A stretch of 64,000 bases of DNA from Margaritifera margaritifera (taxonomy: Eukaryota; Mollusca; Bivalvia; Unionida; Margaritiferidae). A program made the position numbers and the translations under genes. This document shows, piece after piece, positions 1 to 64,000 of the stretch. Where the stretch lies: contig JAQPZY010001621.1 in assembly GCA_029931535.1 (NCBI GenBank), forward strand, positions 3,696,001 through 3,760,000. The letters run 5' to 3'. The notes under the pieces were generated by a model that saw nothing but the letters and a program-made list of their open reading frames with translations, made no database searches and was not told where the DNA came from. Every line of letters starts with the position of its first letter. Position 1 is the first letter of the stretch.

Positions 1-1418
1 TTGTTTTTCCTGCAACTTTTTATTGAAAAATTTAAGAATTCGTTCGGTTTCAAAAACCTTAAACTACTGCTTATGTTGCTGTTAGTAACGACACGTCATT
101 TAGTCATTGTGACGTCATGGAGTTATTGTAAAGTAATAATAACCACGGGCTAGACAGCAGTTCAAAATAACCAATATTTACATCTGAATTTTTTTTCCCT
201 AGCTTGCGATTGAAAAGGCCGAGAACATTCTGATTGCAATGGGTAGATTCCTAAATTGTAGTAAACGTTTTCTTTCCATTATGTTGTACTTTATCCTCAT
301 AAAAAGCATCATCAACTGCATCCTGGTGTCATTAGAAATTTCAATGAATAGACTTGACATAAGAATTTCAAATTTACACACACTACATACATCATTTCAT
401 CGTACTTTTTTCGCGATAAAGTCTTGATAGTAGACTAAAAATCGTCACTGTTGTTTTTTTTTTGCTTGTGTTTTTTTTTTTTTTTTTTTTGGGGGGGGGG
501 GGGAATCAGAATAAGTTGGACTAGTTTTTACCTATTGTTTTGAAATTTCACATACTTGAATCTTTTGAATCTCTTTAGTACGGATGAGATAAAAATTGAT
601 TTAACTCGTTTTATACCGTTTGAAAATGAGCACTCGCTTAACATCCTCTCTATATCAAATGACTGTTGTGTTATTTAGATCCATACGCCCATATATTAAT
701 CGAGTATTCTCTTCCCCCACGAGAACTGTTATCCTATAGCAGTGGTTCTCAAACTCATAACGCCATAAATTATGTCATAACGACATATAGTGCAAATGCT
801 TAAACTACGAAGCATGCGGATACACTCCAAAGTCATTCCACTATACTATGTTACGAATTTTATTGAATACAATCAATATTTTTGTCAAGGTTTCCAAAAG
901 AAAGACAGTAATCAACCCATTTAATAAATTTAATTTGAAATGGGCACTCATGTAATATCATCTATAAGATATTAGTTTCCACATTTATAAGGGATTTATT
1001 CGAATTTTCTGAAGTATTTATTTTTTAACTGTAAAATTCGGATTGAACCAAAGTGGAGAAAATTTTCAATTGCTGCATGTGTGTCATTGTATTTAGCATC
1101 ATAAGTATCACTATATTGTTGGCAGAGACTTTTAAATTTTTTTGTGTTGAAAAAGATGAATGCAATAATCAAAATTAAGATCTACTTTTTTAGGACCTAG
1201 ATGAAGTTATCATAAATCAATATTTTAAAACCCTACTCTTGATTCAGTATTGTGTAGTTTCATCGCAAAATTTATATTACGTTTTGGATTGTAAAAGGTC
1301 TACTTACTAGTAATACATACCCGGATATTTTTATTTTAATGTTTATGAATGTTGTCAAAGATTATAATTTTAAAAAGAAAACCACGTAAATGGTAGCTAT
1401 GGAAGTGAACCATAGCCG
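1..1418. other. Non-coding, presumed TXN-A intron 3
   Basis: No exon was recognised here. The next coding block downstream (2245) is thioredoxin exon 4, so this is most simply the intron before it, with exons 1-3 left of the window. I looked for an exon encoding the FLxVDVDE segment and found none. A poly-T/poly-G run lies at about 471-503. Confidence 0.5.
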
Positions 1419-1736
1419 CACTGAAGGGCAAATCAAATTCATCGTTTTAACATTCTACCATCAAGTGTAACACTGAAGGGCAAATCAAATTCAGCCTATT
1501 AACATTCTACCATCAAGTGTAACACTGAAGGGCAAATCAAATTCAGCCTTTTAACATTCTACCATCAAGTGTAACACTGAAGGGCAAATCAAATTCAGCC
1601 TATTAACATTCTACCATCAAGTGTAATACTGAAGGGCAAATCAAATTCAGCCTTTTAACATTTTACCATCAAGTGTAACACTGAAGGGCAAATCAAATTC
1701 AGCCTTTTAACATTCTTCCCTCAAGTGTAACACTGA
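1419..1736. repeat. 52-bp minisatellite, about 6 copies
   Basis: The unit begins CACTGAAGGGCAAATCAAAT and ends CATCAAGTGTAA. Copies differ at only a few positions, which suggests recent expansion or homogenisation. It lies in presumed TXN-A intron 3. Confidence 0.92.
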
Positions 1737-2244
1737 TGTTTTCAAATTATCTCGTTAAGTATGGGATTGCACTACAATTCACTCACACCTTATTACACCA
1801 GATGGCGTATGTGTTCGCTGGACCTTCTAGTTCTCTGTGTTAGAACTTCTGCGCATGAGCACATTTTTTGACACTGAAAACCGGTCTAGAAATTCACTAG
1901 AACACTCAAGCCATCCATCGATGGGTGAATTTCCCTTACAGTTATAAATAAAGGATTGCCTGTTGTTGTAATCTCATATTATCCGGGGAATATCGGGTAA
2001 TATAATTCTTCAGCTTTTATACACGATATTTTCAAAGTCTTTAATGACGTAAAGTCGTCCATTCGAACTGAGTCAATGAGGGCATCAATTAAGATATTGA
2101 AAATGAGAATTTTTGTATTCCACATTTTTCATAAATATGATATCTCCGTTTCATTTATGCGCCAAGGTTTTAGTAGACCTATTTCATCGAAAAGAAGATA
2201 CAATCACGGTTTTAATACACATATATCTTATTTATACATTATAG

Positions 2245-5292
<3,048 letters not shown>

Positions 5293-6233
5293 CTTAAAAT
5301 GGTACCCTTATAGTTGCATCAAGACACAAGCGGTGAAACGAAGGAGACAACTATTTGGAACGAAAATAATTCTTCACATTGTTTTAGGAATTGAGTTAGC
5401 AGTGTCCAAAAATGCCTCAGTGACTTGACGTTTTCTAGGTACTGCTGTGTTCCACCAAGTTTCCGTTTTCTGTGTTCTGTAGATTGTGAATTAAGGAATC
5501 AGCTAGGCACAAAAGGAATGTCCGTTTGTGTGATACTTCGTGTGATAAAGTTTCTTTGTTGGTGCTGTGAAAGTCGATGGGACATGGACTTTGATGCTAT
5601 AATTGTTTGATGTTGATATATCCCAGTGAGCCCACGATTATTAGAATTAGCGCGAAAACACTGGCGAGGGTTACAATATGAGCATTCGGTCAGTGTCATC
5701 GTCGACTGTACCTATACAAGTCTGAATTTTCGTCAGAACATCCCCGTATATCGATAGCCATGGAATGTGGTCCGAATATTCTATGACTTTCCCATCCCGT
5801 GCAAGATATTTTGACATAACGTTGGGGTGTGAGGTCAGAATGTATTCCCTATTGACAAGCTGGAATTTTCCGAAACCGCACGGTAGCGGCATAGAGTTGC
5901 CGCTTACTACCGAGCCTAGCAAAGTCAATCGACTTTACATCGAGCCCTACCTGCATGAAATCGATAGGAAGATGATTTATTTTCGCAGACATAAGCATTA
6001 AGACATATTTCGTCCCTTTAATAAGCCTAAAAAAAAGTGTATGCAAACTGGACCTCGCACTTGTCTATTTCTCACATCGCTTGCTCATGTGATCCAAAAT
6101 CTGGCCGCCTTCATTTTTCCTTGCGTTGGAGGTCAAACGATCCAGCGATAAATGCAACCTATGAAGGGTCAACAATTCTAATGATAATTAAAATTGTCTA
6201 CCATGTGACAGCAGCGCTACATCGCAAGGTAGA
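5293..6233. other. TXN-A 3' flank, no gene recognised
   Basis: This stretch is less repetitive than its surroundings. Two overlapping minus-strand open frames (5671-5928 and 5849-6046) show no motif I recognise. Part of it is presumably TXN-A 3' UTR; no poly(A) signal stood out. Confidence 0.4.
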
Positions 6234-6650
6234 GTTCAATACTGGATATTCGGCTCTTATATATTGGCTTATTATTGTTACTGGATATTTGGCTCGTATA
6301 TTGGCTTATTATTGTTACTGGATACTCGGCTCGTTTATTGGCTTATTATTGTTACTGGACACTCGGCTCGTATATTGGCTTTTTATTTTGACTGGATGCT
6401 CGGCTCGTATATTGGCTTATTGTTGTTACTGGATACTCGCCTCGTTTATTGGCTTATTATTGTTACTGGACACTAGGCTCGTATATTGGCTTTTTATTTT
6501 GACTGGATGCTCGGCTCGTATATTGACTTTTTATTGTTACTGGATACTCGGCTCGTTTATTGGCTTATTATTGTTACTGGATACTCGGCTCGTATATTGG
6601 CTTATTATTGTTACTGGATACTCGGCTCGTACATTGGCATATTATTGTAA
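6234..6650. repeat. 37-bp minisatellite, about 11 copies
   Basis: The unit is close to GGCTCGTATATTGGCTTATT then ATTGTTACTGGATACTC. Because 37 is not a multiple of three, a plus-strand frame of 216 codons cycles through all three frames of the unit and has a 37-residue period. I treat that frame as a by-product of the repeat. Confidence 0.92.
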
Positions 6651-7186
6651 CAAAAGTATCTTCAAATTGATATGTCTAAGAAGATAAATATTCTCCTTAT
6701 CAGTTTAAGACAGGTAGAATTAGCTATTAAGTCCCTTAATTATGGAAGCCCCACCGTAAAACGACTACCCTATACCGCAAAATCGCAGTTTTGACGAATT
6801 TAAACTTTTCAATATTGAATGCGCCATGAACTTCCACCACAACATAACTGTGCAGATATCTATCACGGTACACCTCGGGTTTAATGTGTTTGCAATAGAC
6901 ATGGAGGTGATTCAGATTAGTTGGCCTCGCCTTTGCCATGTTTTTTTTTTCTTTTCTTTTTCTTCTTCTTCTCCCCCTCCCCCCCACCCCCTCCAACCCA
7001 AAGCATAACGACAAGCATTTCTGATAGAATCGAATAATTGTTTACTGCCCTCGACGGTTTGTTTTAAAAATAGCAACATATGTGAATGTCCATGAACAAA
7101 TCTCTTGCATAATATTCATCCTTTATTTAGGCGTTTAGAAAAATCACTCAAGTTACTTGATGCATTGGGAAGTAATTAAAGCTAAT

Positions 7187-7251
<65 letters not shown>

Positions 7252-7564
7252 TACAGTATCTTAGCAAGATTTAAATGATAAATTTACTCTGTTTTGTGGC
7301 ATGAAAAGTATTGACATGTGCAATACGTTACTTTAGTCAATAAACTGAATGTGGGAAAGATCATTTCTAAGGGATCTCTCCCATTAGTATTTAGCCATGT
7401 AATTGTATGCATTGCTTGACATGCTTCACAATCGTCATAGGCTCTTGCAATTCCCTGCATGCTTTCTTTCTTTTTTCATAATTTCCCTTTATTTATCTTA
7501 TATGCATAGGTTACTACATTTGTATGGGAAAATATGAACGAGTTTTTTTCCCCCTGAAGGATAT
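6651..7564. other. Gene-free interval with (TA)n at 7189-7248
   Basis: It contains a pyrimidine tract at about 6940-7002 and a TA microsatellite of about 30 units at 7189-7248. No exon or known repeat was recognised. Confidence 0.6.
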
Positions 7565-7990
7565 TGCACAACGTTAGAAGTCCAATAAAACAAGTAGATT
7601 TCGAGGATGTAAAGCTAATAGAGAAAAAATGAGCATATAATAACACACAACGTTAGAAGTCAGATAAAACAAGTAGATTCCGAGAATGTTAAGTTAATGG
7701 AGAAAAAATGAGCATATAATAACACACAACATTAGAAGTCAGAAAAAACAAGTAGATTCTGAGAATGTTAAGTTAATGGAGAAAAAAGGAGCATATAATA
7801 ACACACAACATTAAAAGTCAGATAAAACAAGTAGATTCCGAGAATGTTAAGTTAATGGAGAGAAAATGAGCATATAATAACGCACAACGTTAGATGTCAG
7901 ATAAAACAAGTAGATTCCGAGAATGTTAAGTTAATGGAGAAAAAATGAGCATATAATAACACACAACATTAGAAGTCAGATAAAACAAGT
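7565..7990. repeat. 79-bp minisatellite, left part
   Basis: The unit contains ACGTTAGAAGTCAGATAAAA, AAGTAGATTCCGAGAATG and GAGCATATAAT. There are about five copies here. The array stops mid-unit at AAAACAAGT and resumes mid-unit at 9733, because a solo LTR has inserted into it. Confidence 0.93.
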
Positions 7991-9732
7991 TGTGGCGTGG
8001 TTGTGGTTGTGGTTGTGGTTATCGTTATCTAGAGGATGATCGACCTCGGTGTTATTGCCCGGATCGAATAAATAATAATATAAACTGTGAAACTTATCGA
8101 TGGAATGAATAGAGATCTGAGCAGATATATAGAACAGACTAAAACGAGCATCCCGTATATGAAATATAACAATTTAATCAATTACATAAACAACTGTGAT
8201 AATACATTACAGTAGGAAGATACAATTCTTTTTGAAATAAATCATTCACCGAATTTTAAACACAAATATACTTATATAAATAGCCGATCTGTTTAAATGA
8301 TAGAATTAATTCATCATAGAATCGAGTGAACAATCGAAGTCATTGCCTTGTACAGCTTCATAACCTTGTTTCCTCCTGTTCACCGTGCTGTTCAATTGGT
8401 TCCTTCGCTTTCTTCTCACTCTGACTATCTTGCCTCTGTCGGCCCTCAAACTTTGTGTGGGTAGGTGGATACGTAGGTATGTAGATACGTAGGTACGTGG
8501 ATACGTCAGTGGATTACGTCAGTGGAGCTATTTCCCCTTTCAAAATAAACAGAGAAGCAACCTAAATCTTCTGTCAGATATCCTACTGGGAATAGATCAT
8601 TACTCCACTCTCGTTATGTCAGATAGCATCCTATCGGAAGTCAAACATATATCAAAGGCTATCTGGTCAAGCCAAACACGGCAGGCCATAAACAAACAAA
8701 CCTAGTTTCATAAGATTAATGTATTTCCTAACGGCTATTTCATCGCTGACTCACATTAACATCACACGAGACATAATAGTTCCGTTCTCGATTATACAAA
8801 TGAATGAATGAAATTCATTACATGGCTTAACTACGTTAATTTCAGTCGATACGCACTTAAGTTTTTATCATACATGAAATCATCTAAGATCGGTGAATTC
8901 ACACGGATTCTCATACTCATATCAACTAAAGTAATGCATGAAATTCTTAGAATACATGATTCCTATAACACTCAAGACAACAAATTCAAATAATCTGTCA
9001 AACTTATATATAAGATCATTGTACGAATTCAGATAATGAACTCAAACACAGTTATACTCATATCAAGAAAATTGATATACGAATTTATACAAATAAATTC
9101 ATGCAAATATAAGTAAATAAATTCAGGCAAATAATTATATTCGTATCAACGAATTACATGAGATTGATGCGAATACCTTGTGCTTTCAAGCCTTGCTCGT
9201 TTCTACCGCCAGAATTGTGTCCGTTAACTTTCCAGACATCCGGTCCCTTGGATAATTGTTTTACGAGATAATTTCTTGCAAATTCAATCTCGGAGTCCCT
9301 TATACTCTCACGGAAAAAACGTAGACTGGCTAAATTTTGCGATGTGGCATATTAAAACTATGAAAGTTCGTGTGGGAAACACGCCCCTTATTTAGCGTAG
9401 CCAATCAGGATTAAATATATCTACCGCCTTTTATAAATAGGCGCCAAAATTTGCGGTCATCCTGACCCTCTAGATTTCCAAATAACTGATTCTGGACAAT
9501 CTCAATTCTGACATTTTCGATACAAAGATTGAGTTAACCTTTTCCCTTCCAGTTTCTCTGACTGTTAAATAAACGAATGCTTAATTAAAAATCGGTTCCT
9601 CTCACAACACAGACCTTACAATCCTCGCAGCATAGCGATTTAATATGCAACCTGTCCTCATAAATCTAATTAATTGTTCTCTGTCCAAGTTAATGTTCTC
9701 TTTATAGATCGACAGAAATTTGCACCCTTACA
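7991..9732 (+). mobile_element. Solo LTR (1742 bp) with 5-bp target duplication
   Basis: The insert begins TGTGGCGTGG and ends CACCCTTACA, so it has TG...CA ends. CAAGT lies directly on both sides (7986-7990 and 9733-9737), and removing one copy plus the insert restores the 79-bp repeat unit. There is no gag or pol inside. The U3-like part is long, with CCAAT at 9401-9405 and TATA at 9431-9439; AATAAA at 9568-9573 would be the poly(A) signal. This is the structure left by LTR-LTR recombination of an LTR retrotransposon. A 5-bp duplication suits the BEL/Pao or Ty3/gypsy groups; I cannot choose between them. Strand is inferred from the TATA and AATAAA order. Confidence 0.88.
9401..9440 (+). promoter_or_regulatory. 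LTR core promoter: CCAAT and TATA boxes
   Basis: GCCAATCAGG is followed 21 bp later by TTTTATAAATAGG. The AATAAA at 9568 is about 130 bp downstream, the spacing expected for a U3-R boundary in an LTR. Confidence 0.6.
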
Positions 9733-10440
9733 CAAGTAGATTCCGAGAATGTTAAGTTAATGGAGAAAAAATGAGCATATAATAACACATAACATTAGAA
9801 GTCAGATAAAACAAGTAGATTCCGAGAATGTTAAGTTAATGGAGAAAAAATGAGCATATAATAACACACAACGTTAGAAGTCAGATAAAACAAGTAGATT
9901 CCGAGAATGTTAAGTTAATGGAGAAAAAATGAGCATATAATAACCCACAACGTTAGATGTCAGATAAAACAAGTAGATTCCGAGAATGTTAAGTTAATGG
10001 AAAAAAATGAGCATATAATAACACACAACATTAGAAGTCAGATAAAACAAGTAGATTCCGAGAATGTAAAGCTAACAGAGAAAAAATGAGCATATAATAG
10101 CACACAACACTAGAAGTCAGATAAAACAAGTAGATTCCGAGAATGTTAAGTTAATGGAGAAAAAATGAGCATATAATAACACAAAACGTTAGAAGTCAGA
10201 TAAAACAAGTAGATTCCGAGAATTTTAAGTTAATAGAGAACAAATGAGCATATAATAACACACAACATTAGAAGTCAGACAAAATAAGTAGATTCCGAGA
10301 ATTTTAAGTTAATAGAGAACAAATGAGCATATAATAACACACAACGTTTGAAGTCCAATAAATATAATAACGCAGAACGTTAAAAGTCAAATAAATATAA
10401 TAACACACAACGTTAGAAGTCCTATAAATATAATGAAGTC
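9733..10440. repeat. 79-bp minisatellite, right part
   Basis: About seven further copies of the same unit follow the solo LTR. After about 10345 the array decays into shorter units of about 36 bp containing TATAATAACACACAACGTTA. Confidence 0.93.
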
Positions 10441-10911
10441 TTAAACGAAAACATACCTCTTCTACTTTTTTTTTCACTGAGTCATCTTTAAAGAACACCA
10501 TCTGTTTTTTTTTAAATAAAAAAGTTTGATTTTTTAAAAAATGGAAACTGGAGACAAAAACCATTTCATCTTAATAATCAACCCTTCCAAACATACTTAT
10601 GCTGTTTTAAAAGTCATCACTTGACTCTCTTTAAGATTCTGTGTCAAAAGTTGTATAAAAAAGAAGAGAAAGAAAAAAGAAAATATAGTATCACTTGACT
10701 GAAACATAAGCGATTTCTAAAACTGTAGATACGAGAGTAAATATTGCAGGAAGAGAGTTGGAAATGGGTGTAGAAGCTGGTATTTATGTAGAATTTACAG
10801 TTGTTTTGGTGTCAAATGTGCATTATGTTACGATGTCACGACTGGCTCTAAATTTGCAGAGTCTGTGTATGTTAATACTATCTTAACTATGTGGCTTCAA
10901 AACATTCTTGC
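10441..10911. other. Gene-free interval
   Basis: A/T-rich sequence with short homopolymers. The minus-strand frame at 10304-10564 is made mostly of the preceding repeat. Nothing recognisable. Confidence 0.5.
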
Positions 10912-11145
10912 TATCAAGGCTAGGTTATGTGTCCTGTCCTAGTATCAAGACTAGGTTATGTGTCCTGTCCTAGCATCAAGGCTAGGTTATGTGGTCGGTC
11001 TAAGTATCTACGCTATGTTATGTGGTTTGCCCTAGTATTAAAATTAGATTATGTGGTCGGTCCAAGTATCAAAGCTAGATTATGTGGTTGGTCCTAGTAT
11101 CAAAGCTAGTTTATGTGGTCGGTCCAAGTATCAAAGCTTGGTTAT
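10912..11145. repeat. 31-bp minisatellite, about 7 diverged copies
   Basis: The unit is close to TATCAAAGCTAGGTTATGTG then GTCGGTCCTAG. Copies are visibly diverged. Confidence 0.88.
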
Positions 11146-11589
11146 TTGCTCCGAGAACTCTGATCATGCTGCACGGCTGTGTAGGCGAAGTCAGCCTTGC
11201 TGGATTAATCTAATCCAACCTTTTACTCACACCCGGTCGAGAAAGTAACCAAACAGTTTGCTCGTTATGAAGACTCATTGTTTGCATTATAATGGTACAG
11301 TTGTGTAAATTTTTGTAATTATAATAAAATCACAAAATCCAGTGTTTGAGTATGTTCTGTTTCAACCTGAATATTCTCTGTTTCAAGGCCGCTTTCCATC
11401 ATTTGCCATGCGAGATACAACAAACAAAATGCTGTTTTCACACTGCAAAGTTTGCAACTCGCTGTTTGCTCTTTGAGTTGGCATAAAATATGTGTTTATT
11501 GTTCAACGGTTAACTGTCTTTGCTTGAGATGACACAACCATTTAAAGACTTTTCTGCGGTGGATTAAAAAAGCAGATCTTCAACGCGTG

Positions 11590-11592
11590 GTA

Positions 11593-11628
<36 letters not shown>

Positions 11629-11960
11629 CCCTGCCATATTTATGCAGGGTGAATATAGTGTTACCCATGTCAGTCCCTCTCCTCCTGTCGCGTATCGTTA
11701 CCTCCGTCCGTCCGTCAAGAATTTAATCTCCTCTCAATCAATTATGAAAGACTTCATGGATTGAAGTCGAATTTGACATGGTCCTTTAGATTAGAAAGGT
11801 CTAGATGAAGTTCAATATCCATCTTCTTCTGTCCCAATGTTGGTTAAGTTATGGTTTCGTTTTGATTGAGTCATGGTCCCTGATTGACTTGGAATTGTGT
11901 CGTTTCACCATGAATTCCATTTTGAAAGACTGCAGGGATCAAAACCAAATTTAATGTGGG

Positions 11961-12035
<75 letters not shown>

Positions 12036-12330
12036 TGATTTTCACTAAAAATAGACATTTAAGTGAGTTACAACTCTTTTTTTACTCAGAAGTTTGTCTT
12101 TGCCTCATGAAAAATCCGTTTCTGCTGTATAATTTTTGAAGGTCTTCATGAATTTAAACCAAATTAGGTATCGTGTTTTATATTTCAAAAGACCAGGCTG
12201 GGTTTGACTTTACCTTGTCCCAATCCAACTTAAGTATGCCGCGTATGGCGTCAGAAGTTCCGCTTTTCACTTTGCACTCTGTGGATTAAAACCAAATTGG
12301 GATAGTGCTGTATATTTAAAAGAACTTCAT
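11590..12330. repeat. Dispersed repeat with poly-T and (TA)n
   Basis: A poly-T tract of about 29 bases (11597-11625) is followed by a unit with CCGTCCGTCCGTC (about 11700) and several diverged versions of GGATTGAAGTCGAATTTGAC. A (TA)n of about 34 units lies at 11965-12032. It resembles low-complexity gene-free repeats common in mollusc genomes; the family is not named. Confidence 0.6.
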
Positions 12331-13019
12331 TACCTTTGATTTTCATCTATTTCTGTAAAAAAAAATCAGATTTATTTCCCTGTTTAACGTTTCATCTGAC
12401 CCAAGGTTTATTCAATTGCGTCATGTTGGCAGTTAAAAAGATATTATAACACTCTTCAATGTCCTCTGTCTTTCTACGTACCTATAACTTTGTGACCAAT
12501 AGACATGTATTTTGGTTTTCAATAATAGAGTTGACTTATTCCCGAAACTTAATATATCTGCATGATGAAGTAGTTCGATATAAAAAAAAGTACGTATACC
12601 GAAAAGCAATGCTAGAGACAAAATAATGAATAAGCTGTTTATTTGTAAGGCAGTGAATGTCACTGTCGTTTTTTTAAGAGTGTAGATAAAGGAACTGGTT
12701 GCATATCTCGCAAAACTAGTTTCTACCTGTTCACGGAAACTGGAAAAAATATCTTGAACACAACATTTCAAATCAGACTAAAAATTGAAGAATTTTGATT
12801 GTAGATAACTTAAATACACATATGGGTACAACTAAAGAAATTTCCAAAAATATGTTTAAGGTTGTTTGTTGTACTTAACTGCAGAATTTCATAGTTGTCA
12901 AGGATTCTGAGCACGATTTTTAATTTTTGGTAGGTACTCCAGTCTGCGGTCTATTTTTGTGCTCAGTTTCGTGACTACGGAGACGGGTTCCAGGGTACAA
13001 TACAGAATCTTTGAAATCA

Positions 13020-13096
<77 letters not shown>

Positions 13097-13564
13097 CTAA
13101 GTGTTTTCAAGAGATACCATTATTTTAACCATTATCTTCTATCATGAATGTGGTTTGTAATCCAGACATTTATGATAATACATAATTGTTATCTTAACTG
13201 GATTTTTGTCCTCAGTTTCCAGTTCAAAACAAGTTTTCTTTTGCCTTCAAGAATGTTCGTCTATGTTCAAAGGTATGATATGACTCTAGCAGGCCCTTAA
13301 CACGTATGCCTTGTTTCAACCCGTCTCCTATTGATGTCACTGGTGAAGTTGGTTTGAGGGACAATACTGGTTAACTCAGTGTGAGGGTCCAAAGGTTCTG
13401 GACAAGCGAATCTGCGGGACAGAGAGATTCTTAAGGGATCCTTGGACAGGCTGTGATGAGCGGACCACGTGAGGTTGTTTCTTCACCATTTGGCGAGAGC
13501 TGTTGAATTGGAACCTCGTGCTCATGGCCTGGATGCCACGAGATAAATATAATCATATGTTTTG

Positions 13565-13634
<70 letters not shown>

Positions 13635-13689
13635 GTTTCAAACTTAAAAATCAATGTCACAATATGTGTGACAATCAATCTAAGACAGC
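12331..13689. other. Gene-free interval with two microsatellites
   Basis: It contains (CT)n at 13027-13093 (about 33 units) and (TA)n at 13567-13631. A minus-strand frame of 112 codons at 12433-12771 matches nothing I know and lacks splice context. Confidence 0.6.
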
Positions 13690-14290
13690 ATCATACTTGT
13701 TGGTGAATAATGCATTGATCCTAAATCCATACATTAATCATATTTGATGATAAATAATACATTGATCCTAAATCCATACAATAATCATATTTGATGATGA
13801 ACAATACATTGATAATACTTGCTGATAATACTATACATCAATCATATTCGTAGATAATTCCATAAATCAATCATATTTGTTGATAAATTCCATACATTTA
13901 ACACATTTATTGATAGATTCATATATCAGTCATATCTGTTGAAAAGTTCTATACATTGATCTTATCAGTCGACATACGAGATCATTTGTGATTATTGGTT
14001 CCAGTTACATGCTTTGATCGGATCCAGTTAAGAACGATATAATTTTGTTATATCCACTGTTGAACCTTGTGCGCATCAGTAGGGGTGTGAGATTAATTTA
14101 TGCAATTGTGTTAGGTGTTTTCGCTAGATCCAGTCCCACCCTGTTTCGTCCTGTTACACCATATCTCAATCATATCTGTTGATAAAATCCATGCATTAAT
14201 CATATTCATTAATAAACAATATAATTTGTAGTTATTTGTTGATGAACTATGCTTTGATCAACAAGTATCATTTTTTATATCCGTTGATGA
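13690..14290. repeat. Diverged short tandem repeat
   Basis: The core TTGATGATAAATxxTACATTGAT recurs with variations at about 13690-13970 and again at 14160-14240. Two related segments containing CGCTAGATCCAGTCCCACC (about 14125) and CGCTACATCCAATTCCACC (about 14424) are also present and may be LTR debris. Confidence 0.6.
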
Positions 14291-14455
14291 ACTTTGTGTA
14301 CATGGAATAGTGTCTTCAGTTCTTATAGTTTAGTAAGGGTGTCAGCTAGCGTGTTGTAGATGCAATTATCAATAATTTGCAGTATAAATAAACATCTCAC
14401 TCGCGTGCTTGTGTTGTGTGTCTTCGCTACATCCAATTCCACCCGGCTTCATCCT

Positions 14456-15659
<1,204 letters not shown>

Positions 15660-16280
15660 CCAACGAGTCTCAATGACCTGGACTTTTGGTTAAGGTATGC
15701 CGTCTTGAACTAAACTTACTGTCCAGAAACCATTAGTTTCTTATTAGACTGACCATGACACTGACCTCTGACCTTAAGACCACACAATCTATAGGTTTCT
15801 TTATAACCCTAAGTGCAAGCCATCTCCAAAATTAGGTCATGGCACTTACTCTTGAACAAAAAGTTATTCTGCAAAACCCAGTTTTCTTTCAGCCACAATG
15901 ATCTTGATCCCAAAATGAATATGCATCTTGCATACCTTAAGTGCAAGCCCTATGCAAACCTTGGTCAAGTTACGTGGTCTAGAACTAACGTTATTGTGCA
16001 AAAACCATTTGTTTTTTTTTATCACGGTGACTTTGACCTTAGACCTAAAATCAATAAGCTTCTTTCTTATCCTGCATATAAATCATCCATAACCTTTTGG
16101 TTCAAGCTACGAGGTCGAGAGAAAGTTTGGTCAAGCTACGTGGTCGAGAGAAAGTTTGGTGCAGGTTTGTGATGTAGAACTAATGTTATTGTGCAGGAGG
16201 CATTTTTCTCCTTGCAGTCTCAGTAACCCTCACCTTGGACCATATGACCCCAAAATCTATAAAGTAAAACTTACCGGTAT
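15660..16280. repeat. Diverged dispersed repeat with GACCTTGACC-like core
   Basis: Three to four diverged units each contain a version of GTCAAGCTACGTGGTCTAGA, ATTGTGCAAAAACC and AAAATCAATAAGCTTC. A similar piece lies at about 26850-27000. The text resembles a repeat common in mollusc genomes. This is recognition from memory, not a search. Confidence 0.55.
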
Positions 16281-16950
16281 TGTTTGGCCGAGGTAGCTAC
16301 TGTAGAACTGAGATCGTATAACACCCCTAAATGAGAATTATTATTGAATTGAAAAGGGTTTAATTAACGATTAAAAAATATACGAGAAAAATATTTTCTC
16401 ATTTATAGGCCCAACCCAATAAAAAACAACATATAGCAATCTTTGACCAGACAGAAGGCTTAAATAATCACTATTTAAAATATCTGACTTATGCCGTTCT
16501 TTATCCATTCATAATTAATGCCATAACAATGGGCTTACAATGAACTTTGCAATATTGGTTCTTGATATTTGCTAATATTCATTATTTGTTTAATTATTAA
16601 AGTACACGAACTTTGTATCACATTATTTCCATAGCAGACGAACAAAAAGATAACGGTGTTCGTTTCTTTCTTTGTTGGGTATATTTGTTATAACTAACCA
16701 TCTACCTTAGCTTACTTTCACAAGCCCAAACCTGATACAGTAGAATGTAAATTATCTGGATTGTTCACTTGGACGGATTCTCGTTTCTCCAGAAAGTTTG
16801 ATCCCTATTTGATTCAAAATTGATTATCCGCACAACAGTAGTGTGGAGGATCTTGGGAGTCCTAGACAACAACAAAAATTTTATAAAAAAATTCAAATCT
16901 CGTATTTTTATACGAGAATATTTCTGGAGCACTCATACTCTTTTAAAACA
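16281..16950. other. Gene-free flank of the duplication
   Basis: AT-rich single-copy-looking sequence. No homology to the flank of the second copy (left of 52207), so the duplication edge is placed at about 16951. Confidence 0.5.
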
Positions 16951-17529
16951 AATCATAGTCCATATGCTTTAAATACCTTCTTTTTATGTTTTTTTCAGCC
17001 ATTTTTAACGGTGACTAAACATCCAGAAAATACTTCACGCTTGACAAATTATCTGTAGGCGTTTACAACAAACCAACAGGACATTCTTCTGCAACTGGAG
17101 CTTTTATTTTAAGCAATTTGCAACATTTCTTCAATCCTTTCAAATGTATGAATGATTTTAGATCTGTGTCAAATTCTGCCTTTCCTATGATAGATTCGAA
17201 AACAGCTACTTCATATATTGTGCTGTTTTAAAGTTTTAAAAAATCCATATATTCATTCTCTGTTTTTGTATAATATGTGTAGATTGACCTTGTACAGTTT
17301 ATTTAATCTTTGATTTGCGCTGTAATTGTTGCAAAATACAAATTTGTGTATTTATTTGCATGAAATATGTAATTTATTCTTTCTTCATATCGTATTGCTT
17401 TAACAATCTTGCTATCAGGATTTATTATGCTTTTTTATAAATGCAATCTGTAAATCTTCATCTTTTCTGAAATATTGCAGAATATCTTTTTGGACGTTTA
17501 AATTGACAATTAAGGATATATATTGTTTA

Positions 17530-17700
17530 ATTTTATTCTGTAACACAACTAGCTTTGAGCACAATTGTATCCATCTAAACTTGTAATTAAATATATATTA
17601 TCTCTAGATACTGAGATTGTTTGATTTTATGTTAAACTCATGAAATATTTGTAACAACTCTCTGAAAACGATTGAATGTCTCAAAACATTGCTTCGTGAA
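17530..17700. repeat. Dispersed repeat member (three in window)
   Basis: The segment from TCTGTAACACAACTAGCTTT onward recurs at 52785-52860 (duplication partner) and, more diverged, at 26140-26290 within TXN-B intron 2. The third copy shares ATACTGAGATTGTT and TTTTATGTTAAACTC. Confidence 0.75.
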
Positions 17701-17958
17701 ATTATTTATATTATGCAAAACTTTCACTTTATTTTCCGCACTACTCAATGTACAATGAAGAAAGAAATAATTCAATCTGGTCTAGGAACCAGGGTGTATA
17801 TTTGTTCTATAGGAATTACGAGTTTTCCATAAATGTTCTCGTATAGAGCTATGAGATTTTAAAGTTAACTTTCCCCATGTCCCTCACGCAAATTGGTCAT
17901 TTCTTATTATTCAGGGGATGTAAAATTAAACAATACGAAAATGAGCCGGTTTTAAACA

Positions 17959-18140
17959 AACATTGCATTATTTTAAACATATTCCTAGTATTAGATATTC
18001 AAACAAACAAAGCATTATTTTAAACATATTCCTAGTATTAGATATTCAAACAAACATTGCATTATTTTAAACATATTCCTAGTATTAGATATTCAAACAA
18101 ACATTGCATTATTTTAAACATATTCCAAGTATTAGATATC
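17959..18140. repeat. 47-bp minisatellite, about 4 copies
   Basis: The unit contains CAAACATTGCATTATTTTAA and TTCCTAGTATTAGATATT. Copy 2 of the duplication has only part of one unit at about 54775-54805, so the array expanded after duplication or contracted in copy 2. Confidence 0.9.
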
Positions 18141-18194
18141 CGAATTTTATACTGAAGCTACACTGGTAGCTACAGCAAAACTCTTATTGATGAA

Positions 18195-18312
18195 TGGAAG
18201 ATCGATTCGGAGTATGATCTGGAGTAGATCCCCCCTCACACACACACACACACAAGATTCGGAGTATCATCTGGAGTAGATCCCCCCTCACACACACACA
18301 CACACACAAGAT
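18195..18312. repeat. Tandem pair ending in (CA)n
   Basis: Two units of GATTCGGAGTATCATCTGGA followed by GTAGATCCCCCCT and (CA)n. The second duplication copy has one unit at about 54855-54905. Confidence 0.85.
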
Positions 18313-18675
18313 ACAAACACATGCTAAAAACCCATCTCTGTTGGATCATCGTACAATCGATCTGACTACGGGTTTTACTGCTTGTGAATCTGATAAACCT
18401 GCTTTCATACCTCAATAATTCAAAAGATTATTGATATTCAGTACAATACAAACAAATGGTGACCGTATTGTTAATTATAATTGATCAACGTGTACTCTTT
18501 AGTTCTATATACACTGTTGTTGTAACAATGGCGTATCTGCCCTTAGTTCCCTCAAATAACCGTATAACAGCGTTATGTAAAATCAATCCACAAAGAATGA
18601 TCATTTAAAGCAGAATCCCTTAATAGGATTAAACGCAATTCTTCTATTCATTCACCCATATAAACAGAATGCCAA

Positions 18676-18731
18676 TGTATGTATGTATGTATGTATGTAT
18701 GTATGTATGTATGTATGTATGTATGTATGTA
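18676..18731. repeat. (GTAT)n microsatellite, 14 units
   Basis: Tetranucleotide array. The equivalent site in copy 2 (about 55269-55288) has only about five units. Confidence 0.95.
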
Positions 18732-19386
18732 CAAAAAGCAACTACAACTAGATTCATGCGAAGACGTTTTACTCTGGAAAGTGATTGCTAAATATAAATC
18801 AATGCACGTATTTACGTACATGTATGCATGATAAACTTGATTCATTTATTAAAGTAAATATAACAAACGATAGTGAATATTTTTCATAATACTTTGCCGA
18901 GGTAATTATTGTCTTACTAGTAAAATAGTTCTAGCAGAAAACAGTACAAGTATCACACATTTAACAAAAAATGTTAAAAAATGAATCTTTCATAATAAAA
19001 TAACAAAATATATATTACATTGCAAGTTTCTTGTTTGTTTTGTGGTCAATATATGAAGGCATATTTAATGCAACTTTCAATGAGTAATGAGACTACTCGG
19101 CGACAGTGAATACTTTGACTTGACAATACATTTTGATATGTAACAGTATCAACTGTGTCGGATCCAGGGCAACTGGACAAAGGGCCGCTCTATTTTTTTT
19201 AAAGAGACGTTAGTATAGACTGATGGCTAATTCATGCTTCTTACAAATTTTCCCTATTCTTGATGGAGCCAGCACTTAATAGATGGTAAAATAACCATTT
19301 TCGTGTCCATGCGAAAGAATAATTATTGAACCTAATCAAGTCTAAAAATCATTCATTACATGTACTAGAAATAACAATGTTCCTAA

Positions 19387-19449
19387 TTATTTGTGTTTTT
19401 CAATCATCTCCCTTAGTTTGCTTTCATTGGCCCCAACAAGTTCATCTAT
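19387..19449 (-). CDS. TXN-B exon 5 with stop
   Basis: On the minus strand the acceptor is CATTTTCAG. It encodes 20 residues, [11 protein letters not shown] to EKHK, then TAA. It supplies the last beta strand turn and the C-terminal helix. Confidence 0.93.
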   Translation of the reverse strand: MDELVGANESKLREMIEKHK

Positions 19450-22400
19450 CTGAAAATGAAAAAAGTAAAAAACATTTATGATTTTCGAATATTTATTTCT
19501 ATAAAGGTCAAAAGCTTGTGTCTACGAGTACAGATACCCTTTGGCTAAAACTAACAGGGTGAATGGGGCCTCCCTAACTTTACTTGACTGGAAAAATCAC
19601 ATGCCTAACAATTGGTACAGACTGTGCATTCTTTTACCAGTAGGTCATTTGAACTTTCTGCAAGAATGATGGCAGAGTTATGTGTTTAGATGGCTTCGAT
19701 TATGAATTTGAGACAAGATTCTGTTTCAATAAGTACCAAGACTTGCCCAAATTTAACGTGTACCTACATGAAAGGCTAAATATGCGAAATTTGCCATTCT
19801 ACTCTGAATCTGTGATAAATTTATGAATCCCCAAATTCCCTCTATCTACCATCATCTGTTAGTCAATTCTGTATTTTATTTTTTCGAAATTCCAAGTTAT
19901 TTCCAGTCAATTTTATCCCAGGGAAATATTTATTTAAGGACTGGCCATTTATTTAACCTTGCAGGAATACATGCAAAATAGCGAACCATTTGCCCGACAA
20001 CAATAGCACAAACTGACCCTTGAGTTTCATCTAAAAATTTAATGACCAAGGGTCAGTTTGTGCCATGTTGTCAGACAAATGGTTGTCGTCTTCTGATTGG
20101 CTGTATGCAGATTACTGATACTGATTGCTACTTTTAATGTATTCCTGCATGGTTAGACAGAGTTTGAATGGTCTATTTAATAAAATTTTTCAAAGATTTT
20201 CATTATTTTGTCTTTATTAGATGTAAAATTTAGTTATAAGGATTGACCAGTTCATTTTTTAAGTATGAACAGAAAAAAATGCTGTGCAAACTTTGCATGG
20301 TCCATTTCACGGATCACATAGTTTGCACAGCGTTTTTGGATTCATACTCCAATAAATGTAAAAAAAAAACAAAACAAAGAAAGAAAAAAAAAACAATATA
20401 TAAAAAATAAATTGTCAATCTTTACATAACTTAACTATTTCTAATTCAATTTGCCTGAAATGTTCACAACTAACCAAAGATGCGTCTCTAATAATATGGC
20501 AAAATTGTCAAAACCTAATAAAGACACAAACAAATCGGTTCTAAAGAAAATGGACCGATAATATGTAGGCGTGTTTATCCAGAATCGGACCAACCGTTCT
20601 CATTTGACCAAGATGCTTAAATGGGATCATCTTCTCCATTTTAAGGCAGTACTCGTCTGCATTTGCAAGGGCATCAGTAAAATTAACGACTTCAAAATAA
20701 AGAGCAATAGCTGCTAGTTACACAAATAAAATTTCATAATGACTTGGAAAGTTCCCATCCTTTTTCTAAATTAATTTTAATGTGAATTCAGTCTTACTCA
20801 AGACCAAAAATCCCAATGAACTGCTATGAGGATTAATGCTTTTATCTTTACCATTTACACAATAGTATAGAATCAGTGCATCTCCGCCATTCTTCTAATT
20901 TAAAACACAAAATCATACACTAAAAATATCAAGTGCATTGCTTCATTGCCAGTGGTGTAAAAATATGATATCCGGCAGCAAGGGACAAGTTGCCATTTTT
21001 TGCTGGGAAGTAAAATTCTGTTACTTGCCTAGAACTGTAAAAAGAAAAAGAAGGAAAAAGCGGGATATTTGCTAAAGTTTATCAAAATCGTGATTCTGGA
21101 AAAACAGAACAGTTTAGAATTTTGTCAACTCTGATTGTGCATAAAATGGCGTTAAATTGCAATACTAATGAATATGTACAATATGTGTAATTGATTTACT
21201 TTTTAAAGTACCGTATGTACTCGCTTATATTTCGAATTCAACTGCAAACTTTATAGACCCAGATCTGCCGTCATATAATGTGCCGGCAGATCTAAGTATA
21301 CGCAGTTTGATAGGAGTAATCAGTAGAACAAACAACATAGACCTTGATCTGCAGGCGCATTATGCGACAGCAGATCAGGTTTGCAGTTGGACTCGACTTA
21401 AAAGCAGTGCTGGATTACCCAATAGGCAGACTAAGCACGTGCTTAGGACACCAGCAAAATAGAGGCACCAACAACAACAACAACAATTTTTAAGTGAGAA
21501 ATTACGCGAGGTGTGTGTGTGTGTGTCTTACATATGAAAGGGGCACCATAATCTTTTCAGTGCTTAGGGCCTCTAAAGGTCTTAATCCGGCCCTGCTTAC
21601 AAGGGAGTACAGACGGTAAATCAAAGATCATGAAAACGCTCCTATCAAGAAGACGCTAAAAGCTAATTCAAGCTAGACAGGGATCCTGACATATCAGACA
21701 GCATATTTAGGCATGCAATTATATTGTATCTAATTTTTTTAGCTGGATACAGCAACTGAAAGACAGGTTACATAACTTTCAAGTAAAAAAATATATATAT
21801 ATATAATCTAAACATTGCTGACGACGAAATCACCGTTACACAAGCATCAGGAAAATGAATCCCCGTAGCTCGCCTATGCTTCAAAGAAAAGACAAACAAA
21901 AAACAAAAAAGGATTTTTTTTGGTTCAAGCTGTTTTGTATAAAAAAATTGCTAAAAAATGCCCTAACTTTAACTTGTAATTCATTTCTCCAGGTTTCGGA
22001 AATTAACCTCAATCAAACCACGTCTTATCGGTACATCATCTTTTACGTAATTGCATTCTAATTAGGTTTAACATTGGATGTGATGCATATTAGAGTGCCC
22101 TGTCCAGCACCTAAAAGGAATAGAATATAATTTAATTAAACACACCAAGAATTACATTGTTTGCACCTTGTACGCTTTCTTCGGCACCGACCCAGGAGTG
22201 GACTAAAGCATATGTTAGATCAATATTCAAGGAATGTCGAGACGGGTCATGATAACTGTGTTTCAAAGTCAGAATATATGGCCTCCAAGTATTAACCTCA
22301 ACCATGTTAATGTTTATTTGTATAGATTACGAATAATACCCAAGTATTAACTACAACCATTTTAATATTCATTTGTATGGATTATGAATAATCCACAGGT

Positions 22401-25400
22401 ATTAACTACAACCATTTTAATGTTCATTTGTGTGGATTACAAATACTCCCCAAGTATTAACTACAACCATTTTAATGTTCATTTGTATGGATTACGAATA
22501 GTCCCCAAGTATTAACTACAACCATTGTAATGTTCATTTGTATGGATTACGAATAGTCCCCAAGTATTAACTACAACCATTTTAATGTTCATTTGTATGG
22601 ATAATGAGTGAGTAGTCCCCAAGTATTAACTACAACCATTTTAATGTTCATTTGTACTGATTACAAATAGTCCCCAAGTATTATATATAACCATTTTAAT
22701 GTTCATTTGTACTGATTACGAATAGTCCACTTGCCTTCTTTTTAGAATAAACATTTTTTTAAAATGGCTGATATAAAGTTTTAATGGTTATTTAAGGTCA
22801 AACCTCGCATATCAAATTTAAACCGTTATGTAATGTTAAACTTCGGATATCATGTTTTAATTGTTATATCATGTTAAATCTCATATATCAAACTTTAATT
22901 GTTATATTATGTTAACTCTCTGCTATCATCATTTAATTATTATATCATGTTAAACCTCAGATATCACGTTTTAAATATTATATCATGTTAAACCTCTGAT
23001 ATCAAGGTTTAATTATTATATCATGCTAAACCTCTGATATCAATGTTTAATTATTATATCATGTTAAAGCTCTGATATCAAGGTTTAATTATTATATCAT
23101 GTTAAAGCTCTGATATCAAGGTTTAATTATTATATCATATTAAACCTCTGATATCAAGGTTTAATTATTATATCATGTTAAACCTCTGATGTCAAGGTTT
23201 AATTGTTATATCATGTTAAACCTCTGATATCAAGGTTTAATTGTTATATCATGTTAAACCTCTGATATCAAGGTTTAATTGTTATATTATGTTAACCCTC
23301 TGATATCACCTTTTAATTATTATATCATGTTAAACGTTCGGATATCAAGTTTTAATTGTTATATCATGAACGTCTCTATTTGAAGATATGTGTCAAAAGC
23401 AACTCCACATAGTAATATTTAGCGATTTCCCAGGAATAATTTGCAAATTAATATCCATAAATAGCGTAATATCCAAAAACACGCTAGTTTTACTGGATGT
23501 ATTTTGTACCACAATAAGCTGCTTTCCATATGGTAGAATGCATCCTTTTTATTACTTTTTAAGTACCACTATATTTTTCCCCAAATTTTCTTTACCGGAA
23601 TTTAATTCTAAGGTACTTTGTTCTTTAGTACCAGAAGAATCTCGTTCAAATAATGCAATATCGTTGCCACAATGTTTAAAATTTAACTGAGATCACAAGG
23701 GATTCGCAAAGAAACAAATGAATGTAAAAGAAACATCCAATGTTCTCGGTACCCAAAAAACTTGGACTTGTTAAAGGGTCGAGTTGTACTAGTCAGTGTC
23801 CAAAAAACATGGACTTGTTAAAGGGTCGAGTTGTACTAGTCAGTGTCCAAAAAACATGGACTTGTTAAAGGATCGAGTTGTACTAGTCAGTGTCCAAAAC
23901 CAGTGAGGCTAAGTTAAAAATATCTAACAAAATGCTTCGATACGGCTTCATAATAAATACCCACAGTATCCAACTGTAAATCAGGATGACAAGTTAAATC
24001 ATGGAAAAAGGATTTTCTTGGTAACCAAACTCAGTCCACACGGGATTTAAGTCGTTAAATTTTCTGGGAGTAAACATTTTACACATTTTTAATTTGATAG
24101 TTTTAAAAAGCCGACAAATGCATCATGATGACTGGTAAAATTTATAAAAATGTATCAATTTGATCAGAAGAAAATCTTTGGCAATATGGTTGCATAACTT
24201 GCTAAGAATAGCTGCTTGCTAATTGGCCTTAGAAAGCCACTTGATAGTTTTAGTTACATTGCATTGGATAGGAGAGAGAACGTTATGCATTTGTGTGCCA
24301 GAAGAATTGGTTCTGATTTATTTTACTCTTCGTCATCGGAGGGCATGAGTTGTAAGTTTTGGTTTGGTTGGTGCTTTACGGCACAGCAACACAACTAGGT
24401 TATTCAGTGCTGAAGCAACTGGTGTAAAGTGGCTTGCCCAAGGACACACCGCGGTAGCTGACCCAGGCTGGTCCGATGATAGGATTCGAACCCGTACCCT
24501 TTCGGTCGCGACTCCCGCACGCTAAACACTGAGTCACCGCGGCTCACTGACTTGTAAGTAAAACTGGTTGCAATGACTAATGTCACCCGACATATGTTTA
24601 ATACTGAATGTTGAGGTACACTTATGTACCCATGGAGAGAATAAACACCACTACTAACAATTTTGACCTAGATGTGTCGTCGCATAATATACCAGCAGAT
24701 CAGGGTCAGTGCTGCTTGTATGAAATCATGCAACAGAGTAAACTGTAAATTACCGCTGCAGTAACCGACAACACGTTTGAATTTACACATCTCACATACA
24801 GGAGGGTGGTATACTCGATACATTTCGGTATAAGTCTAATACCTTTTTTCCGTTTCTGTAGAACTGGAATGTTGGCATTGCAGAGATCCCACACTTTTCT
24901 GATACTTCCTAGGAAAAAAATGACAAAAAAGAAACATTTGGAAAATAAAACAATTATTACTACTTCAAGTTTAAGACAAATGTAATGAAACAACTTTCTT
25001 AATACTAATTTTTCATCTGAAAGCAATGACAAAAACTTGTTTTCAAAATAGAGATTTGCATACACCAAAACATTAACTACATATCGACTGACAATAGGAA
25101 AATATAATATTTAATTGAACTGTTATTTTAATAGTTGATTTTCCATAGTTACTTATGGCTTCTACGGTGACAGGACCAAGTAGAGACACGCATCTGATGA
25201 CGTAATCGAAACGACGATCAGAGTTGTACTGTTGTGTTTCTCATCTAATGTTAAATTCCAAGACATTTTACTCCCAAATGCATGGTTTGGGTACATCTTC
25301 TAAAAAGGAATTGCAGAATAGACATGACTTACCGGCACTTCATCCACATCTACTTTCAGGAAAAGTACACTAGTGAACTCTCCAGACATTGCCTGAAATA

Positions 25401-28400
25401 ATAATATGTTAAGGAGTAATACCACTGTAAGTACTAAGGCATCAAATAACGAAATTTCCTACGTTTTAGACCTCAAGCAACATCTTCATCAGGGGGCAAT
25501 AAATAATATACAAAGAGAGAGAGACAGAGAGACAGAGAGAGAGAAAGAGATACAGATGCACACACTAAAAGCAATAAATATTTGCATTTTGATACAGAGA
25601 AGAAAAACTAACAAGAATAATGAAGAAATCTAGACTTAAGAAGAACAACAAAATAACAAGAAGTAACGACGTGTCAAGAAAGGGACCTATTATCTCTGAA
25701 TAAGGCGAACGAATCTGAATGTAAGCTATCGGCACTCTATTCCTATACATAGAGAAGTAAACCGCTAGTGTACTCATAGCCTTTTATCCAAACTCGTTTG
25801 CCGTATTCATAGATACATACTCCATGTATAAGTTCTTGATTGTATACAGCAGTGATAAATCCCATAAACCTCTTAAGATCATTTTAAACTAAATGATGTT
25901 TTGAAAAGTAAATAAAGCATTATTAGAATTAAGGTTTGGTGTATAATAAAAAGATCATTATACAGTCATCTGTACATTATGGATTTTTATTGTACTCGTC
26001 CATGTTGTCTTGAAAAACCGTTTTTAGACTTCTCTGAGACACGTTATACTCAACATGTGCACTGGGCGGGTTGCTTGAAGTTCTTGGTTTCTTTTTTCAA
26101 TCCGTAACGATTGTTTGCAACTGTCATATAGAATGCTATTTTGTAACAAAACAAGCTTTGACCACACCCTTATCCCATCCAATCTTGTAAACAAATACAC
26201 ATTAGCACTTGATACTGAGATTGTTGCTTTTATGTTAAACTCTTGAAATATTTATATCACCTCTCTAAAAACTTTGAGTTCATCACAATGTAGCTTTGTG
26301 CCATTATTTATGTTGTTTAAAAAGTGTCACATTATTTTGTGTTCACTGTGCTAGCTCAGCTTTGTGGTAAGAAGATCGTACTAATCTAAATACAAGCGTA
26401 CCAGCAATTTTTAAACTTGTGTGAAACAATGGCCTTGGGTCATTTAATAGTTCAATGACTGCGAGCAATGTAAAAAAAAGTTATATAATATCCTCAAGTC
26501 ATTCAGTAGTTCTATAAATGTGCCAACAATTTTTAATGTTGATTTTGATGTCCTCATATCCCCCTACTAGTGTGTTAGTGCGAAAATAGAAAATGTGCTA
26601 GAAATATTCTCATACTCCTATTTGAGATGGTTTACATAAAAAAGTGTCCAAGTGTGCTAGCACTATCATATACCCTGTACTAGCATGAGCAGAATATGTA
26701 AGTCATTAAAAAACAAGAGTACTGGAAAAGACACATAATATCTCACCAACAGGTAATTTACATGTAAAAGACACATAATATCTCACCAGCTTATCTAATT
26801 TACATGTAAAAGTATCCCTCTTTAAAGTAACTGTTGAAATCTTAATCTTGACCTTCAACCTGTTGACCCCAAATCAATAAGCTTCTATCTCGTGTTGGAA
26901 GGAACAACATAACCACATTGATTTAAAACATGTTTGTGTTCCGAAGTGAAATGTGAAACCTTATGTCTTTGGCCTTCACCTTCAAGCCACTAACAACAAC
27001 AAGAATCAGCCTCCTTTCTTTGGCTTAAAGAAAAAATACGTATAATACAAGATAACAAAAACATTTATAAATGAAGAGAAAAATTGTTTGTACCTACCTC
27101 TAGTTTTGGTGAAATCATTCGGCATGGCCCACACCATGTTGCAAAGAAGTCAACAACTACCAGTTTGCCGCCTGCACTGTCCAACAATTGGTTAAAATCA
27201 TCCTTAAATAAAAGATAAATGGAGAACAATATTTGTTGTTTCTCTTTTGATATTTTTTAACATGCATATAAATTTACAGAGCAAAGTCCTTGTCAATGGG
27301 CAATTTTCAGACTGGTTCTCAATTGGCCAAGGAGTGAGACAAGGGGGTGTTTTATCAACCTTGATGTACACAATATTTATAAATGACTTGCTGCTCCAGT
27401 TAGAGAATAGTGGATTTGGAGCAAAGATTGGATCCTTAGCTGTGGGAAATCCAACCCTAGCTGATGACATTTCACTTTTGGCTATATATCCTAGCAATCT
27501 ACAAAAGCTGTTAGATATAGCATACGCCTACAGCAATAAGTGGCGATTTGAGCTTAGTGTCACAAAGTCATACATTATCATTTTCGGTCCCCAATACAAG
27601 AATTATGTCAATATGAAATGGTATCTTGGGCCGTCATGTTTGCCGGTTACTGATTCGGCAACACACCTGGGACACGGGATTAACTCAAAGCTGACGTCGC
27701 ATGACGCAATACTCGATGCATGCAAGAAAGGGAAAAAATCTTTTCACGGTCTGTTTGGTATTGGCATTAAACCTAATGGTTTAAATCCTTTGGTTGCTGC
27801 AAATGTGATCAAAAAGGTAATTTTTCCTTCAATGTTTTATGGAAGTGAATTATGGTTTAATATTTCAAAAAGTGACCTCTCTTCATTGGATAAAACTCTG
27901 AGGTATGTTGCCAAACATTTACAAGGCTTCCCAACACATACAAGATCAAACATCGCTCTGGGAATGTTAGGATGGACATCAGCTCAGTCCGAAATTGATA
28001 GAAGAAAATTGATGTTTTTACACAGATTGTGTTTGATGCCTAATAACGTACATACTAAACGTGTGTTTAACGTTGCGTTATTTCACTTCATTTTGAGCGG
28101 ATGCATGTCAAGCTACGGGTTAATTTCAAATCTATATTATACGTTAAAGAAGTTTGACTTGCTTGAGTATCTAACTGATTATTTGCAGCATTCCGAAATT
28201 CCAGATAAACAAAATTGGAAAGAAATTGTAAGGTCAAAAATTGCTGGTCTTGAAAATAGCCTCTGGAGAGTTCGTATGTCTAATCAAGCAGATTTTGATA
28301 GATTCTCTTCGATACACGAATCCTTGCGACCTGCCTCAGTATGGCAGTCTGCTAAAACCAGACAGCACACTAAGGTATTTACATATGTAGCTAAACTATG

Positions 28401-29238
28401 GGCTGCTGTTCCTCAAACACAGCTCGATATGTGTATTCGATGTGGGAATGTTTATACAGACTTGATACTTCATTGTTGTGTTGCTTGTCCTTATATGTCG
28501 GATTTCAGAAACTCTTTCTGGGATTTCCTGACTGATAACTTTCCACTGAGCCTGCATATTACGTTATTTAATGCAGAAGATGAGCTGCTACTGCAATATC
28601 TTCTAGGTAAAAGGTTACCAGCAGGTGTAATCGACAAAGAAAACTCCAAGTTATTCGCCCTGTATGCAGCATACTTTGTCATGCAGTGTGCAGCTATCTT
28701 CTGCAAATAAGGTACTTAAACTTGCAACTTATGCAGCTGAGGAACACTTTAATGATGGATATACTGTAAGAATCTATGTTCTAGTATTCTATTTTATATC
28801 ATAGACGAACAATGTTATGATATTCACACTATAGATCTCTTGACATTATTGTATGTACGAAGTAATTGATGTTGGTTCTACGGCGCCCCGGATTCACAGT
28901 TTGCTTTTTTTTTTTTTTTTTTTTTTTTTAATTCGTGTTTGTTTGTTTTGTATTCATTTCTTTATTCTGGTACTTATTTATTGATTGTATTCAGATGATT
29001 TATTGTTATATCATGCAATCTTCTACGGAAGGAAATAAAGATGATGATGGTTAAAAGAAAAACTAACATGCTTTGTGTTTTCTTTTTTAAAGAATGATCA
29101 ATACTTTTCGAGGTGATCAATACTTACCGGAGTTTATGCGTGATGTGGAGTAAGAAGAGTAGGCCTTATTCCGCACTCAACTTTTTAAAAATTATTTTAC
29201 ACTCCTTATTCAAAAGGTAAATAAAATACAGGTGTCAA

Positions 29239-29325
<87 letters not shown>

Positions 29326-32300
29326 GTATGATAAACCTTTAAAATACAAAATAAAAACAAAATATATATTGAGTGTTCTTATAAGCATTAAAATAATATT
29401 ATCTAGAACAGTTACGGAATATTTTATTCCAGTTCACTACATGTGTGATGAGTCAGTATATATGGATACCATTATTCCAAAGAGATATAACATTTTTACT
29501 TCTTAATTTCTTGTTCTCATCGAACAAACATTATCGCAATAATTCTTCAATATTTGTGCACAGATAAAGATAGGATAATACAATTTGAGTCTGCTAACAG
29601 AGTAAAATATTCTGTGCAATGGCGTAAAGTGTGGGGTTATATGTTTAAGCAACATGATCTGCAAATATATCATCCCCTCCCCAGTAAATATTGATTGCTC
29701 CCTTACCAAGCTAAAACTCTAGATTAAAATAACCAATAAAATGACCGATAAATTAATCAAGAACTGGACAGACTACCCCACAATGAAGATGACGAAAAGA
29801 ATAAATTTAAATTATTACCATTTAAAACTTACTGTTAAGTTTCGGGTTATTTGACGTTGTAGGTTTAAGGAACATGACTTCAAGCTTTTTAAATCTTTTT
29901 TGTGTTTACTATTTAATTCTTTTAATTTGTCTGTTTAAAATCATAGTGACTGTGAACAAATCACAAAAAGTAGCTACTAGTGGACAAAAATGTGACTTGC
30001 ATTTGAACACTCTCATAGAGCGGAGGTTTGAGTCTCAGGTGTAAGCTGTACAGACGCTTTCACCGAGTCCCACTGTTGATACCGCCTGAAACAATTACAA
30101 TTTCATTGAAATTACTGTAGACGATATATCAACATCGTCTTATGTAAGCTATATATTAGTGTCATTGATGATTTATTTATTTTGGCCTGAGACATGTATA
30201 GTACAGAGATTCTCAACTGGACCTCATCGGCTGCCTTTTCATGTGCAACTGAAAGTAACGGCAAGCAGTGTCCAGGTAAGTACCTGTTTACGTTTTGGCG
30301 GTGACAAGCGAGTTTCACTATATAAATACCTGGTGAACTCGATTAGTTCGCTCCCGATGTCACATTTACAATTTGTTTTTGTTTTCCCCCTACTTGGCTT
30401 ATTTGAATAAACACGGAGTTTCATGGTTTACCAAGTAGTTACGACAAATAGGACAAAAGACGGTTTACAGACACAATACATATTTGGGCCAGTTATCGCT
30501 TTAAAGGGGTAAGATTTCGAGATCACGTTTTGTTAATGCTCGTCAACCGATAAAAAAAAGATGACAGGAAAAATCATGCTTCGACTTAAAAAAAAAGAAA
30601 AAGAAGCACTTGCTACTTTTCAACAAAATATTAAAATTGAGATTGAAAAAGTGTTATTTGATTGAGGATATACATTTTTTGCATGATTTTAACATTCAAC
30701 AATGTCTCAAAAAATGAATAATAAGACTAGAAAAAATGAACAGTTTGCATAAAATTCATTGGGTTCTTTAAAAAAACCAAATCAAACTAGATAAATAAAT
30801 GATTAAGATGGTTTGGTTTGGTTTTGAGGTTTTAATTTGTGACGGAAGAACCGGGAAAACCCAGAGAAGAACCGCCGACACACGGGATGCTACTGGCAAG
30901 CTTTCTCACATACCCACGTTGGCCGAGCTGAGACTCCAACACACGCGGACAGAGGTGAATGATGAAGATATGCGTGAATCAGAACAAATAAAATGTATGT
31001 TTATTTCAAAAAAAATTTTATTTTTTTTTGTTTTTGGTCAAGATTGACCCTGGATACTGGTCTTAACATTGAAAATATGTTGTTTAAAAAAGTTCTGTAG
31101 TCGACAGAAAATATATTCAGCTTTTCAATAATACCAAATATGACTTAATGGGATTAAAAAATATACGAAATGCATAACATATAGCAGTTGATATATATTT
31201 CACAGTCCGGACAGAAAGGATATTTGGGACTTTTCAAAGATAGCGTTTATGCTCATATTTACACCCTAAATATGGTCCTTAAATTTGAAATGAGCTTTAT
31301 CAAAAGTTGTGCAGTTGATAGAAATGAGCCTTATCAAATAATGTGCAGTCTACAGAAATGAGATTTATCAAATGTCGTGCAGTCTACAGAAAAAACTATT
31401 TTAGCTTTTAAATAACAACAATTATCACTTGACCTAATAGAACATGAAGAAATGCATAAAACGGAGAAATTTGTATGTATTTGACAGTTCCAACAGGAAA
31501 CCAGTTCACGTTATTTTAAAGATAGAATTTTATGCTAATGTTAAACCCACAGATACAGTGCTATAATTTAATTAAAGACACGAAGAAGTGCATAAAACAG
31601 AGCAATTGGTATGTATTTGACAATTGTGACGCTGGGGGGGGGGGGGGGGGGGGGGGGCGGGCGAAGCGGTTGCCCCGGGCGCCAGAGGTATTGGGGCGCC
31701 AAAACAGCTGATAAAAATTCGGGCCTCGTATTCTGGCGCTTTGGGCCATCATCGTCGCCCGGGCGCCATTTACCCTTGGTACGCCACTGGTGATGCTAAA
31801 TAGGTTCATCATTTCAGACAGAATCGTACGCTTATGTTTTGCCTATAGATACTGCCCTTAAGTTTAATTCAAACTTTCCCACATGGTGTGCATTCTACAG
31901 AAAATTTATTTATCTTTTAAATGAAACCACAAATGATTTGATTTAATAAAACACGAAGAATTGGATAAAGCTGAGCAACTGGTACGTATTTAACAGAAAA
32001 GTGTTTCAATTTATTTTAAAGACAGAATTTTATGCTTTGACCGTGGATATGGCCATTGAAATTAAAATTATCTTTGTAAAAACTTATGCAGTCTACAGAA
32101 AATTTATTTAACTTTTTAAATGATACAAAATATGATTTGATCTAACTGAAGATGAAGAAATGAATAAACAGTATAAGTGGTACGTATTTGACAGTTACTA
32201 AGCAAAAGCGGCTCAAGTTATTTCAAAGAAATCATTTTATGCTCCCCAGAAAATGTATTCCTTTTTAAACTATACCAAATATGACTTCATTTTATGAACT

Positions 32301-33304
32301 ATCAAGCAATATATGAAAATGAGCAGGTGCAAATCATCTGGCAAATAATGCAGAAAAAGCATTTAAGCAACGTCCAAAATTGTGCTTTATTTACCTTTTT
32401 GGCCTTGGTAACTGCCTTTTAATGTGAAAACAAATTGTTTGAACATCTGTGCAATTTATTGCAAATTTAATTTACTATCAAAGAATAACAGGTATAATCC
32501 ATTTGCTCCAAACATGAAAAGATATATTCAAATGAGTCAGCAGTGATATTACCCCCACTCTCCCCCACCCCCCGTTTGCCTGTCTATGTCACACCCACCC
32601 CATGGACTCGTTACTCCCATAATCAAATCCTTTTCTCACAACATTTCAAAGAAACCAGGCAAATGACAGGGGCGGATCCGTGGGGGCCCGAACCCCAAAA
32701 ATAAGTGCCAAACAACTAGAAACTTTCTTAGAGCAAGTTTTTGTGTACAGTTAAATGGTTAAAATTATGCCCCGGAAACGCTTAAAATGCAGGAGCTTCC
32801 GGTAGCTTCGCCCCCAAGGCCCCCACCAGGGATTCCATCCCACAGATCCCTTGCCTACTTGTTAACGCCCCGCGCCACCCCCACCCCAAACGCCCAGAAT
32901 GATAAAACCTGTTTTATTTCCGTGTTAAATATCGTCGATATATTCCAGAGTTTCTTGCGCAAGATTTGCAATATTAAAAATACATTTTAAAAGGTAATTT
33001 TTGAAATTTAAAAACTAATACCCTATTGTGACATAACTTCGACGGTCTTTACTTCTCTACAAAAAGTAGTTCGCATTCAGTTCTAGTTAATAAACCAGAT
33101 AATGAGAACATGACTATAAATGTATGTATACCTAGGGCTAATTGAGCTGTTCCAAAAGTAGATTTTTACGATCTACCCGACTATTACAACATATGCCCCG
33201 AAACCTCTACCAGTCTAGCATATGAATATATTACATATCGTACCTAACTGAAGTAAACACAAGTATAACAGCGAACTTACGGCGTTTTGTACTACTCGCA
33301 CCAT
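19387..33304 (-). CDS. Thioredoxin TXN-B, complete, five coding exons
   Basis: Cytosolic thioredoxin, which reduces protein disulfides by a dithiol exchange and is itself recharged by thioredoxin reductase. Exons on the minus strand are 33304-33281, 27202-27098, 25392-25333, 24908-24843 and 19449-19387 (8, 35, 20, 22 and 20 codons, then TAA), all phase 0 with GT/AG borders. The 105-residue product has the usual length. It starts MVRVVQNA and shows buried Asp26, catalytic WCGPC at 31-35, VDVDE at 57-61, cis-Pro75 in MPTFQF and GAN at 91-93. Cys69 is present; the positions of vertebrate Cys62 and Cys73 hold Val and Ala. Introns are about 6.1, 1.7, 0.42 and 5.4 kb and are full of repeats. The 3' part lies in the segmental duplication. 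No organelle signal is visible. Confidence 0.95.
19945..20365. mobile_element. Fold-back element, copy 1 (partly deleted)
   Basis: The left arm, from TTGCAGGAATACATGCAA, pairs with the right arm ending in TGTATTCCTGCATGGTT at about 20159. The inner arms CACAAACTGACCCTTG and AGGGTCAGTTTGTG meet almost directly. Within the right arm is a second hairpin (about 20258-20350) with arms ATGCTGTGCAAACT and AGTTTGCACAGCGTTTTT. By comparison with copy 2 (56507-57795), the outer left arm and about 38 bp of the inner left arm are missing here. Confidence 0.8.
20541..20717 (-). other. 58-codon open island in TXN-B intron 4
   Basis: A minus-strand frame includes [20 protein letters not shown] and reads up to a TAG. 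The homologous stretch in copy 2 (about 57940-58115) is open over most of its length with one indel near the end. Codon differences between the copies are mostly amino-acid changing, so it looks unconstrained. I do not recognise the sequence and see no splice sites that would join it to TXN-B. It may be an old pseudogene or transposon fragment. Confidence 0.35.
21209..21618. mobile_element. Double-hairpin MITE, copy 2, with nested insertion
   Basis: The ends TACCGTATGTACTCGC and GAGTACAGACGGTA are inverted. Two hairpins lie inside: arms ATAGACCCAGATCTGCCG and CGGCAGATCTAAGTATACGC, then ACATAGACCTTGATCTGC with a weaker partner. A hAT-type MITE is nested at 21405-21595. The partner in copy 2 of the duplication is 58594-58804, without the nested insertion. 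Confidence 0.82.
21405..21595. mobile_element. hAT-type MITE (191 bp) with 8-bp target duplication
   Basis: The ends are CAGTGCTGGATTA and TTAATCCGGCCCTG (inverted, CAG...CTG). Flanking 8-mers CTTAAAAG (21397-21404) and CTTACAAG (21596-21603) match at 7 of 8. Copy 2 of the duplication has a single CTTATAAG at the same point, an empty site. The 8-bp duplication and terminal CAG are typical of hAT transposition; no transposase is encoded. Confidence 0.87.
22285..22735. repeat. 55-bp minisatellite, about 8 copies
   Basis: The unit includes CAAGTATTAACTACAACCAT and TTTAATGTTCATTTGTATGG. Copy 2 of the duplication has about five copies at 59445-59725. Confidence 0.92.
22795..23370. repeat. 38-bp minisatellite, about 15 copies
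   Basis: The unit is ATATCAAGGTTTAATTATTA then TATCATGTTAAACCTCTG, each carrying one GATATC-like site. The partner array at 59762-59975 has only about five units. Confidence 0.93.
23756..23900. repeat. 47-bp minisatellite, 3 copies
   Basis: The unit includes CATGGACTTGTTAAAGGGTC and GAGTTGTACTAGTCAGTGTC. Copy 2 of the duplication has a single unit at about 60720-60770. Confidence 0.92.
24358..24547 (-). mobile_element. tRNA-derived SINE with 12-bp target duplication
   Basis: Read on the minus strand it starts GTGAGCCGCGGTGACTCAGT (tRNA A-box region) and has a B box GGTTCGAATCC (complement of 24482-24492). A body with TGTCCTTGGGCAAGCCACTT and a tail rich in CCAAACC follow. TGAGTTGTAAGT (24346-24357) and TGACTTGTAAGT (24548-24559) flank it. 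Copy 2 of the duplication has one TGACTTGTAAGT at about 61197-61208, an empty site. The TGTCCTTGGGCAAG block is of the kind conserved between metazoan SINE families; the family is not assigned. Confidence 0.92.
24843..24908 (-). CDS. TXN-B exon 4
   Basis: Minus-strand acceptor TTTTTTTCCTAG, donor GTATTA (weaker than consensus). It encodes residues 64-85, [20 protein letters not shown] then KK, with cis-Pro75 and the only non-catalytic cysteine, Cys69. Confidence 0.93.
25333..25392 (-). CDS. TXN-B exon 3
   Basis: Minus-strand acceptor TTATTATTTCAG, donor GTAAGT. It encodes residues 44-63, [20 protein letters not shown], the strand carrying the conserved VDVDE. Confidence 0.93.
25451..27097. 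other. TXN-B intron 2, repeats
   Basis: It holds a GA-rich run at about 25516-25552, the diverged dispersed-repeat copy at 26140-26290, and a fragment of the GACCTTCAACC-type repeat at 26850-27000. The duplication homology ends at its right end near 25450. No exon was seen. Confidence 0.6.
27098..27202 (-). CDS. TXN-B exon 2, catalytic WCGPC
   Basis: Minus-strand acceptor CTTTTATTTAAG, donor GTAGGT. It encodes residues 9-43, including [20 protein letters not shown]. Asp26, Trp31, Cys32, Gly33, Pro34 and Cys35 are all present, so the active site is intact. A LINE begins within about 45 bp of its acceptor. Confidence 0.96.
27247..29055 (+). mobile_element. 5'-truncated LINE, open reverse transcriptase frame
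   Basis: A single frame of 487 codons (to the stop at 28708) starts inside the reverse transcriptase domain, so there is no endonuclease and the start is not a native [23 protein letters not shown] is followed by LADDISLLA, the catalytic box with Leu where Phe or Tyr is more usual. A C-terminal Cys/His cluster begins [16 protein letters not shown]. The 3' tail ends GGAAATAAAGATGATGATGG, with a poly-T tract at about 28905-28929. The frame is uninterrupted, so the insertion is fairly recent. It is antisense to TXN-B in intron 1. LINE clade not assigned. Confidence 0.88.
29239..29321. repeat. (TA)n(TG)n compound microsatellite
   Basis: About 21 TA then about 20 TG units, within TXN-B intron 1. 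Confidence 0.95.
29322..31089. other. TXN-B intron 1, no exon seen
   Basis: Mostly unique AT-rich sequence. A short stretch at about 30808-30960, with GGTTTGGTTTGGTTTT followed by AACCGGGAAAACCCAGAG, may be a repeat fragment. Confidence 0.5.
31090..32330. repeat. About 250-bp diverged tandem repeat in intron 1
   Basis: Around five diverged units share, in order, TGCAGTCTACAGAAAATTTA, a TTTTTAAATGATAC-like block, GAAGAAATGCATAAAAC, GTATTTGACAGTT and AGATAGAATTTTATGCT. One unit is interrupted at about 31632-31790 by a GC-rich repeat. Units differ by substitution and truncation, so the array is old. Confidence 0.75.
31632..31792. repeat. GC-rich insertion with poly-G
   Basis: A poly-G run (about 31636-31658) is followed by GTTGCCCCGGGCGCCAGAGG and later CCGGGCGCCATTTACCCTTG. 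Composition is unlike the surrounding AT-rich repeat, so this is a transposed segment. Similar GGGGCGGATC- or GGGGCGAATC-bearing bits occur at about 32669 and 33780. Confidence 0.6.
32331..33280. other. TXN-B intron 1, distal part
   Basis: It contains a repeat-like GC-rich stretch at about 32668-32850 (GGGGCGGATCCGTGG to CCCCACCAGGGATTCC). No exon. Confidence 0.5.
33281..33304 (-). CDS. TXN-B exon 1 (start codon)
   Basis: ATG at 33304-33302 encodes MVRVVQNA, and the donor is GTAAGT. This start gives a protein of exactly 105 residues, and the N-terminus matches the usual first strand of animal thioredoxins. AAGAAGGAAAAAG directly precedes the ATG. Confidence 0.9.
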
Positions 33305-33420
33305 CTTTTTCCTTCTTATCTTCGAACCAGTTAAGTCGCTCTCCACTCCGTGAATGACTAAACCAATACGGGTTATCACCTACAAGATTCACGTGATCAG
33401 CTTACGTTGTCAAGGTCAAC
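33305..33420 (-). promoter_or_regulatory. TXN-B upstream region with E-box
   Basis: A CACGTG palindrome lies at 33390-33395, about 90 bp upstream of the start codon, within TGATCACGTGAATC. A CCAAT sequence is present in the opposite orientation at about 33363. No TATA box is obvious. Function as the promoter is inferred from position. Confidence 0.35.
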
Positions 33421-34127
33421 ATTTACTAGGAATGCATTAAAGCCACCTAGGGGAAACTATATGTGCTATATGGAGCCGTATATATGGTACTATGAGTTCG
33501 ACTAATAGGGGAAGGGGGACTTGCGATGTGCTACTTGATGTTTAGCCTTTTTAATTCACTACTCATTTGCAACCCTTTCCCATTTCTACCCACTCCCTTT
33601 CCGGACACAGTAGGGTATTTCAACTTTACACCATGGAAAACTATCAGAAACTCAATCAACTGGAATTTTGTATGTCTTGCCACTTATGTGAAAGGCCATG
33701 TGGTTAGCCTAGTCAGCCCGTATGTCTGTCACACTTTGGTTTAGTGTTTGCGTGTACAGTTGTTTCTAAGAGAAGTCAGGGGCGAATCTGAGGGTAGGGA
33801 AGGGGGGGGGGGTGGAGCCGGAGCGCGCCCGCCTTAAAAATGAGTGCGAAACACAGCGCTCGTATCGTTGCTTACAATTTACCTATAAATCATACATGTA
33901 CTATAAAATACTACAAGGGAGGACACTTCTCTCCCTTTTCGCGCGACCTATTTAAGAATCAACGCTACACTTCGCATAGCGTAATAAATTTGCTACCGAT
34001 GTTTAGTTCCTGCATTCGATTTTTTATGCCTACACAATGTTTGACTTATTACCACACCTTTATGGAATGCCATATCATTTTTCCACGCTACCGGTCGACG
34101 TGGTCATGATTGCGCTCGCTTAATATG

Positions 34128-34252
34128 CAAGTGCAACGAGCTGAATTGAATGCTGCCCTCTCATTGGTCGACCGAAACTGACATACTGCGCCTACTAATA
34201 ACCTGATTTTCAGTCGACCAATAAGGGGGCAGTATTCCACTTGCCTTGGGTG
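34128..34252. mobile_element. Short hairpin MITE-like element
   Basis: Arms GAATGCTGCCCTCTCATTGG and CCAATAAGGGGGCAGTATTC are inverted and extend outward to CAAGTG and CACTTG. The loop is about 45 bp. No target duplication was identified. Confidence 0.6.
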
Positions 34253-34789
34253 AACAAATCTTCGTATCTCTCCCCAACAAGGGCAATAAATGTATAAGAC
34301 AAGTTTGGAAATGTGCTCTCAAAGGTAAAATGTGAAATTTTTCACACACTAATTTCACCAGTTCTTAATTATGGTTCAGAAGTATGGGGATTTACTGAAT
34401 GAAATGCTGTTGAACAATTGCACTTAAACTTTTGTAAAAAAAAATCTTCTTAGTGTTAAAAAAAATCTACTAAAAATGATTTTGTAATTAGAGAATTGGG
34501 CAGGACACCCTTACATAGATCAATAGATATTACTGCATTCTGAAATATTGAAATAAGCTCATCTCCTCTGGTACTATAAAATATATATCTGTCACGTATA
34601 ACGTAATAGTTACTGACATATAAATCTGTTTCTGGAACGAAACATTAGGCATCATTAGTTTGGTATTTAGTAAACAACCTTGGTCTTGGGGAAGTATGGA
34701 TAAATCAAGCTGTTGGGAACATACCAACATACCGTTTTTTAATTTTGTTAATTTTGTTAATTTAAAAAAAAAAATTTTTTTTTTTCTTT

Positions 34790-35835
34790 CCCTTTAGTCA
34801 AATAATGTCTAGTCTAAGTAAAATTTTCCAAGTCGCTCGTCCGGGACAAGTGCTTTTTAAAAAAGTCGGGCAAGTCCTTATTTTCGTGCTTTAATCACTA
34901 TATCTACCTTTATTTGGCCAATCATGCCCTCCGGGCGTACTGAATACTTGATTCTACCCCTCTTCATGTATACATTTACATTCTTGTATAACACACAAAT
35001 GTGGTCAGTGTTAATCTTCGCATATGCGCACGTTCTGTTACCGCTTGACTGCATATTGAGCTAAGCGACCAAATTATCGGCAAATCAAAACACGTCAAGC
35101 AAAAGAAAGCCAGTATGATCAATTATCAGTGTTTTAAGCGACTTTGTTGCATTGTGTTTACTCAAGCCAGATCCTCACGAGCGGCTCACTATGATTTTAA
35201 TCCAGCGAGTCAGTGTAATTAAATTAATGAAAGGTACTTTAACGACATCAGTGTTGGTTTCTTTTATGAACTGATTCAATGTCAGTAATGATTCTTTAAT
35301 TTTTAATTGATTATACAGATGATTAACTCCACGTGCGATATTGCGTTTGAAGCAAAACAATTACGCTAATTAATGAGCTGTCTCTGTTCGTATTTAAAAG
35401 AGAAAATGTATGTTATGATCACTTTAGAAGTAGTTGTCAAGCAAGCTGATAGTTACTCTGTGGATAAAATGAGTTTGCTAAATTATTTTCGCAAGGAAGG
35501 TAATAAGGGCGATTCGGAGAAGGAAATTTTTTGTGAAAGTGGAGGGATAAAACGTAAGACTGCTACTGAATGTGCGGTAGCTATTTCTCCAAAGAGACAT
35601 AAGCAGAACCTTTGAAATGCTTTAGAGCATTTGACTACAGGCACTTTCCTCATGAGAGGGCAGCTCTGTTGAAATATGGGAGGGAAGACTTGCAGGTTCT
35701 TCTTAATCATCTTCAGGGCTGAGCAAATCCCATAGCCCGACGTCCCGGACTATTCATTTTTGAAGTCGGGCAAGTACAATTTTCCAAGTCGCTAGTCCGG
35801 GACTAGTGGATGAAAAAAATTTTGCTCAGCCTTGC
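34790..35835 (+). mobile_element. hAT-like insertion inside the LINE
   Basis: The segments TTTTCCAAGTCGCTCGTCCG (about 34824) and TTTTCCAAGTCGCTAGTCCG (about 35783) are direct copies near the two ends. The right part holds an inverted pair, GGCTGAGCAAA (about 35717) and TTTTGCTCAGCC (about 35821). Inside is a short frame (35469-35613) starting MSLLNYFRKEGNKGD, which resembles the N-terminus of hAT-family transposase-like proteins. The remainder of a transposase is missing. Family assignment is tentative. Confidence 0.5.
35469..35615 (+). pseudogene. hAT-like transposase N-terminal fragment
   Basis: The frame starts MSLLNYFRKEGNKGD and ends within about 48 codons after a basic stretch SPKRHKQNL. 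Only the N-terminus is recognisable; the BED zinc finger and catalytic domain of a hAT transposase are absent. Confidence 0.4.
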
Positions 35836-36240
35836 CGGCTATAATGGATACACTGAAAAAATTTAGGAAATCCGTTTCAAAAGTAAGGATGTCTTCTCAT
35901 ATTTTAAATACTGAATCAGAAAAATGGAAGAGACCACAATCTACCCGACTAGATCAAAAGAATTGTATTTTTTGCAATGTGCAGGAAGATGAGTATCACC
36001 TTGTATAAGAATGTCATTGCTATTTGCCGCTAAGAAAGAAGTATATAAACTCTTATTTCTGGAAAGGCCCGAGTATGTTGAAATTTATGAAATTATTAAA
36101 TTCCACGAAATCTGCTGAGGTTAGAAATCTGGGAAAATATATCCATAGAGCATTACTTGTACTTAATAATATGACGAATGTTACTTAAAATTACATAAAA
36201 TGACATAAAATTGCACAATGATGATGATGATGATGATTAT

Positions 36241-37151
36241 TATTATTATGATTTTTTTTTTTTTTCTTACCTTAGCTGTTACTTTCATCGATCTCCATTT
36301 CTTTGTTTAATACAAACATTACTATCTATCATATATTATGCATAATGTTCTTAGGATACTTCTAAGGAAAGCACTTTGAATACTGCTTATGTATTGATGA
36401 CACATTTTGTGTATTGTCACGAAACAGCTTGTATTTAGTATGTGCTTCAACAAACATATTCTGATGTATTTTATAGGTCACACAATAACATTTGTTGTAT
36501 ATTGATGTTGTATATATATATATATATATTGGAACATAACCTTTTGTTGGCACTACATAGCCACTTTTGTGTTATATATCTTGTATTGATTAAATGTTTA
36601 TATGTGCAGTAGATTTGTTTTACTGTATATGTATCAAACGTGCCACCATCTGTAACAAACCTAAATGTATTTGTATATGCTTACTGATAGCCAATCGGCT
36701 AAATCCTAATAAGATTCGTTAGGTATAATTATGTTATTCTCTTGTACCGATGAGTATAAATTCACGAAACTAATCTTCTTGTCTAATAAATGGTAAAACA
36801 CTTGCGAAATCGCTACTTTTTTTGACTGCCTGCCCTAGCCTCCCCCCCCCCTCCATGAGGGAAAATTACAGTGACATTTTTAAAATATTTTTGACTAAAC
36901 TTTTATATATGCAGTAATGACAGGAAGCTAAATAATAAATGTAATCGATCTCGGGTTATGACTGCTGAATCGCTGTATTTTTTTAGGGGGGTGGGAGGTA
37001 TGGGAAGGATGTTTAAAATGGGACTGTAGTGTTGAAAATTATGTAATATGTTTTTATAAAAGGGATTTGTAACGCCGAGCTATAAATGTTGCTATATTAT
37101 GTTGTTTTGTTTTTTTTACATCATAACATCAACCAGTCAACAACATGCTTT

Positions 37152-37230
<79 letters not shown>

Positions 37231-38289
37231 GAGGGACGGAGAGAGATCTTCATGTCGAATAATGAAACACCTTAATTATTGGCTGGATACCCCCCCCCCC
37301 CCCAAGGAAAAAAAAAAAGCAATACATTTTCGTAGCAAAATAACAGTTTTACAATTTCATACTTATTTTAATAGATGCAAGTGGAAGGAAGTGCACTGAC
37401 GACCATTGGCTAGCGAAGATGGTGGAAGATTTATTTTTTCGTGGTCGACCTTATTGGTTTCAATCAAGGAATGTTGACACATTATGGATATTGCTGTATA
37501 TGAGAAAATATTATTATCATCATCGTCGTCATCATCATCATCATCATCAATAAAATAGCAATAAATAAATAAATAAATAAATAAATAGATAAATAAATAA
37601 GATTAGGTTCACTGTACCAAGTGAGTTTGTTGATGGAGTTTACTTGTACAATTTATTGAACTTATAACAAAAGTTATATGCGCAAGCTAGGTTGAGGGTC
37701 AAGGAGCATTTTATATTTTCTCATCCTAGAATGGTGGAATAGGTGTTGGGTGGAGGGTGAGGGTGGAGGGGGGGGGGGCTGGTGAGTGAAAAAATAATGT
37801 ACCCACATTTCATTGTAACAATTCCACATCTAAAATGACAGGTTCAGAAAATAACTTCTTCTTTTTTTCCTCAACTTTCATATTATAAAATAAATCTATG
37901 GGGAATGTGGACAATAGAATGGACCTTATACACTTTCACATTTAACTGTGTTCGCTGTATGAATTGTTACCATTAAATTTGTCCTTTTGACAATTTTTTT
38001 TTCAGTGACATACTCCATTCTCAAAATCAAATCATCCTCTTATACAAAGACCCACCCCGCCATTCTCTCTCTCTCCTTACCACCTCACCAGAATATTACA
38101 GTGTTTTATGTAAATTGCTCTGGCTTTGTTTCCCAATTTATCTAAGCTTCTCGTTGCCCTAAAGGATGATTTCGCGCTCCAAAGACCACGTTCCTTTCCA
38201 ATAGTAAACATGTGCTCAATAATATCACCCTTTTATTTGTATAATCACTTATATTGTCAAACCCAACATTGTTATCTATTATTAGTCAG
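36241..38289. other. Gene-free interval with simple repeats
   Basis: It contains (TA)n at about 36511-36528, (GA)n at 37155-37226 (about 36 units), a poly-C run at about 37290-37303, (ATC)n at 37509-37549 and an AAAT array at about 37561-37600. No exon recognised. Confidence 0.65.
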
Positions 38290-39070
38290 TTTTAGTGGTT
38301 GATCAGTACTTCAGATGATTATCCAGTGCCTCTACAAAGACACGACCGGTCATGTCGTACACAACACAGACTTGTCTACTTCTTTTTCTGTTGACACTCG
38401 CGTCAGGCAAGGATGCTTACTTTTACCAATGATCTTCTCGCTAGTGATAGACTGGGTGATGAAGATGGCAATGGACCAACAACGAGGAATACAATGGACT
38501 TTAACCCCAAACCTGGAAGATCTGGACTTCGCATATGATATTGGACTGCTGGCACACACACTCCAGCACATGCAATTAAAGACAAAGAGCCTAAACGCGA
38601 CCATTTGTATTGACTCGCATGCATTTTGTTTTGTCGGCATTGATTTCCAGGCCGGTAAACCCGAAATACCGACCAGGAGATCAGTGCCGACAAGACAAAA
38701 TGCATGCGAGTCAATACAAACCAGGATGCACCTATTCTCTTAGAGGGACAAGCCATTGAGAATGTCAGCAAGTTCATATACCTTGGCAGCATATTGAACA
38801 AGTCAGGAGGAATAGATGAGACGTCAAGGCCAGGATTACCAAGGTACGCCATGCCTTTACCACTCTCAGACCAGTCTGGAGGAATGATAACAACCACCTG
38901 AAAACAAAGCTTAGACTATTCAACTCCAACGTCAAATCATTGCTGCTCTTCGGGGCAGAGATCTGGAGACACACAAATAACTTGGAACATAAGCTGCAGA
39001 TCTTCATCAATACTTGTCTCCAACAGATCCTGCACATCAGATGGCCAGACCGAATCCCCAACCAAAAAGA
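38290..39070 (+). mobile_element. Decayed LINE reverse transcriptase fragment
   Basis: RVRQGCLLLPMIFSLVIDWV (about 38400) and a catalytic region, LDFAYDIGLLAHT, with Tyr for the first Asp of the DD pair, identify a LINE reverse transcriptase. Later, after a frame change, IENVSKFIYLGSI and, near 39035, HIRWPDRIPN follow. It ends at an A-rich run (AAAGAAAGAAAGAAAG). A local inverted duplication interrupts it at 38597-38727. The mutated active site and frame breaks make it inactive. It is a different family from the LINE at 27247. Confidence 0.8.
38597..38727. repeat. Local inverted duplication inside the LINE
   Basis: TTTGTATTGACTCGCATGCA with TTTTGTTTTGTCGGCATTGA on the left is the reverse complement, with few mismatches, of the segment from AGTGCCGACAAGACAAAATG through GCGAGTCAATACAAACC. 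The right copy fits the LINE reading frame, so the left one is the extra copy. Confidence 0.8.
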
Positions 39071-39507
39071 AAGAAAGAAAGAAAGAACAACAACAACAAA
39101 AAAAACAATGCTTTAAAATTTTTTTTATCTAGAAACATTTTAAAATATTATTACGGGTTTGAAATTTTGTTCAGGAATCTGAATAATTTTTGCCTTTGAC
39201 GTAAACTCGTTAGCTAGTTAAGTTGACCGTGTCAAATATTAATACTATAGTGTGTAATCCGACGTACCCAACCACACCTCCGTAAGGATCATAAAAAATC
39301 CACCTTGTTAACCCCAACATTCTCCCAACCACCCACCCACCCACCTTAACGTGTCCCAACCCTTTATCCCCTCCCTCCACCCGTATTCCCAACCTTCATA
39401 TTAGCCAACCCTGTACCCCACACCCAGGTCAACTTGACGTTACTATATGCACTTTGCTTTACATTTATTGATTGTGAGACAATACCGAAGCTGAAATTTG
39501 AGATACT

Positions 39508-40337
39508 ATGGCTGAGTTTAGCAAGGATGACATTGATAGAATAATAGAAACCTTGAAGACTATAGGTGTAAAGCCGATAGTTGTTAATCCAGAGGACACG
39601 GAGAGGTGGAGGATAGACTTCCATCAGAGCAAGGGTGCGATACATACAACGCCGTTGAAACCTTTAACCACCCCCCCCCCCCCCGGTCCTTCATGTAAGA
39701 AGATAACTACGCAACTACCAACCATACGCATTTCTTGGGCGATATTTCCATAGGAGATGTTAGCTACAAATTGTGGAAGTATCATGAAGTTTCTACTGAC
39801 AGATGGCAACTATACACAAGAGCTAGTTCATCAAGTCATCATAATATATTTGAGAGGAGAAGCAGGAAAGGTCGCCATGAGATTGGGACCGGAAACTAGC
39901 ATTAAACATCTTTTAGAGAAGTTGGTTACCATTTATGAGACTGTAAAGGATGCAGAAGATTTGATGGCTAATTCAACAGTGAAAGAGAAGATGAATATGT
40001 GGTGTCATGGACTTGCAGATTGGAAGATCTGATAGACAAGACTAAAGGAAAAGGTCTGGTTTCTCATTACTCAGTACCTGAAAGGATGCGTACAAAGTCA
40101 TTGACAGGTTTAAACCAACAGCTACAAGATATTACAGGACACAAGTATGATGCCATTACAGAGTTTGACCACTTACTTACTGAAACTAAGAAAGTTGAGC
40201 ATGAATTCCATCTTGGAGAAAAGCAACCGACGAATGTTGGCGGAAAGAACCGGAATGGCAACTTGTTCGGTTTAAGCAGTAAAAACAGAAGGGCAGGCCA
40301 GCAAATTGAAGACTGTTATAGCAAGTCTCTCTTCTAA
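39508..40337 (+). pseudogene. PNMA-like / Ty3-gypsy Gag, frameshifted
   Basis: Three overlapping frames carry pieces of one capsid-type protein. The N-terminus is MAEFSKDDIDRIIETLKTIG, the middle contains YLRGEAGKVAMRLG and the C-terminal part contains WTCRLEDLIDKTKGK. LRGEA and the WxxRLEDL block are hallmarks of Gag proteins of the PNMA/Ty3-gypsy type. A poly-C run at about 39671-39684 sits in the first break. No protease, zinc knuckle or LTR was found next to it, so this is a broken Gag remnant and not a domesticated gene. Confidence 0.72.
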
Positions 40338-41007
40338 TGTAGATCACATGCGGAGACGGACGAATAGGTGCCAAGGCAGGGACAACACAAGATCGGCCTG
40401 GAACATTTGAACATTTTCAAAGTAATCAGTCTTTTTATAACATTCAGATACCAGTGATTAATAAGTATATGCCATTTCGGATGCAATTGTTATTTGTGCT
40501 TCGCTTGAATCTGTACAATGTCCATGTAAATGCGCTCGCGCAGTTCCAACGGTATATTCTGTAAATTGGTGCCACACTAATTGCAGAATGCATATCATTG
40601 AGAACTTTATATCCACGCAGGTAATGATGGTTAAGAAATATGGTGCTTTCATCTGTTTGCCATCGCAGAGAGTGTTGATCATTCTGTTTTAAGACAAGTT
40701 TTCAAGCTCGCACTAACTCTGAACTTCTTTAAGAAATCAAAGTTTTGCTTTTTAACTTTCATTTTCATTTTTTCTTTATCAATTTTTTTCAGATTTTGTT
40801 TTCCAATTTTCATTTTCAAATATGTTTTTTCAATTTTCATTTCTTAATTTTCATTTAAAATTTTCATTTTTCATTGTCATTTTGAAATTTTTTTTCTTCA
40901 ATTTTCATTGTCAATTTTTCATTTTCAATTTTACTGACATAACTATGAACACATACATGTACACACATTTGCAGCCCACAACAAGACAGATCAATAATGA
41001 TGTGTAG
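40338..41007. other. Gene-free, pyrimidine-rich repeat
   Basis: From about 40750 to 40940 the sequence is an irregular array of CAATTTTCATTTTC-like units. The rest has no recognisable feature. Confidence 0.55.
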
Positions 41008-41950
41008 ACACAATGGATGATTACAATATCACCTGTTATGTGACCTTGGCTGCGACTTTGACATGAATTAGTGGAATAAGTCCACTATATGGATTATTGC
41101 AATATGACCTGGATATTAATGCAGGCAATAATACCACCGAAAGGGTCTAGATTACACGACAAACCATTGAATAGCATTTTTTCAGTAATTCCAGGCGACA
41201 AATATCTATGTCATGGTGATCAAAAGCCAGAGTCTCAAAACCCTAGTGTATACATTTAATTATTACCCTAAATCACACCAGTTCAATATAGAAAGAGAAT
41301 TCCTTCCATGACCTACCAATGTTCAAAACTTCATCCCATTTTTAATTCCAAGTCAAATCAAAATATCCATAAGATTTTGCGTTATGATATAATATAAATA
41401 TCAAAATCCAAAGCTGGTTTATAAACTTTTGAAATACTTAATACTAAAATACCGGAATCAGTCACATGCACTGAAAGATATCACGACGTGGATCAGAGAG
41501 AAAGCCAAACGATGAAAAAGCACTGTAATTAGATTCTCTGGTTAGTCGAAAATTGAATCTGCAAAAACACTCAATTGCAGCATATCGCAAAGACAAAGCA
41601 ACTAACTGTTATCAGGAGGCACATGGGTGTGTCAGCTCATATTGATCAGCTACCACGTATAAATCAGGCTCTAAATGAGGTGTCTTTTGACCCCTGTCCC
41701 ACTCTACCCTTAAAAGAAACTTTACTGGAAGTAGGACCCATCCATAAGCTTGAATCCTACATTACTTTGACCCGAATAATTGCAATATCATAAAATGAAT
41801 GATTACAATATCACCTGTTATGTGACCTTGATATCGACCTTGATGTGAATGAGTGCAATAATTAAACTATATGGATGATCACAATATCAACGTGTTATAT
41901 GAACCTGACTTTGACCTTTCCGTCAGTGTATGCAATAACATCACCGAAAA
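41008..41950. repeat. Diverged dispersed repeat pair
   Basis: A block with GATTACAATATCACCTGTTA followed by TGTGACCTTG occurs at about 41018 and 41800, and a more diverged version at about 41878. Each is followed by a CACCGAAAxGGTCTAGATT segment (about 41135 and 41950). These are diverged copies of one repeat. Confidence 0.7.
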
Positions 41951-43680
41951 GGTCTAGATTCCACAAGAAACTGTTCAATCACACCTTATAGTTATTCCTT
42001 CCAAATAAGGTACCGTCTGAACCTTGCCCCCCCCCAATAACGTTTCAGAAAGGAAGACCCCTCCATACATTTTAATCTAACATGTACTGGAAAGTTTAGG
42101 CCCTAAAGGCATAGCTCTTTAAAAAGCCAAATCATTCTAAACTTAACGCTAACACACTGATACCTAAATCTAGCAAACCTGCTGTAAAGCTCTGTCTAAG
42201 ATATCTAAATAGTAAACGCTATTCACAAACCTTTCGCTTAAGTTCGCTCAGTAAGAAAGATGTCAAATCAAAGTTTCCACAACCATTTCCGAGCTCCAAT
42301 CAGAAACGGCACAAATATCGCATATTGCTCCTCACATATGCGCCCCTGCATCAAACGTAACTAAAAACACGAAATCACGAATCAAACAAACAAAAACATA
42401 ACTATCCAGTGTTTTCCTATCTCACTTGTAATTTTTGTCTCATCCAAAGTCCGGTTTTCTTACTGTAAATAAAGGGTACTGCAGGCCCATCCATAAGTCC
42501 AATCCACATCACCCGTCTCCCAAGATCATTACCTATATCCACGAGTAACCCTTATCTCTACTTTACCCACCCTCTTCCTGTTGTACTCTTTCAATGACTT
42601 TTTTCCAGACACCTCGTCCTAACTCTCCAGTTTGTATGTCCCTGCAATTTCCTTACCATTAAACCCTGGGCAATCCCAACCATTGCAGGAAAAGTGAACA
42701 TGGAATGACCACTTTAAGATGTATGTAGCTGGACCTTCGATATCTGTCCCAAATCGTCATAGCGACGCCATGTATTTCAATTCAAACTTATGTCTCTTGA
42801 GTTTCAAGTACAGTAACAATAAATGTACCAAAAGAGCTATATGCAAGGGAGTGCATTACAACAGGCCTAGTACTTGCAGCTGACACAATAGGCAATATAT
42901 ATTGGATAATTCAGTTGTGACTATCATAAGGAGAGGGTTTCACTTCAAATCGGGAACTAAGGACATGGCGAAGAGAAAATCAGTACCTAATAAAAAGGCA
43001 CATATCGGGGAAAATCAGCAAACAATAGAGGAACAAAGGCATCTTGGTTAATCTGCCTATGTTCTGAAACCTGTTGCAGCATCTAAATGATGCACTATAA
43101 AAACCAATCTGCATCATCTGCTGTAATGTACATATACAAGTATATACATGCTGACTGACCCGGTCACCAACTCTTTAGAACTGTTCAATTTTGCTTTACA
43201 AAGCTCTTGAGCTATTATTTCATATAGCATGTTTTATTTAATAGCCAAAGTATATAGATTATTCTCTTGTTTTAATTTGAATTTTGAACAGGCGCACCCT
43301 TACTTTATATTCTCTCTTTTGTACGAACATGTACATCATTTACTGACTCTGTTAAGATAACCCTAACCAATCCTAACGAATTTGTACTAGTCATCACTTT
43401 GAATATGGCAAACAAATATATCCATATACAACATACCTATCCACTGTTACGGAATTATATATCTTTTATTTTTTAATAATGGTATAGTTTATTAGTTTAT
43501 GATCTCTGTTCTTAGTCTAACAGCTGTCGTCTTGTGAGTACACATACGGTATTTTGGATCAATATTTCAAAGCCTTAGTCATATCACGTGGTTTTAGAGC
43601 GCGGGAAGAGGGCGAACTTCTGACCTAGATTCCATGAGTAAACATTTTGTTATTTATAAAAATGTCAGTTTAGAAGTACT
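41951..43680. other. Gene-free interval
   Basis: No exon or strong repeat was recognised. A 27-bp segment with GGTCACCAACTCTTTAGAAC (about 43157-43183) recurs inside the Gmr1-like element at 47103-47129. Confidence 0.45.
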
Positions 43681-43684
43681 CCAA

Positions 43685-44313
43685 GCGGAATCACGCATAA
43701 CCTTATTTTTGATTGGTTCGGAGAGGGTTGCAATATTTCGAAATACCCAGTTGTTTGTTTAAGACGCAATGGGTTTTTATTTTGTTTATGCGCAGTGGGA
43801 GACTATATTATAGAATTAATAGCAGTATTCTTCATTCTTCATGGTTACATTTGGATAGAGAAGTCATAAACGAATTGGTTCATTTTTTGTGTGGGATATA
43901 TTATTCTTTGGAGATCTATTGATATTAATACAGTGCATTTTGGATTAGTACTGTGTCTTCAACTTAATTATTATACAGCTCCGTGGAATTATCGGAAACA
44001 TTTCTAGAACTTGTGAGATTCCATATTTGCATGGATTATTTGGATATAATTTATTATTATCAACACCTTAGCACAGTGAGGGCTACTTCATTCGGAACAT
44101 ACATTCGGAATATTTGGATTAACACCCGGAACAGTGAACTTTAAAACAATTTAGGACTTTTAAGGATATTCTATACTGTAAGTTATTTTTAATTCTTTCA
44201 CTTTGATTGTTTGTTGAAATATTTTAATATTTTAGGAAATTAAAGATTTGTATTTTAAATCTTGAAAGCTTGTTTGAGTCTTTTCTTTTGTTACATAACC
44301 CCTGGTCGTAACA
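43685..44313 (+). repeat. 5' LTR of the Gmr1-like element
   Basis: Homology with the 3' LTR begins at AGCGGAATCACGCATAACC and runs to GTCGTAACA. A true start may lie slightly further left at a TG. The match covers nearly 600 bp in direct orientation. Confidence 0.85.
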
Positions 44314-44321
44314 GAATAAAT

Positions 44322-44339
44322 TGGGGGCTCGTCCGGGAT
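44322..44339 (+). other. Primer binding site, tRNA-Pro type
   Basis: TGGGGGCTCGTCCGGGAT lies eight bases after the 5' LTR. It is the 18-base site used with tRNA-Pro primers in several retroelements, known best from gammaretroviruses. Confidence 0.85.
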
Positions 44340-44541
44340 TAGAAATTTGAATAATTTCTGGATCCGAATTTGAATATTTTGGGATTTAGATTTAATTAAA
44401 TATTTTCGAGGTTTTTATATTTCAGAGACTTTGATACTTCGGAAAGTTTTCTTTTTGGGATTTGAATTTCATTCTTTGAAATGTTAGTGGTCTTTTTGAT
44501 TTCCCGATTAAGAAATAAAGAGAAACGAACAGGCTTTCATA

Positions 44542-45760
44542 ATGACACCCAGTGTAGAGAGTTTCGTAGGTGATCCTACCCAGGAGAAATTTGAGTCCTT
44601 AAAAAAGGACGAATTACTTCAAATTGCTAAACATTTTAGTCTGACTGAAGCTAAAGCTTCTATGTTAAAACAAGATATTAGGAGTATCTTGATACACTAT
44701 TTGGTACAAACAGGTGTATTTGAAGAGGGGGTTTCAAGTGTAAAGAAAAAATCTCCATCTAGTTCGGGAAAGAAATTGCAGATAGCTAAGGACATTGAGT
44801 TAGAAAAGCTCAAACTTCAATGGGAACAAATGCAGATGCAAGAAAGAAGAGAGCAAAGGGAAAAGATTAGGGAAAGGAAGGAAAAAGATAGCGAATTAAG
44901 AGAGAGGGAAAGAAGGGAGGATAAAGATAGAGAAATACAGAAGGAATTAAGAGATAATGAAGTACAGAAGGAATTAAGAGATAGGGAGGATAAATTAAGA
45001 GATAATGAAATACGAGAGAGGGATAAAGAAAGGGAAATACAAGAAAGAAGGGAACAAAGGGAAATGCAGAGAAAAGATAAAGAAATGCAGGAAAGAAAAG
45101 AATATCAGGAACGGGAATTTAGATTACGGGAATTAGAATTAACCAGTAAAGGGCACTCTCATGACAATACGGGTTCATACTTTAACATAGCCAAACATAT
45201 GAGACAGGTTCCCCCTTTTAGAGAAAAGGAGGTAGACAAATATTTTCTCAAGATTTGAGAAAATTGCTGAGAATCTGGAATGGCCGAAAGAGAAGTGGAC
45301 CTCATTATTGCAGAGTGTGTTTACTGACAAAGCTAGTGATGTTTATACTGCACTCTCATCTGAACAATCTGCTGATTATGAAGTGGTCAAAGAATATATC
45401 TTGAGGGCTTATGAGTTGGTACCTGAAACTCATCGTCAAAACTTTAGAGATTGTAGAAAGGAAACTAATCAGACTCATGTAGAATTTGCTTGGGAAAAAA
45501 ACGTTTGTTTACAAGATGGTGTACGTCTAAGAAGGTTGAAGGGGATTATGATAATCTTGAGCAACTGGTATTGATTGAAGATTTCAAGAATTGTGTCAGT
45601 AATGAAATTAAGGTATATCTTAATGAGAAAGAAGTTGAGACTTTAGAAAAGGCAGCCAGCACAGCTGATGAATATTCTTCAATACACAAGGTTCCATTTG
45701 TAAATAAATCTTCCTCTCAACAAGCTTATGTTAAGAAACAATTTCAGACCTCAGGGTGAT
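44542..45760 (+). pseudogene. Gag (capsid part), frameshifted
   Basis: The first frame (ATG at 44542 to 45258) starts MTPSVESFVGDPTQEKFESL and has a very long charged helix, about residues 80-200, built of Arg/Glu/Lys/Gln repeats (coiled-coil-like). It then reaches the capsid entry HMRQVPPFREKEVDKYF. The following frames (45308-45574 and 45490-45759) continue the capsid, with LRAYELVPETHRQNFRDCRK-like text. At least two frameshifts separate the pieces. Confidence 0.85.
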
Positions 45761-46390
45761 GTAACTGTGAGGAATCAAAATTCTGATAAGGACTATCAGA
45801 TCACCTTATCTCTACCCACGTGTTCCTATTGTAAGATGAAAGGACACGTTATTTCTGATTGCTTAAAGTTGGAATATAGGCAACGGAATTTTAATAGAGC
45901 AGTTTCAAATGCTTTAGTTATTAAGAAGTCAAGGTCAGGGTCATATATCAAGGGTGATATTTGTTTGGAGGCTTGCATACCTCAGTCTGATTTTGTAATG
46001 AAGGAATATGAACCATTCATGTCGAAGGGTTCGGTGTCACTTGTTGGTGTCTTGGGTAAGTCTACTCCTATTAAGATATTAAGAGACACAGGAGCTTCTC
46101 AGAGTCTATTGTTAGATAGTACTTTGCCGTTTTCTGAGAAGACTTCTACTAGTGAAAGTGTACTAATACAGGGAGTAGAATGTGGATATGTTAATGTCCC
46201 TCTTCATTGTGTTAATTTTTCATCAGACTTAGTTTCGGGACCTGTGACCATAGGAGCTGAAGCTTCTTTGCATATAAAGGGCATCCATTTATTACTAGGT
46301 AATGACCTAGCGGGAGATAAGGTCGTGGTTAATCCAATTGTAACTGACAAGCATAGCATAGATCAACGAGTTGATCCTATTGAAGTATAA
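45728..46390 (+). pseudogene. Zinc knuckle and aspartic protease region
   Basis: CSYCKMKGHVISDC is a CX2CX4HX4C knuckle (45822-45863). Downstream, LRDTGASQSLLLD carries the protease active-site triad DTG (46084-46092), followed by a retropepsin-like fold ending in HLLLGNDLAGD. The frame is open for 220 codons; continuity with Gag upstream is broken. Confidence 0.85.
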
Positions 46391-47067
46391 ATCCCTGGTT
46401 TAAATCCAGCTTGTGCAGTTACTAGAGCTGTGGCAAAGCATGCTCTTGAGAATGATGTTGTTGAACAGGATGTATTTCCTTTAGCGGACACCTTTTTGGG
46501 TCAGGCTTTTAATGAGGTCACTTTTGCTCCTAGTAAAGTTCAATCAAGTATTGATCACAGTGATACTCTTTCAACTACAAAATCTCATAAAATTAATCAG
46601 GGTGAAATAAGACAAACACTAGTTGTCTCACAACGGGGGGATTCGGATATCTCCTGTTTGTTTCAGGGGGCTATGACTGAAACTGAAGCCACACAAGAAG
46701 GTACTTGTTACTTCTTGAAGAGTGAAGTCCTTATGAGGAAACAGAGGCCGCTTGGGGTAATTGCTGGTGATGAGTGGTCAGTTAGTAATAAAATAGTAGA
46801 TCCTATCGTCAGGAAATACTTAGTGTAGCCCATGAAACGTCGTTGTCTGGTCGTTTAGGAATAAATAAGACTAAGTTAGGCAACCAATACTTGTTGACGA
46901 GGTGTGCGTCACCAAGTTTTTCAAAAGCTATTCCTTTGCGGATTATTAAAACTGAGACCGTAGTGAAAGCTTTGGTCAAGTTTTTCACACTGTTTGGTCT
47001 TCTTAAGTCTATACTATATCAGACTTTAGAACGAATAATTAAAACATTGTTATTAGATAGAGTATAA
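46391..47067 (+). pseudogene. Integrase: zinc-binding entry and partial core
   Basis: The frame at 46430-46828 ends with CYFLKSEVLMRKQRP and GDEWSVSNKIVDPIVRKYLV, the entry to the H2C2 domain. After a shift, VAHETSLSGRLGINKTK (about 46829-46879) provides the histidine region. A jump then leads into core-like text with KAIPLRIIKTETVVKALVKF (about 46926-46985). The segment between, with the first catalytic Asp, is deleted, and the later core is degraded. Confidence 0.8.
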
Positions 47068-47102
47068 TTGGGATTTGTTGTGGAACAGAAAGGGAGTAAG
47101 AT

Positions 47103-47178
47103 GACCTGGTCACCAACTCTTTAGAACTGTGTCCAATTATTGTTGTTTGCTGCGGGGGGGGGGGGGGGGGGGGGGGGC
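47103..47178. repeat. Foreign 27-bp block and poly-G run
   Basis: A 27-bp segment shared with 43157-43183 is followed by about 25 consecutive G bases (47154-47178). Both interrupt the integrase. Confidence 0.75.
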
Positions 47179-47184
47179 AGTGTA

Positions 47185-47397
47185 GGAGTTTTCAGCCAGG
47201 TGATAGAGTATTAGCTCTGCTACCCATACCCCAAAGTCCTCTACAAGTTAAATATTTTGGTCCTTATACCATTCACAAGAAGTTGAGGGATTTAAATTAT
47301 ATTATTAATATTCCTGGGAGGAGAAAGCAGAAACAACTTTGCCATATTAAAATGTTGGAACAATATGTAGACAGAAATAGCCATATAAATTATTGAA
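47185..47397 (+). pseudogene. Integrase C-terminal domain
   Basis: The frame reads GDRVLALLPIPQSPLQVKYF, then GPYTIHKKLRDLNYII and a CHIKMLEQYV end, then TGA. This is the integrase tail typical of animal Ty3/gypsy elements, and it lies upstream of the reverse transcriptase here. Confidence 0.82.
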
Positions 47398-47559
47398 TTA
47401 CTTTAGTAGTACCTGTCCCACACATTCAACATTTGAATGAAGATGAGAAATCTGATAGGATGATTTTGAAGTCACTACTCTTCGGAATTCGAAAATTCTG
47501 GACGATCTGGACCAGAAGCTTTGCATATACTGCCGCCAGAGATTAACGAACTGAAGCAG

Positions 47560-48215
47560 TTGATGAAAGAAAATTAACGTTTATTTCCAGACATTCCACA
47601 CGAACCAACAAAATTTTCTATGATGTCACCTCTCAAACAAGACTATCTGAAGAAAGAGATTCAGAATTTACTGGAAAATGACTTTATTGAACCAAGTAAA
47701 AGTGACTGGAGTTCACCATGTATTTTAGAGCCGAAACCAGATAAGACTTTTCGTATGTGTATAGATTACAGAAAGGTAAATAGTGTCACCAAGACAGATT
47801 AATTTCCAATTCCTAGACAGGATTGGAAATGCCAAATACGTCACAAAATTTGACCTATTGAAGGGATTCTACCAAATTCCACTTACGGAGAGAGTAAAAG
47901 AAATTTCTGCATTCATGACTCGAGATGAACTTTACCAATACAAAGTCGTACCATTTGGGATGAAGGGTTCCCCAAGTTTTCCAACGTTTGATGAAAATGA
48001 TAACATCTGAAATAGAAATAGTGATGCTTACATCGATGATGTCATCATCTGAAACAACACGTGGCAAGATCACATAATAAAGCAATTCTTCAAAAGACTC
48101 AGTAAAGCGAACTTGACCAATTTAAAAGTGACTTTTGTCGTGCCTGTGTTACCTTTTTAGGGCATGATTGTAGGACATGGACAAATAAAACCAATAGAAG
48201 CTAAAGTTACGGCTA
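47560..48215 (+). pseudogene. Reverse transcriptase, Ty3/gypsy type, broken
   Basis: Two overlapping frames (47620-47802 and 47783-48010) carry LLENDFIEPSKSDWSSPCIL, FRMCIDYRKVNSVT and KFDLLKGFYQIPL, then the catalytic AYIDDVII (about 48025-48048) after a further break. Motif order is that of Ty3/gypsy RTs. A stop replaces the codon before FPIPR. The thumb and the connection to RNase H are missing. Confidence 0.87.
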
Positions 48216-48260
48216 TTTCTAAGTAAAATTTAATTGCTGACGCACTTTCACGTGTATAAT
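48216..48260 (+). pseudogene. RNase H tail
   Basis: NLIADALSRV followed by a stop is the conserved end of the RT-RNase H module. It lies only about 50 bp before the 3' LTR, confirming that RT-RNase H is the last pol module. Most of RNase H is deleted. Confidence 0.8.
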
Positions 48261-48310
48261 ACTACCGTTACACTGTTTTGTATACATGACTGCATCATGT
48301 ATTATTTTTA

Positions 48311-48906
48311 AGCGGAATCACGCATAACCTAATTTCTGATTGGTTCGGAGAGGGTTGCAATATTTTGAAATACCCAGTTGTTTGTTTAAGACGTAATGGG
48401 TTTTTATTTTGTTTATGCGCAGTGGGAGACTATATTATAAAATTAATAGCAGTATTCTTCATAGTTACATTTGTATAGAGAGGTCATAAACGAATTGGTT
48501 CATTTTGTGTGGGGGATATATTATTCTTTGGAGATCTATTGATATTAATACAGTGCATTTTGGATTAGTACTGTGTCTTCAACTTAATTATTATACAACT
48601 CCGTGGAATTATCAGAAACATTTCTAAAACTTGTGAGATTCCATATTTGCAAGGATTATTTGGATATAATTTATTCTTATAAATTCGAAACATGCATTCG
48701 GAATATTTGGATTAACTTCCGAAACATTGAACTTTAAAACAATTTAGGACTTTTAAGGATATTCTATACTGTAAGTTATTTTTAATTCTTTCACTTTGAT
48801 TGTTTGTTGAAATATTTTAATATTTTAGGAAATTAAAGATTTGTATTTTAAATCTTGAAAGCTTGTTTGAGTCTTTTCTTTTGTTACATAAACCCTAGTC
48901 ATAACA
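48311..48906 (+). repeat. 3' LTR of the Gmr1-like element
   Basis: It starts at AGCGGAATCACGCATAACC and ends TAGTCATAACA. It lacks a segment of about 25 bp present in the 5' copy at about 44070-44110. Confidence 0.85.
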
Positions 48907-50188
48907 CCACATATTCATACATATAAATATACGAAATATACTAATAAGCATGAATGCAAATGTGATATTTATTTCATCTACTGTGCGTGGTAAACTTATA
49001 TGCAAATACAAATGAAACCACTGTTTTATTCACAACTGTATCAAGACCTTGATTCATTATATTTAAATCGTCGTACTAAATAAATGTAGGTTTAAAGTGC
49101 AGATACTACATCACAGACTGACAAGAAAGCAATCATGGAATTCTTAAGTCATACAGTCATCGATCTGCATGAGAAGTGCTGAAACAGACTAATACGTAAA
49201 GCCTGATAGAAAATTAATAAACATCTTGGACGTTTTTGCTGTTGTTCAAGGTCGCTCCAACAGAAAATCAATAAAGTATGCACTCAGTAAAACATTTACT
49301 GGTGTGTGTTGTAATAAAACCAGAAAACATACATTTCTTCATCAAATATGAAATATTGTTGACTATTAATGTAAAGCTTTATATTGCAACATCCACATAA
49401 TTTTACACAACAAATGAAGCTAATGTATTTATTAACTGCTACATCACACTCTTACCACTTCACATTTAAATCGTCCTACCAACAAAAAATGTAGGCTTTC
49501 AAGTGCATGGGTCCTACATAACAGGCACATAGGAAACCAATAATGGAATGATAAGGTCATACCTAGCTAAGGCATCGCACTGTATTTTAATATAAAGTAG
49601 CACTTATGTCGTTTGTATCTGAATTTGATAGCTCCATCTGTATGAGCATTGTATTTCAGATAAAGAAATTCACAGTTTGAATCTTGGTACTGCCGTGATA
49701 TTTTTCCATATAAATTGAGAAAGTTGGTCACTAAAAAAAGCAGATCAAAAATAAACTGCGTGGTCGAAACAATAGCTCTGATAGAGTCTAAACAAGAAAT
49801 GCCAATAATTAAATGAAATAAAACTGAATCATATGGCTAACGTACTAGAAATGTGACCTAGTGTATGTCAAATGTGTATAAAAATAATTGTATGGCTAGC
49901 ATAGAAAGCATGCCACACAATCTACAAAAACAATAAAAAGGCATTAAGCAATAAAACAAAATTAATTGTATGGCTAACATACTTTAAGCGTGACACAGTG
50001 TGCATATAGAAGCACAAAGATCGAAATCCGGAGTGTAGAATCAATCTGCAAAGGGGGTGGTAAGTGGTGCAGTTACAATATATTCTACACCCAACGGCAG
50101 CAGATTTAGATACTGAGGTGGAGATTTTGCAAAACATTTACGACAAAAGTTATATATAGCATTTTGTTGCATATCTAAACAAGTAGTG

Positions 50189-50231
<43 letters not shown>

Positions 50232-50550
50232 TGAACATTTTGCTATTTAAATAAAAAAATTATGAAGACTTTGATACTTGATCTGTCAATGACAAAGAAA
50301 GTCAGAATAAAATGAATGACTCATTAATACATCCACAACAAGAAACGAATTGAGATGTATACAGAGGATAAATGTTAACAGAATCATAACTGAAATATTC
50401 ATACACAAGACATTTAAATGGGTACATGAATTACCGTTGCAACAATCAAGATCTTGTAGGAATTTTACAGTGAAAAAGATCATCATTCGGGAACTTAGAA
50501 TGTCCCAGAGTCAAAGAGAGTTGGCAGAAGTAGGAGTAAAAACATCATCA
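48907..50550. other. Gene-free interval, diverged repeats
   Basis: Segments near 49060-49160 and 49455-49560 share ATTTAAATCGTCxTAC and GAAxxCAATxATGGAAT. ATTGTATGGCTAxCATA recurs at about 49888 and 49966. (TA)n lies at about 50192-50227. Confidence 0.5.
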
Positions 50551-51165
50551 TCATAATCCTTCTTCTTGTTCATAACTGTTACATCCATTGTCTTCTTTTT
50601 TGTTCTCTACAATTTCTTGTTGTATGGTCACATATTGTTTATCAGCATTTGGAATACCCTTCTTTAGCGTATCAGTATAGATGGTAGGATTTGGCCCAAG
50701 TTTAAGATAGTCACTAGATGTCTCTAAATTGTTGTTGTATCTGATGATACTACCCATTTTCATCAAGATGTCACTCAGTAAAAAAAAAAAATATATAGAT
50801 GTTCTGTTTTGTACCCGTGCACCTAAAATATGAATCACATATAAGCTAATGTTTTGATTTAACCTGGAAATACCTTCATCTGTCAGACCATTACTATCTT
50901 GCAGAAAGACATATGTCCAACATGTTGGCTTGTTGTCTGCAGAGCCAACAAGGGGCACTGTAGGAGCATCATCTGTGTCTGCCATATAATTTGTTTCAAC
51001 AGCTGACAAAGTTCTCCATTACCGAACAGTACCAGGTGCAAAGTTACAGTTGTGTCTGTATGCAGCTAAAACAACAACAGGTGTAGGCTTTCGAAAACCT
51101 TGGTGTACATTATTATGTTCTTCTGGCCCATTATCGATCAAGTATTTGTTTACCCTTCAGGTATA
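50551..51165 (-). pseudogene. Unrecognised decayed ORF, possible Polinton protein
   Basis: A minus-strand frame of 152 codons (51009-50551) includes TDDAPTVPLVGSADNKPTCW. The same frame stays open upstream, across one stop, to about 51165, with KPTPVVVLAAYRHNCNFAPG. I do not recognise the product. It lies downstream of and on the same strand as a Maverick/Polinton-type integrase remnant, so a structural protein of that element is possible. No diagnostic motif supports this. A poly-A tract near 50780 falls in the frame. Confidence 0.4.
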
Positions 51166-51803
51166 TACGGTCATGCTGTGAAGGAACATTAAAATTGTTG
51201 CAGATCAAATTGAATTGTGTCATTATATGCCACTGTTATTTGATCTGAATGCATCGTAGTAGAGTAAAATTATTTTACATTCTGACACCAGTTTTAGCAC
51301 CTGGGACTAAACATGAAATTTGTACACCGATTTCGCTAACCCTGGTACATTTTTGTCAATCAAATGCATTAAGAAAATCCAACAACTAGATGTTTCCATC
51401 CACACTGGCCAGTTTAGTTGATTTTGCAAGAATCTTATATCGCACTCTTATCTGTATCTTTCATAGAGTCATCACTGACAGATTTTTAAGTGTAGTTATC
51501 AAAAATGTTTAATCGTTTGTATCTGTAACGTTGAGTTTCAGCATAGTACATTTTCATCTGGTTAAATATTTTTGTAAAATCAGGGTACAATGTAACGTTA
51601 AACTGGTTTGCAGGACAAGGGTAAGATGCTTTGCTTTTTTTTTTAAAATCTGAAGTTGAACAACATTTCAATATTTACCTATACTCCCTATATGGAATTG
51701 GCTTCTGCAAATACTGGCTGTTTTTCCATATTCATGTACAATTTTGTTGCTTTTGTTCTCTAATATTTTTCATTTCCTCCATTGTAATATCGGATTAATT
51801 TTG

Positions 51804-52036
51804 TTATGTTCTGCAAAATATTTTAAAGTTTATACATGTCATCTTTTTTGTCATAAACATATAACTCTTATTGAAAGCATTGTGTATGTCATCTCCCTTT
51901 TTAGTTCTTACCTTCTTTATCCAAGGCATATTAAAATAAAAAACATACATTACTGTAAAGACGTATTTGTATCCCTCATTATATCTTTCAATTCTTTGCA
52001 TGTCAACAACGTCTGCCTGATTCTGGTCATCCACAT
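51804..52036 (-). pseudogene. Maverick/Polinton-type integrase remnant
   Basis: The minus-strand frame contains DDQNQADVVDMQRIERYNEG then YKYVFTVMYVF. This is the start of the retroviral-like integrase core as found in Maverick/Polinton elements, where QADLVDM and YKYLLTVIDVFSK are typical. The first catalytic Asp (in VDM) is kept; the IDVFSK box is changed. Stops follow soon after, and no polymerase B, packaging ATPase or terminal repeats were found nearby. It ends just left of the second duplication copy. Confidence 0.68.
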
Positions 52037-52869
52037 ACTAAGATAGGATGTTCTGTATGAAAATCATTTTCTCTATTGCTTGTGTAATATGCAGGTAGAT
52101 TGTTCAGTTAACCGTTCTTTTAATTCAGAGTATTTTATTATTTTTTTTGTCAAGTTTAAGTTGTCCGCACAATTGATTAATATTTGTACAAGTAACTGGA
52201 CTTGAGAATCATAGTAAAATATGCTTTTTATGGTTTTTCAGCAATTTAAAACGGTATCTAAACATCCAGAGAATAGTTTACGCTTGACAAATTATCTTTA
52301 GGTGTTATCAACAAACCAAAAGGTTATCCCTCTATAACGGGAGCTTTTTATTTTCAGCAATATGCAACATTTCCTTAATCCTTTCAAATGAATGAATTAT
52401 TTCAGATTTATGCCAAATTTGGCCTTTCCTATGGTTGCATCTAAAGCAGCTACTTCATATACTGAGTCACCACATGCTATTTTAAATAAACAAATTTCCA
52501 AAAATTCATTCTGTTATTGTAGAATATGTGTAGATTGACCTTGTAAAGTTTATTAAATCTTTGATTTGCGCTGTAATTGTTGCAAAATACAAATTTGTGC
52601 ATTTATTTGCATGAAATATGTAATTTATTCTTTCTTCATATTGTATTGTTTTAACAATCTTGCTATCAGGATTTATTATGCTTTTTTTGTATAAATGCAA
52701 TCTGTAAATCTTCATCTTTTCTGAAATATTGCAGAATATCTTTTTGGATGTTTAAATTGACAATTCAGGATATATATTGTTTAATTTTATTCTGTAACAC
52801 AACTAGCTTTGAGCACAATTTTATCCATCTAAACTTGTAAATAAATACATAATATCTCTAGTTATTGTT

Positions 52870-54640
52870 TTTTGTTGTTTTTAATTGTTTTTCCTTGCAA
52901 TGATATCTCTGGTTCGTTTGAAAAAAAGTATATGTTCTACTTTATGGAACCATTATTCAAAAAACAAAACTGAATTATTCAATTTCATTTTTGTTTACTT
53001 GAGTTGCTTTGTACAAAAGTCTTGATAAAAGCAGAAAGAAAATTTTAGGTCTCACATTTGTGGAAACTGCATTAACATTAACTTGGGATTTTGGGCTAGA
53101 AAAAGGTTTTGCAAATATCAAGACTGGTTATCTTGACAAAGGGCTCTGGTCCCGTTCTTGCATGCACTGTCGTCCAAGTAAGGTCAGTCTTATGAGACTA
53201 TTTAAATCTAGTTTAAAACCTGTAATCAGGTAAGAAATTAACCTAAAATGTTTGCCTATTATGTAAATTTTGTATTACTGGTTATGTAGAGTTGTATTAT
53301 TGCAATAGGATCGCTAAAAGCCATGTTAGGGCATGTAAACTTGTAGCATCTTGTGTTCTATATTTCAAGGTCACTTTCCTTTATTGATCATGCACGATTA
53401 TGAAATGAAGATTGCTTTCACATTGCCAGTTTCATAAATTTACTCTTTGCTCTTTTGCTGTGTTAGTGAAAAATAAGTTGTCTATCGTTAAACTGCTCTT
53501 ATTTATGATGATACGACCATGTTAAGATTGTCATATAATAATAGTAAAAATTAAAAGGCTTAAACTAAAAGTTGTGTATATGTGCGTGTGTGCAGGGCGT
53601 ATCTAGGATATTTTTTTTTTCTACAGGGTTTAACTAGAATGGGTTCAGTCCCCATCTAAATCTGCTACTGTGTGTGTGTGATTGCTCGTTTCCCAAATAT
53701 TTTCTCTATGTCATCTTGATACCATATTTCATATAGCATCAGAGAGTGGATTTCTCAAGGACTTGTCAAGAAGTTTATAAGAACTAAAGTTTTCAGAAAT
53801 GTATATTTCCTTATGGAAATTCACCTTTTTCCACCAATTACTTTGTTTATCACAGTATAAATAGGTTCCAAAGCAGAAGAAAAATCATTCAACGGTTACT
53901 TCTTTTTTTCACGATTGTGTTTACCTTTTCCTGAAACCCTAGGTATGTATATAATGCAGTCATTTTACAAAGGCGAGCACAAATAATGCAGACAGAAGAG
54001 GGTTCTATTGAGGTTTTAGTATTGGTTACAGGTGCATGGTGTAATAACTATTTTGTATTTGTTAATGGATAACTTCACTCAGAATTGACCAAGTCCAAAA
54101 CATTACAAAGCTATCTGAAACAACTAGTATAAATGTACAACATATATGTCTTCACACCATAGTAGTCATGATTTCAAACCATAGTGATCACTGATCTTAC
54201 GAGTAACCTCAACTTTACAACTACAGAGGCTAATTAAAAAAACTGAAAGCAAATGTTTTGGACTGGTCAAGTGTTGGTGAAGTTTAGAAACTAAATAAAA
54301 TAGATTGTTTATTCTAGTGGTATTTGATTAAATATGTTTACCTATTTGCAATTACCATAATGTAATATATGTGCTACTAGCAGTTATAATTAATTATGAT
54401 CTATAGTTTCTGTTCATCTTCTCTAGCCATTGGTTGTCCGTCCACTTTGTTCCACATATATGTAGAACTATGTGGGTCATCAACCCGTGGTTAGCGAAGA
54501 CAAGTTTTTGCTGTGCTCATCTGAAGTCATATGTTCAAAATGCATTGTGTAATGACCAGAGTGTGAACATGAACCTTAAATCTTTCGCGAGGTTGTTATA
54601 CTCATTCAGTGTTCTTTGCTGCTTCTGTTAGTTTCATGTT
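52870..54640. other. Copy-2-only segment
   Basis: Homology with copy 1 is lost from about 52870 and resumes near 54650 at TTCCCCATGTTCCTCATAC. Copy 1 has only about 260 bp of partly different sequence between the matching points. No gene or named transposon was recognised. It may be an insertion here or a deletion in copy 1. Confidence 0.6.
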
Positions 54641-55940
54641 TATAACTTGTTAGGTTTTCATAACTTTGGGTGATTTTCCACAAGAATGTTCCCCATGTTC
54701 CTCATACAAATTGGATATTTTGTATTACCCTGGGGATGTAAAATTTTGACAATATGAGAATGAGCGGATTTCAAACTAACATGGCATATTCCTAGTATTA
54801 GATATGCTGAAGCTACACTGGTGACAACAGCAAAAATCCTATTGATGAATGGAAGATTGATTCGGAATTCGATCTGGAGTAGATCCCACTCACACACACA
54901 CAACATACACACACATGCTAAAAACCCATCTCTGTTGGATCATCGTACAATCAATCTGACTACGTGTTTTACTGCTTGTGAATCAGATAAACCTGCTTTC
55001 ATACCTAATTAATTCAAAAAGTATTGATATTCAGTACAATAAAATCAAACGGTGACCACAGTGTTAATTATAATTGATCAACATGTACTCTTTAGTTCTA
55101 CATTCACTGTTGTTATGACAATGGCGTATCTGCTGTTAGTTCCCACAAGTAACTATATAACAGCATTATGTAAAATCAATCCACAAAGAATGATCATTTA
55201 AAGTAGAATCCCTTAATTGGATGAAACAGAATTCTTTTATTAATTCACCCATATAACCAAAATGCCAATGTATGTATGTATGTATGTACAAAAATCAACT
55301 ACAACTAGATTCATATGAAAACATTTTACTCTGGAAAGTGATTGCTAAATATAAATCAATGTATGTACATACATGTATGCATGATAAACTTGATTCATTA
55401 TTAATGTAAATATAACAAATGATAGTTAATATTTTTTCATAATACTTTGCCAATGTAATTATTCTCTTACTAGTAAAATAGTTCTAGCAGAAAACATTAA
55501 AAGTATCACACATTTAGAAAAATGTAAAAAAATGAATTCTTCATAATAAAATAACAGAATAGAGTGCATTGGAAGTTTCTTGTTTGTTTTGTGGTCAATA
55601 TATGAAGGCATATATAATGCAACTGTCAATGAGTAGCAAAACTTCCCAGCTATAGTGAATACCTTGACTTGACAATACATTTTGATATGTAACAGTATCA
55701 GCTGTGTCAGAGCCAGGGCAACTGGGCAAATGGTCACTCTACATTTTATTTTTTTAAAGAGGTGATAGTATAGACTGACGGCTAATTCGTGCTTCTTACA
55801 AGTTTTCCCTATCCTTGATGGAGCCAGCACTTAATAGATGTTAAAATAACATTTTTCGTGTCCATGAGAAAGAACAATTATTAAACTTAATCAAGTTTAA
55901 AATCATTCATTACATGTACTAGAAATAAGTATGTTCCTTG

Positions 55941-56003
55941 TTATATGTTTCTTTTAATCATATCCCTTAGTTTGGTTTCATTGGCCCCAATATGTTCATC
56001 TAT
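55941..56003 (-). CDS. TXN-C exon 5 with stop
   Basis: Acceptor CATTTTCAG as in TXN-B. It encodes IDEHIGANETKLRDMIKRNI and TAA. All eight base differences from TXN-B exon 5 change an amino acid. Confidence 0.85.
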   Translation of the reverse strand: MDEHIGANETKLRDMIKRNI

Positions 56004-57224
56004 CTGAAAATGAAAAAAGTTAAAGAACAATTATGATTTTGGAATATTTATTTCTATAAAGGTCAAAAGCTTGTGTCTATGAGTACAGATACCCTTTGGC
56101 TAAAACTAACATGGTGAATGGGGCCTCCCTAACTTTACTTGACTGGAAAAATCACATGCCTAACAATTGGTACAGACTGTTCATTCTTTAACAAGTAGGT
56201 CATTTGAACATTCTGCAAGAATAATGGCAATGTTATGTGTTTAGATAGGCTTCGATCATGAATTTGAGACAAGGATCTGTTTCATAAATACCAAGACTTG
56301 CCCAAATTTAATATGTACCTACATGAAAGGCTAAGTATGTGAAATTTGCCATTATACTCTGAATCTTCGATAAGTTGATGAATCCCCAACTCCCTCTATT
56401 TACTATCAGTCCATTATGTATATTATTTATTCAAAATTCCAAGTTATTTCCAGTCAATTTTATCCAAGATAATTTGTGAACAATTTAATTCAGGACAAAC
56501 CATTTATTTTTGATGTTCAGTGAAGTATGAACCGAGAAACACGCTGTGAAAACTGTTAGGATCCCCTCGGATCATACTAAAATTTGCACAGTGTTTTTGG
56601 GGGTTCATACTTCAGTGAACATAATTAATAAAGTGGTCAATAAAGCAAAATAATGGAAAATTCTTTAAAAAAGTGTATTAAACTGACCATTTTAACCTTG
56701 TATAACCTTGCAGGAATACATGCAATATAGCAATCAGTATCTGTAATCTGCATACAGCCAATCAGAAGATGGCAACCAGTGCCTGACAACAATGACACAA
56801 ACCAACCCTAGAGTTTCAGCTGCTCCCCACCCTTTCCCCGACATTTTGACAACCATCAAGGACAGGTTCTACTGTTTTCAACATTTTGACAACCATCAAG
56901 GACAGGTTCTACTGTTTTCAACATTTTGACAACCATCAAGGACAGCTTCTACCGTTTTCAAAGGTGAGTAGGCTAAGGTCCTAACCACTGAAATCTACAA
57001 AGTCAAAACGTTGTGTGTGGGGGTGGGGCAATCAGCTAAAACTAAAGCCAGTATTGGGATTTATAGAGATGGTATGTGTGTTTTTTGAATAAATTCAAAT
57101 TATGGATAGACCCTGATACAGCAGAAAGTAGAACATAACCTGGCGGAATTGAATTGATGAGTTCTTGACGAGCTGTTTCAAGAAGTCATGTTATTTTTGA
57201 CTGTTCAGTCTTGCAGTGTCAGAA

Positions 57225-57262
<38 letters not shown>

Positions 57263-60200
57263 TTTAGGTTACATATACACAGAAGCACATTTCCAGTGGA
57301 TGCTGTCCATAAAAAATACATAGATCTAAATTTGATATGGTCCCTTCATTTGGTATTTGAAATTAATGTTGCATTTTAATCATGTCTCATGTATTTTTCT
57401 CCACCATGGATTTCACTTTGGGTACTTGGACTATATAGTCCAATGGAGACTGCTCATCTAAAAATTTAATCACTATAGGTCAGTTTGTGCCATGTTGTCA
57501 GAAAACTGGTTGTCGTCTTCTGATTGGCTGCATGCAGATTACTGATACTGATTGCTACTTTTAATGTATTCCTGCATGGTTAGACAGAGTTAGAATGGTC
57601 TATTTAATAAAAATTTTCAAAGATTTTCATTATTTTGTCTTTATTAGATGTAAAATTTAGTTATAAGGATTGACCAGTTCATTTTTTAAGTATGAACAGA
57701 AAAAAATGCTGTGCAAACTTTGCATGCTCCATTTTGTGGATCACACAGTTTGCACAGCGTTTATTCAATTCATACTTCAATAAATGTAACAACAAAAAAT
57801 AAACGGTCAATCCTTATATAACTTAACTATTTCAAATTCAATTTGCCTGAAATGTTCACAACTAACCAAAGATGTGTCTTTAATAACGTAGCAAAATTGT
57901 CAAAACCTATTTTTTTTTAAAAATTGGTTTTAAAGAAAATGGAACCGATAATATGTAGGTGTGTTTATCTAGAATTGGACCAACCATTCTCACTTCACCA
58001 AGATGCATAAAGGGGATCATCTTCTCCATTTTAAGGCAGTACTTGTCTGCATTTGCAAGGGCATCAGTAAAATTACCGACTTCAAAATAAATAGCAATAG
58101 CTGCTAGTTACACAAATAAAATTTCATAATGGCTTGGAAAGATCCCAACCTTTTTTTTAATTAATTTTAATGTGAATTCAGTCTTACTCAACACCAAAAT
58201 TCCCAATGAACTGCTATGAGGATTAATGCTTTTATCTTTACCATTTACACAATAGAATCAGTGCATGCCCGTCATTCTTCTAATTTAAAAAACAAAATCA
58301 TACACTAAAAATATCAAGTGCATTGCTTCATTGCCAGTGGTGGAAAAATATGATGTCTGGCAGCAAGGGACAAGTTGCCAATTTTTGCTGGGAAGTAAAA
58401 TTCTATTACTTGCCCAGAACTGTAAAAAGAAAAGGAAGGACAAAGCGGGATATTTGCTAAAGTTTATCAAAATCATGATTCTGGAAAAACAGAAAAGTTT
58501 AGCATTTTATCAACCCTGACTGTGCATAAAATGGTGTTAAATTGCAATACTAATGAATATGTACAATATGTGTAATTGATTTACTTTTTAAAGTACCGTA
58601 TATACTCGGTTATATTTTGGATTCAACTGCAAACTTCATAGAACTAGATCTGCCATCATACAATGTGCTGGCAGATCTAGGTATATGCAGTTTGTTAGGA
58701 GTAATCAGTAGAATAAACAACACAGACCCTGATCTGCAGGCGCATTATGCAACGGCAGATCAGGTTTGCAGTTGGATTCGACTTATAAGCAAGTACAGAT
58801 GGTAAATCAAAGATCATGAGAACAGTTCTATCAAGAAGACGCTAAAAGCTAATTCAAACTAGACAGGAATCCTGACATATCAGAGAGCAATTATATTGTA
58901 TCTAAGTCTTGGTTGGATACAGCAACTGATAGACAAGTTACATAACTTAAAAAACAGAAACTATTTCAAATACAGAATCTAAACCTTGTTGATGACGAAA
59001 TCACTGTTACAGATGCCGCAGGAAAACAGATCCCCATATCTTGCCTATGCTTCAAAGGAGAGACAAAAAAAGGATTTTTCTATAGCTCAAGCTGTTTTGC
59101 TTAAAAGATTCCTCAAAAATGCCCTAACTTTAATCTGTAATTCATTTCTCCAGGTTTTGGAAATTAACCTCATTCATAACCACTTTTTATCGGTGCATAA
59201 TCTTTTATGTAATGGCATTCTAATTAGGTTTAAAACTGGACATGATGCATGTAACAGTATCCTGTCCAGCACCTAAGAAGAATAGAATATAATTTCATTA
59301 AACACACCAAGAATTACATTGTTTGCACCTTGTACACTTTCTTCGGCACCCAGGAGTGGACTAAAGCATATGTTAGATTTATATTCAAGGAATGTCAAGA
59401 CAGGCCATGATGACTGTGTTTCAAAGGATGGAATCTATGGCCTCCAAGTATTAACCTCAACTATGTTGATGTTTATTTGTATATAGATTACGAATAATAC
59501 CCAAGCTTTAACTACAACCATTTTAATGTTCATTTGTATAGATTACGGATATTCCCCAAGTATTAACTACAGCCATTTTAATGTTCATTTGTATAGATTA
59601 CGGATATTCCCCAAGTATTAACTACAGCCATTTTAATGTTCATTTGTATAGATTACGGATATTCACCAAGTATTAACTACAGCCATTTTAATGTTCATTT
59701 GAGTTGATTATGAATAGTCCACTTGCCTTCTTTTTAGAACAATAAACATTTTTCTTAAATCGCAGATATCAAGTTTTAATGGTTATCTAAGGTCAAAACT
59801 TGCATATCAAGTTTAAACCATTATGTAATGTTAAACTTTGGATATCATGTTTTAATTGTTAAACCTCAGATATCAAGGTTTAATTGTTATATTATGTTAA
59901 CCCTCTGATTCACCTTTTAATTATTACATCATGTAAAAAGTTCGGATATCATGTTTTAATTGTTATATCATGAACGTCTCTATTTGAAGATGTGTGTTAA
60001 AAGCAACTCCCCATAGTAATATTTAGCGATTTCCCAGGAATAATTTGCAAATTAATATTAATAAATAGCGTAATATCCCAAAACATGCTCGTTTTACTGG
60101 ATATATTTTGTACCACAATAAGCTGCTTTCCATGTGGTAGAAATGCATCCTTTTTATTACAATATATACTCATGTATAAGCCAAATAATTTAGGAAAAAA

Positions 60201-62039
60201 TAAACACCTGGAAGATGGGAGGTCGGCTTATCCGTGGGCCAAGGTCTATTATAGCTGTACTAACACCATATAAGCCATTAACTAGGTCACCTCAGTACAT
60301 GAGGACCTAGGGATTCAGGTTAGAATGGTATATATGTATGTGTGTGTTGTTTTGAGTAATTTTACCTGTTTCCTCTATTTCTTATTATATTTCATCTTAT
60401 ATGTCATCTCAGACTTATGGGTCGGCTTATGCGCAGGTCATGCACTTTTTAATGTTTTTACCTATTCAGTTTGGGGGGTCGACTTATACGTGAACGGGTT
60501 TATATGTGAGTATATATGGTACTTTTTAAGTACTACTAAATTTTTCCTAAGTTTTCTTTACCGGAATTTAATTCTAAGGTTCTTTGTTCTTTAGTACCAG
60601 AAGAATCTCATTCAAATAATGCAATATCGTCGCCAAATTTTTACAATTTAAGTGAGATCACAAGGGATTCATAAACAAACAAATGAATGTAAAAGAAACA
60701 TCTCTAGTTCTCAGTACAAAAAAAATATGGACTTGGTAAAGGGTCAAGTTGCATGAGTCAGTGTCCAAGACCAGTGAGGCTAAGTTAAAAATATCTAACA
60801 AAATGCTTCGATGCGGTTTCATAATAAATACCCCCAGTATCCAACTGTAATCATCAGGACAACATGTTAAAGTATGGAAAAAGGATTTTCTTGGAAACAT
60901 CTAACACATTTTTAATTTGATCGTTTAAAAAAAACGACAAATATATCATGGTGACTGGCAAAGAACTGTTAATTAATCAATTCAAGGCTATTTGATCAGA
61001 AAAAAACTTTGGCAATATGGTTGCCTAACTTGCTAAGAATAGATGCTTGCTAATTGTCTAATTCGAGCATGTGATAACCTTAGAAAGCCACTTGATAGCG
61101 TTAGTTACACTGCATTGGATAGGAGAGATAAGGTTACGCATTTGTGTGCCAGAAGAATTGATTCTGATTTATTTTACTCTTTGTTATCATTGGGCATGAC
61201 TTGTAAGTAAAACTGGTTGCAATGACTAAGTACCCTACATATGTTTAATACTGAATGTTGAGGTACACTTATGCACCCATGGAGAGAATAAACACCACTA
61301 CTAACAATTTTGACCTAGATGTGTCGTCGCATAATATACCAGCAGATCAGGGGTCAGTGCTGCTTGTATGAAATCATGCAACAGAGTAAACTGTAAATTA
61401 CTACCGCAGTAACCGACGACACATTTCAATTTACACAGCTCACATAGGAGGGTGGTATACTCGATAAATTTCAGTATAAAGTCTAAATACCTTCTCTCCA
61501 TTTCTGTAACACTGGACTGTTGGCATTGCAGAGATCCCAGCATTTTTTGGTACTTCCTATGTAAAAAATGGAGAAAAAGAAACATTTGGAAAATAAAACA
61601 ATTATTACTACTTCAAGTTTAGGACAGATGTAATGAAGCAAGTTTGTTAATATTAATTTTGCATGTGAAAGCAACGACAAAAACTTGTTTTGAGACTTGC
61701 ATACACCAAAACTCTGACTTTAACTACTTATTGACTGAAAATTGGAACATATAATATTTAATTGAACTGTTATTTTAATAGCTGGGTTTCCATAGTTACT
61801 TATGGCTTCTATGGTGACAGGACCAAGTAGAGACACGCATCTGATGACAAGATTGAAACGACGATCAGAGTCATACTGTTGTGTTTCTCATCTACTGTTA
61901 AATTCCAAGACATTTTACTCCCAAATGCATGGTTTGGATAAATCTTCTAAAACGGAATTGCAGAATAGACATGACTTACCTCCACCTCATCCACATCTAC
62001 TCTCAGGAAAATTGCATCAGTGAACACTCTAGCCATATT
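55941..62039 (-). CDS. Thioredoxin TXN-C, exons 3-5 (5' part not seen)
   Basis: Paralogue of TXN-B created by the segmental duplication. Minus-strand exons are 62039-61980, 61556-61491 and 56003-55941 (20, 22 and 20 codons plus TAA), with intact GT/AG borders, phases and frame. Kept features are VDVDE, cis-Pro in SAMPT and GAN. By TXN-B numbering Cys69 is Ala, Phe77 is Val, Phe79 is Cys, and the C-terminus is charged differently (KRNI). Of 62 residues, 24 differ from TXN-B, with only two purely synonymous codon changes. Exons 1-2, including WCGPC, are not in the remaining 2 kb on the right, and homology to TXN-B intron 2 stops just past exon 3. The gene may continue beyond the window or may be a 5'-less duplicate. 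Confidence 0.82.
56507..57795. mobile_element. Large fold-back element, arms about 320-340 bp
   Basis: The left arm (56507-56825) and right arm (57455-57795) are reverse complements along their length with many small differences. Matching blocks include ACCTTGCAGGAATACATGCA with its partner TGTATTCCTGCATGGTT, and CAATCAGTATCTGTAATCTG with its partner. Each arm carries its own inner hairpin, GAAGTATGAAC...GTTCATACTT on the left and AAGTATGAACAG...ATTCATACTT on the right. A spacer of about 630 bp separates the arms. No protein is encoded. Confidence 0.82.
56842..56961. repeat. 40-bp minisatellite, 3 copies, in fold-back spacer
   Basis: The unit is ACATTTTGACAACCATCAAG then GACAGGTTCTACTGTTTTCA, nearly identical between copies. 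It is absent from copy 1 of the duplication. A (CT)n(CA)n microsatellite lies in the same spacer at about 57226-57262. Confidence 0.92.
57940..58115 (-). other. Intronic open island, copy 2
   Basis: Partner of 20541-20717. It reads [20 protein letters not shown] and continues open, with one indel near the end. Unrecognised. Confidence 0.3.
58594..58804. mobile_element. Double-hairpin MITE, copy 3 (no nested insertion)
   Basis: Same ends and hairpins as 21209-21618, but CTTATAAG is uninterrupted where that copy carries the hAT MITE. Confidence 0.82.
59445..59725. repeat. 55-bp minisatellite, about 5 copies
   Basis: Partner of the eight-copy array at 22285-22735. Internal units here share CCAAGTATTAACTACAGCCA and GGATATTC, not found in the first array, so the units have been homogenised separately. 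Confidence 0.9.
59762..59975. repeat. 38-bp minisatellite, about 5 units
   Basis: Partner of the 15-unit array at 22795-23370. Only the outer, more diverged units are represented. Confidence 0.88.
60161..60522. mobile_element. MITE with ATATACTC ends, absent from copy 1
   Basis: The left end AATATATACTCATGTATAAG and the right end GTGAGTATATATGG are inverted. GGTCGGCTTATCCGTGGGCC and GGGTCGACTTATACGTG inside resemble each other. TAC is found on both sides. Copy 1 of the duplication reads straight through, TTTTTATTACTTTTTAAGTA (about 23547-23566). An 89-codon frame crossing its right end is not a gene. Confidence 0.82.
61491..61556 (-). CDS. TXN-C exon 4
   Basis: It encodes 22 residues, EVPKNAGISAMPTVQCYRNG then EK. 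cis-Pro kept, Cys69 lost, a new Cys at position 79. Donor GTATTT. Confidence 0.85.
61980..62039 (-). CDS. TXN-C exon 3
   Basis: It encodes NMARVFTDAIFLRVDVDEVE. Acceptor TTATTATTTCAG and donor GTAAGT are the same as in TXN-B. Confidence 0.85.
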
Positions 62040-62339
62040 CTGAAATAATAATAAGTTAAGGAGTTATACCACTGTAAGTAGCATCAAATGCTAGCCATAT
62101 CAATTTCTACTAGATGCCGCCTCCACCCTGAGTTTGACTGGACGATGCAAGTTAAAAATGGAATAACTATGGCAGAATATATGCATGCACATGCGAACAT
62201 GTTAAAAAAAAACATTCATAGTTAGTAGATAAATAAAGGTGCACAACTCTAAAAATCGTCTAAGCATGACAACAAAACGATAAGCACATATTTATCAGGT
62301 ATCAGTCATGTCTGCCAAGCTTCAGGTTAAGTATATATG

Positions 62340-62343
62340 TATG

Positions 62344-62379
<36 letters not shown>

Positions 62380-62394
62380 GAGAGAGAGAGAGAA
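62340..62394. repeat. (TA)n(GA)n microsatellite
   Basis: About 15 TA units followed by about eight GA units. Confidence 0.93.
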
Positions 62395-62403
62395 GTAGGG
62401 CAA

Positions 62404-62543
62404 AAATATATGTATAGTATGTGCACTGTATCTTTGATATATCACAAGTTTTATAAAAGTTTAAAAGGAAACGAGGCTTGCAGAGTTTCCTTTTAAGTGG
62501 TATATCAAAGATACAGTGTACATACTATACATATATTTTATTT
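62404..62543. mobile_element. 140-bp palindromic element
   Basis: Arms of about 43 bp with two or so mismatches: ATAGTATGTGCACTGTATCT on the left pairs with AGATACAGTGTACATACTAT on the right. The centre has a second inverted pair, TTAAAAGGAAAC and GTTTCCTTTTAA. No coding capacity. Likely a MITE or fold-back element. Confidence 0.8.
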
Positions 62544-62891
62544 ATACCACATACAAATACACATACTTTTGCTCCAATGGAGTTCAAGACTGACTACAGG
62601 AAACTGTGTATTGACGGAGGAAATTTACTCTTCACATTCCTTACCAGCATGTCTGCCTCAAAATGTACTTCTGCAGGGATTGTAGCTATTCACAATCCTT
62701 TGGGAAATTGTTAATTTGCTTCTTGTTTGAGTTTCTGTTTTCATTCATATTGATTAAATAAATAAAAGAGGTGCTTAGGATTTAAACATGAAAGTTGGTA
62801 TAAATGAAGAAAACAGAGCACTACAAACATTGAATGGTTAGCATCCAAAGGAGTGAAAGCATGGCCATTTGATGACTGGCGAGTACATCAA

Positions 62892-63148
62892 AATGAGTGG
62901 GGGAATAGTCTAAGTGAGTGGGGGAATAGTCAAAATGAGTGGGGGAATAGTCTAAGTGAGTGGGGGAATAGTCTAAGTGAGTGGGGGAATAGTCTAAGTG
63001 AGTGGGGGAATAGTCTAAGTGAGTGGGGGAATAGTCTAAGTGAGTGGGGGAATAGTCTAAGTGAGTGGGGGAATAGTCTAAGTGAGTGGGGGAATGGTCT
63101 AAGTGAGTGGGGGAATAGTCTAAGTGAGTGGGGGAATAGTCTAAGTGA
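62892..63148. repeat. 21-bp minisatellite, about 12 copies, open in frame
   Basis: The unit is GTGGGGGAATAGTCTAAGTGA in phase-shifted form, nearly invariant. Because 21 is a multiple of three, the plus strand encodes a repeating SEWGNSL heptapeptide and the minus strand RLFPHSL, both without stops. No splice sites or gene context support translation. Confidence 0.93.
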
Positions 63149-63429
63149 CCAACAAGAGGTCATTCATCCATTTATAGTTATTTACAGTTGATCTAAGGCA
63201 TTGTTATGTTTGACTTACCATTGCTACTGACCATAACATGGTTTTAATCCTCTCTCTCCCTGCTGGTCGGTTGTCTGCCAGTTTTAACATCATAGGGTAA
63301 AACTGACATGCTGACTGACCAACCAACAGAGCGAGGGTGTTGGGGGTGCAGGGTGCTTACTATAAGATTGTTTTTATCGTCCATCTCTCTGTTGGTTGAT
63401 TAGTCTGTCAGTTTTACCATCATAGATTC

Positions 63430-63463
<34 letters not shown>

Positions 63464-64000
63464 GGAGAGTGATCAAGGTCAAGTGAGATAAAACTGACAT
63501 ACTGATTCAGGAACCAACACAGACTGAAAGAGAAAGAGGGAGGGAGAGAAACCTTCAGACATTTTAATATTTAAAAATGATCTGTTTTAGTACCTTATTA
63601 TTGGGAAAAAAAACAAAATGAAGCGTAAGACAGATTACAGTATGTGTATGCCAAGGAATTTACCGTTCGGCCTAATCAACTCCACAGCTATTGCAACTTT
63701 GTATTATTGTTATCGTGTAACACTCAGTGTCACCATAGAAAAAAAATCACATGGAAAGTGTAAACATATCATTATAAGTGCTTTGGTGCCTCTAGGTTAC
63801 TTGGTGTAAGTTCAAGTTCAAGGTTTTCATCCAGCTCAAATTCTTTTTTCTCTCTCAAAGATTTCCATGTATTGTGGTAACTTACAGCATGAGAGAGAGA
63901 TATAATAGGGAAAGCAGATGGGAATTTTGAAAAAAAAAATTGTAACATGTTTAATTCATTACAAAACAGGGATTTCTATATTTTCTCATTATTTTCTTAT
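63149..64000. other. Gene-free right edge
   Basis: Two related segments with CTGACATGCTGACTGACCAA and CTGACATACTGATTCAGGAA and short (GA)n runs at about 63428-63464. No WCxxC-encoding exon for TXN-C was found here on the minus strand. Confidence 0.55.

Follow-up and report, generated by a model that had tools for sequence, protein, structure and literature searches.

Why should the exons of a recently duplicated gene differ more between the two copies than the introns that lie between them? This question is raised by two thioredoxin loci, called here TXN-B and TXN-C, in the 64,000-nucleotide stretch of DNA that was analysed (the window; A+T = 66%). TXN-B, on the minus strand, is a gene for cytosolic thioredoxin-1, and its product matches PF00085 with 98.7 bits (cut-off 23.5). 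TXN-C is a direct, same-strand duplicate of at least the last three exons of this gene. The two copies of the duplicated segment have the same orientation and lie about 35-37 kb apart; indels and minisatellites break up the matches between them (Table 1). Elsewhere in the window, a Pfam search of eight other open reading frames found nothing but a reverse transcriptase and a weak match to a zinc finger that stayed under its cut-off. No match was obtained in the window with Rfam at gathering thresholds or with a tRNA scan.

Table 1. Coordinates in the window of the TXN-B and TXN-C exons and of the two copies of the duplicated segment.
Feature	Position	Strand	Remarks
TXN-B candidate exon 1	33281-33304	-	MVRVVQNA, donor GTAAGT; top score in motif scan, plausible
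TXN-B exon 2	27098-27202	-	WCGPC active site, WCGPC at 27136
TXN-B exon 3	25333-25392	-	
TXN-B exon 4	24843-24908	-	
TXN-B exon 5 with stop	19387-19449	-	
Duplicated segment, B copy	16971-25447		Spans exons 3-5 with introns 3 and 4, and some 2.4 kb of 3' flank
Duplicated segment, C copy	52217-62089		Homology with B stops 50 bases upstream of exon 3
TXN-C exon 3	61980-62039	-	20 codons; 14/60 bases differ from TXN-B
TXN-C exon 4	61491-61556	-	22 codons; 11/66 bases differ (with two 1-base indels allowed, 8)
TXN-C exon 5 with stop	55941-56003	-	8/63 bases differ

How much of a thioredoxin gene does TXN-C represent? The active-site CxxC is found as WCGPC in exon 2 of TXN-B; the corresponding exon of TXN-C is absent from the window and may lie beyond position 64000. 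No exon 2 was found in 62040-64000 by tblastn (among the best 40 matches listed) or by low-threshold blastn. Since homology ends 50 bases before exon 3 and the remaining 1.9 kb holds no exon 2, TXN-C is known only as its last 62 codons and the stop. These 62 residues match PF00085 with 37.4 bits (E=2.6e-9; cut-off 23.5). The motif MPT, which we take to be the cis-proline before beta-4 of thioredoxin, is present in both copies, and the residue that follows it is changed from F to V in TXN-C. The numbers of charged residues are equal in the two 62-residue stretches (9 positive and 11 negative), and a charged residue is involved in 12 of the 24 amino acid changes. As claimed in an earlier note on this DNA, the reading frames, splice sites and stop are intact in exons 3-5 (acceptor AG, donor GT, exon-5 stop). 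No signs of a pseudogene (stops, frameshifts or lost splice sites) were found in these exons, with a compensated pair of 1-base indels possible in exon 4. Open frames are weak evidence, because neutral exons with 30-36 differences escape stops 26% of the time; the corresponding P for avoidance of frameshifts in neutral exons is 0.17-0.41.

The observation from which the question arose was a hand count of differences between the exons. The recount reproduced it exactly: 33 of the 189 bases of exons 3-5 differ, and the 26 differing codons comprise 24 that change the residue and two that are synonymous. In exon 4, BLAST favours a pair of compensating 1-base indels separated by about eight bases, with which the total falls to 30 substitutions. 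By codon position, the differences number 14, 12 and 7 (63 sites each).

The single-copy non-coding blocks of the duplicated segment provide the rate with which these counts can be compared. They differ in 441 of 5,095 columns, or in 424 of 4,900 (8.65%) without the columns at most two bases from a gap. Left out of this count were two minisatellite arrays (22285-23368 and 59444-59972) and a microsatellite (18675-18731), as well as the fragments at 17871-18306 and the weakly matching 23553-24357. The two intron stretches for which about 5% and 9% had been estimated by eye were measured at 9/201 (4.5%) and 15/144 (10.4%), close to those figures. Non-coding divergence is patchy: individual blocks span 5.4% to 12.9%, and the differences per 60-column window are overdispersed (mean 5.1, variance 10.1). 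Around exons 3, 4 and 5, divergence is 6/150 (4.0%), 20/198 (10.1%) and 15/199 (7.5%) in the 100-base flanks and 5.3%, 7.1% and 8.1% in the 50-base flanks, and it rises stepwise at the exon edges.

Do the exons exceed this rate, and at which sites? Codon position 3 (11%) is like the introns (Fisher P=0.50), and positions 1 and 2 together (20.6%) exceed them (P=3.6e-5, with patchiness ignored). Five estimates (our own Nei-Gojobori count at two settings, and Biopython NG86, LWL85 and ML) gave dN = 0.21-0.24 and dS = 0.096-0.128 between TXN-B and TXN-C, against a non-coding K of 0.092. The claim that the exons diverge faster than the introns is thus borne out: in the B/C alignment proposed earlier as a check, dN is about twice both dS and the non-coding divergence, dS matches the introns, and exon divergence is neither equal to nor below that of the introns. 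The bootstrap interval of dN is 0.147-0.338, and none of 2,000 resamples fell to 0.0918 or below. The reasoning that pure decay should not outpace the intron rate also stands; it is dN that exceeds non-coding divergence, and dS barely does so. Within the exons, dN/dS is 1.7-2.5 by method (codon bootstrap P=0.03), the Fisher test on non-synonymous and synonymous differences (Nd/Sd) gives 0.046 or 0.116 depending on rounding, and that on codon position gives P=0.075. Taken alone, the exon-internal evidence for selection is marginal.

A patchy background allows a plainer account of the excess, in which TXN-C is a truncated or relaxed copy and its exons combine lost constraint with a chance local high in the mutation landscape. 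This is the main rival explanation because exons 1 and 2 of TXN-C are unseen in the window, and the end of homology just upstream of exon 3 also agrees with it; we consider it unlikely, although a serious contender. Non-coding divergence was used as its own null because it is patchy. When contiguous, 167 of 3,357 non-coding windows of 189 columns (5%) reach 33 differences, all in two regions (16988-17274 and 21664-21984), and this, like the range among blocks and the marginal dN>dS inside the exons, speaks for chance. Against it, the 33 differences are the sum over three separate exons whose 100-base flanks are at 4.0%, 10.1% and 7.5%. Three random non-coding windows of the exon lengths reached at least 33 in 0.48% of 200,000 draws (P=0.0048) and at least 30, the count with exon 4 gapped, in 1.6% (P=0.016). 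Singly, the count of 14 in exon 3 is reached by 1.2% of non-coding windows, that of 11 in exon 4 by 9.8% and that of 8 in exon 5 by 22%. Only exon 3 is exceptional when taken singly, so it bears most of the excess, a point that again favours chance. With non-coding divergence overdispersed and exon 3 alone standing out, the excess is real, but a simple binomial overstates its significance.

Neutral codons were also simulated with the intron substitution spectrum (20,000 runs each). At least 24 changed codons were reached with P=0.0002 at a uniform rate and 0.0071 at a gamma rate set to the observed patchiness; the value given no stop was 0.0026. Once 30-36 differences and no stop are given, at least 24 changed codons are ordinary (P=0.29), and for at most two synonymous codons P=0.064. 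The signal is therefore of moderate strength: it lies in the excess over the introns, and the split within the exons leans the same way.

Exons could also differ from introns in how they mutate, for example by CpG decay after gene-body methylation. G+C is indeed higher in the exons (0.40) than in non-coding columns (0.33). However, CpG touches just 4 of the 180 exonic columns examined away from gaps, and outside CpG the exons still differ at 28/176 columns (15.9%) against 342/4,684 (7.3%) in non-coding DNA. CpG decay was rejected as the cause of the exon excess, since the signal persists outside CpG. A mutational cause would moreover lift codon position 3 too, where no clear rise is seen (7/63; P=0.50 for the comparison with introns). 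An exon-specific mutational origin of any kind is considered very improbable indeed.

On which copy did the changes fall? The 24 differing residues were polarised by hand with outgroup residues, and about 19 were placed on C and 5 on B (two-sided binomial P=0.0066); the placement is uncertain for the B-side sites 47 and 52 and for the C-side sites 3, 24, 25, 41, 59 and 61. The B-derived changes are at sites 8, 10, 20, 47 and 52. The premise that B stood still and all changes fell on C is not entirely correct, as about 5/24 look B-derived. With half of the non-coding divergence assigned to C, about 5.7 changed C codons are expected, and 19 were reached in none of about 7,000 stop-free runs (10,000 simulated); with all of it assigned to C, P=0.033.

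The changes in C are also unevenly placed with respect to thioredoxin conservation. TXN-C scores 113 bits on a thioredoxin profile, against 83 (sd 13) in neutral stop-free simulations (P=0.012), and none of 3,000 simulations started from B scored as high. The sites changed in TXN-C are more variable than the simulated ones (P=0.021; from B, P=0.0027). The changes in C thus spare conserved thioredoxin positions to a greater degree than simulated neutral changes, and C looks maintained rather than decaying; decay leaves both this avoidance and the intron-like rate of codon position 3 unexplained. Near-invariant sites were changed at 2 of 12 against 3.9 expected (P=0.17), or 4.8 expected from B (P=0.062), and the BLOSUM62 scores of the TXN-C changes are ordinary (P ~0.5). 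Two of the residues lost in TXN-C, by K13R and F34V, are invariant: K and F occupy these sites in 120/120 homologues listed and in 198/199 each of a larger set. Their loss also fits relaxed constraint and counts in favour of the account in which TXN-C is truncated or relaxed. TXN-C retains the cis-Pro segment SAMPT and the GAN turn; its changes presumably map to the last part of helix 2, to helices 3 and 4 and to strands 3-5. Together, the kept frames and splice sites, the profile score and the changes at variable sites fit a TXN-C that would still be selected to fold as a thioredoxin, with its variable positions replaced fast.

Comparison with homologues places the two copies differently. Among the matches listed, the nearest relative of both TXN-B and TXN-C is a thioredoxin of Sinanodonta woodiana (P0001; Bivalvia, Unionidae), which shares 73% identity with TXN-B over 99% of the 97 residues searched; several further matches among the 120 listed for TXN-B are molluscan. 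In the 62 residues, P0001 is identical to TXN-B at 46/62 and to TXN-C at about 38-40/62, and at the 24 sites where B and C differ it has five states in common with C and eleven with B. Across 117 unique homologue rows, the B state occurs at a mean of 10.2 of these sites and the C state at 2.5; over 199 proteins the means are 9.9 and 2.6. A search with TXN-C alone found no homologue of C's own kind. A search with C, B and P0001 aligned covered the best 120 of 3,016 matches. Among 199 listed proteins from this search and from that with TXN-B, compared in an alignment in which TXN-C residue 5 was gapped, none was clearly C-like; two of the 199 resemble C more than B, with a margin of one or two of the 62 residues. 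In a maximum-likelihood tree of the 62 residues (119 unique rows), C groups with P0046 (support 99) and Mytilus thioredoxins and not with B. Because the DNA shows recent duplication, this placement is tentatively judged to be long-branch attraction.

The tree can also be read as the strongest hint of a third account, namely that the pair is older and gene conversion has made its introns and flanks alike while selection or chance spared the exons, which would then just look fast. The greater nearness of B than of C to Sinanodonta (46/62 and 38/62) points the same way, as do the longest identical runs, which exceed permuted data in three of six blocks (96, 113 and 126 columns; P 0.001, 0.02 and 0.004), though these runs may span single gaps and rate patchiness would give the same excess. 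We regard conversion as distinctly unlikely. The tree is built from 62 residues and contains one long branch, and divergence steps up at the exon edges. Exonic dS (0.096-0.128) is like the introns (0.092), in a comparison of low power, and old exons with dS=dN predict 7.4-9.3 synonymous changes against 4.5 seen (P 0.03-0.22 by method and rounding). Conversion confined to introns, which the earlier note had named as an outcome that would overturn its reading, is only weakly excluded: dS like that of the introns speaks against it, and the long runs of identity in half of the six blocks speak for it.

Accelerated, adaptive divergence of TXN-C is the best single explanation and, on balance, a probable one. 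Since the duplication, the coding sequences of B and C have diverged about twice as fast as the introns and flanks of the same two copies, and the excess falls on sites that change the amino acid. As for the earlier proposal of positive selection on a new function, the excess over the neutral rate and the avoidance of conserved sites support it, and the marginal tests within the exons, the weak exclusion of conversion and the incompleteness of C in the window hold it back. Under adaptive divergence, TXN-B would keep the housekeeping role and TXN-C would still make a thioredoxin-fold protein, in which selection may have favoured replacements at the surface and at some packing positions. This would alter the redox specificity of TXN-C or its binding of partners, with the cis-Pro loop and the GAN turn retained; altered partner recognition is the likeliest gain. 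TXN-C might instead have left redox catalysis, with an exon-1-like start spliced to exons 3-5 without the CxxC exon, as a binding protein under strong positive selection. Omission of exon 2, which has 105 bases in B and phase-0 joints, leaves the frame intact. A product of TXN-C that lacks CxxC is conceivable because a 70-residue thioredoxin (P0122) joins a thioredoxin start straight to exon 3; we hold this form to be quite improbable for TXN-C. P0122 consists of exons 1, 3, 4 and 5, with no exon 2, no CxxC and the same boundary as here. Its sequence is Mytilus-like (37/62 identical to C, 41/62 to B), and it comes from one 950-base contig and may be an isoform or an artefact. The Sinanodonta P0001, in turn, is a single complete gene product with CxxC, unlike TXN-C as seen in the window.

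Two known systems resemble this pair in part. The Drosophila germline thioredoxin paralogues deadhead (Trx-1), TrxT and CG13473 are described as having testis- or ovary-enriched expression (PMC7560327). Among these duplicates, one keeps the general role and others are marked as long branches. Those paralogues are old, complete and of known expression, unlike TXN-C, which is recent (9% non-coding divergence) and represented by exons 3-5 alone. Duplicated snake venom genes, the three-finger toxins, show accelerated exon evolution and segment switching; there too, the introns of duplicates are more alike than their exons and structural positions are kept (PMC2474615). The TXN pair differs from the venom genes in having the fold of a redox protein, in changing by single bases rather than by segment switching, and in being one pair only. 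None of the papers searched joins thioredoxin, gene duplication, positive selection and a bivalve. Among the matches listed, judged by title and abstract start, none was on topic for thioredoxin duplication in freshwater mussels, for fast-evolving sperm proteins or for exon-skipped thioredoxin.

What is the wider interest of the B/C pair? Where the coding DNA of duplicates diverges faster than their introns, the evidence of adaptive divergence is direct and needs no clock, and a housekeeping redox protein is an unusual setting for such divergence. Because the pair is young and some 5 kb of its introns and flanks can be aligned as an internal neutral yardstick, it makes the neofunctionalisation of a thioredoxin in a probable bivalve testable.

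Intron 4 of the thioredoxin-1 gene TXN-B and of TXN-C, the duplicate of its exons 3-5, was found to contain two adjacent minisatellites with units of 55 and 38 bases. TXN-B has the longer array in both cases: about 8 copies of the 55-base unit versus about 5 in TXN-C, and about 16 copies of the 38-base unit versus about 5, which in TXN-C are split into two rows of 2.5 and 3.1 copies. Elsewhere in the window, a single 79-base minisatellite unit is common to two arrays lying 1.7 kb apart.

Features observed in the window
Feature	Positions	Strand	Match
TXN-A	2245-5292	+	
TXN-A exon 4	2245-2310	+	
TXN-A exon 5	5230-5292	+	
79-base minisatellite, first array	7567-7990		
79-base minisatellite, second array	9732-10362		
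Intron 4 minisatellites, TXN-B	22285-23368		
Open frame, 487 residues	27247-28710	+	PF00078 reverse transcriptase, E=3e-7
Degenerate retroelement	43683-48906		
Intron 4 minisatellites, TXN-C	59444-59972		

TXN-B and TXN-C are separated by a degenerate retroelement, in which two direct repeats (each about 0.6 kb, 91% alike) enclose broken frames carrying a Ty3/Gypsy-like reverse transcriptase motif. The 487-residue open frame that matches a reverse transcriptase runs antisense to TXN-B, about 45 bases upstream of exon 2, and is presumed to lie within intron 1.

The window also holds a third thioredoxin sequence, TXN-A, a fragment that has diverged further and was recognised by exons 4 and 5 only; no exons 1-3 were recognised in the 2.2 kb upstream. 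Among the homologues compared with TXN-B and TXN-C, a 70-residue database thioredoxin (P0122) lacks the exon carrying the CxxC active site, exon 1 being apparently joined to exon 3. It is possibly an exon-skipped isoform from a Mytilus-like animal.
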